From contig JAILGA010000057.1 in NCBI GenBank assembly GCA_024697225.1, forward strand, positions 1-64,000: DNA of 64,000 bases, in the 5' to 3' direction. Origin of the DNA: Lachnospiraceae bacterium. Its GTDB lineage: Bacteria; Bacillota; Clostridia; Lachnospirales; Lachnospiraceae. Both the position numbers and the translations under genes were made by a program. Each line of letters opens with the position of its first letter. Positions within the stretch are counted from its first letter, which is position 1. The notes below the pieces were generated by a model. The model ran no database searches, was not told the DNA's origin, and saw nothing but the letters and a program-made list of their open reading frames with translations. Below, piece after piece: positions 1 to 64,000 of the stretch.

Positions 1-78
1 TTCCTGCTTGCCGCTGTGTTCGTGATCCACATCTGTCAGAGTGTTTTCTTCAGGATGCGGTCACGGCGGCGTGGGTGA
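1..78 (+). CDS. C-terminal tail of a membrane protein (cut by window edge)
   Basis: Frame 1 is open from the first base to a TGA at 76-78 and gives 25 residues: a hydrophobic stretch (FLLAAVFVIHICQSVFF) followed by a basic tail (RMRSRRRG). This looks like a last membrane helix with a positive cytoplasmic end. The family cannot be told. The next gene starts 22 bases downstream on the same strand, so the two may be co-transcribed. Confidence 0.45.
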   Translation, partial: FLLAAVFVIHICQSVFFRMRSRRRG

Positions 79-100
79 AGGCAAAGTGTGAGGTATAAAT

Positions 101-865
101 ATGGCTGTTGAAGACGGTGTGTGGATTATGCACGGACTTGACCGGAACGATCCGTTAAGGATACGTACATGGAAGGAGCTTATAAACTGGATCGACGAGG
201 TGGGATTTCTGCCGCTTTTTGCCAATGAAGTGGAAGGCTTTTCCGCTGAAGAACACGTATCGCCGGATTATTGGTGGACCGGAGTGAGAGATGAGGATCC
301 GTGGGAGTGGCGGGAGATCATTGCTGCGAGCCATCAGGTGGCATATGGCAAGTTCTTTGACCAAAAGGCGGGTTTCATAAGCCTTCACTGGCTGCCGTAT
401 TTTGCCAATTACAGGCGGAGCGGTTATGATTTTGATTCGCGCTGGGAGGACGGTCTGTCAAACCGCAGGGAAAAGAAGATCATGGATTTCCTCACGGACA
501 GGGATGAAGACGGGGATGTGACGTTTCCCGACGATCAGATCCTTTCTACAGAGCTTAAGAAAATGGCGGGATTTGGAAAAGGCGGCGAAAAGAATTATCC
601 CGGGATAATAACCGGTCTTCAGATGCAGACATATCTGGTGGTTGCGGATTTTCACAGACGCAAAAACAAGCGCGGTGACGAGTACGGGATGGCGGTATCC
701 GTGCTGCTCCCGCCGGAAGCATTGTGGGGGTATGAGAGAGTCACATCCGCATATTCGGAATCTCCCGCGGACAGCTACGACAGGATCATGGCGCGCATCA
801 TGGAAAAGTTTCCGGGCGCAAAAGATGAGGCTGTAAGAAAAATGATCGGGAAGAGGCCCGGTTAG
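101..865 (+). CDS. AlkZ-related-type protein (tentative)
   Basis: A 254-residue soluble protein without signal peptide or membrane helix. The ATG at 101 follows a GAGGT ribosome site at a good distance. Its most distinctive stretch is WWTGVRDEDPWEWRE (about residues 58-72), followed by KFFDQKAGFIS. This pattern recalls clostridial proteins named AlkZ-related, which have winged-helix folds distantly related to the AlkZ DNA glycosylase family. The assignment is from memory of that pattern. No catalytic residue can be confirmed, so DNA-repair activity should not be assumed. The C-terminal third (VADFHRRKNKRGDEYG) is basic and could contact nucleic acid. The gene runs convergent with the sigma/anti-sigma operon and its stop overlaps the anti-sigma stop by a few bases. 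Confidence 0.6.
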   Translation: MAVEDGVWIMHGLDRNDPLRIRTWKELINWIDEVGFLPLFANEVEGFSAEEHVSPDYWWTGVRDEDPWEWREIIAASHQVAYGKFFDQKAGFISLHWLPYFANYRRSGYDFDSRWEDGLSNRREKKIMDFLTDRDEDGDVTFPDDQILSTELKKMAGFGKGGEKNYPGIITGLQMQTYLVVADFHRRKNKRGDEYGMAVSVLLPPEALWGYERVTSAYSESPADSYDRIMARIMEKFPGAKDEAVRKMIGKRPG

Positions 866-1560
866 ACATCGAATTCAATGCTTTCTTCCGCAATTGTCAG
901 GATATAGGTGCCTGATTTCAGATCAAGACCTGTCAGATCAAGTATCAGGGGATCCTCGCTTATCAGGACAGTTCCAAGAGTCCCTTCCTCATATATCGCT
1001 CGGACATCGCTGCTATCTGTCGTTTCGATGGTATATTCCGTGTCTTCGACGTGTGCCGGAAGCGTGCCGGATATCGCGACAGTCAGTAAACCGCTTTCAT
1101 ATGAGGCGGAAGACAGGGTAAAAGGTCTGCTGTCACGGGCGTTCTCTTTTGCGGCTTCCTGGGCGGCTGATCCTGTTATCTCCGCCTGTGCGGGCATCTC
1201 CGAAACGGCGTCTTCTGCAGGTGCAAGAGCGGCGCTGTCCATGGCTTCGTTTTGAGCTTCCGCTTCTGCCTGCACGGGCATTTCCGAAGCGGCTTCTTCT
1301 GCAGGTGCATAGGATGCGCTGTCTGATAAGGATGGCGACGAACTACCGGTTTTGCTTATGCGCATAAGGAAAGGATATGCTACGGCGATCGTGAGGATCG
1401 CGGCAGCGGCTATGGGTAGAGCAATGAAGAATCCTCTTTTTACTGAGGCTTTTTCCCTGCGCTGCTCCTGCACGGGCTTTGCATTCAGTTCAAAAGCCGC
1501 CTCTTCTATGAACTTGGGATCGATCCCCGAAAGGGCATCCATCAGATCATTGCCGTTCAC
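862..1560 (-). CDS. Membrane-anchored anti-sigma-factor-like protein
   Basis: A 232-residue protein whose start overlaps the stop of the upstream ECF sigma factor by 4 bases, the arrangement usual for an anti-sigma factor made together with its target. Residues 1-40 are cytoplasmic. A single membrane helix (FFIALPIAAAAILTIAV) spans about 44-66, and the remaining part is extracytoplasmic. The outer part starts with an alanine/glutamate-rich linker holding two near-copies of APAE-A-SEMP-QAE, a small internal duplication, and ends in a beta-rich domain of about 90 residues. No zinc-binding HxxxCxxC motif is visible at the N-terminus, so it is not a classical zinc anti-sigma factor. The function is inferred from gene order and topology only. 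Confidence 0.6.
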   Translation of the reverse strand: MNGNDLMDALSGIDPKFIEEAAFELNAKPVQEQRREKASVKRGFFIALPIAAAAILTIAVAYPFLMRISKTGSSSPSLSDSASYAPAEEAASEMPVQAEAEAQNEAMDSAALAPAEDAVSEMPAQAEITGSAAQEAAKENARDSRPFTLSSASYESGLLTVAISGTLPAHVEDTEYTIETTDSSDVRAIYEEGTLGTVLISEDPLILDLTGLDLKSGTYILTIAEESIEFDV

Positions 1561-2114
1561 AATTCATATCCTTCCTGTATGAGGTATTTCTTCAGTTTCT
1601 GCCGCAGTCTGAAAAGCAGGGATTTAACACCGGGTTCAGACATTGAAAGGGCAGAGGCGATATCCGAGAGCGTATCAACGTAGAAATAACGTCTGACAAA
1701 TACGATGCGGTCATTTGCGTTCAGGCTTCCGAGAAAAGTGTTTATATGCTGCATAAGGAGCGACCGGTCTACTTCGGCTTCCGTCGATGACGCCGATGCG
1801 ACCTCAAAGAGCTCATCCAGCGCGAGGCTCGTTTCCCCGGCCCCGCGCTTTTGTGAATGAACCTTTCTGTAGAGTGAAAGTGCATGGTTTCTTACGATGG
1901 TTGCCAGATACGGAGCAAGGCTTACAGGGCGTTCTTCGGGCATGGTGTTCCAGGCCGAAAGCCAGGTATCGTTGATACATTCTTCCGAATCATCCTCATT
2001 GGCAACTATGTTCATTGCGATCTTCCTGCAGTAGGCGCCGTATTTCGTATTTGTCTCCGTTACGGCATTTTCGCTTCTTGCCCAGTACAGGTCAACTATT
2101 TCGTAATCCTGCAT
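1557..2114 (-). CDS. ECF-type RNA polymerase sigma factor
   Basis: A 185-residue protein with the two domains of extracytoplasmic-function sigma factors. Region 2 is at about residues 20-95, with ANEDDSEECINDTWLSAW followed by YLATIVRNHALSLYRK. Region 4 is at about 120-180, with a helix-turn-helix in LSDIASALSMSEPGVKSLLFRLR. It should bind core RNA polymerase and direct it to ECF promoters. It lies 15 bases after the VWA lipoprotein gene and overlaps the membrane-anchored anti-sigma-like gene, so all three are probably one transcript. The promoter upstream of the operon (3956-3983) matches the ECF pattern, suggesting the factor activates its own operon. The inducing signal is unknown. Confidence 0.85.
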   Translation of the reverse strand: MQDYEIVDLYWARSENAVTETNTKYGAYCRKIAMNIVANEDDSEECINDTWLSAWNTMPEERPVSLAPYLATIVRNHALSLYRKVHSQKRGAGETSLALDELFEVASASSTEAEVDRSLLMQHINTFLGSLNANDRIVFVRRYFYVDTLSDIASALSMSEPGVKSLLFRLRQKLKKYLIQEGYEL

Positions 2115-2129
2115 TTTTCTCCCAGATGC

Positions 2130-3896
2130 TTATAACTGCCTGATCAGTGACAGGAATTCTTCCTTGTACTCGTCGTTAAGATCGAGCATGGCCACCTGTT
2201 TTGCCACATCCCGCATATCAAGACGGCCTGCGTATTCGCTGTCGTTTAATATCATACCGCAGGTTGCGACATATGCTGCAAAGAGTGTATCACAATTCGG
2301 GTTTTTCGTGTAGCATTCTGATCTGATCGGAAAATATAACTGCTTTGAGGTGTCCTTGTCAGGATTCTTGTAGCGCACGGATACCATCATCCATTCGTCG
2401 GAATATGCGCCCGTGTCGGAGAGATCCGTATTCTGATAGCGAAGAGGTACGGAATCGTTTACGTTCTCGTCATTAAGCCTGACTTCATAAAGAACTGTCA
2501 TTTCATGTCCGCTGCCGATCTCACCGCCGTCCTTGGTATCGTCCGTGAAATCGGAGGCCGCCATCTGCCTGTTTTCGTAACCGATCTGACAGTATTCGGA
2601 CACGTACTTCGGATTAAATTCGATCTGGAATTTTACGTCTTTTGCCACTGTGAAGAGAGTGGAGCCAAATTCGTCGATGAGGACTTTTTTTGCCTCAGAG
2701 AGGCAGTCGATGTAGGAATAGTTGCCGTTCCCCTTGTCGGCAAGGGTTTCCAGGGTTGCCTCGTTATAATTGCCGGTACCGAAACCCAGGACAGACAGGA
2801 ATACACCGCTTTCTTTTTTGTCAGAGATCAGCGCTTCAAGTTCGGATTCAGAGGTGATGCCGACATTGAGATCGCCGTCGGTTGCCATGATAACGCGGTT
2901 GTTGCCGCCTTTGATGAAATATTTCTCTGCGAGCTTATAAGCCGATATGATCCCGTCTCCGCCGTTGGTGGAGCCTGAGGCATCAAGGGAATTGATGGCT
3001 CTTTTGATGGTGGTATGTTCATTCCCGCAGACGCCCGCGAGCACGATATCCGACGAAGATGCATAGGTGACTATGGAAACCCTGTCATTTTCATCCAGAT
3101 CGTCTACGAGCATATCAAGGCCCATCTTCAGAAGAGGGAGCTTGTCATAGCTATTCATGGAGCCTGATACATCGACGAGGAATACGATATTGGAGGCAAC
3201 ATCGCTTATGTCTGTGAGATCCTTTGCCTTGATGCCGAGGTTCACGAGCTTGGTCTCATCATTCCAGGGGCAGTCGATGATGGAGGCATTTACTGCAAAG
3301 GCATCGTCTCTGCCGGGGCTGCGGTAATCGTAATGGAAATAATTCACCAGCTCTTCCGTGCGGATCGATCCCGAGGGGATATCGGTGAGCCTGTAGCCGT
3401 CGTTGACCATCCTTCTGAAATTGGCGTAGCTTGCGGTGTCAATGTCCGCTCCGAATGTGGAAAGAGGCTGGGACGCGGCATTTGTAAAGGGATTCTCTGA
3501 GTAGCTTTTGTAGTTCTCACCGCTGTTATAGGGAGGATAATAAAGTCCGGGGCAGAGCGTATCATATGCGCCGTCATATTGTTTGGCCGCCCATGACTCC
3601 GATGAGTCTGCGATACGATAGTCCTCCGCGGCGGGTGCCTCCGCGTAGCAGGATTCGCTGCTTTCGGTTGTGGCATAGCCTGCGTCTCCGGTGCTGTAGT
3701 CTTCTGCGGCGGCGGAAGGGTAGGAGTACCCTGTGCTGTTATCCCCTTTTACAGAGGCCGGATATTCTGCCTCTATGTAGGTTGGGGCCGTTTCCGTCAT
3801 GCTTCCGCCGTTGCCGGTGGCCATTGATCCGCAGCCGTTCAGGGCGGATGCTGCGATTCCCGTGATCAGTAATGTTGCGATAGCTTTCTTTTTCAT
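2130..3896 (-). CDS. VWA-domain lipoprotein (YfbK-like)
   Basis: A 588-residue exported protein. The N-terminus is a lipoprotein signal (KKKAIATLLITGIAASALNG followed by the lipid-modified Cys). A long Ser/Tyr/Ala/Glu-rich linker follows to about residue 115. A region like the N-terminal part of YfbK-type proteins (about 135-215, NYFHYDYRSPGRDD) precedes a von Willebrand factor A domain at about 230-410. Its metal site is visible as DVSGSM, with the downstream TNGGDG and ATDGDLN segments. The C-terminal 170 residues match the DUF3520-like tail of this family. VWA domains of this kind bind partners through a divalent metal. Being the first gene of a sigma/anti-sigma operon suggests an envelope sensing or stress-response role. 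ATG 3896 is preceded by GGAGG. Confidence 0.85.
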   Translation of the reverse strand: MKKKAIATLLITGIAASALNGCGSMATGNGGSMTETAPTYIEAEYPASVKGDNSTGYSYPSAAAEDYSTGDAGYATTESSESCYAEAPAAEDYRIADSSESWAAKQYDGAYDTLCPGLYYPPYNSGENYKSYSENPFTNAASQPLSTFGADIDTASYANFRRMVNDGYRLTDIPSGSIRTEELVNYFHYDYRSPGRDDAFAVNASIIDCPWNDETKLVNLGIKAKDLTDISDVASNIVFLVDVSGSMNSYDKLPLLKMGLDMLVDDLDENDRVSIVTYASSSDIVLAGVCGNEHTTIKRAINSLDASGSTNGGDGIISAYKLAEKYFIKGGNNRVIMATDGDLNVGITSESELEALISDKKESGVFLSVLGFGTGNYNEATLETLADKGNGNYSYIDCLSEAKKVLIDEFGSTLFTVAKDVKFQIEFNPKYVSEYCQIGYENRQMAASDFTDDTKDGGEIGSGHEMTVLYEVRLNDENVNDSVPLRYQNTDLSDTGAYSDEWMMVSVRYKNPDKDTSKQLYFPIRSECYTKNPNCDTLFAAYVATCGMILNDSEYAGRLDMRDVAKQVAMLDLNDEYKEEFLSLIRQL

Positions 3897-3955
3897 AATC
3901 TTTTCCTCCGTTTTATGAGACGCATTTTCGCGTCATTTTTGCCTTTCTGACTATA

Positions 3956-3983
3956 TAGACGCAAAACGTGAACGGAGGTTTCG
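3956..3983 (-). promoter_or_regulatory. ECF-type promoter of the VWA-sigma-anti-sigma operon
   Basis: Read on the reverse strand, CGAAAC (3983-3978) is followed after exactly 16 bases by CGTCTA (3961-3956). This is the layout of Bacillus SigW/SigX-class promoters (TGAAAC, 16 bases, CGTA or CGTC). It lies about 60 bases upstream of the VWA start codon, and a short GACGC/GCGTC inverted repeat lies in the leader between them. Positive autoregulation by the operon's own sigma factor is inferred. Confidence 0.6.
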
Positions 3984-4191
3984 GAGAAAAATAATTTTTT
4001 TCGGTTATATCGCAAAAAGGTAACAGGAAGATCAAAATACTCTCAGATCCCGGTTTGTTGACGATAAAGATCATCAAATGTAAAATATGTTACATTATGA
4101 GACGGACATCCGGTTGAGCATTTGGGGGACTGCGGCGGAAGAACCCGGGGAAACGGTCGAAAATCCGCGATCGGTAAAGGAGGAGATGATC

Positions 4192-4482
4192 ATGGGTATT
4201 GATGAAGCATTGGAAAAACTAATGTCACTGGCCGAGTCAGATGCTGCACTGCGGCAAAGACTTCTCGCAACAAAGGATTCTGACCGGGGCATGTCGGATT
4301 TTTGCTCGATCGCGACAGAGGTTGGGTGCCCCATGAACGTCATGGACCTGATCGAGCATGGCGAGAGTGCGTACGCCGCAATGAAGAGGAGCACCAACGG
4401 AGGCGGCGAGAATTCTCCCCTGCTTGACGGGCAGGATGATGACTATATGCTGTTTCTTGCAAAACTGGAGAGGATGAGCTGA
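4192..4482 (+). CDS. Nif11-like small protein
   Basis: A 96-residue soluble protein. The frame is open from 4087, but ATG 4192 has an AAAGGAGG site 8 bases upstream, while the ATG at 4186 lies only 2 bases from it; 4192 is therefore the likely start. The first 55 residues (DEALEKLMSLAESDAALRQR, then FCSIATEVGCPMNVMDLIE) have the helix-turn-helix-like spacing of the Nif11 domain. That domain forms the leader of several peptide natural-product precursors, but it also occurs in stand-alone proteins. The tail (GGGENSPLLDGQDDDYMLF) is acidic and lacks the Cys/Ser/Thr-rich core with a GG cleavage site of typical precursors. The next gene is an MFS transporter 38 bases downstream. No modification enzyme is adjacent. 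Confidence 0.5.
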   Translation: MGIDEALEKLMSLAESDAALRQRLLATKDSDRGMSDFCSIATEVGCPMNVMDLIEHGESAYAAMKRSTNGGGENSPLLDGQDDDYMLFLAKLERMS

Positions 4483-4520
4483 AGCTCACCGGTTGAGGAA
4501 ACTGCTGGCGGGGGACGATA

Positions 4521-5708
4521 ATGACGGGGAGAAATATCACACTGCATTATGGCATGATAATGGCGGTGTATTCTGTAGGATTTGTGATCATGTCGGCATT
4601 TTCGAGCGTTTTTCTGCTGAATGCCGGACTTTCAAGCTCATGGATAGGTGTGCTTCTGGCGCTTGGAGGCATCATTTCGGCTCTCCTGCAGCCTGTTGCG
4701 GGAGCTCTGATCGATCATCATCCGACTGTCTCCGCGAAAACGATAATACTTTTGTGCAGCACGGGTATATTTATCTTCGGCATCCTTCTTATCCTTACGC
4801 CCGGTCGGAGTCTGTGGCTTACGGGGATATTATACGGAGTTCCGATCACGCTTCTTTATCTGGCCCAGCCGATCCTCAATACACTCGGAATGGAGGCGCT
4901 GAATCTCGGATACAACCTCAATTTCGGCGTCTGTAAAGCGCTCGGTTCTTTCGGCTACGCGGCGGGTTCCTATGTTTTTGGGATCATTTCCGTAATGCTC
5001 GGAGCGACGATCATACCCCTGTCATTTACCTGCGTCTATTTTATCCTGTGTCTGATCGTATTCTTTTACCCCGTGAGAAAGACGGATAACAGACGCGCGA
5101 AATCCGGGCGTCAAAGCTTTGGAAATCCTTATCTTTTTCTTGCAAGGTATAAGAGATTCGCGGTCGTTCTTGTGGGTCTTACTTTCATATATTTCAGTCA
5201 CACGCTGATCAATACATATTCTTTGCAGATACTGCTTCCCAAAGGCGGAACCAGTGCGGATATGGGAACGGCGGCAGCGATCGCTGCGGTCTGTGAACTC
5301 ATAACAATGCTCCTATTCTTTTTCTACATGAAAAAGATCAGACTCTCGCTGCTCCTCAAGATATCGGGTGTGTTTTTTACGCTTAAGATCCTGTTCAGCC
5401 TGATCGTGCGCACGGTCGCAGGTTTCTTTGTGATACAGGGATTCCAGATGTTCGGCTGGGGAATACTTGCCATAGGGATCGTGTACTATGTGAACGATCT
5501 TACGGAAAAAGGCGATAAGGCACAGGGACAGGCATATGCGGGAGTGGCGATGACAGCCGGCAATATCCTTGCTTCATTTCTTGGCGGTTATCTTATCGAT
5601 TCGTTCGGAGTGGACAAAATGCTCATGACCGGTACGGTGATCTCAGCCGCGGGCACGCTGATCCTGTGGATATTTACCGATGATCGGTCTCATATTTCTG
5701 ATTTATAA
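4521..5708 (+). CDS. MFS transporter (MFS_1-like)
   Basis: A 395-residue integral membrane protein with about 12 hydrophobic helices in two halves joined by a basic loop (KTDNRRAKSGRQSFGN, about residues 187-202), the usual layout of the major facilitator superfamily. The first helices (HYGMIMAVYSVGFVIMSAFS) and the loop motif ALIDHHP resemble the small PPP/nucleoside-type MFS carriers, but the substrate cannot be read from the sequence. GGGGGA before ATG 4521 is the ribosome site. It lies downstream of the Nif11-like gene and could be co-transcribed with it. Confidence 0.8.
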   Translation: MTGRNITLHYGMIMAVYSVGFVIMSAFSSVFLLNAGLSSSWIGVLLALGGIISALLQPVAGALIDHHPTVSAKTIILLCSTGIFIFGILLILTPGRSLWLTGILYGVPITLLYLAQPILNTLGMEALNLGYNLNFGVCKALGSFGYAAGSYVFGIISVMLGATIIPLSFTCVYFILCLIVFFYPVRKTDNRRAKSGRQSFGNPYLFLARYKRFAVVLVGLTFIYFSHTLINTYSLQILLPKGGTSADMGTAAAIAAVCELITMLLFFFYMKKIRLSLLLKISGVFFTLKILFSLIVRTVAGFFVIQGFQMFGWGILAIGIVYYVNDLTEKGDKAQGQAYAGVAMTAGNILASFLGGYLIDSFGVDKMLMTGTVISAAGTLILWIFTDDRSHISDL

Positions 5709-5784
5709 GCTGCGGGTAATGTGATATATTATGCCTGGTAGCATGCTGTGACATCATAGATGCGGCAGTGACGCGCAGGGAGAA

Positions 5785-6165
5785 ATGATCGGAATGGAGT
5801 TGGAATTACTCAGGCACAGACTGACGGTATGCAAAGTTGTCAGTATGGCCGATATCGATCCGGATGCCGGTTTCTATTTCCTCGGGAAGACGGATGAGGA
5901 GATATCGCTGGTATGCAAAACAGAGGACGTCCCGAATAATACGATCGAGCATAACGATGGTTGGCGCGGCTTTCGTATACAGGGGATCCTTGATTTTTCA
6001 CTCATCGGTGTTCTGGCAAAAATATCCGCTGTTCTTGCTGATGAGCAGATCGGGATTTTTGTCGTATCGACATATAACACAGACTACATCCTCGTGCGGG
6101 AGGATGATCTGATGAGAGCATCCGAAGCGCTGAAAGCGGCGGGGTATCACATTGCTTTTGACTGA
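5785..6165 (+). CDS. ACT-domain protein (CASTOR-type)
   Basis: A 126-residue protein with two halves. The second (about residues 60-125: FSLIGVLAKISAVLADEQIG, FVVSTYNTDYILV, LMRASEALKAAGY) is a clear ACT-type small-molecule binding fold of the kind in CASTOR-like proteins. The first half has a degenerate version with FYFLGKTDEEISLVC. Such stand-alone proteins usually bind amino acids, but the ligand is unknown. Either ATG 5785 or ATG 5794 could be the start: the purine-rich AGGGAG lies very close to the first and 11 bases from the second. It is flanked by an MFS transporter and an oxidoreductase on the same strand. Confidence 0.75.
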   Translation: MIGMELELLRHRLTVCKVVSMADIDPDAGFYFLGKTDEEISLVCKTEDVPNNTIEHNDGWRGFRIQGILDFSLIGVLAKISAVLADEQIGIFVVSTYNTDYILVREDDLMRASEALKAAGYHIAFD

Positions 6166-6231
6166 TTTTACGTCATATAATATTTCTCATGCAGTTATTT
6201 CTGATCGTTGATGATCGATGAGGGGGTCATT

Positions 6232-6786
6232 ATGGTTTTGCTGATAAATGCATGTGTCAGAAAGGAATCCCGGACAAAAAGACTGGCTGACAGGTTGTTA
6301 GAACAGCTGGATGGAGATGTTTCGGAGGTGAATCTGTCAGCTGTGCGGTTCCCGGTTGCCGACGAGAGCTTCCTTGCAAAACGGGATGATCTTATCGCAC
6401 GTGAGGACTGGTCGGATCCGATGTTTGATCTCGCGAGGCAGTTTGCTTCGGCTGACACGATAGTTGTTGCGGCGCCGTACTGGGATCTTTCGTTTCCGGC
6501 AGCGCTTAAGCAGTATTTCGAACAGATCAATGTCCTTGGGATCACTTTTCAGTACTCGCCCGAGGGGACGCCCATTCCTCTCTGCAGGGCCGGAGTGCTT
6601 TACTATGTCATGACTGCGGGCGGCGCATATCTTCCTGAGGAATTCGGATTCGGGTATGTAAAGACGCTGGCGCAGTCTTTCTACGGCATAGAGGATGTGC
6701 GTCTGATAAAGGCCGTGGGTCTTGATATCTACGGCGCCGATGTGGAAGGGATCATGAGGGATGCGCTGGACAGTGTCAAAGCCTGA
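6232..6786 (+). CDS. Flavodoxin-fold NAD(P)H-dependent oxidoreductase
   Basis: A 184-residue protein of the flavodoxin_2 (NAD(P)H quinone reductase/azoreductase) type. It starts LLINACVRKESRTKRLADRL, where the N-terminal strand is followed by an S-R-T phosphate-binding loop. VAAPYWDLSFPAALKQYFEQ and the YVMTAGG segment are the FMN-contact loops of this fold. Earlier in-frame starts exist at 6208 and 6211, but ATG 6232 has AGGGGG 5 bases upstream. The likely role is flavin-dependent reduction of quinone or nitro/azo compounds in the cytoplasm. The metallo-beta-lactamase-fold gene begins close after its stop. Confidence 0.8.
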   Translation: MVLLINACVRKESRTKRLADRLLEQLDGDVSEVNLSAVRFPVADESFLAKRDDLIAREDWSDPMFDLARQFASADTIVVAAPYWDLSFPAALKQYFEQINVLGITFQYSPEGTPIPLCRAGVLYYVMTAGGAYLPEEFGFGYVKTLAQSFYGIEDVRLIKAVGLDIYGADVEGIMRDALDSVKA

Positions 6787-6829
6787 GTATAAAAAGCTCA
6801 TGTGTAAAAAGTCCATGCGTAAAAAGCGC
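6785..6829 (+). repeat. Three 15-bp tandem copies over a start codon
   Basis: Three successive 15-base units (6785-6799, 6800-6814, 6815-6829) share TATAAAAAG or ATGNGTAAAAAG. The second and third begin with in-frame ATG codons (MCKKS and MRKKR). The start region of the following lipoprotein gene is therefore a small tandem duplication, and two or three starts are equally plausible. Confidence 0.7.
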
Positions 6830-7705
6830 TGCAGGCTTCTGCTTTTGCTTGCCTTTATCTTTGTATGCACGGCTTCATGCGGCAGGCAGGGTGGTGAGGC
6901 GGCCTCTGCGGATAACGGTGAGGCGGTGACCAATGTCGCCGTCGTGACTGATGCAGAAAACAATGCGGAAGCGGATGCCGGCATAGATCCGGATGTGAAG
7001 GAAAAAAGTGCTGAAGACGGTTCTGATCCGGAGAGTGAAGCGGTAGATGAAAATGTTCCGGAAGAAACGCAGAAAGGAGAGGGGGATAACATGGTAGAGG
7101 CATCAAAACTACTGTATCAGGGTCATGCAAGCGTCAGGATCACAACGCCTGAAGGAAAAACTATCTTTGTGGATCCGTTTATGGGAGAGGGCTATGATGC
7201 TCCTGCGGACCTGATCCTGATCACTCACGATCACTACGATCACACTCAGACAAAACTCATAAAAACAAAGAACGCGGATTGTCAGACGATCACCTGGAAA
7301 GAGGCGCTGAAGGGCGGCCATCAGACTTTTGACCTTGGTTACGTCCGTGTAGAAGCCGTTGAGGCCGGCTACAACAGGAATCATAATGTTAAGAAATGCG
7401 TGGGGTACATTCTCACCTTCTCAAACGGCGTTACGCTGTATCTCACCGGCGATACTTCAACAACGCCGCAGATGAAGGAACTTGCTGACAGAGAGCTCGA
7501 TTATGCATTCTTCTGCTGCGACGGCGTCTACAATATGGATGTGCAGGAAGCAATAGAGTGCGCTCTCTCGGTGGGCGCAAAGCATAGCATTCCGTATCAC
7601 ATGGTACCGGCCAATAAGGATGGCTTCGATCAGAGCGTCGCTGAGAGCTTTGATGTACCCGGGAGGATCATTGTAAAACCCGGCGAGGAACTGATACTGG
7701 AGTGA
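6800..7705 (+). CDS. Metallo-beta-lactamase-fold lipoprotein
   Basis: About 301 residues. The N-terminus is basic and followed by a hydrophobic stretch (RLLLLLAFIFVCTAS) ending in Cys, which looks like a lipoprotein signal with lipobox TASC. An acidic, low-complexity linker rich in Glu/Asp/Ala runs to about residue 95. The catalytic domain resembles UPF0173/UlaG-like metal-dependent hydrolases: GHASVRI, the metal motif THDHYDH, LTGDTS, and a distal His in IPYHMVP. Substrates of this group vary, so none is assigned. The start is uncertain because the site lies in a 15-bp tandem repeat, with ATG at 6800 and 6815 in frame and an overlapping ATG at 6761; no strong ribosome site separates them. 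The linker suggests the enzyme domain sits outside the membrane. Confidence 0.8.
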   Translation: MCKKSMRKKRCRLLLLLAFIFVCTASCGRQGGEAASADNGEAVTNVAVVTDAENNAEADAGIDPDVKEKSAEDGSDPESEAVDENVPEETQKGEGDNMVEASKLLYQGHASVRITTPEGKTIFVDPFMGEGYDAPADLILITHDHYDHTQTKLIKTKNADCQTITWKEALKGGHQTFDLGYVRVEAVEAGYNRNHNVKKCVGYILTFSNGVTLYLTGDTSTTPQMKELADRELDYAFFCCDGVYNMDVQEAIECALSVGAKHSIPYHMVPANKDGFDQSVAESFDVPGRIIVKPGEELILE

Positions 7706-7726
7706 AAGGAAGGAGCAAGATCAATT

Positions 7727-8704
7727 ATGAAAGACAGGACTCTTAAATCCCTTCTGGAAGATCCCATGATCGCTGAAATCTCTGAGGATGCCATCAGCAA
7801 GTGGGATCTGTCCAAAGAGGATTTCTATGACTGGACGTTGCAGGAAATAGCGGATAAAAAGGGGTGGGGCAATCTGGAGCGCGGTTTTACCAGATTGTTC
7901 GATATCGCATCCCGCGGAAAGTATTACTATAAACTCTATTCTGAAGAAGAGTGTGCCGGGGCACCGCAGAAGAGTAATACCAACTTTGTCTTTTTTCCGT
8001 CCGATGAATCTGCGGCGGACAACAGACCTTTTATTCTGCTTGTGCCGGGCGGCGGTTTTGTCAATGTATGGAGCCTCACGGAAGGCTGGCCGGTGGCCCG
8101 CATCTTTAACGAACTCGGCTATCACGTTTTCATTCTCACTTACCAGATCTGCGTTCCGGGCGCAGCGGTGAAGGATATGGATGATATGGCAAGGGCTTTG
8201 GAAATCATCAAAACATACAGGGACACCTTCCATGTTGACCCGGATTCCTATATAACCTGCGGGTTTTCGGCAGGTGGCTACAATGTGTGTCTCTGGAACA
8301 CCGAAAAGGGGTATCGCGCTTACGGTCTTTCGAAACCGCAGGCGTGTTTTCCGATCTATCCGGTGACATCCTATCGCATAATGGATGAGGAGGATTGGGA
8401 CGGTACGGAAAAAGATGATATCGCGATGGATAGCGTCGGATGTACGATCAAAGAGGCATGCGACAGTTGTTTTGAGATACCGGAGCATGTGGAAGGATTC
8501 CCGCCGACCGCCATCTTTGTGGCTGCGCAGGATGAGCTTGTGAATCCCGATCACTCAAGAAAACTCGCAGAGGCACTGGAGAAGGTTCAAATACCCTGCA
8601 TGCTGGAAGTAGGTCCTTCGGGCGGACACGGATTCGCCGACGGCGTGGGAATGTGTATGGAAGGATGGCCCAAACGGGCTATAAACTGGTACGAGCATCT
8701 GTGA
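7727..8704 (+). CDS. Alpha/beta-hydrolase, probable carbohydrate esterase
   Basis: A 325-residue cytoplasmic protein with the signature of the Aes/acetyl-esterase branch of alpha/beta hydrolases. The oxyanion loop is VPGGGFVN, the nucleophile elbow GFSAGG, the acid lies in AAQDELV, and the His in GGHGFADG. The first 80 residues are an unusual helical cap (SLLEDPMIAEISEDAISKWD). AAGGAGC precedes ATG 7727. It lies 21 bases after the lipoprotein gene and about 110 bases before the GH120 xylosidase gene, so removal of acetyl groups from imported xylo-oligosaccharides is a plausible role. That substrate is inferred from position only. Confidence 0.8.
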   Translation: MKDRTLKSLLEDPMIAEISEDAISKWDLSKEDFYDWTLQEIADKKGWGNLERGFTRLFDIASRGKYYYKLYSEEECAGAPQKSNTNFVFFPSDESAADNRPFILLVPGGGFVNVWSLTEGWPVARIFNELGYHVFILTYQICVPGAAVKDMDDMARALEIIKTYRDTFHVDPDSYITCGFSAGGYNVCLWNTEKGYRAYGLSKPQACFPIYPVTSYRIMDEEDWDGTEKDDIAMDSVGCTIKEACDSCFEIPEHVEGFPPTAIFVAAQDELVNPDHSRKLAEALEKVQIPCMLEVGPSGGHGFADGVGMCMEGWPKRAINWYEHL

Positions 8705-8816
8705 GTGGGCACTGTATCTTTGAGCATGCAGTTTAGACATTCGGGTTTAGTGATTTTTGGTTTGAAACCAGTATTCAAAGAAAGTATCATTGTAATCACG
8801 AAAGGGGGACATGCCA

Positions 8817-10820
8817 ATGTCTGAAAAGAAGATCATTTACGTTAACGCATCTGCGTCCCGCGAAGGGAACGGAAGCAAAGAGATGCCGTTCAGGCACATC
8901 AATGACGCTGCAAAGGTGGCGGGACCGGGAGATGAAGTCCTTGTTGCGCCGGGGATATACAGGGAATACGTCAATCCCATAAACGCAGGGTTGGAGGACG
9001 CGCCCGTCGTATATCGCTCCGAAAAACCGCTTGGGGCTGTGATAACGGGCGCTGAAGAGTTAAAGGGCTGGAAAAAGTATATGGGCACGACATGGACAGT
9101 GCGTGTAAACAACGGGATCTTCGGTTCATATCATCCCTATAAGACATTTGTGTGCGGGGACTGGTATTTCTCGCCGATAGTCAGACACACAGGCTGTATC
9201 TTTCTTAATGATCTTGCAATGTATGAGGCGGTTACTCTCGATGAGTGCCTGAAAGCCACGCCGGATGAATATGCCTGGAACGCCGAGGAATCAAGATACA
9301 AATGGTTCACGGAGCAGGACGGCGATGAGACTGTTTTCTACGCCAATTTCCGGGGACTTGATCCCAATAAGGAAAATGTCGAGCTCACTGTCAGGAGAAA
9401 CTGCTTCATGCCTGACAAGAACCATGTAAACTATATCACTGTCAGCGGTTTTAACATCAACAAGGCAGCAACTACCTGGGCGCCTCCCGCGGCATATCAG
9501 GACGGCATGATAGGGCCTCACTGGAGCAAGGGCTGGATCATCGAGGACTGCGAGATCTACGGAAGCCGCTGCTGCGGTATCTCGCTGGGCAAATATCTCG
9601 ATCCCGAGAATGATATGTATTTCACGAAAAAGCACGTGAAGAGTCCCACTCAGATGGAGCGCGATGCGGTGTGCCGCGGTCAGTATCACGGCTGGACAAA
9701 GGAGAATATCGGCTCGCATATCATCCGCCGCTGTCACGTTCATCACTGTGAGCAGACAGGTATCGTGGGAAGAATGGGCGCTGTCTTTTCAACCATTGAG
9801 GACTGTCACATCCATCATGTCTGCAATTCTTCGCAGCTTGGTGGTGCCGAGACCGCAGGTATCAAGCTTCACGCGGCAATTGACGTGACCATAAGGCGCA
9901 ATCACATACACAACTGCATACAGGGCGTATGGCTCGATTGGGAGGCTCAGGGCGCCAGGATCACACAGAATCTTATGCACGACAATCACAGACCTGACGG
10001 CGTGAAAACCAGGAATGGCATCATGTTCAATACGGACGTGTTCATCGAGGTCGGCCACGGTCCCACACTTATCGATAACAATGTACTTCTTTCAAAGGTT
10101 TCGATAACCATCCCGAGTGAGGGTATCGCCTGTGTGCACAATCTCTGCCTCGGATCCTTCAGCCTGATCAATTCCGGCGTCGACAGCGTGGTGAACGGCC
10201 AGCGCGAGCCCCGTTACACACCTTACCACATCCGCCACAGGACGGAGGTTGCCGGCTTTATGACGATCCTTCACGGCGATGACAGGATCTACAACAATAT
10301 CTTCATCCAGCACTACAAGATAGAGGATAAGAAGAAAAAGCCCACTGATGCGGATTATATGGCAGTTGGAACAGCTGCCTTCAATATCTTTCCCACGTGG
10401 GAGGAGTGGCATGAGCCATTTGCCGGTGACGGAATGCCCGACATGGGCGCTCTTGCAAAGGCGCACTTCGGACATCTGCCTGTGTGGGTGAAGGGCAATG
10501 CCTACTTCAACGGCGCAAATGTATGCAAGCACGAGAAGGAAAAGTTTGTTGACAAGAAGGACAAGGTTACGATCCAGCTGGTGGAGAAGAACGGGAAATA
10601 TACTCTCAAGACCAACCTGTATTCGTTCCTGGGGGACTTCAGATGCGGCATCATCACAAGTGACATACTTGGATGCGCTTTTGAGCCTGAGCAGAGGTTT
10701 GAATCTCCTGACGGCAGCGCCATCACCTTTGACAGCGACTATTTCGGAAATCACCGCGGCGTCTTTGCACTTCCCGGACCGTTTGCGGATGAAAAGGCCT
10801 GCACAAAGGCATTGGTCTGA
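8817..10820 (+). CDS. GH120 beta-xylosidase
   Basis: A 667-residue protein without signal peptide. It matches, along its whole length, the right-handed parallel beta-helix GH120 xylosidase XylC of Thermoanaerobacterium as I remember it. The shared landmarks are GDEVLVAPGIYREYV, VYANF-type FYANFRGLDPN, TTWAPPAAYQ, IGPHWSKGWIIEDCEIY, AGIKLHAAIDV, GVWLDWEAQG and FIEVGHGP. The Asp of WLDWEAQG (about residue 374) and the Glu of FIEVGHGP (about 411) occupy the positions of the XylC nucleophile and acid/base. About 14 extra residues (KTRNGIMFNT region) lie between them. ATG 8817 is preferred over 8811 because AAGGGGG lies 8 bases upstream. It should release xylose from imported xylo-oligosaccharides. 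Confidence 0.85.
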   Translation: MSEKKIIYVNASASREGNGSKEMPFRHINDAAKVAGPGDEVLVAPGIYREYVNPINAGLEDAPVVYRSEKPLGAVITGAEELKGWKKYMGTTWTVRVNNGIFGSYHPYKTFVCGDWYFSPIVRHTGCIFLNDLAMYEAVTLDECLKATPDEYAWNAEESRYKWFTEQDGDETVFYANFRGLDPNKENVELTVRRNCFMPDKNHVNYITVSGFNINKAATTWAPPAAYQDGMIGPHWSKGWIIEDCEIYGSRCCGISLGKYLDPENDMYFTKKHVKSPTQMERDAVCRGQYHGWTKENIGSHIIRRCHVHHCEQTGIVGRMGAVFSTIEDCHIHHVCNSSQLGGAETAGIKLHAAIDVTIRRNHIHNCIQGVWLDWEAQGARITQNLMHDNHRPDGVKTRNGIMFNTDVFIEVGHGPTLIDNNVLLSKVSITIPSEGIACVHNLCLGSFSLINSGVDSVVNGQREPRYTPYHIRHRTEVAGFMTILHGDDRIYNNIFIQHYKIEDKKKKPTDADYMAVGTAAFNIFPTWEEWHEPFAGDGMPDMGALAKAHFGHLPVWVKGNAYFNGANVCKHEKEKFVDKKDKVTIQLVEKNGKYTLKTNLYSFLGDFRCGIITSDILGCAFEPEQRFESPDGSAITFDSDYFGNHRGVFALPGPFADEKACTKALV

Positions 10821-10984
10821 GTATTGACTGTAAAAGAACCGCCGTGAAAATGCAGCAAAAAGAACTGACAGACCGGTACGGAAGCAGGATCACGAAAAGA
10901 GCAGTATGAAAAGACTGGTAAGAGTTTATCGGAAAAGGGCAGCACATAACTGACAGAAAAGAGAAGTCAGATATGAGAGTGCGA

Positions 10985-11016
10985 AAAACCGCGGCACAGT
11001 TTAGTGCCGCGGTTTT
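10985..11016 (+). terminator. Intrinsic terminator after the GH120 gene (bidirectional)
   Basis: The arms AAAACCGCGGCAC (10985-10997) and GTGCCGCGGTTTT (11004-11016) pair around a 6-base loop, and TTTTCTTTTT follows on the forward strand. The A-run before it gives a short T-run on the reverse strand, so it can also stop the DUF6033 transcript. Confidence 0.85.
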
Positions 11017-11081
11017 CTTTTTATGCTGTTATTGCCGGAAATAGTTCGTCTTATTCTTCCTGCCTGAAAACTACTGAATTG

Positions 11082-11975
11082 TTATGCCTCGGCTATCTGC
11101 GACCAGTCTATGCCGCGCACCTTTTCGAGGAGTTCCGCACCGCTTTTTGCAGTGATCGTCGCAAATCTGACCGAATACTTTTCGCGAAGTTCGCTGGTTG
11201 CTTCCCCGCCGGGGCCTTCGGCCTTTTCTTTTACTGACTCTTCGGCTGCTTTCCTGGCTTCTTTCTTTTCATCAGCCCTTTCTTTACGGGCTTCCTCGGC
11301 AGCTTTCTTTGCATCTTCCTTTGCTGCGGCCTTTTTGTCCTCGGCTCTCTGTTCCCTGGCTGTTTCTGCGGCCTCGCGCTGTCTGGCAGAGACGTTCTCC
11401 ATCTCGGCAAATATCGAAATGGTGCCGTCGGCGTTTAAGGTGATGCCGAAACGGTTGAAGAAGGTGCCTGTCGCAATTCCGTTCTCGTCAGTATCGCCCG
11501 AGCCCAGTTCTTCAGTGAGCTTTCTGGCGGTGGCCACAGCGTCCTCGACGCGGCTCATCTGACTCTCGCCATAGGCCTCATCGTCAGCCATCCTCTCAAG
11601 TTCTTCATTTGAAAAGATTACCGAGAATTCTTTGCTGGTGCCTTTCATCAGCTCATCGAGATCATCCTCGTCATTTCCGACCACGAAATCATAGTCTCCG
11701 TACTTGTCGCGGAGCTTGTTCAGGTAGTTCTTTGCCTTGTCGGAAAGTTTGGATTCGTTGATCTGAGCGATGGTGCCGGTGCTTCCGGACTTGTTCAGGG
11801 CGGCCATTCCCTCTTTGGAAAAGGTCACATCAGCGGCCTTTCTGAAGGAGCCGGATTCTTTTTCTGCGGGTTTTCTGGCGCCCGTGTTTTTGCCGGCGGT
11901 CTTACCGGGCCCGTAACCGGCGGAAACCGCACCGGCAAGAAACTGATTATATGCCGAAGTTATATCTGTCCCCAT
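11082..11975 (-). CDS. DUF6033-type protein with Lys/Ala/Glu coiled coil
   Basis: A 297-residue hydrophilic protein of the DUF6033 type, a family of unknown function common in Lachnospiraceae. The N-terminus (TDITSAYNQFLAGA) is followed by a Gly/Lys-rich stretch. A conserved core has FSKEGMAALNKS, LSDKAKNYLNKLRDKYGDYD and FSVIFSNEELERMA (about residues 50-130). TGTFFNRFGITLNADGTISI comes next. An alanine/lysine/glutamate-rich helix of about 70 residues (AAAKEDAKKAAEEARKERAD) that should form a coiled coil precedes a short C-terminal domain. The repeated YGDYDF-V and D-Y-A features resemble those of flagellar-type secreted proteins, but no function is known. AAAGGAGGGC precedes ATG 11975. It is a single-gene unit on the reverse strand. 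Confidence 0.7.
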   Translation of the reverse strand: MGTDITSAYNQFLAGAVSAGYGPGKTAGKNTGARKPAEKESGSFRKAADVTFSKEGMAALNKSGSTGTIAQINESKLSDKAKNYLNKLRDKYGDYDFVVGNDEDDLDELMKGTSKEFSVIFSNEELERMADDEAYGESQMSRVEDAVATARKLTEELGSGDTDENGIATGTFFNRFGITLNADGTISIFAEMENVSARQREAAETAREQRAEDKKAAAKEDAKKAAEEARKERADEKKEARKAAEESVKEKAEGPGGEATSELREKYSVRFATITAKSGAELLEKVRGIDWSQIAEA

Positions 11976-12384
11976 AAAATGCCCTCCTTTGCATGGTTAA
12001 TAATGCGGAAATCCATTTCTGTGATTTATATCGGCAAGCTTGTTGGAAAACTTTACACTATGAGGAAGTCCCTTTTTCATAAAGTGTTTCTATTGTTTAA
12101 GCTGGAATTTGGCGAAACGAAGTGTAAGGACAGGGAAAGGTGTGTTGCAGTCAGACACGCGAAAACAAGAAAACTGCGAAATTGCGTGTCAGGTCTGGAC
12201 TGGGTGCTTCGTACGGATAAAAACGGGAAAAAAGTGCAATTTATCCGTATGAAGCCCGGGATCAGGGCAAGTCGGGAGCAGAATGATGGTCAGTAGCTCT
12301 GAATTGTAATTGTGCGGCCGGGAATCGGGAAATATCGCGGAGCAGGAATGTAAACAGGCGATATGGCATAACGCTCTGATTATA
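11976..12384. other. Gene-free interval
   Basis: About 400 bases separate the reverse-strand DUF6033 gene from the promoter of the sugar-sensing operon. A 105-codon frame is open here on the forward strand, but it has no ribosome site and an odd composition (many Arg/Lys/Cys), and it contains the inverted repeat at 12207-12254. I see no gene. Confidence 0.5.
12207..12254. repeat. Long inverted repeat in a gene-free region
   Basis: The arms CTTCGTACGGATAAA (12207-12221) and TTTATCCGTATGAAG (12240-12254) are complementary at 14 of 15 positions around an 18-base A/G-rich loop. GGG before and CCC after extend the stem with one bulge. No T-run follows, so it is not a simple terminator. It lies about 130 bases before a predicted promoter. 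Confidence 0.6.
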
Positions 12385-12393
12385 TGATATAAT
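12385..12393 (+). promoter_or_regulatory. Extended -10 promoter of the sugar-sensing operon
   Basis: TGATATAAT is an extended -10 element (TG, one base, TATAAT at 12388-12393). The -35 is weak (TGGCAT at 12364-12369, spacing 18). Transcription would begin near 12400 and give a leader of about 230 bases containing the 24-bp repeat array before ATG 12631. Confidence 0.5.
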
Positions 12394-12424
12394 CCACTCT
12401 GTTAAGCCATGCAGTAATAAAAGC

Positions 12425-12568
12425 ATCAGAACATAGAATAATAAACTGATCAGAAGATAGCATAATAAACAGATCAGAAGATAGAATAATAGACTGATCA
12501 GAAAATAGCATAATAAACCGCTCAGAACATAGAATAATAAATATATCAGAGCATGGTAAAGCAGTGCG
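12425..12568 (+). repeat. Six 24-bp tandem repeats in the leader of gene 12631
   Basis: Units starting at 12425, 12449, 12473, 12497, 12521 and 12545 each begin (A/C)TCAGA, followed by a variable base pair and ATAG(A/C)ATAATA in the first five. The period is exactly 24 bases; the sixth unit is degenerate. The array has no ATG and lies between the -10 element and the start codon, so it would be transcribed as an A-rich leader. Confidence 0.8.
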
Positions 12569-12630
12569 GTCATACATGATCTGTCGAGGATTTAAAGCAG
12601 AAATGAACACAGTCAAGTTTCAGGTGAATA

Positions 12631-13665
12631 ATGGTTAACAGACGCACAGCCGGGATCGTGTCCGGCATTATATTGCTGGCTGCTCTGGCGGCAACCATAT
12701 GCCTGGTGGCCATATACGCCAGGCAGGCACACATGCTTTCACAGCGCGGTGCGGGTACCGTGCAGGAGGAGTACAGGAGACACTATGCCTTTGTATGCGG
12801 CACCAGCCAGGAAGACCTGTATCGCGCCATTTATGAAGCGGCAAGAGAGAAAGCAGCCGAGAGCAACGACTATCTTGAGTTCGTGGGAGACAATCTCACG
12901 GTCACCTATTCCAGAAATGAGCTAATGGAGATTGCAGTGGACTCCGGTGTGGACGGGATCATAGTCGAAGCCGATGAAAGCGAGGTGATGACAGAACTCA
13001 TCGACAGAGCGGATGAAAAAGGAATACCTGTCATAACCGTGGGACGCGATAATACCGCATCAGGCAGAAAATCATTCGTCGGTTTCGGATTTTATGACCT
13101 TGGTCAGACCTTCGGAAAGCAGATCATCAGAAATGCGAGCGATGATCCCAAGGATGTTCTTATCCTGATGAGTTCCGATACAGAGGGATCCACTCAGAAT
13201 ATCATCTATCAGGGGATAAGGGAGACCCTTGAAAGACTTGACAGTACAAGATATTTCACGCTGAATACCATGACAGTCCCTGAGTCTACGGCGTTTGGGG
13301 CCGAGGAAGTCATAAGTTCCATGTTCAGAAAAAGCGATGAGCTCCCGGATATCATCGTCTGCCTGAACGAAGTGTATACGACCTGCGTGTGCCAGGCTCT
13401 GGTGGATCACAACAGGGTAGGTGAGACTCTGGTCTACGGCTTTTATGAGAACAGCACCATCCTCTCTTCCATACAGAAAAACATCATAATGGCCACAGTT
13501 ACCGTCAACACCGATCAGATGGGCGAGTTCTGTGTCGAAGCGCTTGAAGAGTACAACGAGTCTGGATATGTCAATGAATTCTTTCCCGCCGATATCGATG
13601 AGATCACCCAGGACAATGTAAATGAATACCTGACGGCGGCTTCAGGAGACGGGCAGAATGGGTAG
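12631..13665 (+). CDS. Membrane-anchored sugar-binding sensor protein (XylFII-like)
   Basis: A 344-residue protein with one N-terminal membrane helix (TAGIVSGIILLAALAATICL) and no lipobox. A periplasmic-binding-protein type 1 fold follows: YAFVCGTSQEDLY, VDSGVDGIIVEADE, GIPVITVGRD, SFVGFGFYDLGQ, ILMSSDTEGSTQN, and a final LVYGFYEN-TVTVNTDQMGE region. A binding protein held in the membrane next to a LytS/YesM kinase is the arrangement of the XylFII-LytS xylose sensor of Clostridium beijerinckii, in which the binding protein docks on the kinase's outer domain. The kinase gene overlaps it by 8 bases. The ligand is probably a monosaccharide, perhaps xylose given the nearby GH120 gene. The ribosome site is weak (AGGTGA). 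Confidence 0.8.
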   Translation: MVNRRTAGIVSGIILLAALAATICLVAIYARQAHMLSQRGAGTVQEEYRRHYAFVCGTSQEDLYRAIYEAAREKAAESNDYLEFVGDNLTVTYSRNELMEIAVDSGVDGIIVEADESEVMTELIDRADEKGIPVITVGRDNTASGRKSFVGFGFYDLGQTFGKQIIRNASDDPKDVLILMSSDTEGSTQNIIYQGIRETLERLDSTRYFTLNTMTVPESTAFGAEEVISSMFRKSDELPDIIVCLNEVYTTCVCQALVDHNRVGETLVYGFYENSTILSSIQKNIIMATVTVNTDQMGEFCVEALEEYNESGYVNEFFPADIDEITQDNVNEYLTAASGDGQNG

Positions 13666-14995
13666 GGACAGCGGGAAAAAGCACAGGCAGCTGTCTGTTC
13701 AGACCAGGCTTATGCTGACGGTAGCGATCGCATCGCTCACGATCATTGCTGTCAATATAATCCTGTTCTTCAATATCAACCGCTCAATGGAGATGGTTAA
13801 CCGGGCATACGCAACTAACCTGATAATCAATGAGCTTTCAGATTCCATGAGACTGGTGGAAAACAGCATGACGGATTATCTCAACACCAAGTCCACCGAT
13901 GCTATAGAACAGTATTTTGACGCGGAGCAGGAGTACAGGGGACACCTTGAGGAACTGGCGCTCACCAGAACAGACAGGGACAGCAGGGCTATGCTGGAGG
14001 ATATCGTGAATCTGTCGGACAGCTGGCTGGAGGTGACGTCTGAGACCATCCGCGCAAAGAGAGGCCGCGTGGTCGACAGATACAGTGTCTCCTATGAGAG
14101 AGCGGAGCGGATCTACAGCTACATCAATGCATATATTTACAGCTTTAACAGGGAGCAGTTCAGATCAAATTCGGAGAATTATGTGGTGCTTCTGGATTCC
14201 TTCAGGCGTCTCGAATATGTCACAATGATCATCATCGCGCTCGTGGCTTTCGTGAATTTCCTGGTGACCTTTGTGCTGACCAAGAATATCCTTGACCCCG
14301 TGAGACAGCGCGAGATCATGATGGAGACTCACTTAAAGGACGCGGAACTGAAATACCTGCAGGCCCAGGTCAATCCTCATTTTCTGTTTAACACTTTAAA
14401 TGCCGGTGCGCAGCTTGCCATGATGGAGAATGCTGACAGGACGTCTGTCTTTATCCAGAATATGGCGGCCTTTTTCAGATACAAATTAAAGCGTGAGGAT
14501 AAGGATACGACGCTGGCTGATGAGATAGGACTGGTGGACAATTACGTCTATATCCTGAATGTCAGATTCTCCGGGGAGATCCTCTTTGAAAAGGATATAG
14601 ACGAGAAGTGCCTGAGAGTGCCGGTCCCCGGGATGATACTGCAGCCCATCGTTGAAAATGCGGTAAACTACGGGATCCGGAATGTTGATCATGAGAAGAG
14701 GATAAAGCTCGAAGTACGCAGAGAGGATGATCTGATCCGTGTGATCGTGAGCGACAACGGCGCGGGGATGAGTGCAGAGAGAATAGAAGAGGTGCTCGGG
14801 GGCAATGCCGGAGAAAACCCTGTGATGAAGGATTCAAACGGCGTCGGGCTTTCAAATGTGATGGCGAGAATGAGACTTTTCTACAATATTGAAAACGTAA
14901 TGAATATCACGAGCGAGGGAGAAGGAAAGGGAACAACGGTCGAGCTCTTCATACCTGCAGTAAATGAAGATGCTGAAAGCATGACCGGCAATTAG
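13658..14995 (+). CDS. Sensor histidine kinase (LytS/YesM type)
   Basis: A 445-residue kinase. Helix 1 (about 22-42) and helix 2 (about 189-208) flank an extracytoplasmic helical sensor domain of about 145 residues. The cytoplasmic part has the His_kinase motif QVNPHFLFNTL with the phosphorylated His at about residue 241, then the ATPase domain with QPIVENAVNYG (N box), SDNGAGMS (G1) and GVGLSNVMARM (G2). It should autophosphorylate when the neighbouring anchored binding protein reports sugar, and pass the phosphate to the AraC-type regulator encoded next. The operon order binding protein, kinase, regulator supports this. Confidence 0.9.
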   Translation: MGRDSGKKHRQLSVQTRLMLTVAIASLTIIAVNIILFFNINRSMEMVNRAYATNLIINELSDSMRLVENSMTDYLNTKSTDAIEQYFDAEQEYRGHLEELALTRTDRDSRAMLEDIVNLSDSWLEVTSETIRAKRGRVVDRYSVSYERAERIYSYINAYIYSFNREQFRSNSENYVVLLDSFRRLEYVTMIIIALVAFVNFLVTFVLTKNILDPVRQREIMMETHLKDAELKYLQAQVNPHFLFNTLNAGAQLAMMENADRTSVFIQNMAAFFRYKLKREDKDTTLADEIGLVDNYVYILNVRFSGEILFEKDIDEKCLRVPVPGMILQPIVENAVNYGIRNVDHEKRIKLEVRREDDLIRVIVSDNGAGMSAERIEEVLGGNAGENPVMKDSNGVGLSNVMARMRLFYNIENVMNITSEGEGKGTTVELFIPAVNEDAESMTGN

Positions 14996-15000
14996 ACCAT

Positions 15001-15052
15001 CCCGGAAGAAGAACATGCATAAGGCCATCATGGAGGAAGAACATGTATAAGG
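15001..15052 (+). repeat. 28-bp duplication of a translation start
   Basis: CCATC-GGA-GAAGAACATG-ATAAGG occurs twice with a period of 28 bases (the start codons lie at 15015 and 15043). The second copy carries the real start of the response regulator gene. The first copy opens a 11-residue frame that stops at 15050, overlapping the true start. Confidence 0.75.
15015..15050 (+). other. Possible upstream mini reading frame from start duplication
   Basis: ATG 15015 to TAA 15048-15050, 11 codons plus stop. Its stop overlaps the regulator's ATG at 15043 in another frame, so translation would terminate a few bases past the real start. This could couple or reduce initiation. The purine stretch GGAAGAAGAA precedes it just as GGAGGAAGAA precedes the real start. 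Confidence 0.35.
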
Positions 15053-16641
15053 TAATGCTTGCAGACGACGAAGGGATCGTGACTGATTCCCTGAAATTTA
15101 TTATCGAGAAGACTTTTGAGGGACAGTGTGAGATCCGCACTTCCAAGACCGGAAGAGGGGTCATAGAACTTGCGGAGACATTTCGCCCGGATATAGCCTT
15201 CATGGATATCCAGATGCCCGGTATAAACGGGATCGAAGCAATGAGAGAGATCCGCGCGGGCAATGAGAACACTATATTCATCGTACTGACCGCCTATGAC
15301 AAATTTGACTATGCGAGAGAGGCCATAAGCCTGGGCGTTCTCGAGTATCTGAACAAGCCGTTTTCCAGGGATACCATAGAGGATGTGATGCGGCGCGCGA
15401 TGGCACAGGTTGATGCCGCCAGGAAGAGGCGCAGCAATGAGCTGATGATCCGCGAAAAGATCGAAACCGTCACGCCCATAATAGAGAACGGTTTCATATA
15501 CTCCGTGCTGTTCCAGGAAAATGAGGCCGAGGCCGAAAAGTACAGGATGCTCCTGGGACTGGATGCCGAATACGGGTTTATGGTGGTCATAACCGCCGAT
15601 GAGCCGGACAGCAAAACCGGGAACCCGGTGGGAACAGGTGTCAGGATACAGTCGCAGGCATCGAAACTCCGTGAGATGATACGCGGTCACTTTGACTGCG
15701 TGGTGGGACCGCTCCTTTCCAATAAGATGATCTGCTTTTTCCAGTCGCAGACTAAGGAGACGGATTACAGCGCGAGGGTATCGTTTATCGAGCACAGTGA
15801 GGTTCTGCTGAAGGAACTGGGGGAGCGTTTTGACGCCGCATTCAGAATGGGCATAGGCTCCATCGAGCCTCTCTCCATGATAGGTGATTCGTATAAGCAG
15901 GCGCTTGAGGCGCTAAAATTCACCGATGCCGAGGTCGCACACGTAAAGGATCTCCCTGTGGGCTGCGCGTATGAACCGGATTATCCCATAGAACTGGAAA
16001 AGAATCTTTTCGCGGCGGTGAGCCACGGGGATGCCGGGAGGACCACAGATATTGCGAGTCAATTTTTTGACTGGGTGCGGCGCGTTTATCCCGATGCGTT
16101 CGTGGATGCGAAGCTTAAGTGTCTGGAGTTTGTCTTGTGGGCCGAGCATCTGGCGTTTGAGTCGGGCGGGATGACATACAGATTTCTGCATCGCTCCGAT
16201 TATCTTCCCGCGATAAACGGTTTCAGCGATTTTGATTCGCTTAAGATCTGGTTCACCGACAAGATGGCAGAGGCGGCAAGAAATATTGCGACCAAGAAAG
16301 AAGAGCGCGAGGACAGTATCATCGAGACGGCAAAGAACTATATCAAAGAAAACTTTGCCCAGGATCTGTCACTTGATGATGTGAGTTCAAGGGTGGATGT
16401 GAGTCCATACTATTTCACGCGTCTGTTCAAGGAGGAGACAGGGGAGACCTTCATGGAGTATCTGACAGGACTGCGCGTGGAACACGCAAAAGAGCTCCTG
16501 AGAGATCCTATGATGTCGGTAAAGGATATCTGCGCTCAGGCGGGATACACGGATCCAAACTATTTTTCCAGGATCTTTAAGAAGGCTGAGGGCGTGACAC
16601 CTACCGAGTACCGCGCAGCACTTGAGGAGAAGAGGGTATGA
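15043..16641 (+). CDS. Response regulator, REC plus AraC-type DNA binding (YesN-like)
   Basis: A 532-residue regulator. The receiver domain (1-120) has the acidic pocket ADDE, phosphorylation site Asp55 in AFMDIQMPG, the switch Thr in LTAYD and Lys in LNKPFS. A helical linker of about 280 residues follows, as in YesN proteins. The C-terminal 100 residues are an AraC HTH pair (LSLDDVSSRVDVSPYYFTRL, then VKDICAQAGYTDPNYFSRIF). It should activate the sugar transport genes downstream when phosphorylated by the kinase encoded just before it. GGAGGAAGAA precedes ATG 15043, which lies in a 28-bp duplication. The next gene overlaps the stop by 4 bases. Confidence 0.9.
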   Translation: MYKVMLADDEGIVTDSLKFIIEKTFEGQCEIRTSKTGRGVIELAETFRPDIAFMDIQMPGINGIEAMREIRAGNENTIFIVLTAYDKFDYAREAISLGVLEYLNKPFSRDTIEDVMRRAMAQVDAARKRRSNELMIREKIETVTPIIENGFIYSVLFQENEAEAEKYRMLLGLDAEYGFMVVITADEPDSKTGNPVGTGVRIQSQASKLREMIRGHFDCVVGPLLSNKMICFFQSQTKETDYSARVSFIEHSEVLLKELGERFDAAFRMGIGSIEPLSMIGDSYKQALEALKFTDAEVAHVKDLPVGCAYEPDYPIELEKNLFAAVSHGDAGRTTDIASQFFDWVRRVYPDAFVDAKLKCLEFVLWAEHLAFESGGMTYRFLHRSDYLPAINGFSDFDSLKIWFTDKMAEAARNIATKKEEREDSIIETAKNYIKENFAQDLSLDDVSSRVDVSPYYFTRLFKEETGETFMEYLTGLRVEHAKELLRDPMMSVKDICAQAGYTDPNYFSRIFKKAEGVTPTEYRAALEEKRV

Positions 16642-17744
16642 CTTTGACCGTGATAAAAAGACTACTTGCCGTGCTGTTGTGCGCCGTAATGTTTGCTGCA
16701 GTCACCGCGGGATGCGGCAGCGTTCAGACCGATACGGCTGAAAATGAAGCCGAGGCCGGCGGAGATGACCCGGTCCGGATCGGCGTCACCTTTGAGAGCT
16801 TCGTGATAGAGAGATGGGAGAGGGACAGGGATATATTTGTCTCGAGCGCGAAGGATCTGGGCGCGGTGGTAAATGTACAGAACGCCACCGGCGATGTTGA
16901 AAAGCAGAAGGAGCAGATCCGTTACTTCATAGACAAGAAGATGGATGTGATAGTCGTGATAGCGGTCGACTGCAGCGCGCTTAAGGAGGAGGTCAGAGAG
17001 GCGCACGAAGCGGGAATACCGGTGATCGCGTATGACAGGCTGATCCTCGGATCGGGCGTGGATCTGTACATATCATTTGACAATGTGACCGTGGGCAGAT
17101 ATATGGCGCAGACCATCATATCCTCACTTCCTGAAGGCGGGAAACTGATCAAGATTAACGGACCAAGGAAGGATTATAACGTAAGCCTGATAAATGCCGG
17201 ATTTGACCGCGAGATCGCGGATGCGGAAAACGAGTATTCCGTGGAGGATGTCTACTACGCGTCCGAGTGGAACGGGGAAGAGGCATTTCTTTATCTGAGC
17301 GAGCATCCCGATATCGCTGACAGCGCGGACGCGGTCATGTGCGGCAATGATTCCCTAGCGGGGCAGGCGGTAAGATACTACGCGGAAAAAAGGCGCGCGG
17401 GCAGGATCCCGATAGTCGGCCAGGACGCGGATCTGGACGCGTGTCAGCGCGTTGTTGAGGGCACACAGACCATGACGGTTTACAAGCCGATCGAGAGGCT
17501 GGCCAGGCGTGCTGCCGAGTGTGCGGTCGCTCTTGCGGGCGGCGCATCGCCTGAATCACTTATCTCGGCCGCTCCACACGCCTCCGGCGATGCGGGCTCC
17601 GGCATGCCGACAATTAATGACGGCACCGGTCCCGTGGCGTATGTGAGCATTCCACCGATCATGGTAGACAAGGACAATATTGACCGGGAGATAATCGACA
17701 GCGGTTTTCATATGCGAGAAGATGTGTATCTGAACTCAAGGTGA
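16638..17744 (+). CDS. Sugar-binding lipoprotein (XylF-like)
   Basis: A 368-residue exported protein with signal peptide LLAVLLCAVMFAAVTAG and the lipid-modified Cys after it (lipobox TAGC). The binding fold shows IGVTFESFVIERWERD, INGP-type IKINGPRKDYN, VMCGNDSLAGQAV and IVGQDADLDACQRV, the pattern of xylose/ribose-class binding proteins. It is encoded with the sensing operon rather than with the permeases, overlapping the regulator gene by 4 bases. It may therefore feed the sensor, or act as a second binding protein for the ChvE-type transporter. A strong terminator lies after it at 17880-17923. Confidence 0.85.
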   Translation: MTLTVIKRLLAVLLCAVMFAAVTAGCGSVQTDTAENEAEAGGDDPVRIGVTFESFVIERWERDRDIFVSSAKDLGAVVNVQNATGDVEKQKEQIRYFIDKKMDVIVVIAVDCSALKEEVREAHEAGIPVIAYDRLILGSGVDLYISFDNVTVGRYMAQTIISSLPEGGKLIKINGPRKDYNVSLINAGFDREIADAENEYSVEDVYYASEWNGEEAFLYLSEHPDIADSADAVMCGNDSLAGQAVRYYAEKRRAGRIPIVGQDADLDACQRVVEGTQTMTVYKPIERLARRAAECAVALAGGASPESLISAAPHASGDAGSGMPTINDGTGPVAYVSIPPIMVDKDNIDREIIDSGFHMREDVYLNSR

Positions 17745-17879
17745 TCGTTTTACCCGTGCGGACCCGATGTTTTTCACAGGGAGACAAATACGAATATTCC
17801 GTCAATTTTTTGACGATAAAAAGCAGACAGCAAAATACAGCGACGATACAACACCCCGTGTGTATTGAACCTGGATGTA

Positions 17880-17930
17880 AAATAGCACAATCTTGTAAAC
17901 GAATTGACAAGATTGTGCTATTTCATTTTT
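17880..17930 (+). terminator. Intrinsic terminator of the sensing operon
   Basis: The arms AAATAGCACAATCTTGT (17880-17896) and ACAAGATTGTGCTATTT (17907-17923) form a perfect 17-bp stem, followed by CATTTTT. It separates the sensor genes from the transporter genes, which therefore need their own promoter between 17930 and 18050. I could not identify one with confidence. Confidence 0.85.
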
Positions 17931-18066
17931 CTACATTCGGGCGGCTCGCAATTATTTCCTGTTTTCAGTTGAACAGACGGGTGATAGTATCGTAGATGTG
18001 CAGAGATTGTTCTGCATGAAACCTAAAAACCGGAAACGGAAATCAACAAAAAACGGAGGTAACAAA

Positions 18067-19158
18067 ATGAAGAAGAGGTTACTCAGCGTTATCCTTGCTG
18101 CAGGTATGACGATCGGTCTGCTCGCCGGATGCGGCGGCGCGGCTCAGCCCGCTTCCACGAGCGACGGTGGTGCAAAGGGCGGCTCCAAGGTTGGTGTTTC
18201 AATGCCTACCAAGGATCTCCAGAGATGGAATCAGGACGGCGCAAACATGGAAAAAGAGCTCAAGGCAGCTGGCTTTGATGTTGACCTTCAGTTCGCTTCC
18301 AACGACGTGCAGACACAGGTCTCCCAGATCGAGAACATGATCTCCAGCGGTGCCAATGTTCTGGTCATCGCAGCTATCGAAGGTTCTTCACTCGGTGAGG
18401 CTCTTGACATGGCTAAGGAAGCCAATATCCCGGTCATCGCTTATGACCGTCTGATAATGAATTCCGATGCTGTCAGCTACTATGCAACATTCGACAACTA
18501 CAAGGTCGGTACCGTTCAGGGTACATATGTAAAGGATACTCTTGATCTCGACAACGCGGCTGGCCCGTTCAACATCGAGTTCACAGCCGGTGACCCCGGT
18601 GACAACAATGCCGGATTCTTCTTCAACGGCGCTTATGATGTTCTGAAGGATTATGTAGATTCCGGCAAGCTGAACGTCGTATCCGGACAGAAGACCTTCG
18701 AAGAAGTTGCAACACCTACATGGGCAACTGAAGTTGCACAGAACAGAGCAGAGAATATCCTTTCTTCCTACTATGCAGACGGAACGGAACTCGATGTATG
18801 GCTTTGCTCAAATGACTCCACCGCTCTCGGTGTTGAGAACGCTCTTGCAGCAAACTACAGCGGAAAGTATCCCATCATCACCGGTCAGGACTGCGATATT
18901 GAGAACACCAAGAACATGATCGCCGGCAAGCAGTCAATGTCAGTGTTCAAGGATACCCGTACACTTGCAAGCCAGGTTGTTAAGATGGTCGGCCAGATCC
19001 TCAACAATCAGACGGTTGATGTCAACGACACCAAGACCTATGACAACGGTGTCAAGGTTGTTCCTTCATTCCTTTGCGAGCCCGTATTCGCGGATGCGAA
19101 CAACTACAAGACAATCCTGATCGATTCCGGTTACTACACCGAGGATCAGCTCAAGTAA
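18067..19158 (+). CDS. chvE: Multiple-monosaccharide binding lipoprotein (ChvE-type)
   Basis: A 363-residue lipoprotein starting at ATG 18067, with CGGAGG six bases upstream (an in-frame ATG at 17998 has no such site). The signal peptide ends in LLAGC. The mature part follows ChvE of Agrobacterium closely: VGVSMPTKDLQRWNQDG, QVSQIENMISSGANVLVIAA, IPVIAYDRLI, VSYYATFDNYKVG, FNIEFTAGDPGDNNAGFFF, IITGQDCDIENTK, MSVFKDTRTLA, DTKTYDNGVKVVPSFLC and a C-terminus GYYTEDQLK. ChvE binds several aldoses, including arabinose, xylose, glucose and galactose. It is the substrate receptor for the ATPase and permeases encoded next. Confidence 0.92.
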   Translation: MKKRLLSVILAAGMTIGLLAGCGGAAQPASTSDGGAKGGSKVGVSMPTKDLQRWNQDGANMEKELKAAGFDVDLQFASNDVQTQVSQIENMISSGANVLVIAAIEGSSLGEALDMAKEANIPVIAYDRLIMNSDAVSYYATFDNYKVGTVQGTYVKDTLDLDNAAGPFNIEFTAGDPGDNNAGFFFNGAYDVLKDYVDSGKLNVVSGQKTFEEVATPTWATEVAQNRAENILSSYYADGTELDVWLCSNDSTALGVENALAANYSGKYPIITGQDCDIENTKNMIAGKQSMSVFKDTRTLASQVVKMVGQILNNQTVDVNDTKTYDNGVKVVPSFLCEPVFADANNYKTILIDSGYYTEDQLK

Positions 19159-19172
19159 GAAATGTCTTTCCC

Positions 19173-19204
19173 GAAAACAGGCGGGTTTTAACCCGCCTGT
19201 TTTC
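19173..19204 (+). terminator. Intercistronic hairpin between binding protein and ATPase genes
   Basis: GAAAACAGGCGGGTT (19173-19187) pairs with AACCCGCCTGTTTTC (19190-19204). The T-run is short, so read-through is expected. Such hairpins commonly leave more binding-protein transcript than permease transcript. Confidence 0.75.
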
Positions 19205-19277
19205 AAATAGAAGTAAAGTTCCCACAGTCATCCGTTAATTACCGGACATAAGTGTTAACTCAAAAGGAGGTTTTCCT

Positions 19278-20816
19278 TTGGCTAAAGTGTTATTGGAGAT
19301 GAAGAACATCACCAAAACATTCCCCGGTGTCAAAGCGCTGGACAATGTCAATTTCCAGGTTGAAGAGGGTGAGATCCATGCGCTCGTGGGAGAAAACGGC
19401 GCCGGAAAATCCACACTGATGAATGTTTTGAGCGGTATCTACCCTTACGGTACATATGAGGGCAGTATCATCTATAATGGAGAAGAATGTCAGTTCCAGA
19501 CGATCCGCGATTCAGAAAAGAAGGGTATCGTCATTATACATCAGGAGCTCGCGCTTGTGCCCCAGATGTCGATCGGTGAAAACATGTTCCTTGGCAACGA
19601 GCGCGGCAGCAAGAATGCTATAAACTGGAATGAAACATACAAGGAAGCAGACAAGTATCTGAAAATGGTGGGTCTCTCCGAGTCCTCCCATGTTCTCGTC
19701 AAGGATATCGGTACCGGCAAGCAGCAGCTTGTCGAGATCGCAAAGGCGCTTGCCAAGAACGCCAAACTACTGATCCTGGACGAGCCCACATCATCACTTA
19801 ACGAGACAGATTCCCGTGCGCTTCTGGACCTCATGCTTGAATTCAAGAAGCAGGGTATGACGATGATCATCATCACCCACAAGCTCAACGAGGTCGTCTA
19901 TGTCGCCGATAAGATCACTGTTGTGCGTGACGGCTCGACTATCGAGACAATGGACAAGCACAGCGAGACTATCGATGAGGACAGGATCATCAAAGGCATG
20001 GTCGGGCGTGAGATCACAAACCGTTTCCCGAAGCGCGAAAACGTGCCGATCGGCGACATCAATATGGAAGTTGACGACTGGACTGTCTATCACCCGCTTT
20101 ACACCGAGCGCAAGGTTGTGAATAATGTTAGCCTCAGTGTCCGTGCAGGTGAGGTTGTGGGAATCTATGGACTCATGGGTGCGGGACGCACGGAGCTTGC
20201 AATGAGCATATTCGGCAGATCCTATGGTTCTGAGATCCAGGGTACGCTCAAGGTGCACGGAAAAGAGATGACTCTGAAGTCCCCGCGTGAGGCCATTAAT
20301 GCGAAAATCGCATATGTGACCGAGGACCGCAAGGGCAACGGCCTTGTGCTTTCCAACCCGATCCGTGTAAACAATTCTCTTGCTAATCTCGCAGGTGTCA
20401 GTAACCGCGGCATCATCGACAAGGACAAGGAATATGCCGTGGCCATGGATTATAAGGAGAAGTTAAAGACCAAAACACCTACGGTTGAGCAGAATGTCGG
20501 CAACCTCTCAGGCGGAAACCAGCAGAAGGTGCTGCTGGCAAAATGGATGTTCACTGATCCGGATATCCTGATCCTCGACGAGCCGACCCGTGGTATCGAC
20601 GTTGGTGCGAAGTATGAGATCTACTGTATCATCAATGATCTGGCTGCGTCGGGTAAATCCGTGATCATGATCAGCTCCGAACTTCCTGAGATCATCGGCA
20701 TGAGTGACCGTATCTACATCATGAACGAAGGAAGATTTGTCGGAGAGATGAAAGCCAGTGAAGCTACGCAGGAGAACATCATGGCCTGCATCATCCAGTC
20801 AGGAAAGGGCGAATAA
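19278..20816 (+). CDS. mmsA: Sugar ABC transporter ATPase (MmsA/GguA type)
   Basis: A 512-residue protein with two tandem nucleotide-binding domains. The first has Walker [10 protein letters not shown], a signature [14 protein letters not shown] and Walker [12 protein letters not shown]. The second has the degenerate Walker [10 protein letters not shown] typical of this family, then [14 protein letters not shown] and [14 protein letters not shown]. This is the XylG/MglA/GguA architecture. It should power import through the two permeases encoded directly downstream. AAAGGAGG precedes a TTG start at 19278 (TTGGCTAAAGTG). Confidence 0.93.
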
Positions 20817-20818
20817 TT

Positions 20819-21988
20819 ATGAAAGGTGTAAAACTTGCTGATGTATTAAAGAAATACACAATGGTGATCGCCCTGGTTCTCGTTGTTATACTTTTCTACA
20901 TAACAACGCAGGGCAGAATCCTGTATCCGCAGAACATTAACAACCTGATCTCTCAGAATGCCTATGTGTTCGTGCTTGCGGCCGGTATGCTCCTCTGTAT
21001 ACTCACAGGCGGTAACATCGATCTTGCCTGCGGTTCCATCGTCTGCTTCGTCGGCGGCGTGGGCGCAGTGATCATGGAAAGAGACATCAACGTATGGGTG
21101 GCAGTGATCATCATGCTCGTTTGCGGCGCTCTGATCGGAGCATGGCAGGGCTTCTGGATCGCCTATATCAAGGTGCCTCCGTTCATCGCAACGCTGGCGG
21201 GTATGTTCGCATTCCGCGGACTGTCCAATGTTATTTTGCAGGGTTATACGGTAGGTATCAGAAATGTGACTTTCCTCAATGTGTTCGGCGGTGGTGCCGA
21301 CTGTTATATTCCTGATTTCTTCGGCGGTGCCGCACTGAATATGACATGTATGATCACCGGTGTGGTCATAGCAGCCGTATATGCCGGAGTGGTCATATTC
21401 AACCGTATAAATGCGGGCAAAAATGGTTATGAGGTTGAACCCGCAGGCTCGGCTATCACAAAGACGGCAGTCATCTGCGCCGTGGTTGTCTGGCTGTTCT
21501 ACATGCTGGCTAACTACAAAGGCATACCCACATCTCTGATCTGGATTGCCATTGTGCTGATGGCATACTCCTACATCACGACCAAGACCACTATGGGACG
21601 TTATCTGTACGCTGTCGGCGGCAATGAGAAGGCCACGAGGCTTTCCGGTGTCGATTCCCGAAAGGTTTATTTCTTTGCTTACCTGAACATGGGACTTATG
21701 GCCGGACTCGGCGGTATCCTGACAGTGGCAAGAGCAACGCAGGCACAGCCTACATTCGGTAACGGTTATGAAATGGATGCCATTGCAGCCTGCTTCATCG
21801 GCGGTGCCTCCGCATACGGCGGTGAGGGCGGTGTCTTCGGTGTTATCATCGGTGCGGTGCTGATGGGTATCATAAACCAGGGGATGAGCATCATGGGTAT
21901 AGACGCTAACTATCAGAAGGCGGTCAAAGGTCTGGTCCTGCTGGTGGCCATCATCTTTGACGTCATGTCCAACAAGAAGAAAAAGTAA
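20819..21988 (+). CDS. mmsB: Sugar ABC transporter permease 1 (MmsB/GguB type)
   Basis: A 389-residue membrane protein with about 10 hydrophobic helices, of the XylH/GguB class. Family landmarks are NLISQNAYVFVLAAGMLLCI, LTGGNIDLACGS, VPPFIATLAGMFAFRGLSN, GRYLYAVGGNEKATRLSGVD, and the EAA-like region MDAIAACFIGGASAYGGEGG. It begins 2 bases after the ATPase stop. A second, clearly related but different permease follows after 16 bases, so the channel may be a heterodimer. Confidence 0.9.
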   Translation: MKGVKLADVLKKYTMVIALVLVVILFYITTQGRILYPQNINNLISQNAYVFVLAAGMLLCILTGGNIDLACGSIVCFVGGVGAVIMERDINVWVAVIIMLVCGALIGAWQGFWIAYIKVPPFIATLAGMFAFRGLSNVILQGYTVGIRNVTFLNVFGGGADCYIPDFFGGAALNMTCMITGVVIAAVYAGVVIFNRINAGKNGYEVEPAGSAITKTAVICAVVVWLFYMLANYKGIPTSLIWIAIVLMAYSYITTKTTMGRYLYAVGGNEKATRLSGVDSRKVYFFAYLNMGLMAGLGGILTVARATQAQPTFGNGYEMDAIAACFIGGASAYGGEGGVFGVIIGAVLMGIINQGMSIMGIDANYQKAVKGLVLLVAIIFDVMSNKKKK

Positions 21989-22004
21989 AGGAGAAGGATC
22001 AGAC

Positions 22005-23174
22005 ATGAAAAAATATGGAGATCTATTAAAGAAAAATGCGATGTTGATCGTCCTGGTTCTGGTCTATATTTTCTTTACTGTCAGAACAGGCGGTCAGATG
22101 TTCCAGCCGCTCAATTTCAATGCATTGATAACGCAGAATGCCTATGTGTACATCCTGGCGACAGGTATGCTGGTATGTATGCTGACCGGCGGTAACATCG
22201 ATCTGTCCTGCGGTTCCTTCGTGTGCTTCATGGGCGCTGTAGGCGGTATACTGATGGTCATCCTCGGCCTGAATCCCATAGTATCCGTACTGCTGATGCT
22301 CCTTATCGGCGTGGCTTACGGCTGCATCCTTGGATATCTCATCGCTTATGTCGATGTTCCGCCGTGGATCGCAACACTGGCAGGTTACCTTGCCTTCCGC
22401 GGTCTGGGAACGAAACTGCTTTCGAGCAATTCTGCCACCGGCAGTATTTCACCTTTCCCGGAGACATTCCTGAACCTGTTTTCAGGAAAGCTCTTCGCGA
22501 CACCTATCGGAAGGATGAACATGCCCTGTCTGATATGCGGCATTATCATCAGCGTGATCGTGGTATTTGTCAATTTCTCGGCACGTGCCGGCAAGGTTAA
22601 GAAGGGCTATGAGGCTGATTCAATGGTCAGCGTGATCGTCAAATCGGTTTTGTCAGTCGCTGCTGTTATGCTCTTTGCATATAAACTGGGCATGTCGGGC
22701 GGTATCCCTACAGCACTCATTTGGGTGGCGGTCATCGTCCTGATATACAGCTTCGTCACATCGAAGACCGTACTTGGCAGATACTTCTATACGATCGGAG
22801 GAAACAAAGAGACGACGAGACTTTCCGGTATCGATACGAAAAAGATCATGTTCGCGGCATATCTGAACATGGCTGTTCTGACAGTCATAACATCATATGT
22901 TGTTGTTGCAAGATTCCAGGCAGCCAACTCAACAGCCGGTACGAACTATGAGATGGACGCCATCGCAGCCTGCGTTGTCGGCGGTGTGTCTGCTTACGGC
23001 GGATCCGGTAATGTGCTTGGAATGGTCATAGGCGCTACGCTGATCGGTGTCATCAATCTGGGCATGTCCCTGACCGGTGTGGAAGCGAACTTCCAGAAGG
23101 TCGTCAAGGGAGTTGTCCTCCTTGCCGCAGTTGCATTTGACATCCTTGCGAACAAGAAGAACAGCGAGAAGTGA
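22005..23174 (+). CDS. Sugar ABC transporter permease 2 (MmsB/GguB paralogue)
   Basis: A 389-residue paralogue of the preceding permease with the same landmarks (LITQNAYVYILATGMLVCM, LTGGNIDLSCGS, VPPWIATLAGYLAFRGLGT, GRYFYTIGGNKETTRLSGID, MDAIAACVVGGVSAYGGSGN) but changed residues throughout. AAAGGAGAAGG lies in front of ATG 22005, which is preferred over the overlapping start at 21957. XylH/GguB systems normally use one permease gene, so the pair is unusual. The second gene may be a partner subunit or give a different sugar preference. Confidence 0.9.
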   Translation: MKKYGDLLKKNAMLIVLVLVYIFFTVRTGGQMFQPLNFNALITQNAYVYILATGMLVCMLTGGNIDLSCGSFVCFMGAVGGILMVILGLNPIVSVLLMLLIGVAYGCILGYLIAYVDVPPWIATLAGYLAFRGLGTKLLSSNSATGSISPFPETFLNLFSGKLFATPIGRMNMPCLICGIIISVIVVFVNFSARAGKVKKGYEADSMVSVIVKSVLSVAAVMLFAYKLGMSGGIPTALIWVAVIVLIYSFVTSKTVLGRYFYTIGGNKETTRLSGIDTKKIMFAAYLNMAVLTVITSYVVVARFQAANSTAGTNYEMDAIAACVVGGVSAYGGSGNVLGMVIGATLIGVINLGMSLTGVEANFQKVVKGVVLLAAVAFDILANKKNSEK

Positions 23175-23202
23175 TTAGGAGTAACAGATTCATAGTTTAA
23201 AT

Positions 23203-23239
23203 AAAAAGAAGCTGCCTTGTCACAGGGCAGCTTCTTTTT
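23203..23239 (+). terminator. Bidirectional terminator after the permease operon
   Basis: AAAAAGAAGCTGCC (23203-23216) and GGCAGCTTCTTTTT (23226-23239) pair perfectly around a 9-base loop, with A- and T-runs on the two sides. It can stop both the forward permease operon and the reverse fucosidase gene. Confidence 0.9.
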
Positions 23240-23289
23240 TATGGTGCGCCAGACGGCGCATGTTTCAGACGGGTGAAGTATGACAGTTT

Positions 23290-24735
23290 CTACATCCCTA
23301 TCTTCAGTACACCGGGCATACGCGTATCACGTCCTTCCGGAAGATCGACGACCAGTACCCCCGAGTGCTGTGCAAAACTCACGGGACCGCAGCCCAGATA
23401 TTCCACCGATCTCACTTCTTCTTCCGGTTTGAACGAGGTTATTACAGCAGTGGGGCAGTGCTCTGTCCTCATGATGAAGGCATATACATTGCCGTCCTTC
23501 TGAACGAAGCGGAAGTCATCATCCTGCCAGTTGACCTGATCCTCGCGGAAGCCCTCTATTATGACGCTGGAGTGGCCTTCTCCGGAAACTCTGAAAGGTC
23601 TTGTGCCGTAGATGGCTTCGCCGTTTACCGCAAACCAGTCCGCAAGTTCCTTCAGTATGAAATCCGCCTGCTCATCTATGGTGCCGTCCGGACGCTGGAG
23701 AATGTTGAGGAGCATGGTGCCGTTCTTGGAGACGGAATCGATCAGTATATCCACGATATGACGCGGTGTCTTGTAATGCGCCTTCTTATCATAGAACCAG
23801 CCGCCGATGCAGGTCTCCGACTGCCATGGTATGGGCGAGATATCGGGAAGCTGGCTTCTTTCTATATCGAGAGTTCCGACGGTGTAGATCTTTTCATCGC
23901 GGTTTTTCTGTGTGTAGACGGCGCGGTTCTTTCCGTGCAGATTCTCCGAGGTGTTGTAGAGATACGCGACCGCATCGAGACCGTAGCGGTAGAGGCTATT
24001 GTCGTCGGGAATGTCATTTTCCTCGAAGGGCAGTGAACTGTCGGAATAGAGCATGTCAGGCTGATAGAGGTCAATTATCTCGTGCATGACCTTGAGCCAG
24101 TATTCGTGGAAGGCTTCATTTTTTGTGAGCCAGACCCATTTATCTTCCTCACCTTCCTTTGCCACGTGCTCGTAATTGTCGTGGTAGAAATCTCTGTATT
24201 CGGGGTCGTTTCCGTCATAGGGAACTCCCTTGTAGGGACCGTAGGTGTCCGCTCCCTTGTTGGAGCGCCACCAGGCAAAAGACGCACCGAGGTGTTCCGT
24301 GAGACCGAAGGGAAGAGAGTATTTTGAGGCAGCCTTTTTCCACAGTCCGCATATATCTTTGTGGGGACCTACATCAACACTGTTGAAGCGGTTGAGTTTG
24401 GAGGCGTAATTAAAGAAGTGATCATGGTGCGTCGCCTGCGCGACGAAAAATCTGGCGCCTGCTTTATAATACTTGTCCATCAGGGCGTCGGGGTCAAAGT
24501 TTTCCGCTTTCCACAGTGCGCAGATGTCCTTGTAGCCGAATTTGGAGGGATGACCATAAGTCCGCAGGTGATACTCATACTGCTCAGTGCCCTGGATGTA
24601 CATGTTTCTCGCGTACCAGTCGCCGCACATGGGCACAGACTGCGGCCCCCAGTGGCTCCAGATGCCGAATTTCACATCCCTGAACCAGTCCGGGCATTCA
24701 TGGGTCTTCAGTGACTCAAAGCTTGCTTCATACAT
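23290..24735 (-). CDS. GH29 alpha-L-fucosidase
   Basis: A 481-residue cytoplasmic enzyme. The frame extends further upstream, but that part overlaps the divergent signal peptidase gene. ATG 24735 has AAAGGAGG 8 bases upstream and begins MYEASFESL. GH29 landmarks: WFRDVKFGIWSHWGPQSVP, GDWYARNMY, AKYYK-type LMDKYYKAGARFFVAQATHHD, FGLTEHLGASFAWW, and LYQPDMLYSDSSLPFEEN, where the Asp of YSD is the likely nucleophile. A C-terminal beta domain follows NGTMLLNILQRPDGTIDE. With no signal peptide it should act on imported fucosylated glycans. Confidence 0.92.
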   Translation of the reverse strand: MYEASFESLKTHECPDWFRDVKFGIWSHWGPQSVPMCGDWYARNMYIQGTEQYEYHLRTYGHPSKFGYKDICALWKAENFDPDALMDKYYKAGARFFVAQATHHDHFFNYASKLNRFNSVDVGPHKDICGLWKKAASKYSLPFGLTEHLGASFAWWRSNKGADTYGPYKGVPYDGNDPEYRDFYHDNYEHVAKEGEEDKWVWLTKNEAFHEYWLKVMHEIIDLYQPDMLYSDSSLPFEENDIPDDNSLYRYGLDAVAYLYNTSENLHGKNRAVYTQKNRDEKIYTVGTLDIERSQLPDISPIPWQSETCIGGWFYDKKAHYKTPRHIVDILIDSVSKNGTMLLNILQRPDGTIDEQADFILKELADWFAVNGEAIYGTRPFRVSGEGHSSVIIEGFREDQVNWQDDDFRFVQKDGNVYAFIMRTEHCPTAVITSFKPEEEVRSVEYLGCGPVSFAQHSGVLVVDLPEGRDTRMPGVLKIGM

Positions 24736-24772
24736 AGGGGATCCTCCTTTGTCAGTGAAAGATAGTGTTTCC

Positions 24773-24802
24773 ATTTTATCAGAACGGGGACGGGTGTGTA
24801 AA
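24773..24802 (-). promoter_or_regulatory. Promoter of the fucosidase gene
   Basis: On the reverse strand TTTACA (24802-24797) and TAAAAT (24778-24773) are 18 bases apart. The -10 lies about 38 bases upstream of ATG 24735. Confidence 0.55.
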
Positions 24803-24901
24803 CAATACAGATCGTATAATTGAATGTGAAATCCGCGCGGATTTTTAGTATAATACGTATGGTCGATTGAAACCGATCGGATCAGATTATCGGAGGACAT
24901 G

Positions 24902-25516
24902 ATGAAAAAGAAGAAGACAGAAAACGAAAACCTGAATAAAGACAATGAGACTAAAGGCACAAAAGGCAAAAAAGGAAAGATCATTGCGAAAAAAGCGGCG
25001 GGATGGGTCGTATATGCTGCGGTCATAGTACTGATCGTTGTGATCATACAGGCTTTTGTCGGCTTTTGTGCCACGATAGAGGCAGTATCAATGGAGCCGA
25101 CATTGATGGCCGGCGATAAGGCGGCCTTTCTGAGAAAATCCGGCTATAAGCCTGAGCGCGGAGACATAGTCATGTTCACGAAAAATGACGGTGACAAGAT
25201 CCCCAGATGGGGTGAACTTGATGCCGCATGCAAGCGCGTGATAGGGATCCCCGGCGACAAGATAGAGATAAAAGGCGGAAAGGTCTATCTGAACGGAGAA
25301 GAACCGGATGAAGCCTATCTCTCTGAAAATGTGAGCACCGTCCTTCCCGGCGGCGGAGACAGTGAGGTGTATATCGTACCGGAGGGATGTGTGTTTGTTC
25401 TGGGAGACAACCGCGGCAATTCGGATGATTCACGGTTCTGGAAGTCGGGACCTTATCTGAGTACAAAGAGGATATTTGCAAAGTACTGGTTCACCTATCA
25501 TCACTCCGGCAAGTAA
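24902..25516 (+). CDS. lepB: Signal peptidase I
   Basis: A 204-residue type I signal peptidase. A long basic N-terminus (lysine and asparagine rich, about 40 residues) is followed by one membrane helix (GWVVYAAVIVLIVVIIQAFV) and the catalytic domain outside. The catalytic Ser is in VSMEPTL and the general-base Lys in CKRVIGIPGDKIE; box E GDNRGNSDDSRFW is present. It cleaves signal peptides of exported proteins. ATG 24902 is preferred over the adjacent 24899 because of its spacing from GGAGG. A TATAAT at 24849-24854 with a weak -35 could be its promoter. Confidence 0.93.
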   Translation: MKKKKTENENLNKDNETKGTKGKKGKIIAKKAAGWVVYAAVIVLIVVIIQAFVGFCATIEAVSMEPTLMAGDKAAFLRKSGYKPERGDIVMFTKNDGDKIPRWGELDAACKRVIGIPGDKIEIKGGKVYLNGEEPDEAYLSENVSTVLPGGGDSEVYIVPEGCVFVLGDNRGNSDDSRFWKSGPYLSTKRIFAKYWFTYHHSGK

Positions 25517-25544
25517 ATCACAAAATTCACGGGCAGTCTTGCAT

Positions 25545-25616
25545 ATGACAAAAAACGATCTCCGATACGGTATTCTTATGACAAAAAATGATATATACAG
25601 ATTCAGTTTATAAGAA
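25545..25616 (+). repeat. 33-bp direct repeat forming a small open frame
   Basis: ATGACAAAAAA(C/T)GAT(C/A)T begins at 25545 and again at 25578, 33 bases or 11 codons apart. Together they make a 23-codon frame ending at 25616 that encodes MTKND twice. No ribosome site precedes it. It lies upstream of a possible -10 (TATAAT, 25644-25649) of the ABC exporter gene. Confidence 0.5.
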
Positions 25617-25683
25617 GAGGATATTCCGCTGTAGATGATAGTATATAATTAAGTTAGATACTGAAACAAATGGCGGTAGGCGG

Positions 25684-27429
25684 ATGAAGATGCTCTGGCG
25701 CCTCAGCAGAGAGGCTATAAGGTACAGGACACTTTATGTCATAGCGATACTTTCCACGCTGTTACTGACAGCTGTTAATCTGACTGCGCCCAAAGTTCTT
25801 GCGTCGATGACGGGCATTGTGGAGCGCGGCGTCGACAGGGAGGGGCTCAGAAGGATCGGCTTTCTCACGGCGGCTCTTGTGGGTCTTTATCTCTCTCGTA
25901 TACTCTTCAGATTTCTCAGCAATTATCTTGCGCACAAAGCCGCGTGGTATCTTGTGGGCGATATGCGAACCAGGGTTTATGACAAACTCGAGCGCATGCA
26001 TCTTGGCTTTTTCCACGACAAGCAGACCGGCGATCTGATGAGCCGGGTGGTAAACGACACGAGGGATTTTGAGCTTCTGTACGCACATATAATCCCGGAT
26101 ACTATAACAAATCTTGTCACCTTCTGCGGGGTTTTGATCGTGCTTCTTGTCATGAATCTCAAGCTTGCTCTGATCACCTGTGCTCCGATACCTCTGATCA
26201 TGCTGTCAGGCGTCATCTTTTCACGCAAGGTACGCCCGTTTTTCCGCATTTCCCAGAAGAAAATGGGTGAATTAAACGGAAAGCTGCAGGACAATCTCTC
26301 GGGGATACAGGAGATACAGTCCTTCGGCAGGGAGGAGTATGAGTCGGAAAAGGTAAATGAGAAGAATTTTGAGCATATCAGGGCGATGCTGCAGGCATTA
26401 AAACTCAGCGCGATCTTTCATCCGTCCGTGGAATTCATATCGTCGATAGGGACGATACTTGTGGTCGGTTTCGGCGGTTATCTGGCTTATTCCGAGGGAC
26501 TTCATGTAGAGGATATCGTCGCGTTTCTGCTGTACCTGAGTCTCTTTTACGGACCTGTAACGGGAATGGCAAACCTTCTTGAGAGCATGCAGCAGTCAAT
26601 GGCCGGTGCCGAGCGTGTCCTTGCGATACTGGATACTCCCTGCGAGATCACTGATAAGTCGGATGCCGTCACAATGAAGGACGTTAAGGGCGACATCATG
26701 TTTGAAAATGTGAGCTTCTCATACGGGGATGACATACCGGTGCTGCAGGATGTTTCATTTCATTGTGAACCCGGTAAGATGCTGGCGCTCGTGGGACCTA
26801 CCGGTGTGGGGAAGACCACGCTGACGCAGCTCATTTCAAGGTTTTATGAACCGGATTCCGGCCGCATCTGTGTCGACGGTCATGATGTTTCGGATGTGAC
26901 GCTCGAAAGTCTGAGGCGCAATATATCCCCGGTGCTTCAGGATACATTTTTATTCAACGGCACTATAGGAGAAAACATAGGCTATGCCGCTCCCGATGCT
27001 TCACTTGAAGAGATCGTGGCGGCTGCAAAAGCGGCGAATATTCATGAAAGCATTATGGCAATGCCCGACGGATATGATACACTTGTTGGGGAGAGGGGAC
27101 TTCGTCTTTCGGGCGGACAGAAGCAGCGCGTCGCAATAGCAAGAGCGATACTCAGACGCTCGCCCATCATCATACTTGATGAAGCGACTGCATCCGTGGA
27201 CGTGGAAACTGAGCAGCAGATCCAGAAAGCGATAGGAAACATAGCCGGCGAACATACGATCATCGCCATTGCGCACAGACTCTCGACCATACGCGGCGCC
27301 GATAAGATCCTGGTCATAGAGGACGGCCGCGTGACCGAAGAGGGCACACATGACGAGCTGGTGGCGCTGGGAGGACGATATGCACGCATGAACAGCATAC
27401 AGAGCAGCGCGGCCGCAGGGATAATATGA
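25684..27429 (+). CDS. ABC exporter, fused permease and ATPase
   Basis: A 581-residue half-transporter of the MsbA/LmrA type. About six membrane helices occupy residues 15-310, with the coupling segment IQEIQSFGREEYE. The nucleotide-binding domain has Walker A GPTGVGKTT, signature LSGGQKQRVAIARAIL, Walker B IIILDEATAS and switch His in IAHRLST. It should work as a homodimer exporting a lipid, peptide or drug. The substrate is unknown. The AraC regulator gene begins 15 bases after its stop, suggesting one operon with that regulator and the aldo/keto reductase. Confidence 0.9.
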   Translation: MKMLWRLSREAIRYRTLYVIAILSTLLLTAVNLTAPKVLASMTGIVERGVDREGLRRIGFLTAALVGLYLSRILFRFLSNYLAHKAAWYLVGDMRTRVYDKLERMHLGFFHDKQTGDLMSRVVNDTRDFELLYAHIIPDTITNLVTFCGVLIVLLVMNLKLALITCAPIPLIMLSGVIFSRKVRPFFRISQKKMGELNGKLQDNLSGIQEIQSFGREEYESEKVNEKNFEHIRAMLQALKLSAIFHPSVEFISSIGTILVVGFGGYLAYSEGLHVEDIVAFLLYLSLFYGPVTGMANLLESMQQSMAGAERVLAILDTPCEITDKSDAVTMKDVKGDIMFENVSFSYGDDIPVLQDVSFHCEPGKMLALVGPTGVGKTTLTQLISRFYEPDSGRICVDGHDVSDVTLESLRRNISPVLQDTFLFNGTIGENIGYAAPDASLEEIVAAAKAANIHESIMAMPDGYDTLVGERGLRLSGGQKQRVAIARAILRRSPIIILDEATASVDVETEQQIQKAIGNIAGEHTIIAIAHRLSTIRGADKILVIEDGRVTEEGTHDELVALGGRYARMNSIQSSAAAGII

Positions 27430-27444
27430 GAAAGGACCGTTTAT

Positions 27445-28323
27445 ATGGATTACAGCCAATACGAGATCTATGACTTTGACAATATCAGTGCTTTTAATCT
27501 GTCTACGGGATATAAGGAGCGGAGTTACCAGAGCCACTGGCATTCGTACGGTGAAATACTCTACGTCGGACCCGGAGATACCAACGTGTTCATGGTCAAT
27601 CAGAAGACCTATGATCTCGTGCCGGGCGATTTCGTGCTCATATGGCCGATGGAGGTTCATGCGATCATAGATGCGGACAGGACCGAGGCGCTTGTGATAC
27701 AGTTCAGCAACGCGTTCATGAATTCGCTTTTCGATCTGCAGAGGATAATGCATTTCTACAGAAACCTGCATGTGATATGCATAAACGCGCATCCGCAGCT
27801 GGCCGCGCATCTCGCAAGGATAGCCTACAAGATGAAGGACGTTTTTTTCGCGGACAGATCCGACAGAGAACTCAGGTGCTGCATGCTCCTCATGGAGTTT
27901 ATGCTGACTCTTGACGAGCACAGGGATGAGTTTTCGCCGGAACTGGCGGCAGGCGGACGCACGGGCTACACGGATGATGTTATGCGAAGGATGATAATGG
28001 TCACGGATTATATCAAAAACAATCTGACCGCCGATGATCTCTCTCAGTCAGCCATGGCCGAGATGGCGGGGATCAGCAAGGATTATTTTTCCAGGATATT
28101 CAAAAATGTCACAGGCCTGAATTACAGTAAATGGCTTAATACCATAAGGCTTGAGAAAGCGACTGAGCTTCTGACCCAGAACGATATGACACTCACGGAG
28201 GTTGCGATGCTCTCAGGGTTCCAGAGCATACCAAGCTTTAACAGGGTGTTTCATGATGAAAAAGGCATGGCACCGGGTGAATACAGGGCGTTGTTTATAG
28301 GAGGGAAAAAACATGAGCATTGA
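27445..28323 (+). CDS. AraC-family transcriptional regulator
   Basis: A 292-residue regulator with an N-terminal cupin-type sensing domain (about 1-165; YQSHWHSYGEILYV, YDLVPGDFVLIWPMEVHAI) and a C-terminal AraC helix-turn-helix pair (about 190-290; LSQSAMAEMAGISKDYFSRI and TLTEVAMLSGFQSIPSFNRV). The His residues in SHWHSYGE are typical of the metal- or sugar-sensing cupin fold. AAAGGA precedes ATG 27445. It overlaps the start of the next gene by 11 bases, so the reductase and perhaps the upstream exporter are its likely targets. Confidence 0.9.
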   Translation: MDYSQYEIYDFDNISAFNLSTGYKERSYQSHWHSYGEILYVGPGDTNVFMVNQKTYDLVPGDFVLIWPMEVHAIIDADRTEALVIQFSNAFMNSLFDLQRIMHFYRNLHVICINAHPQLAAHLARIAYKMKDVFFADRSDRELRCCMLLMEFMLTLDEHRDEFSPELAAGGRTGYTDDVMRRMIMVTDYIKNNLTADDLSQSAMAEMAGISKDYFSRIFKNVTGLNYSKWLNTIRLEKATELLTQNDMTLTEVAMLSGFQSIPSFNRVFHDEKGMAPGEYRALFIGGKKHEH

Positions 28324-29434
28324 TCTGAGCACTATGCCGAAACTGGGCTTTGGCCTGATGCGTCTTCCGGAGCAGAACGGAGTGATAGACATCGATCAAG
28401 TGAGCCGCATGGTCGACAGTTATCTGGAGGCCGGAATGAACTACTTCGATACAGCTTACGTCTATCACGGCGGTAAGTCTGAAGTGGCAGCACGTGAGGC
28501 GCTCGTAAAGCGCCATCCAAGGGAAAGCTTTATGCTTGCGACCAAGCTTCCCGCATGGGAGATCAGAAAGGAAGAGGATATAGACAGGATATTCAACGAA
28601 CAGCTGGAAAGAGCAGGGGTTGATTATTTTGATTTCTATCTTCTCCATTCGCTTGAAGACGGAAATAATTACGATACCTATGAGCGTTATGACTGCTTCA
28701 AATGGGGCGTACAGAAGAGAGATGAAGGAAAGATAAAGCACTTCGGCTTCTCATTCCACGGAAGCCCGGAGCTTCTGGAGCAGGTACTGGACAAGCATCC
28801 CGAGATCGAATTTGTCCAGATCCAGCTCAATTATCTTGACAGGACAAACCCCGTGGTCCGCTCGCAGAGGCTATATGAGATCCTGCATGACAGAAATATC
28901 CCGATCATAGTCATGGAGCCCGTCAGAGGCGGCATGCTCGCCAGTATGGCTCCCGAGGTCGAGGCCAAGTTTAAGGCTAAAAGGCCCGAAAAGTCGGTGG
29001 CGTCCTGGGCTTTGCGCTTTGTGGGCTCGCTTCCGGGGGTTATGACTATTCTTTCCGGAATGTCCAACGAGGAGCAGATGAGAGACAATATTTCCACTTT
29101 CAGCAATTTTGAGCCTCTCTCGGGCGAAGAATTTGCAATAGTAAACGAGGTCACGGAAGACATACTGAGCATACCCCAGATAGGCTGTACCGCCTGCAGA
29201 TACTGCTGTGACGGATGCCCGATGAGGATAAGCATCCCGGATGTGTTCAGGACCATCAATACGCTCAGGCGCTATCCCGATGACTGGAGATCAAAGAATT
29301 TCTACAGGGGAGTCGCTTCGAGAGGCGGAAAGGCTTCGGACTGCATAGGCTGCGGTCAGTGTGAGGGCGTGTGCCCTCAGCATCTGCCGATCATCGAGCT
29401 GATGAAGGAGGCTGCAGAAATACTGGATGTATAA
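28313..29434 (+). CDS. Aldo/keto reductase with 4Fe-4S ferredoxin tail (1)
   Basis: A 373-residue fusion. Residues 1-275 form an aldo/keto reductase barrel (PKLGFGLMRLP, YFDTAYVYHGGKSE with the catalytic Asp and Tyr, Lys in LATKLP, His in LLHSLED). The tail is a two-cluster ferredoxin domain with CTACRYCCDGC and CIGCGQCEGVCPQH. Such CPBP-like reductase-ferredoxin proteins are common in gut clostridia; the electron carrier and substrate are unknown. It is encoded immediately after the AraC gene and resembles the protein at 32039-33169. Confidence 0.9.
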   Translation: MSIDLSTMPKLGFGLMRLPEQNGVIDIDQVSRMVDSYLEAGMNYFDTAYVYHGGKSEVAAREALVKRHPRESFMLATKLPAWEIRKEEDIDRIFNEQLERAGVDYFDFYLLHSLEDGNNYDTYERYDCFKWGVQKRDEGKIKHFGFSFHGSPELLEQVLDKHPEIEFVQIQLNYLDRTNPVVRSQRLYEILHDRNIPIIVMEPVRGGMLASMAPEVEAKFKAKRPEKSVASWALRFVGSLPGVMTILSGMSNEEQMRDNISTFSNFEPLSGEEFAIVNEVTEDILSIPQIGCTACRYCCDGCPMRISIPDVFRTINTLRRYPDDWRSKNFYRGVASRGGKASDCIGCGQCEGVCPQHLPIIELMKEAAEILDV

Positions 29435-29467
29435 AACCAGCATCCTTAAGGCTGATCAGAGAACAGA

Positions 29468-29502
29468 AAAAGTGCCGCGATCGGGTTGATCGCGGCACTT
29501 TT
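29468..29502 (+). terminator. Bidirectional terminator between convergent genes
   Basis: AAAAGTGCCGCGATC (29468-29482), loop GGGTT, and GATCGCGGCACTTTT (29488-29502) form a perfect 15-bp stem between the forward reductase gene and the reverse Mrp gene. Confidence 0.9.
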
Positions 29503-29524
29503 GAATGTGCGTAAAAACTGTTTT

Positions 29525-30406
29525 TTACTTCCTGTCCAGCATATCATTTATTGCGGAAACAAGCAGTTCAAGATCCTGAGTTTCATAGCCTTCTATTTCG
29601 CCTTTGTCCGCGAGAGCACTGATGGATGGATCGAGTGGCAGCTTTCCTACCACATCGATGCCGCGCCTGATGGCACCTGCATCATTTTCCTTTTCTCCGA
29701 AGGGATATATTGGCTTGCCGCAGTGAGGGCACATGATGTAACTCATGTTCTCCACCACGCCGCAGACGTCTATGTTCATCATGGCCGCCATGTTGAGCGC
29801 CTTTTCGACAATCATGGAGACAAGCTCCTGCGGGGTTGTGACGACAACAATGCTGTCAACGGGCAGTGACTGAAATACCGTGAGCGGCACATCGCCGGTG
29901 CCGGGCGGCATATCGACGAGCATGACATCCACATCGCCCCATTGCACATCCGTCCAGAACTGCTTTACGACGCCTGCGATCACGGGACCGCGCCAGATCA
30001 CGGGATCTGTTTCGCCGGGCATGAGAAGGTTCAGTGACATGATCTTGATGCCGCTCTCCGTCACGCCGGGAAGCATCTCTTCGCCGTTGTCCTCAGCAAC
30101 GCCGCCGCTTCTTTTTAGTCCGAACATTTTGGGGATTGAGGGACCTGTCACATCGGCATCAAGAATGGCTGTCTTTATGCCGGATTTCTGGAGGAGTGAA
30201 GCTGTAAGTGACGTCACGAGGCTCTTCCCAACGCCGCCTTTTCCGGAGACGACACCTATCACAAGTTTGATATTTGAAGAACTGTTTGCAGGCTCAAGAC
30301 CCGGCGCGCCGGTCGGCTGCTGTTTGACTGGCTCTTCCGATGGTGTGGTCTTCTTGATCTTATGACCGTCAACCTCGATATATTCTTCTTTTTCGTTTTC
30401 TGCCAT
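29525..30406 (-). CDS. Mrp/NBP35-family ATPase (iron-sulfur carrier)
   Basis: A 293-residue P-loop ATPase. ATG 30406 is used because AAAGGAG lies before it; a longer frame upstream has no such site. The deviant Walker A is GKGGVGKS, followed by LDADVTGPSIPKMFG, DVMLVDMPPGTGD and TPQELVSMIVEKA. The Cys pair in MCPHCGKP can bind an iron-sulfur cluster between two subunits. It lacks the N-terminal MIP18 domain of larger Mrp proteins. It should assemble or deliver iron-sulfur clusters in the cytoplasm. The SGNH hydrolase gene lies 22 bases upstream in the same direction. Confidence 0.93.
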   Translation of the reverse strand: MAENEKEEYIEVDGHKIKKTTPSEEPVKQQPTGAPGLEPANSSSNIKLVIGVVSGKGGVGKSLVTSLTASLLQKSGIKTAILDADVTGPSIPKMFGLKRSGGVAEDNGEEMLPGVTESGIKIMSLNLLMPGETDPVIWRGPVIAGVVKQFWTDVQWGDVDVMLVDMPPGTGDVPLTVFQSLPVDSIVVVTTPQELVSMIVEKALNMAAMMNIDVCGVVENMSYIMCPHCGKPIYPFGEKENDAGAIRRGIDVVGKLPLDPSISALADKGEIEGYETQDLELLVSAINDMLDRK

Positions 30407-30428
30407 ATTGTCTCCTTTCAATGATGTT

Positions 30429-31373
30429 CTAAAAACTGATCCTTTGCATCTCGAGTACAAGATTTCTTCCGTAGGTCTCGGTGCCGAGGCAGTTGGGATG
30501 CAGGTTGTCAAGGAAATACTCGGACAGATGCGGGACCAGCCTGAAACCGTCGATCACCTTTACATTCGAATAGCTGCCCGCGATCCTTTTGACATTTTCG
30601 CAGAAACGCTCCAGTATCGCCGCTTCTTCGGGATGATCGCCGCGCCAGATGGGCGAGATGCATAGAACCGGGATATCGTTTCCGTATATGCTCATGAGCG
30701 TCTCATAGTATTCTTCGACGTCCTTCATGGACTCCGTTCCGTACTGATTGGTACCGAGAGCCACTATGATCTTGTCGGGGTGATAGCCTTCCATGGGCAT
30801 CAGTGATTTTTTATCGTAGACATAGCCGCCGATGCCCTGATTGATAATATCGTATCCGAGAAGCCTGTTCGCAATGCTCACATAGGTCTCGGCGGAGCGG
30901 AGAGGGCCATAGCCCTGTGTGATCGAGTCGCCGAGCCAGAGCACTTTGCAGGTTTTTTCCGGCCTTTCGGCCCCGGCGTTTATCGCGAAGTTCTTAAGCA
31001 GGACGGTCGCGTCGGCGGGCAGATAGATCACAACACTCTTTCTGCCTTCGGGCAGCGACCATTCTATTGTCCCTTCATCCGCAACGTCTTTGACATAGAC
31101 GATCTCTGAGATCAGTCCGTCCACCATGAGCTCGAAGGAATCCTCGGAACCTTTCCAGATGATCCTGTAGCCAAAGGAAATCTTAGTGGCTTCCGTCAGG
31201 AATTCGATGGTCTTGGCAGTGGTGGCCGAGCATCTCTCGTACCAGAAGTCAAAGGCTCCCTTAAAATACTCCATCTGCGGTTTCGAGTACTGAAACGCCT
31301 GAAGATAGCCGTCTTCTGTTTCCTCGAAACTGTAGGCCCCGAAATAGATATTTTTCAGCTCTTTGTTTGTCAT
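30429..31373 (-). CDS. SGNH/GDSL hydrolase, possible carbohydrate esterase
   Basis: A 314-residue protein starting MTNKELKNIYFGAYSFEET. The N-terminal 150 residues form a beta-sandwich-like domain and the C-terminal part an SGNH hydrolase. Block I is GDSITQGYG with the catalytic Ser, block II has a Gly in QGIGGYVYD, block III GTNQYG, and block V DNLHPN with Asp and His. This two-domain order is that of CE2-like acetyl esterases, which deacetylate sugars. No signal peptide is present, so it should act on imported material. The start lies 4 bases beyond the stop of the upstream lipoprotein gene, with no clear ribosome site, which suggests coupled translation. Confidence 0.85.
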   Translation of the reverse strand: MTNKELKNIYFGAYSFEETEDGYLQAFQYSKPQMEYFKGAFDFWYERCSATTAKTIEFLTEATKISFGYRIIWKGSEDSFELMVDGLISEIVYVKDVADEGTIEWSLPEGRKSVVIYLPADATVLLKNFAINAGAERPEKTCKVLWLGDSITQGYGPLRSAETYVSIANRLLGYDIINQGIGGYVYDKKSLMPMEGYHPDKIIVALGTNQYGTESMKDVEEYYETLMSIYGNDIPVLCISPIWRGDHPEEAAILERFCENVKRIAGSYSNVKVIDGFRLVPHLSEYFLDNLHPNCLGTETYGRNLVLEMQRISF

Positions 31374-31377
31374 AATA

Positions 31378-31935
31378 TCAGCCGCCCAGTGTCTTTGTGA
31401 CAAAGGCTCTTGCATCATCTTCCGTCAGCTCGACGGCATCGTAGACATTTCCGTCCTTGTCAACGATGATACCGGATGCAAGATCCTCATTGAAATAGTA
31501 TCCGTAGGTGTCCATGCCTCCGATGATCTTGGAATAATCTCTGCCGTCATCCGTTTTTGCATCCTCGGTGGTATACATTCCGTAATCGACGACCTCACCG
31601 TTTTCACTGTAGATGTAGATAACATCACCGTCGTCATTTCTGAAAATGGCAATGTCTACCTTTTTATCCGCGTCATCCTTTGTCTTGAGGGCGCCCATGA
31701 AGGTCAGAGTATCCTGAACTGCCTTGACCTCATCCTCAAAACTCATCATGTTTTCTTCGTCTGCTGCGTCTGCGACAGCGTCGGCAGCTTCCTGAACCGC
31801 ATTCGCGGTCTCCTGGGCATCCACGGTCGTCTCTGCCACTGTGTCTGCTGCAGTGCTTCCGCAGGCAGAAAGGGCCGCAATCACTGAAACGCAGGCAATA
31901 CCCGCCGTAAATTGTCTGATAAATGTCTTTTTCAT
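31378..31935 (-). CDS. Lipoprotein of unknown function
   Basis: A 185-residue exported protein. The signal peptide (GIACVSVIAALSA) ends in lipobox LSAC. An Ala/Asp/Thr-rich linker of about 35 residues follows, then a small domain with DIAIFRNDDGDVIYIYSENG, YGYYFNEDLASGIIVDKDGN and a C-terminal DARAFVTKTLGG. The repeated D-x-D/N-G turns suggest a beta-rich fold, possibly metal binding. I do not recognise the family. AAAGGAG precedes its ATG. It lies just upstream of the SGNH hydrolase gene and is probably co-transcribed with it. Confidence 0.75.
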   Translation of the reverse strand: MKKTFIRQFTAGIACVSVIAALSACGSTAADTVAETTVDAQETANAVQEAADAVADAADEENMMSFEDEVKAVQDTLTFMGALKTKDDADKKVDIAIFRNDDGDVIYIYSENGEVVDYGMYTTEDAKTDDGRDYSKIIGGMDTYGYYFNEDLASGIIVDKDGNVYDAVELTEDDARAFVTKTLGG

Positions 31936-32038
31936 AGTTTTTCTCCTTTCATCCGTTTAATTTCCGAAGGATAATAGCACTCCTTTGTATACTTGTCAAA
32001 CGAATGATATGAAAGGATTTCTTAATTATTGTCGAGTT

Positions 32039-33169
32039 TCAGGCTATTTCTTCCCAGGCCTTCTTCAGTCCTTCGATGATGGAAAGGTGCTGAGGGCAGG
32101 CGGCCTCGCAGGCGCCGCAGCCCACGCATTTGTCGGCGGTGGCGCCGTTCTTTAAGAGCATTTTGAAGCCCCAGTCGTTTTTTGGATCGATACCGTATAA
32201 AGAGGCGTCGTTCCAGGCCGAGAAGATACCCGGGATATTGACACCGTTCGGGCAGGGCATGCAATAGCGGCAGCCGGTGCAACCCATTTTTGTCCTTGAG
32301 ATATAGGCCTCGCGCACATATTCCATCAGCTTGTGTTCCTCGGGCGTCATTATTCCGGGTTCCACCGTGTCAAAGATGCGCAGATTGTCGTCTATCTGTT
32401 CTGCCTCGTTGCAGCCCGATAATACGGTCGCTATCTCGGGGCGGTCGCAGAGCCATCTGAAGGCCCATTCCACGGCGGAACGCTTCACCGGGAAGTTGTC
32501 ATAAAGTGCCTGCACATTGTCGGGAGCCTTTGCGAGCCGGCCACCCAGGAGCCCTTCCATTATCACGACAGGGATGTTCAGCGATCCCGCAAGTTCAAGC
32601 CCCCTGGTGCCTGCCTGGTTATTCACGTCCATGAAGTTGTACTGGATCTGAACCATATCCCAGTCGCTGTCCTTGATGATATATTCAAAATCCTCATAGC
32701 TTCCGTGGAAGGAGAAGCACTTGAACCGGATCTTTCCCTCTTTTTTCATGTCATCAAAAAATTCTGGGGCGCCGATCTTTTTGAAGTACTCCCATTTTTC
32801 CTTGTTGATACCGTGCATCAGATAGAAATCCAGATGATCTGTCTGCAGTTTCTTAAGTTCCTCGTCAAGAAGCGACTGCATGGATGCGCGGTCGTGAACC
32901 GCTTCCATAGGCATCTTGGTGGCGACGGTCACGCGCTCTCTGTATCCGTCCTTTAAAGCTTTGCCGAGGACTATTTCAGAAGTCTTGTCAAGATAGACAT
33001 AAGCTGTGTCGATATAGGTGACGCCGCCGTCGATGGCTCTGCGTATGAGCGATACCGCCTTGCCCTCATCAATGATGCTGTCGCCAGATGCAGGTCCGTT
33101 GAACCTCATGCAGCCCAGACCGAATGCTGAACCTTTGATCCCCAGTTTTCCGAATTCGCGATACTTCAT
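32039..33169 (-). CDS. Aldo/keto reductase with 4Fe-4S ferredoxin tail (2)
   Basis: A 376-residue protein of the same architecture as the one at 28313. The barrel has SAFGLGCMRFNGP, YIDTAYVYLDKTSE, the Lys in VATKMP and the His in YLMHGINK. The tail carries CTGCRYCMPCPNGV and CVGCGACEAACPQHL. ATG 33169 follows AAGGGGG; an upstream in-frame extension has no ribosome site. It is a likely cytoplasmic oxidoreductase linked to ferredoxin. It lies alone on the reverse strand downstream of the histidine phosphatase gene. Confidence 0.88.
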   Translation of the reverse strand: MKYREFGKLGIKGSAFGLGCMRFNGPASGDSIIDEGKAVSLIRRAIDGGVTYIDTAYVYLDKTSEIVLGKALKDGYRERVTVATKMPMEAVHDRASMQSLLDEELKKLQTDHLDFYLMHGINKEKWEYFKKIGAPEFFDDMKKEGKIRFKCFSFHGSYEDFEYIIKDSDWDMVQIQYNFMDVNNQAGTRGLELAGSLNIPVVIMEGLLGGRLAKAPDNVQALYDNFPVKRSAVEWAFRWLCDRPEIATVLSGCNEAEQIDDNLRIFDTVEPGIMTPEEHKLMEYVREAYISRTKMGCTGCRYCMPCPNGVNIPGIFSAWNDASLYGIDPKNDWGFKMLLKNGATADKCVGCGACEAACPQHLSIIEGLKKAWEEIA

Positions 33170-33276
33170 GGCACTGTCCCCCTTTTTGCTGGCTGTTTTT
33201 TGAGATATTATTATGATACCATCGGAAGAAGACCGGGGCAACCGCAAAATGCCGGGCGTCCCTGTACAGAAGGTAT

Positions 33277-33825
33277 TTATATGAGTTTCATGAGCTTGCA
33301 GTTTTCTATTCCGGCGCTCCAGTATTGTTCGACCGGGATCTCGCGGACCTGGCAGACGATGCAGGAGTTGGCTGCGCCGTGGCCTACGATAAGGATGTCT
33401 TTGTTTTCTTTAAGCTGCGGATATACCAGCTCGTCGAGAAACGCCCCGGTGCGGGAATACAGTTCGTCAAGACTCTCTGCGCCGTTGTCTGCGACATATT
33501 TCTCCGGATGAAAGAACAGCACGTTTACATTGAGATCGGGTATGCTGAAGCTGTTTTCGCATCCTTCGTAGCTTCCAAAACCCATCTCCATCAGTCTGTC
33601 ATCCGGAATGACAGGTATACCGCGGTCCTTCAGCAGGATCTCGGCGGTCTCTTTTGCCCGTATGAGGGGAGAGCAGTAGCATATGTCAAAATGGATATCC
33701 CTGCAGGCGACGGCAGCCTCGCGCGCCATCTTCCGGCCCTCGTCGTTTAAAGGGATATCCGTGCGCCCCTGCAGCTTATGGAGCGCATTCCAGTCTGTTT
33801 TTCCGTGTCTCATTATGTACAGCAT
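33277..33825 (-). CDS. Histidine phosphatase family protein
   Basis: A 182-residue phosphatase of the phosphoglycerate-mutase-like branch. The N-terminus LYIMRHGKTDWNA carries the phosphorylated His and RHG motif. The second His is in LIVGHGAANSC, and the acid is in LMEMGFGSYEG. Such small enzymes include cobalamin and sugar phosphatases; the substrate is not identifiable. No clear ribosome site is visible before ATG 33825. Confidence 0.85.
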   Translation of the reverse strand: MLYIMRHGKTDWNALHKLQGRTDIPLNDEGRKMAREAAVACRDIHFDICYCSPLIRAKETAEILLKDRGIPVIPDDRLMEMGFGSYEGCENSFSIPDLNVNVLFFHPEKYVADNGAESLDELYSRTGAFLDELVYPQLKENKDILIVGHGAANSCIVCQVREIPVEQYWSAGIENCKLMKLI

Positions 33826-33971
33826 AGATCTGTGTCCGCTATCCTTATCTGTCTTGTCCGGGCGGCAACAAAGCCAAAACCGAATGCTTTCTGTCTGTAT
33901 TAAGATCCATAAGTATCAAAACGGATCGCAATCATGATACATCCGATATACTGTGCATGCAACCGTATAAA

Positions 33972-34000
33972 TTGCATTTTGCGGGCGGGTGTCCTATAAT
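33972..34000 (+). promoter_or_regulatory. Promoter of the soluble GGDEF gene
   Basis: TTGCAT (33972-33977) and TATAAT (33995-34000) are 17 bases apart, an ideal housekeeping sigma-factor layout. ATG 34041 lies about 33 bases beyond the expected start of transcription, with AAAGGAAGAAG between. Confidence 0.75.
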
Positions 34001-34040
34001 ACTGATGTTGCGAAAACTATCATATTAAAAGGAAGAAGAA

Positions 34041-35903
34041 ATGAACGAACTTTTAGCGCAGAGGAGCAGACATATCATACCATTCAGGTTCGGAGACGCC
34101 GAGAGGTCAAAAAGGGACTATATCATGTTCCTCGACAGAAAGACCGACAGATACCACGGCAGGTGGGTCGAGGATTCCGTGGTTGAAGGTGAGCAGGATC
34201 TGTTCAGTTATGTGCTGAACAGTTTTGATGACAGGGGACGGTTTCTGCCCGGCAATATAGGTGCTTCCTTCAGATATCTGATAGAGGACGGCGACGGCGA
34301 TGACAGTACCAATTTAGTACAGAGACTCAGGTATTTCGGCGGAGAGAAGTCCGATAACAGGGTCTTTGATTTTGATATAACCAATGCCGGACTGATGCTG
34401 TTTGTTACAGGCGTGGGCTTCTTCTGGTACGATATCGGCGAGCTTACGGCAGAGGACGGCAATGATGTGTCGATCGAGGACGAGATACTGTTTACGTCCC
34501 GCTTTAAGGAATTGAATCACCGTGAGAATCTTAAGAGGTTCTTCCGCAAGGACGATGAGAGACCGTATTCCACGGGCGACTGGGTGGCCGAGATCGTGAC
34601 AGGTGCCTGCCCGGGAGCCGTGTTCTTTGACAGAAGAAAGAACATACTTAAGAAGAAAGAAGATGACAGACCCGAATCCGTGCCGGATAAGGCGCTTTTG
34701 TATCAGTATGCCGCATTTGACGAGGAGGCGGTCACGAGGCAGCGCATCATCGACACCATGTACTACAGGACAAAGGGATATAACAAGAATTACAGGATCC
34801 CGGATGATTTTGAGTCCCAGATCATGAGCCCCTTCGGCAATGTCAGATGGTATGCCTCCAAGGAGGGCGTGAGCTATTTCGCCTGGCATAAGCATTCCGC
34901 GGAAGGCTTCTTTGCAAAAGAAATGCCCAGGCGGTATATGAAGGATTATTTTATTCTTTATATGCTGGCGATCAATGAGCAGTATACGATGCTGAGCTTT
35001 GCCGAGCGGATGGCCGAGGAACTGCCCGCCGATCCTCAGGCTTATCTTACTGACGATCTCTATCTTGATATCACGGGAAATGAGGAGAGAAACGGCACTG
35101 AGCTGCTTGATCTCGAGCGCACCGTCGCGAGACTCAGCACGGAGATTAATGTGTTTTTTGCCAAAAATGTCCGCTCGTCCGTGAGTTTTGTGGATCATCA
35201 GGACCGCTTCTATCTCTATGTCATAAAGATGCTGCGCGTCAGAGAGGACACGGAGCAGATTATGCAGGGCCTCAAGGCGCTGCAGATGCTGCTTCAGGAT
35301 GTGGTCAGACAGGAAATGGACTACAGCGACCGCAATAAGACACAGATATGGCGCAGGGAGAGGGCATATCAGAAGCTTGAAAAGGAGAAGGACCTTCTCA
35401 GAAAAGAACTCTTTAATGATGCCGTTACGGGACTGTACAACAGGAACGGGCTCAAATATTACGGCAGGCAGCTGTACACGGAGGCAAGGGAGCAGGGGAA
35501 GTGCCTGTTCGTCTGCGTGGCGGATATGAACGGACTCAAGTATATAAATGATAATTTCGGCCACGAGGAGGGTGATGCCGCACTGAAGGGTATTGCCGAC
35601 ATACTGAAAAAATGTGCGCTGGAAGGGGACTACACCTTCAGGCAGGGCGGTGATGAATTCCTTGTGATGGGACTCAGGGATCAGGGCAGCAACGAGGAGG
35701 CGGAATTTGCTGAACGCGCTGAAAAGGCCATGAAGGAGTATAACGATGATCTGAAGGACGAGCGCTACAGAGTCGCCATGAGTTACGGCCCGCTGGTAGT
35801 CGACATGAGGGATTCTCAGGACGATCTCGACAATCTGATGAAGATATCCGATGAGCGAATGTATGAGATGAAGATGAAAAAAGACGAGTATAAAAGAGAT
35901 TGA
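34041..35903 (+). CDS. GGDEF diguanylate cyclase with a large unrecognised N-terminal domain
   Basis: A 620-residue soluble protein. The last 165 residues form a GGDEF domain (FNDAVTGLYNRNGLKYYGR, ADMNGLKYINDNFGHEEGD, RQGGDEFLVMG near residue 537), which should make c-di-GMP from GTP. The RxxD inhibitory site five residues before GGDEF is absent. The first 450 residues have no membrane helix and match no sensor family I know. They include FDITNAGLMLFVTGVGFFWYD, and a helical part of about 100 residues (LERTVARLSTEINVFFAKNV, YLYVIKMLRVREDTEQI) just before the cyclase that may act as the signalling helix. It has its own promoter. Confidence 0.85.
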   Translation: MNELLAQRSRHIIPFRFGDAERSKRDYIMFLDRKTDRYHGRWVEDSVVEGEQDLFSYVLNSFDDRGRFLPGNIGASFRYLIEDGDGDDSTNLVQRLRYFGGEKSDNRVFDFDITNAGLMLFVTGVGFFWYDIGELTAEDGNDVSIEDEILFTSRFKELNHRENLKRFFRKDDERPYSTGDWVAEIVTGACPGAVFFDRRKNILKKKEDDRPESVPDKALLYQYAAFDEEAVTRQRIIDTMYYRTKGYNKNYRIPDDFESQIMSPFGNVRWYASKEGVSYFAWHKHSAEGFFAKEMPRRYMKDYFILYMLAINEQYTMLSFAERMAEELPADPQAYLTDDLYLDITGNEERNGTELLDLERTVARLSTEINVFFAKNVRSSVSFVDHQDRFYLYVIKMLRVREDTEQIMQGLKALQMLLQDVVRQEMDYSDRNKTQIWRRERAYQKLEKEKDLLRKELFNDAVTGLYNRNGLKYYGRQLYTEAREQGKCLFVCVADMNGLKYINDNFGHEEGDAALKGIADILKKCALEGDYTFRQGGDEFLVMGLRDQGSNEEAEFAERAEKAMKEYNDDLKDERYRVAMSYGPLVVDMRDSQDDLDNLMKISDERMYEMKMKKDEYKRD

Positions 35904-35906
35904 GAA

Positions 35907-35940
35907 AAAACGGGCTGCCGCGATCGCGACAGCCCGTTTT
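35907..35940 (+). terminator. Bidirectional terminator between GGDEF and trpB genes
   Basis: AAAACGGGCTG (35907-35917) pairs with CAGCCCGTTTT (35930-35940), and the loop itself contains the self-complementary CGCGATCGCG. It serves the two convergent genes. Confidence 0.85.
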
Positions 35941-35951
35941 ACTGATAGTGC

Positions 35952-37328
35952 TTATGCGTTCACCCTGGGCAGCTTTGCCACGGATGCTGCGATATCCTCG
36001 TCAGTGGGGATGACGTCATCCATCTCGCCGTCATTGTATTTCTGATATGCAACGAGATCGAAGTAGCCCGTCCCTGTGAGACCAAAGACTATAGTCTTTT
36101 CCTCGCCGGTCTCCTTGCACTTGAGCGCCTCGTCGATGGCGACTCTGATGGCGTGAGAGCTCTCGGGTGCAGGGAGGATGCCCTCGATCCTTGCAAACTG
36201 TTCCGCAGCCTCAAAGACGCTCGTCTGCTCGACGCTGGTCGCTTCCATGAAGCCGTCGTGATAAAGCTGTGAAAGTGTGGTGCTCATGCCGTGGAATCTG
36301 AGACCGCCCGCGTGATTGGCCGAGGGAATGAAGCTTGAGCCCAGGGTGTACATCTTTGCAAGAGGGCAGATCATGCCGGTATCGCAGAAGTCATATGCAA
36401 AGGTACCTCTGGTGAAGCTGGGGCATGATGCGGGTTCAACTGCTATGATGCGGTAATCGGCCTCGCCGCGGAGCTTCTCGCCCATGAAAGGAGCGATAAG
36501 ACCGCCGAGGTTGGAACCGCCGCCTGCGCAGCCTATGATGATGTCGGGCTTGATGCCGTATTTGTCGAGAGCTGTCTTGGTCTCAAGACCTATGACCGAC
36601 TGATGGAGCAGCACCTGGTTGAGCACGCTTCCCAGCACATATCTGTAGCCGGGATTTTTGGTGGCGACTTCTACGGCCTCTGAAATGGCGCAGCCGAGAC
36701 TTCCTGTGGTTCCGGGGTGCTCCGCGAGGATCTTCTTTCCGACCTCTGTGGTCTCTGAGGGAGAAGGTACCACGGAAGCGCCGTAGGTTCTCATGACCTC
36801 ACGTCTGAAGGGCTTCTGCTCATAGGAGACCTTGACCATGTAGACCTTGCAGTCCAGATCGAAATAGGAGCAGGCCATGGAAAGAGCAGTGCCCCACTGG
36901 CCGGCACCGGTCTCGGTCGTCACGCCCTTGAGACCCTGCTTTTTGGCATAATAGGCCTGGGCAATGGCGGAGTTTAGCTTGTGCGATCCGCTGGTGTTGT
37001 TGCCTTCGAATTTGTAGTAGATCTTAGCCGGTGTCTGGAGCTTTTCCTCAAGGCAGTAGGCTCTTACGAGGGGTGCGGGCCTGTACATCCTGTAGAAATT
37101 GCGGATATCCTCTGGGATCTCGATGAAAGGCGTTGTCTCATCCAGTTCCTGGGCGACAAGTTCCTCACAGAAGATGGGGGAGAGCTCCTCGGCTGTCAGC
37201 GGCTTTCCTGTGCCGGGATTGAGAAGCGGGGCGGGCTTGTTCTTCATGTCCGCTCTCAGATTGTACCATGCCTTAGGCACCTCGTCCTCGCTCAGATAGA
37301 TCTTGTAGGGGATTTTGTCAGCACTCAT
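35952..37328 (-). CDS. trpB: TrpB2-type tryptophan synthase beta chain
   Basis: A 458-residue PLP enzyme, longer than ordinary TrpB and of the TrpB2 class. The PLP lysine is in NNTSGSHKLNSAIAQAYY, the glutamate motif is GAGQWG, the phosphate loop GCAGGGSNLGG, and HAGGLRFHG is present. It converts indole and serine to tryptophan without an alpha subunit partner encoded here. AAGGAGG precedes ATG 37328. The leader is a tRNA-Trp T-box (37383-37650), so expression should rise when charged tRNA-Trp is low. A stand-alone trpB2 is usually an indole-salvage gene. Confidence 0.93.
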   Translation of the reverse strand: MSADKIPYKIYLSEDEVPKAWYNLRADMKNKPAPLLNPGTGKPLTAEELSPIFCEELVAQELDETTPFIEIPEDIRNFYRMYRPAPLVRAYCLEEKLQTPAKIYYKFEGNNTSGSHKLNSAIAQAYYAKKQGLKGVTTETGAGQWGTALSMACSYFDLDCKVYMVKVSYEQKPFRREVMRTYGASVVPSPSETTEVGKKILAEHPGTTGSLGCAISEAVEVATKNPGYRYVLGSVLNQVLLHQSVIGLETKTALDKYGIKPDIIIGCAGGGSNLGGLIAPFMGEKLRGEADYRIIAVEPASCPSFTRGTFAYDFCDTGMICPLAKMYTLGSSFIPSANHAGGLRFHGMSTTLSQLYHDGFMEATSVEQTSVFEAAEQFARIEGILPAPESSHAIRVAIDEALKCKETGEEKTIVFGLTGTGYFDLVAYQKYNDGEMDDVIPTDEDIAASVAKLPRVNA

Positions 37329-37377
37329 TTTTTACCTCCTTCTCGAAGCGCTTCGCTCCGAATTTGATTCCGGGACA

Positions 37378-37418
37378 CAAAAAAACCTGTCCCGACAACA
37401 GTTGCTGCTGGGACAGGT
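37378..37418 (-). terminator. T-box terminator hairpin
   Basis: On the reverse strand ACCTGTCCC (37418-37410) and GGGACAGGT (37393-37385) pair, followed by a T-run (37384-37378). It is the switchable terminator at the end of the T-box leader. Confidence 0.85.
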
Positions 37419-37650
37419 ATCATGACCTGCGGTGCCACCCGGCTTGGTGTTGTTCACACCCTCTTAGCGCATACCAACATATGCTGGATTTTGATCACGG
37501 AGATCCTCGCTCCGTCTCCCATACTTTGCGTGACCGCATTTCCGGTCGCCCTCTGAAGTCCATTCGGCAAAACACTTATCGCTGCGATCTCACCATCCGC
37601 AACTCTCTCATGATAAGGAGGGATTGCTTACTCACTCTTCATCAACGGTT
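37378..37650 (-). promoter_or_regulatory. T-box riboswitch (tRNA-Trp) upstream of trpB
   Basis: The reverse-strand leader shows the T-box core GGGTGGCACCGCAGG (37440-37426), a terminator with T-run, and a long stem I region. In stem I the specifier loop reads GAATGGACTT, with TGG (37562-37560) as the specifier codon, matching tRNA-Trp and the trpB gene downstream. Uncharged tRNA-Trp would stabilise the antiterminator and permit transcription. The stem I boundaries are approximate because I did not fold it. Confidence 0.88.
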
Positions 37651-37657
37651 TAAAGCA

Positions 37658-37686
37658 AAATAACACAGGTTCATCCGTGTTGTCAA
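37658..37686 (-). promoter_or_regulatory. Promoter of the T-box-trpB unit
   Basis: TTGACA (37686-37681) and TTATTT (37663-37658) are 17 bases apart on the reverse strand. Transcription would begin just before the first T-box stem. Confidence 0.7.
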
Positions 37687-37693
37687 CAATTTT

Positions 37694-38548
37694 TTACACA
37701 ATTGATTTTACATTTTTGCCTATGATCTCGTCGATCCCGCAGATGGTGGAAAAACAGCTGAAGTCAGCAAGTATGTCGCGGATCTGGCGCACCTCGTACT
37801 GGCTTACCACCACGTAAAGCGCCTTGTTCTCACCGCCGATGTAGCCCTCGGTATCCCATTCCGTACAGGTGCGGCCAAGGGACTGATAGATGCGGTCCTT
37901 TATCTCGCCTACATCATCATGGGTGAAGATCAGGCATGCCCGCTGTGCATCAAAGCCCTCCTCGACCCGGGTCATGACGACGGAGACAAGGATGTAGGTG
38001 AGGATCGAATACAGCCCGCGGTTCCAGCCGTAAAGCACGCCGACCAGCATGTAGAGGAATATGTTGAAGCACAGGACCTGCCTCCCTATGGGCTGGTGTA
38101 TTTTTGGGCTTAAGACCGAGGCTATGATCTCAGTGCCGTCCAGGCAGCCGCCGTATCTGAGGACGAGACCCACGCCGACACCAAGGATCAGACCTCCAAA
38201 GGTCACAGCCAGCAGATAGTCCTCGGTGACCGCAGGGGTCTTTTCGAAGAAGCCCACCGCGAGGGCGAAGATCGTCATGGCAAAGACGGCGCGCATCACA
38301 AACCGGACGCCCTTTTTTTTGAAGCCGAAGAACAGGAAAGGGACATTCAGTATCCAGGTCACGATGCTGAGCTTGAAGCCTGTAAAATGTGCGGTTATCA
38401 TGGATACGCCGACTATGCCGCCGTCAAAGATATGATTGGGAGCCAGGAAATCCTGGATCGAAAATGCGGCGATGACGGCACCTACAGCGACCATGATGTA
38501 GTTGACGATCTCCTCGGCGATAGAGCCATATTTTTTTAGTCCTGTCAT
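37694..38548 (-). CDS. YitT-family membrane protein (DUF161/DUF2179)
   Basis: A 284-residue protein with about five to six membrane helices in residues 15-200 (GGIVGVSMITAHFTG, GVGVGLVLRYGGCLDGTEI). A cytoplasmic DUF2179 domain of about 80 residues follows (ACLIFTHDDVGEIKDRIYQS, YVVVSQYEVRQIRDIL). This is the usual YitT/YpjC architecture of Firmicutes; transport or sensing function is undefined. No strong ribosome site can be seen. It lies upstream of the T-box promoter and transcribes toward it, but the trpB promoter is inside the intergenic region. Confidence 0.9.
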   Translation of the reverse strand: MTGLKKYGSIAEEIVNYIMVAVGAVIAAFSIQDFLAPNHIFDGGIVGVSMITAHFTGFKLSIVTWILNVPFLFFGFKKKGVRFVMRAVFAMTIFALAVGFFEKTPAVTEDYLLAVTFGGLILGVGVGLVLRYGGCLDGTEIIASVLSPKIHQPIGRQVLCFNIFLYMLVGVLYGWNRGLYSILTYILVSVVMTRVEEGFDAQRACLIFTHDDVGEIKDRIYQSLGRTCTEWDTEGYIGGENKALYVVVSQYEVRQIRDILADFSCFSTICGIDEIIGKNVKSIV

Positions 38549-38689
38549 TTTTTTCTACCTCACATATGATCCATGATGTCTGTACCTACCTGACAATAAT
38601 AACACAAAAGCATATGACTCGCATGATAAATGTGCTAATATGTAGAGGTATGTTTCCTTAACATGATTCTTTCACACGGAGGAGCGGGG

Positions 38690-39718
38690 ATGAAAAAGAA
38701 GGCTTTGTTTATCGGCGGCACAGGAACTATCAGCACAGCTATCGTCAAGAGACTTGCAGGCGGATCCGACTGGGATGTCTGGGTCTTAAACCGCGGAAAC
38801 CGGGCGGATGTCCTTTCCGAGGGAGTACACCGGATCGTCGCTGATATAAACGACGAGAAAGCGGTTCAGGAGCAGCTTGCTGACTATTCCTTTGACTGTG
38901 TATGTGAGTTCATCGGTTTTCATGTGTCACAGGTGGAGCGCGACGTGAGGCTCTTTGCGGGGAAGACAAAGCAGTATATCTACATCAGTTCCGCGTCCGC
39001 TTATAACAAGCCCGCGGCAAATTATGTGATCACCGAGGGTACGACCCTGGCAAATCCCTACTGGCAGTATTCAAGGGACAAGATCGCCTGCGAGGAATAC
39101 CTGATGAAGGAGTACCGCGAGAACGGCTTCCCGGTCACGATAGTGCGGCCCAGTCACACCTATGACGAGCGGAGCATACCTATGGGCGTCCACGGCAAAA
39201 ACGGCTCCTGGCAGGTGATAAAGCGCATGATGGAAAAGAAGCCCGTCATCATCCACGGCGACGGGTCAAGCCTGTGGACACTCACCTGGAATGCGGATTT
39301 TGCGGTGGGCTATACGGGACTCATGGGAAACCGCCATGCGATAGGAGAGGCTTTCCAGATCACTTCCGATGAGACACTCACCTGGGATCAGATCTTTCAG
39401 ACGATAGCCGATGCGCTTGGCGTGGAACTGAACGCCGTTCACATTGCGTCTGATTACCTGTGCGCCATGGGCGATCCCATGGGCTATGATTTCACGGGAT
39501 CCCTGCTCGGAGATAAGGCTGTCTCGGTGGTTTTTGACAATTCAAAGTTAAAGAGGCTGGTTCCCGATATGCGCACCAATGTACGCTTTGATACGGGCGT
39601 TCGCTATGCGTTAAACTATATACTCGATCATCCTGAGGAGTGTCAGAAGGAAGATCTCGAATTTGACGCCTGGTGTGACAGAGTCATAGAAGCACAGGAA
39701 AATGCAAAGCTGAAATGA
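38690..39718 (+). CDS. NAD-dependent epimerase/dehydratase-family protein
   Basis: A 342-residue SDR-type protein. The Rossmann motif is FIGGTGTISTAI at the N-terminus; ISSASAYNKP and YWQYSRDKIACEEYLM give the Ser-Tyr-Lys catalytic set. GGAGGAG lies in front of ATG 38690; an earlier in-frame ATG at 38663 has no such site. Extended SDRs of this kind often act on nucleotide sugars, but the substrate is not predictable here. A hairpin without a T-run (GATGGCTT/AAGCCATC at 39723-39742) and the terminator described next follow the gene. Confidence 0.85.
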   Translation: MKKKALFIGGTGTISTAIVKRLAGGSDWDVWVLNRGNRADVLSEGVHRIVADINDEKAVQEQLADYSFDCVCEFIGFHVSQVERDVRLFAGKTKQYIYISSASAYNKPAANYVITEGTTLANPYWQYSRDKIACEEYLMKEYRENGFPVTIVRPSHTYDERSIPMGVHGKNGSWQVIKRMMEKKPVIIHGDGSSLWTLTWNADFAVGYTGLMGNRHAIGEAFQITSDETLTWDQIFQTIADALGVELNAVHIASDYLCAMGDPMGYDFTGSLLGDKAVSVVFDNSKLKRLVPDMRTNVRFDTGVRYALNYILDHPEECQKEDLEFDAWCDRVIEAQENAKLK

Positions 39719-39761
39719 GAGCGATGGCTTAAGTAAGCCATCAGGCAGTGTGCAAAAAGCA

Positions 39762-39785
39762 AAGCTGAGGTGAGAGCCTCAGCTT
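39762..39785. terminator. Terminator between convergent epimerase and cyclase genes
   Basis: AAGCTGAGG (39762-39770) pairs with CCTCAGCTT (39777-39785) over a 6-base loop, with T-rich flanks on both strands; the reverse arm covers the end of the cyclase gene. Confidence 0.6.
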
Positions 39786-41146
39786 TTGCTGTCTGTTTTT
39801 CCGGTATAAAATGTGTACGTGTTTTTGCCCTGCTTCTTTGATTCGTACATGGCTCTGTCCGTTTTTTCAAACAGATTGGCGACATCGGTTGCAAGAGATC
39901 CGTGGACTATACCCACGCTTATGGAAACTGGCGGAAGACCGTCCCCGGGATTTGCGAGGTTTTGATTGATATGATCCAGCTTGGATTCGATCAGTCTCTT
40001 CTCCATTTTGCCCGAGTGGACCATGAGTACAACAAATTCATCGCCGCCCACACGGCATATGTAATCATTGTCGCGGAACGCCTTCTTCATCTCGCGGACA
40101 AGACTGATCAGCACATTGTCACCGGTCTCGTGACCGTAGGTATCGTTGATGGATTTGAAATTGTCCACGTCAAAAAGCATCATATAGGTAGTGTCCAGAT
40201 CGATGCCGGATAGGAGAAGATCATATCCGGCCCTGTTATAGGCGCCGGTCAGTTCATCGTGAGAGGCTTTGAAATTGAGCCTCTCAACGCTGCTTTTATA
40301 GGTTGAATACATCTTGTTGTATGCCTTGGCGAGATATCTGAATTCATTGGCGCCGACCTCGGGTATCGGGCTGTCTGCCTTGATCCTGTCCACGGCTTTG
40401 AGAACCGGGTGGACTCCGAGGAAGGAAGTCAGAAGCACCATGCATACGATAGAGAATACCTGGACAAATACGGCGGCAAACAGAATATTCCGCTCCTTAT
40501 ACAATCTGGAAAGTTCCTCACTTTCTGCACTGTGGGTGAGCTTGTCTATCTCATCGAGACTCTCGCGCATGGAATTGCGGATCATGTCTTTCTTGTCATA
40601 GTAGGCATCGTCAAGCACTATCTGCGTCGCGAGGCGCATCTTGTCTTCAGGGGGGAGATCTATATCGGTTTCCATTAACGGATAGTCCTTCAGGATCTCC
40701 GGATAATCGGTGTAGCCTTTTGCCTCTATCACAAGCCGCATGGCATAATATTCCCTGTCCATCAGTTCCACGGAATGGCTCATGGCTTCCCGGAGCTGTT
40801 TCACCGCAGCTGTGGTCCGCTCATCTATATCCATCATGGCGATCGCTTCCTCGCGGCGGTTTGCCTCAAATGCTTCCTGCATATAGTCATCGAGAAAACG
40901 TCTGTCTCCGTTGACCGTGAATCGCTGGACACTTTCCGTCAGAAAATCCGATGCATTCATAAGTTCATGGGCTGCTTTTTCGAGCTTGATATGCTCCTCC
41001 GTTGCAGCAGCAAGTCTTAAGAATGTGGCGGTAAGACGGTAGGTGAAAAACACCATGATCCCAGATACTATGACGGTTATGAGGATGAGGCAGATGTTTA
41101 TTACTCTGAGTGATATTCCTTTGTAAAACTTATTTGCAAAATCCAT
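39779..41146 (-). CDS. Membrane-bound GGDEF diguanylate cyclase
   Basis: A 455-residue protein with membrane helices at about 15-38 and 228-250 enclosing an extracytoplasmic helical sensor domain. A HAMP-like segment follows (GVHPVLKAVDRIKADSPIPE), then the GGDEF domain (DELTGAYNRAGYDLLLS, FDVDNFKSINDTYGHETGD, CRVGGDEFVVLM near 367). An RxxD inhibitory site (RDND) lies five residues before GGDEF, so product inhibition is expected. The C-terminus keeps LFEKTDRAMYESKKQGKN. It should be a c-di-GMP synthase responding to an external signal. It is transcribed divergently from the signalling cluster at 41.35 kb. Confidence 0.9.
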   Translation of the reverse strand: MDFANKFYKGISLRVINICLILITVIVSGIMVFFTYRLTATFLRLAAATEEHIKLEKAAHELMNASDFLTESVQRFTVNGDRRFLDDYMQEAFEANRREEAIAMMDIDERTTAAVKQLREAMSHSVELMDREYYAMRLVIEAKGYTDYPEILKDYPLMETDIDLPPEDKMRLATQIVLDDAYYDKKDMIRNSMRESLDEIDKLTHSAESEELSRLYKERNILFAAVFVQVFSIVCMVLLTSFLGVHPVLKAVDRIKADSPIPEVGANEFRYLAKAYNKMYSTYKSSVERLNFKASHDELTGAYNRAGYDLLLSGIDLDTTYMMLFDVDNFKSINDTYGHETGDNVLISLVREMKKAFRDNDYICRVGGDEFVVLMVHSGKMEKRLIESKLDHINQNLANPGDGLPPVSISVGIVHGSLATDVANLFEKTDRAMYESKKQGKNTYTFYTGKTDSKS

Positions 41147-41230
41147 ATGTCAGTTCCTGCCATAAAAAAATAATTGAGCATTATAGCACATGATCCCGCA
41201 TATGTCACTGAAATTTGCCGAAAAGGCTTG

Positions 41231-41258
41231 TTACAGACGGAAAAAATAGATGTAAAAT
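41231..41258 (+). promoter_or_regulatory. Possible promoter of the signalling cluster
   Basis: TTACAG (41231-41236) and TAAAAT (41253-41258) are 16 bases apart, about 95 bases before ATG 41353. It is the only plausible candidate seen between the divergent genes. Confidence 0.4.
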
Positions 41259-41352
41259 GCACCGGGTTCTGATGATTCTTGCACCGGATTCTTGATTGAA
41301 AAGCACAAAATTGATAAAATTAATTCTGATTGCACAGGAGGATGACCGGAAT

Positions 41353-43377
41353 ATGTACTATTCAAGTTTTGGCATACTGATCGTAATACTTCATCTGATA
41401 CTTAACTTTGAGATAATCAAGAACGGGGGAAAGGACCTTCAGCGCGGATCGCGCTTTCGTTACCGGCAGTTTCTGAATGCACTTCTTGCATTTTATATCA
41501 CGGATCTGCTGTGGGGATTTCTTGCGGAATCGAGGATACGCGTACTGGCATACTGCGACACGATGCTGTTTTTTGCCATAATGGCTGTATCCGTCCTTTT
41601 GTGGACAAAATTTGTCGCGGCATATCTGGGGAAGAGAGGGATAAAGGCCAGACTCTTCATTGCAGCCGGATGGGGGATCTTCGCTTTTGTTATCGCTGCT
41701 CTTGCCGTAAATATCTTTTATCCGTTTGTCTTTGCGTTCAATGAGGATGTGATATATGTGCCGTATCCCGGGCGCTATATGCTGCTGGGACTGCAGTTAA
41801 TACTGTTCATACTGATCTCCGTGTATTCCTTCTTTGCGACGATCAGAACGGAGGGGACAAAGAGGATCCATTATCTCACTATCTGCGCATCGGGCGGCGT
41901 GATGGCGCTTTTTATATTTTTGCAGGTATTCGACGCCTTTGCGCCTTTTTACGCGATCGGATGTTTTATCGCAAACTGCCTGATACACGTATTTGTCGAA
42001 GAAAATGTAAAGAAGGAAAAAGAGCGGATCACCGAAAAGGCACAGAAGGAAAAGGAGAGATACAGTCAGGTCGCCGCAAGCCTTGCCTCGGATTATGAAG
42101 CGATCTATTACATCAATATCGAAACCGGAAAGTATATCGAGATAACCGCCAGTGATACATACAGATCCCTGGATGTTCCGAGTATCGGCGAGGATTTTTA
42201 CAAAGAGACCCGCGAGAACGCTGCGAGATATGCGCATCCTGATGACCGCGCTTTTGCGGTGAGCATGTACTACAAAGAGACTATGCTGAAGAATCTTGCG
42301 GGAAAGAAATCGTATTCGTACAAATACAGGATAATGGTCGGAGAGGAGGCGAGATATTTCCGCTTCGTCGTGATGCTTTCGAAAGACGGGGAGCATTTTG
42401 TGCTGTGCGACAAGGATATACATGACACCATTACAGCCGAGACAGCTCTTCTGGAAAAACAGAAGATGAGCATCACTTTCAGTCAGATAGCGGAGAGCCT
42501 GGCGTCCAATTACGACGTCATCTATTATGTGAACGCAAAAACCGGAGAATATGTGGGATATACGTCGCACAATATCTACGGCGGCCTCAATGTCAATGAG
42601 ACCGGCAGTGATTTCTTTGCGGAGGCGAAAAGGAATATTTCTATCATTATCCATCCGAGGGACAGGGAACGGCTTCTTTCAACCCTGAACAAGGATTATC
42701 TGCTGACTAATCTTGAGAGCAGGAAACAGGTATCGGTGCAATACCGCCATATCATCAATAATCATATACAGCATACAAGGTTTTCCGTCAGAAAATCCAG
42801 CGACGGAGAGCATCTTATCATCGTCGTTGAAAATATCGATGATGAGATCAAGAGAGAGCAGGAGCACATGCTCGCGCTGAATACCGAGAAGGAACTGGCC
42901 AGGCGCGATGAACTGACCGGCACGAGAAACAAAACCGCATACAATGAGTTTGAACAGTCAATACAGGAGAATATGGAGAATTCCATGGACTGTCAGCCTT
43001 TTGCGATCGCGGTATTTGATCTCAACGATCTCAAGAGGATTAATGACACCGAAGGCCATAAGGCCGGAGACGAGTATATAAAGTCTTCCGCAAAGGTCCT
43101 TTGCGATGTATTTGCTCACAGTCCTGTATTCCGTATAGGAGGCGATGAATTCGCGATTTATCTGTGCGGCGCCGACTATGATTCGAGAGAGGAGCTGATC
43201 GATAGGATCCGCAGAAGCTCCTGCGCCAACTGCAAAAGCGGCAGCGGCCCTGTTATTGCGGCGGGTATGGCGGAATATGATCCGGATAATGACACTGCGG
43301 TTACGGAGATATTTGACCGCGCAGACCGGCAGATGTATGAAGACAAACGCGAGATTAAGAAAGGCATAGGCGGGTGA
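41353..43377 (+). CDS. Membrane GGDEF protein with two PAS-like repeats (cluster gene 1)
   Basis: A 674-residue protein starting at ATG 41353, 11 bases after CAGGAGG; a TTG start at 41296 is less likely. Seven hydrophobic helices fill residues 1-215. A helical linker and two tandem related sensor segments follow (SLASDYEAIYYINIETGKY and SLASNYDVIYYVNAKTGEYV), each of about 125 residues. The GGDEF domain ends the protein (DELTGTRNKTAYNEFEQS, FRIGGDEFAIYLCG), without the RxxD inhibitory site. The duplicated sensor segments look like PAS folds. It heads a run of eight forward genes. Confidence 0.9.
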   Translation: MYYSSFGILIVILHLILNFEIIKNGGKDLQRGSRFRYRQFLNALLAFYITDLLWGFLAESRIRVLAYCDTMLFFAIMAVSVLLWTKFVAAYLGKRGIKARLFIAAGWGIFAFVIAALAVNIFYPFVFAFNEDVIYVPYPGRYMLLGLQLILFILISVYSFFATIRTEGTKRIHYLTICASGGVMALFIFLQVFDAFAPFYAIGCFIANCLIHVFVEENVKKEKERITEKAQKEKERYSQVAASLASDYEAIYYINIETGKYIEITASDTYRSLDVPSIGEDFYKETRENAARYAHPDDRAFAVSMYYKETMLKNLAGKKSYSYKYRIMVGEEARYFRFVVMLSKDGEHFVLCDKDIHDTITAETALLEKQKMSITFSQIAESLASNYDVIYYVNAKTGEYVGYTSHNIYGGLNVNETGSDFFAEAKRNISIIIHPRDRERLLSTLNKDYLLTNLESRKQVSVQYRHIINNHIQHTRFSVRKSSDGEHLIIVVENIDDEIKREQEHMLALNTEKELARRDELTGTRNKTAYNEFEQSIQENMENSMDCQPFAIAVFDLNDLKRINDTEGHKAGDEYIKSSAKVLCDVFAHSPVFRIGGDEFAIYLCGADYDSREELIDRIRRSSCANCKSGSGPVIAAGMAEYDPDNDTAVTEIFDRADRQMYEDKREIKKGIGG

Positions 43378-43435
43378 AATCATTCTGTTTTTGGCGATCA
43401 TCCGGTTTTTGACTGCAGGAGAGGATGGAGAATAA

Positions 43436-44788
43436 ATGGGTTACTGGGTTGTGGTGGTGGATGATGAGCCGTTGAGCCTTACAAACGCCAAAAATCTGCT
43501 GCATGAACAGAATATGCGTGTCAGCTGTATCAGATCGGGAAAGGAGTTTCTTTCCTTCATTGAGAAGAATACGCCCGATCTGGTATTGCTTGATATCATG
43601 ATGCCCGAGATGGACGGTTTTGAAACTTATCGTGCGCTCAGGCTTTTTGAGGAACGCTCGGAGAGAGCCCAGATTCCTGTCATATTCCTGACGGGCGAGG
43701 ATGACAGCGAAATCGAACGCAGAGGATTGAAGGCCGGGGCGTCGGATTTCATACATAAACCCTTTGACAAGGAAATCCTGATCAGCCGTGTAAAAAATAC
43801 GATCGAAAACAGCAAAACCATTGAGGCGCTCACCGAGGAGGCCACATTCGACAAGCTCACAGGGTTCCTCAATAAGGCCAGCGGGATCGGGAGAATTGCG
43901 GAACTGTGCAGAAGTGTCTCCGGGGCACTTTTGATCCTTGATCTCGACAATTTCAAGCTGGTGAACGACCTGTACGGACACGATATGGGTGACAGGATCC
44001 TGGTCGCTTTTGCGAGCGTCGTAAGACTGAATGTCAGATCCGATGATGTGATATGCAGGATAGGCGGGGACGAATTCCTGGGTTTCTTTGCGGATATGAA
44101 CACGGAGGATGCGGTTGCCACTTTTACGGGAAGGCTGAATGACCAGCTGGCCGGGGAAGCGGAAAAACTGATGGGCAGCGAGCATGGCATACCGCTTGGG
44201 ATATCCGTCGGAGCAGTTTTTACCGATGAGCAGACAAAAGAATACCAGTTCCTCTTCCAGCGTGCGGACAGTGCTCTGTATGAGGCAAAGCGCAACGGCA
44301 AACACGATTACAGGATTTTTGATCCGGATGTTACATCAGAGGACGGAAAAGCGGATCTGGACGGCGAGATAGTGAGGCTTACACAGATACTTTCCGAACG
44401 CAACAATGCAGCGGGAGCCATGATCCTGGGACGGGAAGCTTTTTCCTGGATCTATCGCTATACAGACAGACTGCTGTCCCGCTACGGGGGGCTTTCCGCG
44501 CGGATCCTGTTCTCACTTTCTTCGGATGACAGCGGAATCATCTTCTCGGATATGGTCGCGGGATTCGGCAATGTTCTCAGAACTACACTCAGAAAGACCG
44601 ATATCATAATGCAGTGGCAGCAGAACATGTATTTCCTTGTGCTGCCGTTTCGCTCGAGGAAGGATACCGGGAGAGTGGTGGAAAGGATACTGAAAAGATG
44701 GCATGACGTAGAGAACAGTGACAGGATCAGGATACAATACACGGCGGTCTATGCAGAAAAGGAAGAATATGAACTTAAGGAACAATGA
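43436..44788 (+). CDS. Response regulator with GGDEF output (cluster gene 2)
   Basis: A 450-residue protein. The receiver domain occupies residues 1-122, with VVDDEP, Asp53 in VLLDIMMPEMDG, Thr in FLTGEDD and Lys in IHKPFD. GGDEF is at about 140-300 (DKLTGFLNKASGIGR, LDLDNFKLVNDLYGHDMGD, CRIGGDEFLGFF), with an RSDD inhibitory site five residues before GGDEF. An additional C-terminal domain of about 140 residues (ILGREAFSWIYRYTDRLLSR onward) may hold a second, degenerate cyclase-like fold, because it ends like a nucleotide-cyclase beta strand. It is a probable phosphorylation-controlled cyclase fed by the kinases encoded next. Confidence 0.92.
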   Translation: MGYWVVVVDDEPLSLTNAKNLLHEQNMRVSCIRSGKEFLSFIEKNTPDLVLLDIMMPEMDGFETYRALRLFEERSERAQIPVIFLTGEDDSEIERRGLKAGASDFIHKPFDKEILISRVKNTIENSKTIEALTEEATFDKLTGFLNKASGIGRIAELCRSVSGALLILDLDNFKLVNDLYGHDMGDRILVAFASVVRLNVRSDDVICRIGGDEFLGFFADMNTEDAVATFTGRLNDQLAGEAEKLMGSEHGIPLGISVGAVFTDEQTKEYQFLFQRADSALYEAKRNGKHDYRIFDPDVTSEDGKADLDGEIVRLTQILSERNNAAGAMILGREAFSWIYRYTDRLLSRYGGLSARILFSLSSDDSGIIFSDMVAGFGNVLRTTLRKTDIIMQWQQNMYFLVLPFRSRKDTGRVVERILKRWHDVENSDRIRIQYTAVYAEKEEYELKEQ

Positions 44789-46820
44789 GAAGTTTGTCAT
44801 GTTTGTCATAACCGTGGCTTCTCTGGGACTTGCCGTGGAGAATGTCTTTATGGGATGGGAATTCTGGGTACCTCCCGTGATATTTTTCGGCACGGTACTT
44901 TTGTGGGGCATCCAGTTATCGGGGCAGATCGAATATGGCATCCGGAAAGTGTTTCTCTTTGTCGCAGAATGTCTCATTATCTTTTACCACGGCGTTCATA
45001 AGACGAGTCTTTTTGATATTGCGCTGGTGATCGTCCTTGCGATGGCAACGTATTCGATGCTCGATACCCTGTATATGATGCACATACTGCTGCTGGAATT
45101 TCTGGTCCTTATGTTTATTCAGCTGATCAACCTGCCGGGAGGCAATCCGATCGTCTATGACAGGATCACCGTATCGAGACTGCTGCTTCATACATGTATC
45201 GTACTGCTTATCTATTTTTTTTCTGTCAAGTCCATCAACAATCATCTGGATGACGAGGAGGAGACCAGGATCAGGAATGAGCGCATCGCATTGAACGACA
45301 GCAGCACGGAGGATTTTCTGTCCAATATATCACATGAGTTGCGCACGCCTGTAAATGTAGTGAACGGTATGTCCGATCTGCTGATAAAGAGAGGAGTCGG
45401 AAGCGAGGCGGATTCCATCAGAAATGCCGGTGTACGGCTTGCATACCAGATCGAGGATATACAGGATTACACTGAGTGCAGGAGACATAAGGTGTTAATT
45501 GAGGAAGACAATTACATGAGCACTTCCCTGATCAACGATGTTGTCACGAGCTTCCGGACGAATGATGCAGCCGAAAAGCTTGAACTGGTAGTAGACTTGA
45601 GTCCCTCGGTTCCAATGATGATGAGGGGAGATATCAGAAAACTTCACAAGATATTCAGACATCTGCTGGAGAACGCCGTCAAGTTCACGAGGGCCGGCGG
45701 TATATATGTCAAGATGTATACAGAAAAGACGGATTACGGTGTCAATCTGATGATAGAGATGACAGATACAGGGATCGGAATGGATAAGCTGGCCATTAAG
45801 CAGATCACTGAGGGAATGTATCAGGCAAATAAGAAAAGAAACCGGAGTTCAGGGGGAATTGGTCTCGGACTTTTCATTGTATATGGCTTTGCCCACGAGA
45901 TGGGAGGTTTTGTTAAGATCGAGAGCGAGAGGCGAGTCGGAACAACGGTTCGTGTGACTTTGCCGCAAAAGGTCATTGATCCCAAACCCTGTCTGGTATT
46001 GGACGAGGACTTTGACGGAGTGGTGTTATTCCATGTGAGACCTGATAAGTACAAGGTTCCCAGGCTGCGTGATTTCTACCGTAGTATGGCTGCGAATCTC
46101 GCATACGGGATAAAGGTCCCCCTTTATCCGGCGGAAACGGTTTATGAGGTGGAACGTCTCAGGGAGAAACTTCCTGTAACGCATGTTTTTATGGGACAGG
46201 AGGAGTATGAGGAGAACCGCGGCTATTTTGAGGAGCTGGCAAAGGAGGATATCGTGGTAGCCGTTTCGGCCGGACCGGATGTCAGACTGCCCGAAAACAG
46301 CAGGGTAGTACTGATGCCCAAGCCCCTGTACGCGTATCCGGCAATAAAGATCCTGAACGCGGGAAGAGATGCCGGGGATACGGATGGCTGTGATAATGCG
46401 GAAAGACCGGTGTTCAAAGGCTGCAGGGCGCTGGTTGTGGATGATGAACCCATGAATCTTGTTGTGGCGTCCTCTCTCTTCAGGGATTACGAGATGGAGG
46501 TGGACACTGCGGGAAGCGGCAGAGAGGCCATCAGCAAATGCCGTGACAACGAGTATGAGCTGGTATTCATGGACCACATGATGCCTGAGATGGACGGCGT
46601 CGAGGCAATGAAACTGATCAAGGCCCAGGCTTCGGATATGGGACGGAAGCAGAATGTGATCGCACTTACCGCCAATGCGGTCTCAGGAGCAAGAGAGATG
46701 TTCATTCAGGAGGGATTTGACGGTTTTATCGCGAAGCCCATAAATACGGCGGATTTTGAGAGAGTTGTACAAAGGGTACTATCCGGAACTGAAGCAGACA
46801 GGGGAGGGGAAGCAAAATGA
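44769..46820 (+). CDS. Hybrid histidine kinase with receiver domain (cluster gene 3)
   Basis: A 683-residue protein. ATG 44769 overlaps the upstream gene and follows AAAAGGAAG. Five or six membrane helices fill residues 1-155 without an extracellular domain of note. The kinase core has FLSNISHELRTPVN with the His at about residue 189, then LLENAVKFTR (N box), DTGIGM (G1) and SGGIGLGLFIVYG (G2). A segment of about 120 residues (VVLFHVRPDKYKVPRLRDFY) without phosphorylation Asp looks like a degenerate receiver. A true receiver follows with VVDDEPMNLVV, VFMDHMMPEMDG and a Lys in FIAKPIN. A 4-base overlap joins it to the next kinase. Confidence 0.92.
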   Translation: MNLRNNEKFVMFVITVASLGLAVENVFMGWEFWVPPVIFFGTVLLWGIQLSGQIEYGIRKVFLFVAECLIIFYHGVHKTSLFDIALVIVLAMATYSMLDTLYMMHILLLEFLVLMFIQLINLPGGNPIVYDRITVSRLLLHTCIVLLIYFFSVKSINNHLDDEEETRIRNERIALNDSSTEDFLSNISHELRTPVNVVNGMSDLLIKRGVGSEADSIRNAGVRLAYQIEDIQDYTECRRHKVLIEEDNYMSTSLINDVVTSFRTNDAAEKLELVVDLSPSVPMMMRGDIRKLHKIFRHLLENAVKFTRAGGIYVKMYTEKTDYGVNLMIEMTDTGIGMDKLAIKQITEGMYQANKKRNRSSGGIGLGLFIVYGFAHEMGGFVKIESERRVGTTVRVTLPQKVIDPKPCLVLDEDFDGVVLFHVRPDKYKVPRLRDFYRSMAANLAYGIKVPLYPAETVYEVERLREKLPVTHVFMGQEEYEENRGYFEELAKEDIVVAVSAGPDVRLPENSRVVLMPKPLYAYPAIKILNAGRDAGDTDGCDNAERPVFKGCRALVVDDEPMNLVVASSLFRDYEMEVDTAGSGREAISKCRDNEYELVFMDHMMPEMDGVEAMKLIKAQASDMGRKQNVIALTANAVSGAREMFIQEGFDGFIAKPINTADFERVVQRVLSGTEADRGGEAK

Positions 46821-49800
46821 GTCCGATCAAACTGATAAGATCAGCCCTTGCCGCTGTCAGGGATCCTGAAAGGGATTTGACGGAACGGGTGTTTCTTATA
46901 CTGACATTTATATCTGAGGTGACGGTGGGCATAGCGTTCATCGGCGATCTGATCACTGGGGAGAGCCTTCCGGAGCTCATCGTTCTCGCTGCAGTACTGA
47001 TACTTGTGCCGATGCTTACATTGATATGTCTGCATCTGAACAGGCTTGAGGTGGCGATTCGGATCATCACGCTCTGCCTTGTGATCCTGATCATTCCGCT
47101 CCTGTTTTTCTTCGGGGGCGGTCTGAAGGGTGGCGGTTTTCTCTGGATCATTTTTGCATTCATATATGCAGGGCTTGTCCTGAAAGGGAAATGGAGGATC
47201 GTGATCTTTATCCTGATCCCGTTCCAGACGCTATTATGCTTCGTGATCGCCTATCACCACCCGGAGTTTGTGTATACTCATTCCCGGCAGATGTATTACG
47301 TGGATATCTTCCTCTCCCTTATCATGGTTGGAATGCTGTGCTACATCATGGCCTGGAGCCAGGGAAAACTCTTTGCCGAAGAAAACAAAAGGGCGAGGAA
47401 TGAGGCCAAGCGTGCGGAGGATCTCACCCGCTCACAGAATCGTTTCTTTTCGAACATGAGTCACGAGATCCGCACGCCCATCAATTCCATTCTGGGACTC
47501 AACGAGCTGATCCTTCGTGATCAGGAGGCCACAGAGGAGATCATCCGCGATGCGTCCGGGATACAGGGCTCCGGTAAGATGCTGCTTTCCCTGATCAATG
47601 ATATTCTTGATTTTTCCAAGATCGAAGCAGGCAGTATGGATATAGTGCCGGTGGATTACCGGATCGGGGATATGCTGTCAGAGATAGTGAATATGATGTG
47701 GCTTCGCGCACGCGATAAGGGGCTGGACTTTGAGGTGAGCATTGATCCCGAGGTTCCTGCCGTGCTCTACGGTGATGAGGTCCGGATCAAACAGGTGATC
47801 ATCAATCTTCTAAACAACGCCGTGAAGTACACCAAAGAGGGACGCGTGGAGCTGAGGCTGGACAGCAGCAGCGTCGATGATGATACCGTGGAGCTGGTGA
47901 TATCTGTTTCGGATACAGGTATGGGTATCAAAAAGGAGGATATGCCGTATCTGTTCGATGCGTTCAAACGGGTAGATGAGGGGAAAAACAGGCATATAGA
48001 GGGAACCGGACTGGGACTTTCCATAGTCAGTCAGCTCATCGAACTTATGGACGGGAATATCCGGGTAAACAGTGTCTATGGTGAGGGTTCCACCTTTACC
48101 TGTACTATCCGTCAGAAGGTGACCGACCGCACTCAGGTGGGCGAGCTCAATATCCACAACCAGCAGAACGGCAGAAGAAGCAATTATGAGAGCAGTTTTC
48201 TGGCTCCGGAGGTACGGATCCTGATCGTGGACGATAATGAAATGAATCTTGAGGTGGAACGAAGGCTCCTCACGGATACAGATATGGGCATCGATACCGC
48301 AAAGAACGGTAAAGAGGCTCTGGACAAATGCCTGAAGGTTCATTACGATACCATATTCATGGATCATCTCATGCCTGAGATGGACGGTATAGAGTGCCTT
48401 GAGCAGTTGAGGGAACAGGAGGGCGGCCTCAACCGGACGACACCGGTGATAATCCTTACAGCCAATGCGGGAAGCGAGAACAGAGAACTGTACAACAGGG
48501 CGGGCTTCGATGGCTATCTGGTGAAACCTGTTTCGGGACAGGCAATGGAGGAAATGCTGATCCGGCATATCCCGGGTGATAAGCTCATCCTGCGTTCAGT
48601 GCTCAAGGGAGACGACGAGGAGATACATACCGCTGACAGATATGCGGAAAAGGTACCGGTTATCATCACCTCCTCAAGTATGTGCGATCTTCCCGATTCA
48701 GTGATAAGAAAGCTCCATATTCCGATCATACCGTTTGTGATCACGACTGAACAGGGGGTCTTCAAGGACGGGGTTCATATTGATGCCTATGAGATGATAC
48801 GGCATCTAAGTTCCGGCAAAAGTGCCGTCTCATCGCCGCCTGATGAGGCGCAGTATACGGAGTTTTTTGCGGACGTATTAAAGAGGACCCATCATGTCAT
48901 CCATATCTCGATCACAACGAGTATGAGCGAGGAGTTTCATGTGGCAGGTGAGGCCGCAAAATCCTTTGATAATGTGACAGTCATTAATTCCGAATGCATC
49001 TCAAGCGCCACAGGTATTCTGGTCCTTATCGCATATAAGCTCGTGCAGCAGGGAATTCCGGCGCAGGAGATCGTCCAAGAACTGGAGTCTGTCAAGAAAC
49101 GATTAAAATGCAGCTTTGTCATTGATACTACGGATTATCTGGCTAAAAAGAGTCTGATCGGCAAAAATCTGCACAGGATCGCGCAGACATTGAACCTTCA
49201 CCCGGCGCTCACCATCAGAGAGGACCGGACAGGGATCGGCGGTGTATGGTCGGGAAGGACCAGACGCGCCTATCGGAAATATATCAGCAGGGCGCTTCCG
49301 CCGGATACGATACCGGATGCGGATGTGGTGTTCATAACATATGTTGATCTCACGGCGGAAACACTTATGTGGATCGAAGAGGAGATCCGAAAGACCGCAT
49401 ATTTCGAGCATGTGGTCTTTCAGCAGGCATCCGCGGCCATATCGTCCAATTGCGGTCCCGGAACCTTCGGGATACTGTACTTCTTAAAATCCAACAAGTC
49501 CTATAATATCGCATCCTTCCTTGATTACAGATCCGGGAAAGGGGAGAGCGCGGACAGCGGAGATCAGGATGTGTACGGGGAAGCGATGCCCGGGGCTGAG
49601 GATGAAATGCAGGATGAGGATACTTATGATGAAGACTTCGATCCTGATGATGAGGAATACACGGAGACATCATCAGATGACGGTGATGATGTTTCCGCTA
49701 AGGCATGGTATGACGGAATCGCCGGTCTGGATGTAAAGACCGCCATTGCAAACAGTGGTTCTGAAAGTGCTTTTGGGGCAGTGCTGAAGATCTTCTATGA

Positions 49801-50290
49801 GTCCATACCGGACAAGCATGCGGAACTGGAAAGAAATTACTCATCGGAGGACTGGGGGAGTTATACGATCAAGATACATGCCTTAAAGAGTTCCGCCAGA
49901 CTGGTGGGGGCCATGGAACTCGGTGCTGCCGCCGAGAGTCTGGAGATGGCGGGCAAGGAGGGTGATATCGCTTATATCAGAGATCATCACGCAGCCGTCA
50001 TGGGGGATTATCTGAAATATCATGAGATCCTTGCTCCTGTATTTGCAGGCGAAGGCGGCGCAGAGCAGGAAGAGGACACAAGACCTGAGGCAGATGATTT
50101 CCTCATGGAGAGCATATATGAGGAACTTGCCGATGCGGCAGAAAATATGGATTGTGACCGGGTGGAGGCGATCATGAAGGAGATCGGGGAGTACCGCATC
50201 CCGGATACGGAGAAGGAACGGTTTGAAAAGGTTCGCGGAAAGGCCGGTATCTTTGATTATGAGGGAATCCTCTCGGCGATCGGGCCGTAA
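46817..50290 (+). CDS. Hybrid kinase-REC-DegV-HPt fusion protein (cluster gene 4)
   Basis: A 1157-residue protein with six domains. Membrane helices fill 25-180. The kinase core has His216 in FSNMSHEIRT, LLNNAVKYTK, DTGMGI and GTGLGLSIV. The receiver (about 465-590) has Asp516 in FMDHLMPEMDG and Lys570 in YLVKPV. Residues 613-905 match the DegV/EDD lipid-binding fold: PVIITSSSMCDLPDSVIRKL, IPFVITTEQGVFKDGVHIDA, the SSPP motif, HISITTSMSEEF, and INSECISSATGILVLIAYKL. An acidic linker precedes a histidine phosphotransfer domain (960-1075) with His1021 in IHALKSSARLVGA. The last 70 residues are helical. DegV proteins bind fatty acids and usually stand alone or work with FakA. Confidence 0.93.
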   Translation: MSPIKLIRSALAAVRDPERDLTERVFLILTFISEVTVGIAFIGDLITGESLPELIVLAAVLILVPMLTLICLHLNRLEVAIRIITLCLVILIIPLLFFFGGGLKGGGFLWIIFAFIYAGLVLKGKWRIVIFILIPFQTLLCFVIAYHHPEFVYTHSRQMYYVDIFLSLIMVGMLCYIMAWSQGKLFAEENKRARNEAKRAEDLTRSQNRFFSNMSHEIRTPINSILGLNELILRDQEATEEIIRDASGIQGSGKMLLSLINDILDFSKIEAGSMDIVPVDYRIGDMLSEIVNMMWLRARDKGLDFEVSIDPEVPAVLYGDEVRIKQVIINLLNNAVKYTKEGRVELRLDSSSVDDDTVELVISVSDTGMGIKKEDMPYLFDAFKRVDEGKNRHIEGTGLGLSIVSQLIELMDGNIRVNSVYGEGSTFTCTIRQKVTDRTQVGELNIHNQQNGRRSNYESSFLAPEVRILIVDDNEMNLEVERRLLTDTDMGIDTAKNGKEALDKCLKVHYDTIFMDHLMPEMDGIECLEQLREQEGGLNRTTPVIILTANAGSENRELYNRAGFDGYLVKPVSGQAMEEMLIRHIPGDKLILRSVLKGDDEEIHTADRYAEKVPVIITSSSMCDLPDSVIRKLHIPIIPFVITTEQGVFKDGVHIDAYEMIRHLSSGKSAVSSPPDEAQYTEFFADVLKRTHHVIHISITTSMSEEFHVAGEAAKSFDNVTVINSECISSATGILVLIAYKLVQQGIPAQEIVQELESVKKRLKCSFVIDTTDYLAKKSLIGKNLHRIAQTLNLHPALTIREDRTGIGGVWSGRTRRAYRKYISRALPPDTIPDADVVFITYVDLTAETLMWIEEEIRKTAYFEHVVFQQASAAISSNCGPGTFGILYFLKSNKSYNIASFLDYRSGKGESADSGDQDVYGEAMPGAEDEMQDEDTYDEDFDPDDEEYTETSSDDGDDVSAKAWYDGIAGLDVKTAIANSGSESAFGAVLKIFYESIPDKHAELERNYSSEDWGSYTIKIHALKSSARLVGAMELGAAAESLEMAGKEGDIAYIRDHHAAVMGDYLKYHEILAPVFAGEGGAEQEEDTRPEADDFLMESIYEELADAAENMDCDRVEAIMKEIGEYRIPDTEKERFEKVRGKAGIFDYEGILSAIGP

Positions 50291-50313
50291 CAGGTATGGA
50301 GGAGGTTAGAAAC

Positions 50314-50532
50314 ATGGATCCACAGATTCAGGAAAAAATGCAGAAGATATTCCGGGGAGAACTGAAGTACAAGTCGGCTAATCTTGCGTTCAATATGCTG
50401 ATCACAAAAAGCCGCAAAAAGGTCGCGGAAGATCCCGGAAGCATGGAAGGCTGTATGAAGGAACTTGAGGAGTTTCTGGCAAAGTATCCGATCGTGGCAA
50501 AGGTTGATCTTGCAAATATCGCGATGCTGTGA
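50314..50532 (+). CDS. Small protein of unknown function (cluster gene 5)
   Basis: A 72-residue protein. ATG 50314 follows GGAGGAGG; the in-frame ATG at 50296 is inside that ribosome-site region. The sequence DPQIQEKMQKIFRGELKYKS then ANLAFNMLITKSRKKVAED and GCMKELEEFLAKYPIV is predominantly helical, basic in the middle and acidic near the end, with no Cys. I do not recognise it. It sits tightly between the DegV fusion and the FIST-like gene, so it may be a small partner of one of them. Confidence 0.7.
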   Translation: MDPQIQEKMQKIFRGELKYKSANLAFNMLITKSRKKVAEDPGSMEGCMKELEEFLAKYPIVAKVDLANIAML

Positions 50533-50567
50533 CGTGTGGTACGCCATACATTGTAAAGGAGGTTAAT

Positions 50568-51533
50568 ATGCTTGTAGAGCTTAAAGAGGCAGTCAGGCTG
50601 ATCAATGAAGGAAGAACGCTTCACATCGCGGCGGACGATATGCTTTTGAAGCAGCTCCCGAAAGGAAAGTGGGTCGGAGGTACCACACCCTATTTTATCG
50701 GAGATGAGGGCGGCATATTTTCCAGGGATCTGCTGTTTGTCAATGAGATCGATTATGCGGACGAAATCTCCGTCAGTGTCTACGGTAAATATAATGTCTT
50801 TCAGCTGGTGGAAGAATGCTACGACAACGGGCTGGCGATCCTCATAATGCCGTACGGCTCCAATGTGGCGGCCAAGTATGCCAGGGAGGCACCCGAGGTT
50901 GAGGAGCTTTTGATGCATCCAACATTTGGCTGGATATCAGGTTATGATCTCGATGCCGGCGGCGAGGCAAAGGTCTATGACGGGACGACCGGCACCTCCT
51001 ATACCGACAGAGCCGTGGTGATGTATCTCAGGCTCCCGGAGGGAAAGACGGCCATGATCAACATGATCAATATCTTTGAGGACGACAAGACCGATCCCGT
51101 CATTCGGTTCCATGAGAACGACCTGAGTGTGAAAAAGTGCACCGTAAACGGACAGGAAGTGGATTTTGCAGAGTATATCCGGAAGAAGGGAATTGACACC
51201 AGAATGCCGCTCGTGGCAGATTATAACGGATCCTATTTCAATATATCCGTAAAGAGTATCGAAGACGACAGGGTCAGTTTCTACGCGCCGGTATTTAAAA
51301 ACGTGGACTATCGTTTTGCGGTCCGGGTGGACGATTATGCCGCGGAATTTGAAAAGAGGATCGCGGAGGCGGGTGCACGGAATCCGGTGATGTCCTGCAA
51401 CTGCATACTTAATTACCGTTACGGTGAGCTTAACGGCAGGAAGATCCCGCCGTATACAGGACCGGTCACTTTTGGCGAAGTGGCCTATCAGCTGTTAAAT
51501 CAGACGCTGGTCTACTGTGAGATTTTGGGATAA
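50568..51533 (+). CDS. FIST-like ligand-sensing protein (cluster gene 6)
   Basis: A 321-residue soluble protein starting at ATG 50568 behind AAAGGAGG. Two parts resemble the FIST_N and FIST_C sensor domains. The first has WVGGTTPYFIGD, matching the Gly-Cys-Ser/Thr-Ala-Gly-Glu loop position, and GYDLDAGGEAKVYDG with DRAVVMYLRL. The second has CNCILNYRYGE, then VTFGEVAYQLLNQTLVY, the characteristic last motif. FIST domains bind small ligands such as amino acids and are normally fused to or encoded with kinases. The gene lies between the kinase fusion and an amino-acid symporter. It was not recognised by name; a DUF with this pattern may exist. Confidence 0.65.
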   Translation: MLVELKEAVRLINEGRTLHIAADDMLLKQLPKGKWVGGTTPYFIGDEGGIFSRDLLFVNEIDYADEISVSVYGKYNVFQLVEECYDNGLAILIMPYGSNVAAKYAREAPEVEELLMHPTFGWISGYDLDAGGEAKVYDGTTGTSYTDRAVVMYLRLPEGKTAMINMINIFEDDKTDPVIRFHENDLSVKKCTVNGQEVDFAEYIRKKGIDTRMPLVADYNGSYFNISVKSIEDDRVSFYAPVFKNVDYRFAVRVDDYAAEFEKRIAEAGARNPVMSCNCILNYRYGELNGRKIPPYTGPVTFGEVAYQLLNQTLVYCEILG

Positions 51534-51536
51534 GTG

Positions 51537-53060
51537 ATGGATACCGTAATCAGGATCAATGATGCGGTCAATTCCTTTGCGTGGGGGACCTTCGGCCTCG
51601 CCATACTACTGGGCACGGGGTTTGTCTGCTCCCTGGTCACGGGTTTCTTTCAGATCACGCATCTGAAGCACTGGATGAGCAGAACCTTTGGAGTCATGCG
51701 TGGGCAGGGCCGGATCATCAACGATGCCGGAGCGCTGTCTCAGTTCAGAGCATTCTGTACGGCGCTGTGCGCGACGATCGGGACCGGGAATATCGCCGGT
51801 GTTTCCACGGCTATCTGCTTCGGCGGACCGGGTGCTGTCCTCTGGATGTGGGTGGCTGCCTTTTTCGGAATGATGGTCAAATATGCCGAAAACGTGCTGG
51901 GACTGTATTATCGCCGCCGCAACCGGGAGGGGTCGTGGTCGGGTGGTCCGATGTATTATCTGGAGGATGGACTTGGATCGATCAGGCATTGCAGAGTGCC
52001 GGGAAAACTCCTCGGGATCCTTTTCTGCATCTTCACGGTGTTAGCTTCATTCGGAATAGGCAACATGGCTCAGATAAATAAGATCACCATCAATTTTGAG
52101 TCGGCTTTTCTGAACGGGGTTGATATGGGAACGTTTCTCGGCGCACCGAGCGTCGACTGGCTTATCGGAGTGATACTGATGATCTCGGCCGCGATCATCA
52201 TTCTGGGCGGTTTCCGGCGGCTCGCCGCGGTTTCTGAGAAGCTGATCCCGATCATGTCCATAGCCTATATTGTGGGATGCCTTTTTATGATCATGCTGCG
52301 TCTACCGATGCTTCCCGCTGTGTTTGCATCGATCTTCCGGTGTGCATTCGGCCCGTTGGCCTTAAAGGGCGGCCTTGCAGGGACAGCAGTGCAGATAGCA
52401 TTCAATACGATCAAGAACGGCTGTAAGAGGGGAGTTTTTTCCAACGAGGCGGGTCTGGGATCTTCGGTTATGGTGCACAGCAACAGCTGCGTGAGGGAGC
52501 CTGTCCGTCAGGGAATGTGGGGCATCGCGGAGGTCTTTCTGGATACCATGGTCATCTGTACAATGACGGCGATCGTAGTCTTAAGCTCCGGCGCGATCGA
52601 CCTGAATACCGGTATGGTAAAGGACGGGGTCAATGATTCAACGCTTGTCGCCAAGGCGTTCGGGGCGTCATTCGGAAGACCGGGAGAGTGGTTTGTGGTA
52701 ATAGTGATCACACTGTTTGCCTTTACAACGGTGCTTGGATGGTCGTATTATGGAGCAAAGGTGACTGAATATCTGCTGGGGGTCACCTGCAGCAGGATAT
52801 ACCGGCTGGTGTTTATCGGGCTGATAGTTTTCGGCGCGGTGATGGAGTCCAATCTTGCATGGGATATTTCGGATACGTTCAACGGTCTTATGATGATCCC
52901 GAACCTGATCGGGCTTATCGTGCACATACCGCTGATCATTAAGCTTACACGCAACTATACGGACCGGAGGATACGGGGTAAAGACATCGCACCCATACTC
53001 TCCTTTGATCCGGATATTCAGCATGAGGCGCAGGCAGCAGTGCAGAGGGGATTGGATTAG
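51537..53060 (+). CDS. Sodium:alanine/glycine symporter family (AGCS) (cluster gene 7)
   Basis: A 507-residue membrane protein of the alanine or glycine:cation symporter family. Landmarks are GTGFVCSLVTGFFQITHLKHW, FCTALCATIGTGNIAGVSTA, GGPGAVLWMWVAAFFGMMVKYAE, WSGGPMYYLEDG, FSNEAGLGSSVMVHSN and VLGWSYYGAKVTEYLLG. About ten membrane helices are visible. GTG 51534 directly precedes ATG 51537; the ribosome site overlaps the stop of the FIST-like gene, so translation is probably coupled. It should import alanine, glycine or related amino acids with sodium. Confidence 0.93.
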   Translation: MDTVIRINDAVNSFAWGTFGLAILLGTGFVCSLVTGFFQITHLKHWMSRTFGVMRGQGRIINDAGALSQFRAFCTALCATIGTGNIAGVSTAICFGGPGAVLWMWVAAFFGMMVKYAENVLGLYYRRRNREGSWSGGPMYYLEDGLGSIRHCRVPGKLLGILFCIFTVLASFGIGNMAQINKITINFESAFLNGVDMGTFLGAPSVDWLIGVILMISAAIIILGGFRRLAAVSEKLIPIMSIAYIVGCLFMIMLRLPMLPAVFASIFRCAFGPLALKGGLAGTAVQIAFNTIKNGCKRGVFSNEAGLGSSVMVHSNSCVREPVRQGMWGIAEVFLDTMVICTMTAIVVLSSGAIDLNTGMVKDGVNDSTLVAKAFGASFGRPGEWFVVIVITLFAFTTVLGWSYYGAKVTEYLLGVTCSRIYRLVFIGLIVFGAVMESNLAWDISDTFNGLMMIPNLIGLIVHIPLIIKLTRNYTDRRIRGKDIAPILSFDPDIQHEAQAAVQRGLD

Positions 53061-53126
53061 AAGTTTACGGGCTTTCGTATCTTGTTTATGGGAGCCGGAT
53101 AGAGCATATCACTGGAGGATACTTAA

Positions 53127-53891
53127 ATGAACGAAGAGATCAAAAACATCGTCATCCTGGTACTGCAATACAGTGTGGTCGTAAAAGGTATTGAACGGAA
53201 GCTGAATGATGCAAAATTCCAGACAACCGTTTTGACGGATTCTTTTGACAGGATCAGAGATATGTCAGGCACGACAGATCTGTTCATCCTGTATCTTCCG
53301 GGGGATTGCAGCAACAAGGCGGATGTGCTGGAAAAACTGGTATATATCTGCGATCAGGTCAAGAGAACAGGCAGAAACATGATCATGATCGGGGAAGCCA
53401 ACGATCATCCCGAATTGGTGAAGAAGGCGCATGTGATCTCGGATTTCCCATGGCTTGACAGACCCATAGAGATGGATGTCCTCCGGCCCGCGATCGAAGC
53501 GGCGATCGAAGGCAAGACCGTGAGCGTCGGAAAGAAGAGGATCCTGATCGTGGATGACGATCCATCTTATGCCAAAATGGTGCGTGAGTGGATAAAGAGC
53601 GATTATCAGACCAGTGTCGTTACCGCAGGCATGCAGGCGATAACATTTTTGCTGAAGAATCCTGTGGATATGATCCTGCTTGACTATGAGATGCCCGTTG
53701 TCGACGGCCCGCAGGTGCTGCAGATGCTGCGTCAGGAGCCTGCCACTGCAAAGATACCTGTGATCTTTCTTACAGGCGTGGGCACAAAGGATGCGGTGGA
53801 GCGCGTTATGGCGCTGAAACCTGACGGGTACGTCCTGAAATCAACTACAAGGGAGAATCTCCTGAAATATCTGCGCGGCAAAGTGCGGTAG
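53127..53891 (+). CDS. Response regulator with degenerate plus intact receiver (cluster gene 8)
   Basis: A 254-residue protein with two receiver-like halves. The first (1-128) has lost the phosphorylation Asp: the strand reads DLFILYLPGD. The second (135-253) is intact, with IVDDDPSYAK, Asp186 in ILLDYEMPVVDG, Thr in FLTGVG and Lys in YVLKSTT. No DNA-binding or enzymatic output is attached, so it should act by protein contact, like CheY-type relays. ATG 53127 follows GGAGGATAC. It ends the cluster. Confidence 0.9.
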   Translation: MNEEIKNIVILVLQYSVVVKGIERKLNDAKFQTTVLTDSFDRIRDMSGTTDLFILYLPGDCSNKADVLEKLVYICDQVKRTGRNMIMIGEANDHPELVKKAHVISDFPWLDRPIEMDVLRPAIEAAIEGKTVSVGKKRILIVDDDPSYAKMVREWIKSDYQTSVVTAGMQAITFLLKNPVDMILLDYEMPVVDGPQVLQMLRQEPATAKIPVIFLTGVGTKDAVERVMALKPDGYVLKSTTRENLLKYLRGKVR

Positions 53892-53900
53892 AATAGCGGA

Positions 53901-54356
53901 CTACTGTTTTACTATCTCGGAAGAATCAAGCATGATCGTGAACGGACCATCGTTTGTAAGCGAAACCTTCATGTCAGCCCCGAATTCTCCGTGCTGAACG
54001 TTTTCAACCCTTTCCCCGCATTTCTTTATGACATATTCATACAACCCGTTTGCAAGCTCAGGCGAGCCGGCATAGGTAAAGCCCGGGCGGTTCCCGCGTG
54101 AGCAGTCGGCATACAGTGTAAACTGTGATACGATCAGAAGCTCACCGTTGACATCACTTATGGAGAGGTTTGTTTTTCCGTTCTCGTCCGCAAAAATGCG
54201 CAGATTAAGCATTTTCTGAATCATTTTGTCCGCGATCGCTTCGTTGTCCCCCTGCCCGACACCTGCAAGTACGAGTAAACCTCTGCCGATGTGCCCTATA
54301 ACTTTATCGTCCACCTCAACAGATGCGTCTGTCACTCTTTGTATAAGCAGTTTCAT
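53901..54356 (-). CDS. dtd: D-aminoacyl-tRNA deacylase
   Basis: A 151-residue protein. It frees D-amino acids wrongly attached to tRNA, acting in the cytoplasm as a dimer. The active-site strands are [12 protein letters not shown] and the Gly-cisPro motif NDGPFTIML (family consensus GPVT, so Val is replaced by Phe). ATG 54356 is favoured over 54359 by spacing from GGAG. It overlaps the stop of the upstream radical SAM gene by a few bases, so the two are co-transcribed. Confidence 0.95.
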
Positions 54357-55246
54357 CATGTTCTCCTTATCATGGATTCGCGCAGTTCTCTGTTGAGCCT
54401 GTTCAGAACGCGCTTCTTGTCAAGACACCACAGAGGTGCAAGCAGCAGGCGCCTGGGACCGTCGCCGGTCATGCGATGCAATACTGTGTCAGATGGCAAT
54501 ATTCTTGCACATTCTCCGATGAGTGCCGCATAGGCTTCAAGATCCATAAGCTCAAAAGGCTCTTTTTCGTATTCCTCCGCCATGGCGGTTCCTTTGAGGA
54601 TCTGCAGCATCTGGATCTTGATCCCGTCAAGAGCAGGATCAAGCTTTGAAAGATATCGGATCGAATCCAGCATGTCTTTTCGGGATTCCCCGGGAAGATT
54701 CATGATCATGTGCACGATCACCGAAAAACCTGCACTTTTGAGCCTGACATACGACTCATCAAAAACGGAGAGGGGATAACCGCGGTGGATGCGCAGGGCT
54801 GTCTCATCATGAATTGTCTGCAACCCCAATTCCACCCACACGGGTTTTATTTCATTCAGTTCAAGAAGCATATCCATCACTTCAGGCCCCAGACAGTCAG
54901 GCCTGGTGCCCAATGACAATGCTGCGATCTCATCCCGCATGATCGTATCCAGATAGAGCCTGCGTAGGCGGTCAATGTTCCCATAGGTGTTGGTGAAGGC
55001 CTGGAAATAGGCAATGAAACGCTGTGCGTTTGTTTTGCCTGCGATCCGGGTTTTTGCCACTCTTATCTGCTCGTCGACGGGCGCCGCAGGTGCGGCAAAC
55101 TCACCCGAACCGCCCGCCGAGCAAAAGGTACAGCCGCCGTGGCCGGCGTGCCCGTCGCGATTTGGACATGAGCAGCCGGAACTCAATGAAAGACGATATG
55201 TTTTTTCTCCGAATTCGGCGCGGAGATAGTCGGACAGCATTTTCAT
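54356..55246 (-). CDS. TIGR01212-family radical SAM protein
   Basis: A 296-residue protein starting [20 protein letters not shown]. The radical SAM cluster cysteines are in [64 protein letters not shown] and [10 protein letters not shown] are the hallmarks of this family (YhcC/elp3-like), whose reaction is unknown. No ribosome site precedes ATG 55246, but TATAAT lies 7 bases before it, so a leaderless message is possible. The frame extends to 55324 without better starts. Confidence 0.92.
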
Positions 55247-55312
55247 GCAGGTTATTATAGCACAGAGTTTCGATAAAACGCTGCGTGTAATGAACAGAAA
55301 AGAATCCCTGAA

Positions 55313-55354
55313 TTGCAAAAGCAAATGTCCATTAGCGGGAATTTACTTTTGCAA
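55313..55354 (-). repeat. Inverted repeat at the end of the pseF-like gene
   Basis: TTGCAAAAG (55313-55321) and CTTTTGCAA (55346-55354) are perfect inverted copies; the second arm overlaps the last codons of the downstream gene. It may serve as a terminator, but it lacks a clear T-run. Confidence 0.4.
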
Positions 55355-56071
55355 CTCAGCTGATTTTAGCATTTGATATTTCAATTCCGCGAGCTTCCAA
55401 TCGGTCAAAGTGTCGATGTCCTGTACCTCCATTTCACTGACAATGATAGGCTTTGCCTTATCTACAGAAGAACCGGTCTTTCTGAAACTTTCTGTCCTGA
55501 AGAAATAGAATTGTCCGCTGTCGTGTAAGATCGGGCAAAGGTCCTGTGATCTTTTCATGTAATCCGCATGCTTAACCGGGAGAACATAGCCGTCCTTCAT
55601 GATCAGGCCCCTTTGCGGCGGGAAGGAAAACTGCACAACAGGGAAGACCGTGTTACACTCTTCTGACATCAACAGTTCGTAAGCCTCTCTCAACCTGTCG
55701 GCTGTAATGAGCGGCGCCGTCGGATAAAGATTGCACATAATATCGAAGCGCAGACCGAGTTCCTCATATCTGTCAAGGACCTCCAATAGTGCGTCTTCTG
55801 TGGTTGACTGGTCGTCAGATGTTCTACTGCTTCGCAAAAAGGGAACTTCTGCACCATACTCTCTGGCTATAGTGGCAATCTCTTCGTCATCTGTTGATAC
55901 CATGACCAGATCGAAAAGCCCACTATCCCGCGCTGTCTGAATCGAGTATGCTATGATCGGCTTTCCGCAAAAATCGCGGATATTCTTTCGCGGAATCCTT
56001 TTTGACCCGCCCCTGGCTGTGATGATCGCTATAGTTTTTTGATTATGGTTTTCTGATTCTCTGTGATTCAT
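55343..56071 (-). CDS. pseF: Orphan CMP-sialate/pseudaminate cytidylyltransferase
   Basis: A 242-residue nucleotidyltransferase. The first motif is IITARGGSKRIPRKNI, the metal Asp is in MVSTDDEEI, and QSTTEDALLEVLDRY and SGQFYFF are family features. The protein resembles PseF, which activates pseudaminic acid, more than NeuA, by its short length and RKNIRDFCGKPII start. No other sialate or pseudaminate synthesis genes are nearby, so the pathway must be elsewhere. GGGGGG lies before the start ATG 56071. Confidence 0.85.
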   Translation of the reverse strand: MNHRESENHNQKTIAIITARGGSKRIPRKNIRDFCGKPIIAYSIQTARDSGLFDLVMVSTDDEEIATIAREYGAEVPFLRSSRTSDDQSTTEDALLEVLDRYEELGLRFDIMCNLYPTAPLITADRLREAYELLMSEECNTVFPVVQFSFPPQRGLIMKDGYVLPVKHADYMKRSQDLCPILHDSGQFYFFRTESFRKTGSSVDKAKPIIVSEMEVQDIDTLTDWKLAELKYQMLKSAELQK

Positions 56072-56101
56072 ACCGGCCCCCCATTTTGAACAACAAAATA
56101 G

Positions 56102-56131
56102 GCAAAGGCACCTTGATTGGCGCCTTTGCCA
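56102..56131. repeat. Inverted repeat in the leader of the cytidylyltransferase gene
   Basis: GGCAAAGGC (56102-56110) and GCCTTTGCC (56123-56131) pair around a 12-base loop. On the reverse strand TATTTTGTTG follows, which could act as a weak terminator or attenuator before the gene. Confidence 0.4.
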
Positions 56132-56317
56132 TACGCATATTATACTACAATGTTTTTTCTGTTAACAGCATGTACATTAAATATGTCTGCTGGTCAAAAA
56201 GTGATGAACCCCTAATCAAAAGACGATAAGTAAACACGTCCTTTAGCGCGTATATTATTCCCTTGGAAATGATGAAACCGCCGGAAAACGGCAAACTGTC
56301 AGATGGAGGAAGAAGAA

Positions 56318-56500
56318 ATGAAACTGTGGAACAAGAAGGAAACGATCGAGCTATATTCTGAGAGTCAAAAGGACAACATAATCGAACGTCTGGAATCTGC
56401 GCATGTCAATTTTCAGATTCAAGAAGTAGAAAATCTTTTCACTGCCGGAAAGCATTTCAATATCAGTGTTGATGCTAACGACATAAAAAAGATCGCGTGA
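56318..56500 (+). CDS. Small protein of unknown function
   Basis: A 60-residue protein starting at ATG 56318 behind GGAGGAAGAA (an in-frame ATG at 56303 is inside that site). The sequence KLWNKKETIELYSESQKDNI, ERLESAHVNFQIQEVENLF, GKHFNISVDANDIKKI has a helix-strand pattern and no Cys. I do not recognise it. A GC-rich hairpin (56549-56585, GAGAGGAG and CTCCTC followed by TTTTT) downstream may be its terminator. Confidence 0.6.
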   Translation: MKLWNKKETIELYSESQKDNIIERLESAHVNFQIQEVENLFTAGKHFNISVDANDIKKIA

Positions 56501-56548
56501 CTACGGACAAGTTTTGCGCACGAAAGGCGCGAGATGAGGCGGTGAAGA

Positions 56549-56585
56549 GAGGAGTGGCGGACATGTCCAGAAGCTCCTCTTTTTG
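56549..56585 (+). terminator. Probable terminator of the 60-residue protein gene
   Basis: AGAGGAG (about 56549-56555) and CTCCTCT (about 56575-56581) pair, with a short GGAC/GTCC inner hairpin, then TTTT. The arms are modest, so confidence is moderate. Confidence 0.5.
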
Positions 56586-56664
56586 CTATACTGTGATAGA
56601 CCCGACTGCTGATACGAGAGGAAATGAGCATGAAGACCGTTGAAACGTAAGAGGGCTAACGAAC

Positions 56665-56988
56665 TCACCCGTATATTACCTCCGGTGGGCACGCCCGATC
56701 ATCGATATAGTAGTCACAGGTTATCTTTCGGGAGTTGTTGCCATATTTCTCCACTATCTCCGGCAGATTGTCGTTGACCGCGTCAAATTCCAGCTCCTGT
56801 TCGCTGCACCACGATAAGGCAGAATCCAGGGCATCACCCGCACGGCAAGTCCATAGGATCAGTTTGTTTCCGCGCCGCTTAGACGCCTTAAGATAGTTGA
56901 TCAGAGGCGTGTTTGGTTCACCAAGAGCTGGCCACTCGCTAAAGCAGAGCGTTCCGTCAAAATCAACGGCTATTATCTTGTTTTCCAT
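56665..56988 (-). CDS. Small HAD-like hydrolase
   Basis: A 107-residue protein. Motif I is IIAVDFDGTLCF, motif II-like LILWTCRAG, and the last acidic pair is in CDYYIDDRACPP. The core fold fits the HAD superfamily, but the length is too short for a cap domain; such short proteins are typical of phages and mobile regions. GGGAGG precedes ATG 56988. A promoter with a LexA-like palindrome lies upstream (57062-57090), so damage-induced expression is possible. Confidence 0.8.
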   Translation of the reverse strand: MENKIIAVDFDGTLCFSEWPALGEPNTPLINYLKASKRRGNKLILWTCRAGDALDSALSWCSEQELEFDAVNDNLPEIVEKYGNNSRKITCDYYIDDRACPPEVIYG

Positions 56989-57061
56989 AGAGAAATACCT
57001 CCCCGTGTATGCAACAAAAGCACTTATACAGTCGGGAGACGCGCGTCTTTCCCTTGTTTAT

Positions 57062-57090
57062 ATAATAGAACACGTGTTCGATATTTGCAA
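57062..57090 (-). promoter_or_regulatory. Promoter with LexA-like box before the HAD gene
   Basis: On the reverse strand TTGCAA (57090-57085) and TATTAT (57067-57062) are 17 bases apart. The spacer contains the perfect palindrome GAACACGTGTTC (57068-57079). This fits the Firmicute LexA box pattern (GAAC, four bases, GTTC). It would block polymerase until LexA is cleaved. Confidence 0.55.
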
Positions 57091-57102
57091 CCGCTAGATA
57101 TA

Positions 57103-57331
57103 GGGGAGGCATCCGACCTGACCCCTATGGACTGATTAAGCTGGGGTGTTATTGTACAGCGTTTGCGCTGTATGAGATTACGCTCGGAGGGGCAGGAGAA
57201 AGGCTCAGAGAATCCGACAAATTGGATGATGCAGATCTGGATTTCCTGAAAAAAGCAACCAAAGAAAGAAGCTACAGGGAATTTGCAGCCGAAAACCTGG
57301 ACGAACTGGAGCTTATGATATCAGCTATCTG
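57103..57331 (+). pseudogene. 5'-truncated gene remnant
   Basis: An open frame ends at TGA 57329-57331 and reads GIRPDPYGLIKLGCYCTAF, ALYEITLGGAGERLRES, FLKKATKERSYREFAAEN, then LDELELMISAI. It is coding in composition but has no ATG, GTG or TTG start, and an in-frame TAG closes the frame about 40 bases before this start. It looks like the surviving C-terminal part of a small protein. The family is unknown. Confidence 0.45.
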
Positions 57332-57440
57332 ATCATAAGCGCAGGATGCCGTGTTAGACTTCACAATCTCTCCTCGCGGTGGTAGACTGATTGTTGTTGC
57401 CGGAAAAATCTCAACTAAAGTTCACAAAGGGCATTATAAG

Positions 57441-58475
57441 ATGAAGAAGATACTGATAGTGCTTGCGGCTGTTTTATTACTTGTCGCCATCGCTGTGATC
57501 GGTTACAGGGTGCATATGAGTTATGATATCGAGCCGCATGAGTATTACGATACTAAGACCATGACGGCGCAGGGGCGCACTTATGACAAAAGCTCCGTGG
57601 TATATATGACCTCCGACATTAGCCCGGAGGGCTTGCAGAAGGCATATGATTCCCTGGAAATCAACCTTACGGGCAAAGTAGCCGTTAAGCTTTCAACCGG
57701 TGAGGCGGGAAATCCCAACTATCTGTCACCTGAACTCATCAAGGATCTTGTTCAGCGTCTGAACGGCACGATCATCGAGTGCAATACCGCGTACAGCGGC
57801 TCCAAAAGAGCTGAGACGGCGATGCACATGCAGGTGGCCAAAGACCATGGCTTTACAGATATCGCGGAGGTCGACATCATGGATGCGGACGGATATATGG
57901 TCATACCTGTCGAGGGCGGAGTCAACCTGAAGGAAAACTGGGTTGGAAAGGATCTTGCCGACTATGATTCGGTACTGGTTCTCACTCATTTCAAAGGTCA
58001 TCCCATGGGCGGTTTCGGAGGATCCCTGAAAAATATCTCGATAGGCATCGCTTCTGCGGAGGGCAAGACCCGCATTCACTCGGGCGGTGTATTCTCCAAA
58101 CCTCCCATTGATGTGGGGGCTATGCTGACCAATCAGGATGTATTCACCGAGTCCATGGCCGAAGCGGCAAAGTCCGTACATGATTATGAAGGCCACGGAG
58201 AGCGCATCGTATATATCAATGTCATGAACCGCATGTCGGTGGACTGCGACTGCGTTTCTTCGCCGGCTGAGGTTGATATGCACGATATAGGTATTCTGGC
58301 ATCACGTGATCCGGTGGCTCTTGATCAGGCGTGTATAGACCTTGTCTTTGCAGCTGATGACGGAGATTCGCTGAGGGAACGCATTCTCAGCAAAAACGGG
58401 CTGCACATTCTGGGACATGCTCAGGAGATCGGCCTGGGAAACCGTGCATATGAACTTGTAAGCCTGGATGTTTAA
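57441..58475 (+). CDS. DUF362-domain protein
   Basis: A 344-residue protein starting at ATG 57441 (AAAGG lies 11 bases upstream). A membrane helix (ILIVLAAVLLLVAIAVIGY) anchors it. The outer DUF362 domain has VAVKLSTGEAGNPNYL, ETAMHMQVAKDHGF, VLVLTHFKGHPMGGFGGSLK and DVGAMLTNQDVF, with a C-terminal CDCVSSPAEVDMHDIGILAS. Cys residues in CDCV may bind a metal or cluster, but no ferredoxin-type spacing is present. The function is undefined. Its stop codon lies in the first copy of a 60-bp repeat that precedes the permease gene. Confidence 0.85.
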   Translation: MKKILIVLAAVLLLVAIAVIGYRVHMSYDIEPHEYYDTKTMTAQGRTYDKSSVVYMTSDISPEGLQKAYDSLEINLTGKVAVKLSTGEAGNPNYLSPELIKDLVQRLNGTIIECNTAYSGSKRAETAMHMQVAKDHGFTDIAEVDIMDADGYMVIPVEGGVNLKENWVGKDLADYDSVLVLTHFKGHPMGGFGGSLKNISIGIASAEGKTRIHSGGVFSKPPIDVGAMLTNQDVFTESMAEAAKSVHDYEGHGERIVYINVMNRMSVDCDCVSSPAEVDMHDIGILASRDPVALDQACIDLVFAADDGDSLRERILSKNGLHILGHAQEIGLGNRAYELVSLDV

Positions 58476-58487
58476 GGGGCGCGCTGC

Positions 58488-58535
58488 ATGGAGATCATAT
58501 ATTTGCTGAATGATTTTTTTCTTCTGACTGTTTAA
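58488..58535 (+). other. Repeat-encoded mini reading frame 1
   Basis: ATG 58488 to TAA 58535 encodes MEIIYLLNDFFLLTV. The TAA of the DUF362 gene forms part of its ribosome site (TTTAAGGGG). The peptide is hydrophobic. It may be translated by coupling from DUF362 and lead into the next copy. Confidence 0.4.
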
Positions 58536-58547
58536 GGATAGCACTGC

Positions 58548-58595
58548 ATGGAGATCATATATTTGCTGAATGATTTTGTTCTTCTGACTGTTTAA
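58548..58595 (+). other. Repeat-encoded mini reading frame 2
   Basis: ATG 58548 to TAA 58595 encodes MEIIYLLNDFVLLTV, differing from frame 1 at one residue. Its TAA runs into AAGGA, which lies 10 bases before the permease ATG at 58608. Confidence 0.4.
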
Positions 58596-58607
58596 GGATA
58601 GCGCTGC

Positions 58608-59507
58608 ATGGAGATCATACAAAGGGAAGGGATTTACATCTGGTATTATTTCTCGAGGCAGTTTTCGCAGATCTTCGGATACTGGGTGGCCGGAATGCTG
58701 ATCGGTTCGGCGGTCTCGGTATTTTTCAAGGATAAGATCCACGGGCTCGTCAGAAATATCGGCGATGGAGCCGGCGATGTGTTCGGGATCGTGGTCGCTG
58801 CAGTTCTGGGTATATTGTCACCACTGTGCATGTACGGAACCGTCCCAATTGCCGCTTCTTTTTCCAGGGGCGGGATGAAAGACGGCTGGCTCGCCGCATT
58901 TATGATGAGTTCGATCCTTTTGAATCCCCAGCTTGTGATCTACAGTGCTGCCCTCGGCGGGGCAGCGCTTGCGGTGCGTATCGTAAGCTGCTTTCTCTGC
59001 GGAATAGCTGCGGGCGTGGTGGTCCTGTGTCTCTTTCGCGGCGGATCATTCTTTGATTTCACTGGCTTTGACGAGCCGAAAAACCGGGACACCGATCCGA
59101 ATCCTGTCGTGAGATATGTCAAAAACCTCGGACGAAACATTCGCGCTACAGGTTTATATTTTCTTGCGGGCGTTTTTCTTTCGGCACTGTTTCAGAGATA
59201 TATCCCGCAGGAGTGGATGACCGCCCTGTTCGGAGGAAGCGAGGCTTGGGGCGTACTTATGGCGTCTACCATCGGCGTGCCGCTCTATGTATGCGGCGGC
59301 GGAACGATACCGATCCTGCAGGCCTGGCTTGCGGATGGTATGAGCATGGGAAGCGCGGCGGCTTTTATGATAACCGGCCCCGCAACCAAGATAACCAATC
59401 TCGGCGCGCTCAAAGCGGTGCTTGGCGCAAAGCATTTCCTTTTCTACTGGCTATTTGTGATACTGTTCTCATGTATCGCTGGACTCGCTGTGAACGCGGT
59501 GCTGTAG
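58608..59507 (+). CDS. ArsP/DUF318-family permease
   Basis: A 299-residue membrane protein with about eight helices in two halves. Each half carries the family motif: SPLCMYGTVPIAAS in the first and GVPLYVCGGGTIPILQA in the second, with GPATKITNLGALKA nearby. These proteins (YraQ, ArsP) export organic arsenicals or metal-linked compounds in known cases; the substrate here is unknown. Its first codons MEII are copied in the preceding repeats, so its start is part of the third repeat copy. No promoter is visible between it and the DUF362 gene. Confidence 0.88.
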   Translation: MEIIQREGIYIWYYFSRQFSQIFGYWVAGMLIGSAVSVFFKDKIHGLVRNIGDGAGDVFGIVVAAVLGILSPLCMYGTVPIAASFSRGGMKDGWLAAFMMSSILLNPQLVIYSAALGGAALAVRIVSCFLCGIAAGVVVLCLFRGGSFFDFTGFDEPKNRDTDPNPVVRYVKNLGRNIRATGLYFLAGVFLSALFQRYIPQEWMTALFGGSEAWGVLMASTIGVPLYVCGGGTIPILQAWLADGMSMGSAAAFMITGPATKITNLGALKAVLGAKHFLFYWLFVILFSCIAGLAVNAVL

Positions 59508-59806
59508 GAGGAGACTTCTTCCGGAGTGGCATATCTGGTTGATCGGACACGGTCGGAATTTATACTTATGCAATTTAGAAAAGAGCAAAAATACGAGAAT
59601 GATTGCTTTTTGACCGGATCTGGCCCGCGGCATTCTTGATTTCTCAGACACACGCGTATAAAACAGACAGAAACAGTAGAAATTATGGCAATATAAACCC
59701 AGATGCAAGATTCATACGCGTACATTTTTGTATCACGCCACAAAACCAGATCCCAATGGCGATAATTGCGGCATGAAGCAGTGCCGATGTTTTTTTGTGA
59801 AAGCAT
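59508..59806. other. Gene-free interval
   Basis: About 300 bases follow the permease gene with no plausible gene. The composition is mixed, with several A/T-rich runs. No terminator with a clear stem and T-run was seen. Confidence 0.5.
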
Positions 59807-59835
59807 TTGGACATACCAATCTGTCGGCGTATAAT
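59807..59835 (+). promoter_or_regulatory. Promoter of the MocA-AKR fusion gene
   Basis: TTGGAC (59807-59812) and TATAAT (59830-59835) are 17 bases apart. Transcription would begin near 59842 and give a leader of about 230 bases holding the 35-bp repeat array. Confidence 0.75.
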
Positions 59836-59861
59836 GTTAGAAGTTGTTAAGTTGATGCTGA

Positions 59862-60036
59862 ATGCAGAAAAAATGTTAGCAGCGGTTTTATCCTGAATGC
59901 AGGTGGAATGTAAGCAATTGTTTTGATCCTGATGCAGGTAAATGTAAGCAGCTGTTTTTATCATGAATGCAGGTAAATATAAGAAACTGTTTTGATGCTG
60001 AATGCAGGTAAATAAAGAACTCGCAAGGTGATGCGG
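59862..60036 (+). repeat. Five 35-bp tandem repeats in the leader of gene 60072
   Basis: ATGCAG occurs at 59862, 59897, 59932, 59967 and 60002, exactly 35 bases apart, each within a unit GAATGCAGGTAAATGTAAG-like followed by (A/C)NCTGTTTTNA. Because 35 is not a multiple of three, each ATG opens a different short frame; several stop at the TAA or TGA of the next unit. Confidence 0.85.
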
Positions 60037-60071
60037 TTAGTTGATGCGATTCATTACAAAGGGGGGCAAAA

Positions 60072-61910
60072 ATGTCTGAGAGTATTAGGTGGGGAGTGAT
60101 GGGAACGGCCGGAATAGCAGCGGGATGCACGATACCCGGAATGCAGAAGGCAAAGGATTGCGAACTTTATGCGATCGCAGGAAGAAGCCTGAAGAAGGCG
60201 GAGGAGTTTAAGGAGCGCTTTGGCTTCGAGAAGGCTTATGAAGGATATGATGCACTTCTAGCAGATCCTGAGGTTCGGGCAGTATATGTGCCGCTTCCCA
60301 ATGATATTCACTGCGAATGGGTCATAAAGGCGCTGAATGCAGGAAAGCATGTGCTGTGCGAAAAGCCGGTGGCAATGAATGAAACGGAACTTCGCCGCAT
60401 GTTTGCGGCGGCCCGGAAGAACAATGTGATCCTGATGGAGGCCTATGCGTATCTGCACAGCCCGTATGTGCAGGCGTTGAAGGATATCATTGCGGGCGGT
60501 GAGATCGGCGATGTCGACTACATCGACACTGCATTCCTCACCCAGGACTATTCTTCTGATTTCCGCCTTCACAAGGAGCTTGGCGGCGGCGGGATCTACG
60601 ATGTGGGCTGCTATTGCACAACGATGATCCTTTCTCTTATGGATTCCCCGATCGAATATATAAAGGCAGACGCCGAACTTGATGACACAGGAGTTGATCA
60701 CATGGCATCAGTGCTTCTCGGGTTTAAAAACGGCGCCCGCGCCACGTTCAACGTGGGTATGGCACTCGGCATCGACACCTCTGACAGGTATGACAGGCTC
60801 TTTATCCATGGTTCAAAGGGATATATCCGTTCCGATGTCGAGTATAATCAGGAGGGTGAACTGGAATTTGACGTCACCGTAAAAAGTGAGAGCGGCGAGA
60901 GGAAGACCACTGCACGCAGACTTTCTGCTGGGTCGAATTACACTCTGGAAATAGAGCAGATGAACCGGTGCATCAGAGGTGAGGAGAAACCGCATATCAC
61001 AGAAGAATTCTCGCTGAAAAACATGCGTCTTTTGGACAGACTTCTCGACAAAGTGGGCTATGCTGATGCAAGGAGTGAGTATATCCTTGACAACGGCGTT
61101 GCGATACCGGCAGTGGGCTTCGGATCCTACCTGGCCACCGAAGGCAAGGGCAAGTCGGTTATCAAAGCTGCGCTTGATGCAGGTTACCGTTATATCGATA
61201 CTGCAAGCTTTTATTTCAACGAGGATGAGATAGGTGAAGTCGTCGCTGAATCCGGAATTCCAAGAGATGAGATATTCTTATGCAGCAAGGTCTGGCCCGA
61301 TGCGTTCGGATCCGAAAAAACGGCGGAATCCTTTGAGAACTCGTGCAGAAAGCTGAAGACGGACTATCTCGATATGCTGCTTCTTCACTGGCCCAAGCTT
61401 GTGCATGATGATGAGGACAGGATGGGACCTGCAATCGAGGCGTGGAAGGTGCTTGAGGCTCTATATGAGAGTGGAAAGGTAAGGGCTATCGGCGTGTCCA
61501 ATTTCCTGCCGCATCATCTGCGTGCACTTTTGAAAGAAACGAAGATACGGCCCATGGTCGATCAGCTGGAGCTGCACGTCGGCTATATGCAGGAGTATGC
61601 GCTTTCATATCTCAGAAAGGAAGGGATCCTGCCGCAGGCCTGGAGCCCTCTTGGAAGAGCGCGGGTGATGAATGATGAGTATGTGACAAAGATGGCAGAA
61701 AAATACGGAAGATCCAGCGCTCAGATTCTGATCAGGTATCTGCTTCAGCGTGGGATCCCCGTGATCCCGAAGGCATCCGATCCCGGAAGGATGAAGGAAA
61801 ATCTTGATATCTTCGGATTCAGCCTGACGGAGGATGAGATGTCCTTCCTGTCATGTCTTCCGGAGAGAGGCTGGTCGGGCGAGCATCCCGATATGCAGGA
61901 CAGGGGATGA
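60072..61910 (+). CDS. Fusion of a Gfo/Idh/MocA oxidoreductase and an aldo/keto reductase
   Basis: A 612-residue protein with two oxidoreductase domains. Residues 1-325 form a MocA-type enzyme: GVMGTAGIAAGCTIPGM (nucleotide loop), VYVPLPNDIHCEWVIKAL, CEKPVAMNE with the catalytic Lys, and GGGGIYDVGCYCTTMIL with an active-site Asp. Residues 335-612 form an aldo/keto reductase: AIPAVGFGSYL, YIDTASFYFNEDEIGE with the Asp and Tyr, Lys in LCSKVWP, His in LLLHWPK, and IPKASDPGRMKENLDIF. All four catalytic residues of the second domain are present. GGGGGGCAAAA precedes ATG 60072. Fusion suggests successive redox steps on a sugar. Confidence 0.9.
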   Translation: MSESIRWGVMGTAGIAAGCTIPGMQKAKDCELYAIAGRSLKKAEEFKERFGFEKAYEGYDALLADPEVRAVYVPLPNDIHCEWVIKALNAGKHVLCEKPVAMNETELRRMFAAARKNNVILMEAYAYLHSPYVQALKDIIAGGEIGDVDYIDTAFLTQDYSSDFRLHKELGGGGIYDVGCYCTTMILSLMDSPIEYIKADAELDDTGVDHMASVLLGFKNGARATFNVGMALGIDTSDRYDRLFIHGSKGYIRSDVEYNQEGELEFDVTVKSESGERKTTARRLSAGSNYTLEIEQMNRCIRGEEKPHITEEFSLKNMRLLDRLLDKVGYADARSEYILDNGVAIPAVGFGSYLATEGKGKSVIKAALDAGYRYIDTASFYFNEDEIGEVVAESGIPRDEIFLCSKVWPDAFGSEKTAESFENSCRKLKTDYLDMLLLHWPKLVHDDEDRMGPAIEAWKVLEALYESGKVRAIGVSNFLPHHLRALLKETKIRPMVDQLELHVGYMQEYALSYLRKEGILPQAWSPLGRARVMNDEYVTKMAEKYGRSSAQILIRYLLQRGIPVIPKASDPGRMKENLDIFGFSLTEDEMSFLSCLPERGWSGEHPDMQDRG

Positions 61911-61928
61911 TATCCCCTGCCTTTTTTT
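61901..61928 (+). terminator. Terminator overlapping the stop of the fusion gene
   Basis: CAGGGGAT (61901-61908) and ATCCCCTG (61912-61919) pair around GAT, followed by CCTTTTTTT. The stop codon of the fusion gene lies in the stem-loop. Confidence 0.9.
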
Positions 61929-62248
61929 CTACATGTCTGGTTTTGATGAGGCAGGCATGTGAAAAAGAAAAAATCAGTTTTGACATGTCGAGAGTAAGGT
62001 CGCCAGGCATGTGAGAAAGAAAAAAGCTGATTCTACATGTCTGGTTTTGATGAGGCAGGCATGTGAGATAGAAAAAATCAGTTTTGACATGTCGTGAGTA
62101 AGGTCGCCAGGCATGTGAGAAAGAAAAAAGCTGATTCTACATGTCTGGTTTTGATGAGGCAGGCATGTGAAAAAGAAAAAACAAGTTTTGACATGTCGAG
62201 AGTAAGGTCGCCAGACATGTGAGAAAGAAAAAAGCTGATTCTACATGC
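61925..62248 (+). repeat. Alternating 52-bp tandem array
   Basis: ACATGTC (or ACATGCC at the end) occurs at 61931, 61983, 62035, 62087, 62139, 62191 and 62243, exactly 52 bases apart. Units of type A (TGGTTTTGATGAGGCAG) and type B (GAGAGTAAGGTCGCCAG) alternate, giving a 104-bp higher-order period. In each unit GCATGT follows ACATGT after 24 bases, so the pair forms a 7- to 9-bp hairpin followed by A/G-rich sequence. No unique spacers occur, so it is not a CRISPR array. Confidence 0.9.
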
Positions 62249-62254
62249 CCGGTT

Positions 62255-62283
62255 TTGCCATAAATGTGCGGTTTTGTTATAAT
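62255..62283 (+). promoter_or_regulatory. Promoter of the GH5 gene
   Basis: TTGCCA (62255-62260) and TATAAT (62278-62283) are 17 bases apart. Transcription would begin near 62290, leaving a leader of about 280 bases with an upstream frame and a repeat array. Confidence 0.8.
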
Positions 62284-62412
62284 GCGTATGATTCTTTGCG
62301 AAAAACTGATCGATGCAGCCTGCTGCGTTAAGATTATTCCTGCAAAGCCAGCAATACATAGATTTCTTTATCAGTGATAACTGCCAATGTATGATCTGAA
62401 ATATGGGACACT

Positions 62413-62535
62413 ATGAAGGGAATATCGACATTATCGAAATGCAGTAAGAATTTGCTCGAAATACTGATAAGGCGAACATCTGTAACAGAAATACTGTCAG
62501 GGCGTAATCTGAAATACTGCCAGGGCAAGATCTGA
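62413..62535 (+). other. Upstream frame that is a diverged copy of the GH5 start
   Basis: ATG 62413 to TGA 62535 gives 40 residues (MKGISTLSK-CSKNLLEI onward). The GH5 gene begins MKETSGLSN-YHKKKLEI. By my alignment 9 of the first 18 residues are identical, and the preceding bases (TGATCTGAAATATGGGACACT against TGATCTGAATATGGGGGACT) match too. It is a duplicated, drifted copy 158 bases upstream of the true start. Confidence 0.5.
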
Positions 62536-62570
62536 TATACTGCCAGGACGTGATCTGAATATGGGGGACT
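62488..62570 (+). repeat. 23-bp tandem repeats before the GH5 start
   Basis: GAAATACTG (once GATATACTG, and GAATATGGG in the last) begins at 62488, 62511, 62534 and 62557, exactly 23 bases apart; one further copy lies at 62458. The units share CAGGGCGTAATCT-like ends. The last partial unit runs into the ribosome site of the GH5 gene. Confidence 0.8.
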
Positions 62571-63782
62571 ATGAAAGAGACATCCGGATTATCAAATTAT
62601 CATAAAAAGAAACTCGAAATACCGACAACAGAAGAACTGAAAAAAGCGCTATCGCTGACAGGCGGTTCCGCAGATAAGCGCGGATTTCCTGCGGATGAGA
62701 CAAAGGCGCAGAGGATCGCAGAAGATATGGGGCTGGGATTTAACCTCGGGAACACTTTTGACGCGGTGCCGCATCCCGACAGCGGTCTTAAGGGCGGTCA
62801 GACGGAGACGGCCTGGGGGAACCCGTATACAACGCGGGATATGATAAAAAAGCTCAGAGAATCCGGTTTTAAGACCATGAGGCTTCCCGTCACCTGGCAT
62901 CCGCATGTGTCGGGGAGCAGCGATGTGATCGATAAGGATTGGATGGCAAGGATCCGGGAAGTTGTGGAATGGTGTCTGGATGAAGATATGTATGTCATAT
63001 TGAATACGCATCACGATATTCTTGAAGGGTTCCTTCTTCCCGACAATGACCATATTGAAAGGTCGAAGGAATTCATGAAGAACGTATGGGCCCAGATTTC
63101 TGAAGCCTTTGCGGACGTCACCGCAGAAAGGCTCGTTTTCGAATCCTTAAATGAGATCCGCGTTCCGAGGACCTCTTATGAGTGGACACCGGACTACAGC
63201 AATCCTGACTGTCTTGATGCCATGCGCAATACCAATGATCTGAATGACATTTTTGTTAAGACTGTGCGTGCATGCGGGGGAGAGAATGCAGACAGATGCC
63301 TTGTGCTGCCCGGTTATTCCACATCAATGGAAGGTGTATGCTGGGAGGGCTTCAGGCTTCCGGAGGACATTGCCCCCGGCCTGCTGATGGTTTCCGCCCA
63401 TGTATATTCGCCGGCGCATTTCACTTTTTATCTGAAAGAAGGCATAAATCTGACGACATTTGATCTTGAGTCGGAGGAGTCCGTCAAACCCATAGACGAC
63501 AGGCTTGAGAAACTGTATGACTGCTTTGTCGCAAAGGGAATACCGGTTCTTCTGGATGAATTCGGAACCGTTGACAAAGATAATGACGCTGACCGGCTGA
63601 AGTGCATCGTTTACACGGTCGCCAAGGCGTCCCAGCTCGGGATCAGGTGCTGTTACTGGGATAACGGCGTATATAAGAGATACGGCGACGGTATGGCAGT
63701 TTTTGACAGAGAAAACCTTGAAATGTATGATGAAGGGCCTGTGGAGGGCATGCTCGCCGCCGTGAATATGTTTGCGAGGTGA
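62571..63782 (+). CDS. GH5-family glycoside hydrolase, cytoplasmic
   Basis: A 403-residue enzyme without signal peptide. The N-terminal 60 residues are variable. The GH5 barrel follows: LGFNLGNTFDAV, FKTMRLPVTWHPHV, YVILNTHHD, the acid/base Glu in FESLNEIR, HVYSPAHFTF, and the nucleophile Glu in VLLDEFGTVD, with WDNGV at the end. It is similar to clostridial endoglucanases, but lack of export suggests it cuts imported beta-glucan or other oligosaccharides. GGGGGACT precedes ATG 62571. It has its own promoter and an unusual repeat-rich leader. Confidence 0.9.
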   Translation: MKETSGLSNYHKKKLEIPTTEELKKALSLTGGSADKRGFPADETKAQRIAEDMGLGFNLGNTFDAVPHPDSGLKGGQTETAWGNPYTTRDMIKKLRESGFKTMRLPVTWHPHVSGSSDVIDKDWMARIREVVEWCLDEDMYVILNTHHDILEGFLLPDNDHIERSKEFMKNVWAQISEAFADVTAERLVFESLNEIRVPRTSYEWTPDYSNPDCLDAMRNTNDLNDIFVKTVRACGGENADRCLVLPGYSTSMEGVCWEGFRLPEDIAPGLLMVSAHVYSPAHFTFYLKEGINLTTFDLESEESVKPIDDRLEKLYDCFVAKGIPVLLDEFGTVDKDNDADRLKCIVYTVAKASQLGIRCCYWDNGVYKRYGDGMAVFDRENLEMYDEGPVEGMLAAVNMFAR

Positions 63783-63824
63783 GTCAGCGCGGGGATAGCG
63801 AATTATTATGGACGAATACAATGA

Positions 63825-63852
63825 GGGGAAATAGCCATACGGCTATTTCCCC
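63825..63852. terminator. Hairpin between convergent GH5 and the reverse gene
   Basis: GGGGAAATAGCC (63825-63836), loop ATAC, GGCTATTTCCCC (63841-63852), a perfect 12-bp stem. The flanking T-content is low, but placement between convergent stops supports a terminator role. Confidence 0.65.
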
Positions 63853-63860
63853 ACGGGAGA

Positions 63861-64000
63861 TCAGGTTATCTTCTGTATGACGTTCTGCGTTGTCTCCTCA
63901 ATGTTTTCTATCTGCTCAACCAAAACCTCTGTCAGTTTGAGCTGTTGTTCCTGACATTCGGACTGAATCGCCAGATTGCTCTTCATATCCTCTATATCCG
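63861..64000 (-). CDS. C-terminus of a coiled-coil protein, possibly methyl-accepting chemotaxis protein
   Basis: The reverse strand is open from the window edge to a TGA at 63863-63861. The last 45 residues read DIEDMKSNLAIQSECQEQQ, LKLTEVLVEQIENIEETT, QNVIQKIT. Heptad-like helix with many Glu and Gln fits the end of a chemoreceptor helical rod, but the key receptor tip motif lies outside the window. The name is only a suggestion. Confidence 0.5.
   Translation of the reverse strand, partial: DIEDMKSNLAIQSECQEQQLKLTEVLVEQIENIEETTQNVIQKIT

Follow-up and report, generated by a model that had tools for sequence, protein, structure and literature searches.

The window, by which we mean the whole stretch of 64,000 nucleotides analyzed, carries two adjacent genes for hybrid histidine kinases, HK1 (44769..46820) and HK2 (46817..50290), which overlap by 4 bp and lie on the forward strand together with all other features described here. 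HK1, assigned from its ORF and Pfam matches, runs from a transmembrane (TM) part through HisKA and HATPase domains and an unmatched stretch to a receiver (REC) domain, and has no phosphotransfer (HPt) domain. Its ATG lies at 44769, and the longest HK1 ORF begins at a GTG at 44718. Upstream, a gene for a REC-GGDEF protein (43436..44788; ORF, Pfam), a candidate output, overlaps the HK1 ATG by 20 bp. Downstream of HK2 lie genes for a DUF6976 protein (50562..51533; Pfam), an AgcS-type sodium:alanine symporter (51534..53060; Pfam, NCBIfam) and REC2 (53127..53891; Pfam), a candidate relay target consisting of an unmatched N-terminal half and a REC domain, in which no output domain was found. For the N-terminal half of REC2 and for the stretch between HATPase and REC of HK1, a Pfam search with an E limit of 5 gave nothing, and we do not claim a degenerate receiver as the identity of either.

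HK2 starts with an ATG and encodes 1157 amino acids in the order 6TM-HisKA-HATPase-REC-DegV-HPt, as assigned from the ORF, Pfam and NCBIfam. At the N-terminus, six transmembrane helices (about residues 21-182; 46877..47362) are indicated by hydropathy and predicted by AlphaFold2 with a pLDDT of 92.8. In the model, residues 157-209 form one unbroken helix running from the TM region into HisKA. Matches above the curated Pfam cut-offs follow for HisKA (residues 207-272, E 1.9e-17; 47435..47632), HATPase_c (319-433, E 8.9e-28; 47771..48115), Response_reg (468-580, E 2.4e-24; 48218..48556) and Hpt (989-1049, E 2.6e-8; 49781..49963), with residue checks placing the phospho-acceptors at His216, Asp516 and His1021. 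HK2 thus holds the HisKA His, the HATPase, the REC Asp and the HPt His in a single chain, as a hybrid kinase with HPt. A preliminary description of this DNA had read the same succession of membrane helices, kinase, REC, DegV and HPt, with the same three residues, and the profile matches confirm it. Pfam, searched with E values up to 5, likewise finds nothing in the tail after the HPt domain (50072..50287); other hybrid kinases also end in such a tail. For the 6TM region, likeness to 6TM_PilS and MASE11 stays below the Pfam cut-offs, and the best PDB fold match, adenylyl cyclase Rv1625c (E 0.072, TMq 0.54), was not used; assignment to a sensory family was dropped.

The succession HisKA-HATPase-REC-HPt is shared with the tripartite hybrid kinases BarA, TorS and ArcB. 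HK2 differs from them by the DegV domain inserted between REC and HPt and by being encoded together with a second hybrid kinase, and it scores far below the NCBIfam equivalog cut-offs for BarA (330.5 vs 890 bits) and TorS (334.6 vs 676.5 bits). What is new is the inserted DegV domain together with the kinase pair, the kinase parts themselves being of familiar types. Among the titles and abstract openings listed in searches of openly available papers, we found no account of a fusion between DegV and a histidine kinase. PMC12688256 describes a DegV gene beside other regulators. Domain databases may already include the HK-REC-DegV-HPt architecture.

The DegV/EDD domain (residues 613-905; 48653..49531) was assigned from Pfam, NCBIfam, AlphaFold2 and Foldseek. 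Its residues 617-889 match PF02645 with E 1.4e-35 (123.5 bits against a cut-off of 27), and TIGR00762 is matched with 141.7 bits against a cut-off of 99.7. The AlphaFold2 model of residues 601-912, built from 80 aligned sequences, has a pLDDT of 89.5 and a pTM of 0.88. Its best Foldseek match is 1pzx (E 6.4e-26, TM 0.82/0.88), FakB2 (4x9x) comes third, and the first 45 rows among the top 50 matches are DegV/FakB structures. The preliminary description had named a missing DegV profile match and a different fold as grounds for giving up its DegV assignment; a profile match was found, and the predicted fold is that of DegV. Profile and predicted fold alike place the insert between REC and HPt in the DegV/FakB type.

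This fusion recurs well beyond the source genome. Among 61 related genomes, a DegV match in a frame longer than 800 codons was present in 24 of the 37 from the same genus, Butyrivibrio (source genome included), and in none of the 24 genomes sampled from the order's other families, one of which has a frame of 603 codons. Since four to five candidates were scored per genome in wider samples, which overlap, the counts there are lower bounds. At least 11 of 295 genomes of the order carry the fusion (the source genome, nine genomes from other genera of Lachnospiraceae and one from the family f17), and five more genomes matched through the DegV part alone. The class sample gave at least 9 of 391 genomes, three of them from the family f66, and the phylum sample at least 3 of 398, all from the same family. 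With a REC and DegV query, which favors fusions, all of the best 80 of 557 loci hold fused frames. Strains with the fusion include Butyrivibrio sp. XPD2002, MC2021 and LC3010. In a plasmid collection, 16 records have DegV matches, all below 60% identity, and 14 of the 15 matches listed are annotated as DegV family proteins. In a tree built by a quick method, one branch with SH-aLRT 100 separates 94 fused rows from 31 others (30 standalone domains and one FakB2), and a single origin is the simplest reading of this separation. The tree also splits HK2 into long and short forms.

HK2 almost always comes paired with HK1. We examined 106 fused frames, near-duplicates left in, of which 8 lie too near a contig end for an upstream gene to be visible; HK1 was absent from the search query that gathered these loci. 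HK1 directly precedes the fused HK2 in 97 of the 98 copies with upstream DNA, a few of them in broken frames. In the exception, L143, a lone receiver gene lies directly upstream, and the sequence before that gene is cut off. Taking the HK2 start codon nearest to the HK1 stop, 66 of 89 pairs have a 4-bp overlap between the two genes, and 8 have an overlap of 1 bp.

The two forms of HK2 differ in where the pair keeps its HPt domain. Long HK2 proteins (about 1150 amino acids) have an HPt and a partner HK1 of about 690 amino acids without one, whereas short ones (about 900) stop after DegV and have a partner HK1 of 830-1000 amino acids that carries it. We counted 88 complete pairs, excluding 11 loci without an HK1 frame found by the script (the 8 contig ends, L143, and L092 and L147 with broken frames) and 7 incomplete ones (L043, L067, L072, L076, L078, L114 and L144). 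An HPt with its His is present on exactly one partner in 82 of the 88 and on both in none. It sits on HK2 only in 72 pairs (L093 being counted after an empty HK1 match was discarded) and on HK1 only in 10. In five further pairs HK2 has no HPt and that of HK1 lacks its His; four of these (L009, L151, L153 and L159) have another protein with an HPt His nearby, and for L152 none was found nearby. In the last pair, L044, neither partner has an HPt, and a separate HPt-like frame of 112 amino acids comes after. In L072, outside the 88, Gln replaces the His of HK1 (554 amino acids) and neither partner has an HPt; by eye, a stretch at the end of its HK2 resembles the N-terminal half of REC2.

The catalytic motifs are largely retained on both partners. 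The kinase His box is present in all 88 HK1 and all 88 HK2 proteins, the N box in 86 and 88, G1 in 87 and 87 and the REC motif in 85 and 88, respectively; G2 was found in 69 HK1 and 82 HK2 proteins, a shortfall that a strict pattern may explain. Judged by sequence, HK1 and HK2 are co-encoded membrane hybrid kinases, with one His-bearing HPt per pair as the rule. As HPt location follows the long and short split of the DegV tree, one or two events may be enough to account for the counts.

The fatty acid carboxylate in FakB1 is described as held in a network of Ser171-His270-Thr62-carboxylate-Ser95 (PMC8892158). According to the same source, kinase catalysis and acyl phosphorylation depend on Arg173, Arg205 binds FakA (and the membrane), and both residues are completely conserved in FakB. 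We verified FakB1 numbering on FakB1 chains and transferred it by alignment to FakB2, fused and standalone domains. The motifs SSPP (residues 672-675) and ITTSMS (699-704) of HK2 place Ser672 (48830..48832) at the position of Thr62 and Ser704 (48926..48928) at that of Ser95, so that both carboxylate hydroxyl positions are kept. The preliminary description had assigned these two motifs to the Ser/Thr positions of the pocket, which holds for the hydroxyls; the network His, by contrast, is replaced by Asn878 (49448..49450). Ser stands at the position of Arg205 and Leu at that of Arg173, which lies in the part of the model (residues 771-810, block means 73-85) where confidence is lowest apart from the ends. 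Over 80 rows, the columns of Ser672, Ser704 and Asn878 are each at least 90% conserved.

We compared 116 fused domains, near-duplicates left in, with 36 standalone ones. Ser or Thr at position 62 is present in 103 of the fused and all 36 standalone domains, Ser at position 95 in 100 and 36, and Arg at position 173 in 23 and 36. At position 270 the fused domains have Asn in 99 cases and His in 2, whereas standalone ones have His in 26 and Tyr in 10; Arg205 is present in 34 of the 36 standalone. The count was repeated with rows of at least 90% identity collapsed. Among 89 long forms, 87 retain Ser/Thr at 62, 87 Ser at 95, 13 Arg173 and 2 Arg205, with Asn at 270 in 81 and His in 1. Among 19 short forms the numbers are 8, 5, 9 and 0, with Asn in 12 and His in 1. 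As far as the alignment goes, long forms retain a distinct conserved polar set (Ser-Ser-Asn) and short forms drift. This contrast argues for a long-form ligand that is not presented to FakA, and the frequent lack of hydroxyls in short forms means that ligand binding may not be general.

The source genome encodes seven DegV domains, three in kinase fusions (HK2 and two more HK-REC-DegV proteins) and four standalone, as well as FakA, away from the HK2 locus. With FakA and four standalone DegVs elsewhere in the genome, the fused domain is not required as a FakB. It resembles the FakB/DegV proteins (S. aureus FakB1 and FakB2; PF02645) in fold, profile match and the two carboxylate hydroxyls. It differs in its place between a kinase REC and HPt, in the exchange of the network His for Asn, in the missing FakA-binding and catalytic Arg, and in belonging to a clade separate from the standalone DegVs compared. 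The association of DegV with FakA, which the preliminary description had brought in, does not carry over to HK2 given Leu and Ser at the two Arg positions, and for the same reason we judged a role as FakA partner unlikely. Rather than a fatty acid kinase subunit, the HK2 domain is probably a sensor that derives from FakB and has lost its coupling to FakA, and lipid sensing by it is plausible.

At loci with enough room, a neighboring gene was counted when its product resembled the corresponding protein of the window, a procedure that misses distant versions. Of 57 long-form loci, 32 have REC2 downstream, 23 have AgcS no more than 7 kb downstream and 13 have DUF6976 downstream; of 15 short-form loci, the numbers are 1, 0 and 0. 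In the 5 kb upstream, 17 of 59 long-form loci have a REC-GGDEF gene and 0 of 6 short-form loci do, the f66 loci having too little room for this count. In f66, a GGDEF protein stands directly before HK1 in all three loci; Pfam reads REC-GGDEF-REC in the two of these proteins that were scanned. One HK1-HK2 pair of the source genome is followed by an EAL protein. At the locus described here, a c-di-GMP output, which the preliminary description had placed nearby, is likely, supported by the overlapping REC-GGDEF gene. It is not universal: with a REC-GGDEF gene in just 17 of 59 long-form loci, c-di-GMP would be one output among several.

The adjacent sensor-kinase genes suggest a shared relay and possibly direct lipid sensing. 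HK1 and HK2 would together make up a phosphorelay, encoded as a pair, in which each kinase feeds its own REC domain and the single HPt (here HK2 His1021) gathers the phosphate and hands it on to the REC-GGDEF protein and/or REC2. The DegV domain would descend from FakB, no longer serving FakA but still binding an amphipathic molecule, for which a fatty acid or another acyl lipid from the nearby membrane is the likeliest candidate. Ligand binding might then shift REC relative to HPt, making flow through the relay depend on lipid state. We infer the shared relay, the lipid ligand and the output, and this two-kinase relay with one HPt, gated by a lipid-binding DegV domain, has in our view a little less than an even chance of being right. 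A bolder version, in which the captured carrier fold, rid of its FakA contacts and provided with a new Ser-Ser-Asn pocket, senses lipid directly inside the cell, gates the HPt shared by the two co-translated kinases and sets c-di-GMP in rumen Butyrivibrio, would be speculative and is unlikely. As a whole, the interpretation given in the preliminary description is partly supported. The kinase pair, the single HPt per pair and the lost His and Arg of the DegV pocket go beyond it.

Alternatively, the DegV domain could be a structural or protein-docking module without ligand that holds REC and HPt in place or serves as a dock for HK1, with the input coming from the 6TM regions of HK1 and/or HK2. 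The loss of the network His and both Arg, the hydroxyls often missing in short forms and the tight coupling of HK1 and HK2, which suggests protein contacts, all fit such a module. However, the conservation of Ser672, Ser704 and Asn878 exceeds what a plain spacer would need, and we lean against this explanation while regarding it as a serious contender. The Asn at position 270 of most long forms would also suit a ligand that is neutral or not a lipid at all; Asn878 could read a polar group of such a compound, which might, for example, be connected with the AgcS-type symporter. The presence of AgcS beside 23 of 57 long-form loci hints at amino acids and counts against the lipid reading, but the gene is absent from the short-form loci counted, and wherever a DegV/FakB title among the top 50 Foldseek matches mentions a ligand, it is a fatty acid or lipid. 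We consider a non-lipid ligand decidedly unlikely.

That the domain serves as a full FakB presenting fatty acid to FakA, with the fusion tying lipid activation to signaling, is compatible with a genome encoding FakA but highly improbable with Arg205 and Arg173 replaced, given the roles described for them in PMC8892158. That the domain was acquired by chance and does not matter to an otherwise ordinary hybrid kinase, or that it reflects an assembly artefact, is scarcely conceivable and is ruled out by the conservation of the fusion across the genus, several genera, two other families and named strains.

Should the ligand of the preferred lipid-gated relay be an acyl lipid, a bacterial phosphorelay would receive a lipid signal directly, on the cytosolic side, through HK2, and the many solved structures of the DegV fold make this reading testable at once. 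Butyrivibrio is described as taking part in rumen biohydrogenation and as harmed by unsaturated fatty acids (PMC2836310), so that the ligand of HK2 bears on a practical question. Ligand aside, a conserved kinase pair with one HPt as the rule offers a clear system for relay sharing by paired hybrid kinases. Fatty acids are also known to affect a two-component system in S. aureus, where SaeRS responds to the free fatty acid pool that FakA lowers; the abstract of that work describes no fused binding domain, unlike the arrangement in HK2 (PMC5539427). Reuse of an EDD-like kinase-subunit fold for regulation, as in our reading of HK2, has a parallel in DhaQ/DhaS, whose entry 2iu6 (Lactococcus dha operon regulation) appears at rank 50 of the Foldseek matches as a weak one (TM 0.54/0.52). 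The role of DhaQ/DhaS is regulatory, and unlike HK2 it acts on transcription and contains no histidine kinase.

The C-terminal end of HK2, the DegV-containing hybrid kinase of the window, carries a tail of ~70 aa after the HPt domain (window 50072-50287), for which no Pfam match was found. Across related loci, further hybrid kinases also terminate in a tail of this type (domain rows: 93 from HK2, 40 others). This segment is an HPt-associated tail without a name.

In five loci, the HPt domain of HK1, the partner kinase, has its phospho-acceptor His replaced, by Arg in L009 (11502-14003, minus strand), Asn in L151 and L153, Ser in L152 and Glu in L159. Another nearby protein carries an HPt with His in four of these five.

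In the diverged pair of locus L072, the His of HK1 is replaced by Gln and the REC motif region is absent from its end, while HK2 (about 8603-11923) is devoid of an HPt and ends in a stretch resembling, by eye, the N-terminal half of REC2. The latter, a receiver protein without output domain (window 53127-53891), neighbours the kinase pair in 32 of the 57 long-form loci, and its N-terminal half gave no Pfam match. Two tandem DegV kinase pairs, each followed by a REC2-like protein, lie in L112 (2247-12022), and in L143 a receiver gene alone (1-620), instead of HK1, immediately precedes the DegV kinase. Outside the family, in a genome from another family of the same order, a DegV match (G055:C32:123345-123938) lies within a 603-codon frame, possibly a different DegV fusion.

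Three GGDEF proteins (window 39779-44788, one on the minus strand) adjoin each other and the kinase pair. In L008, the genome's second pair is preceded upstream by a frame (7-1068) that, judged by eye, combines receiver and HPt-like parts, with ABC transporter-like genes in between.
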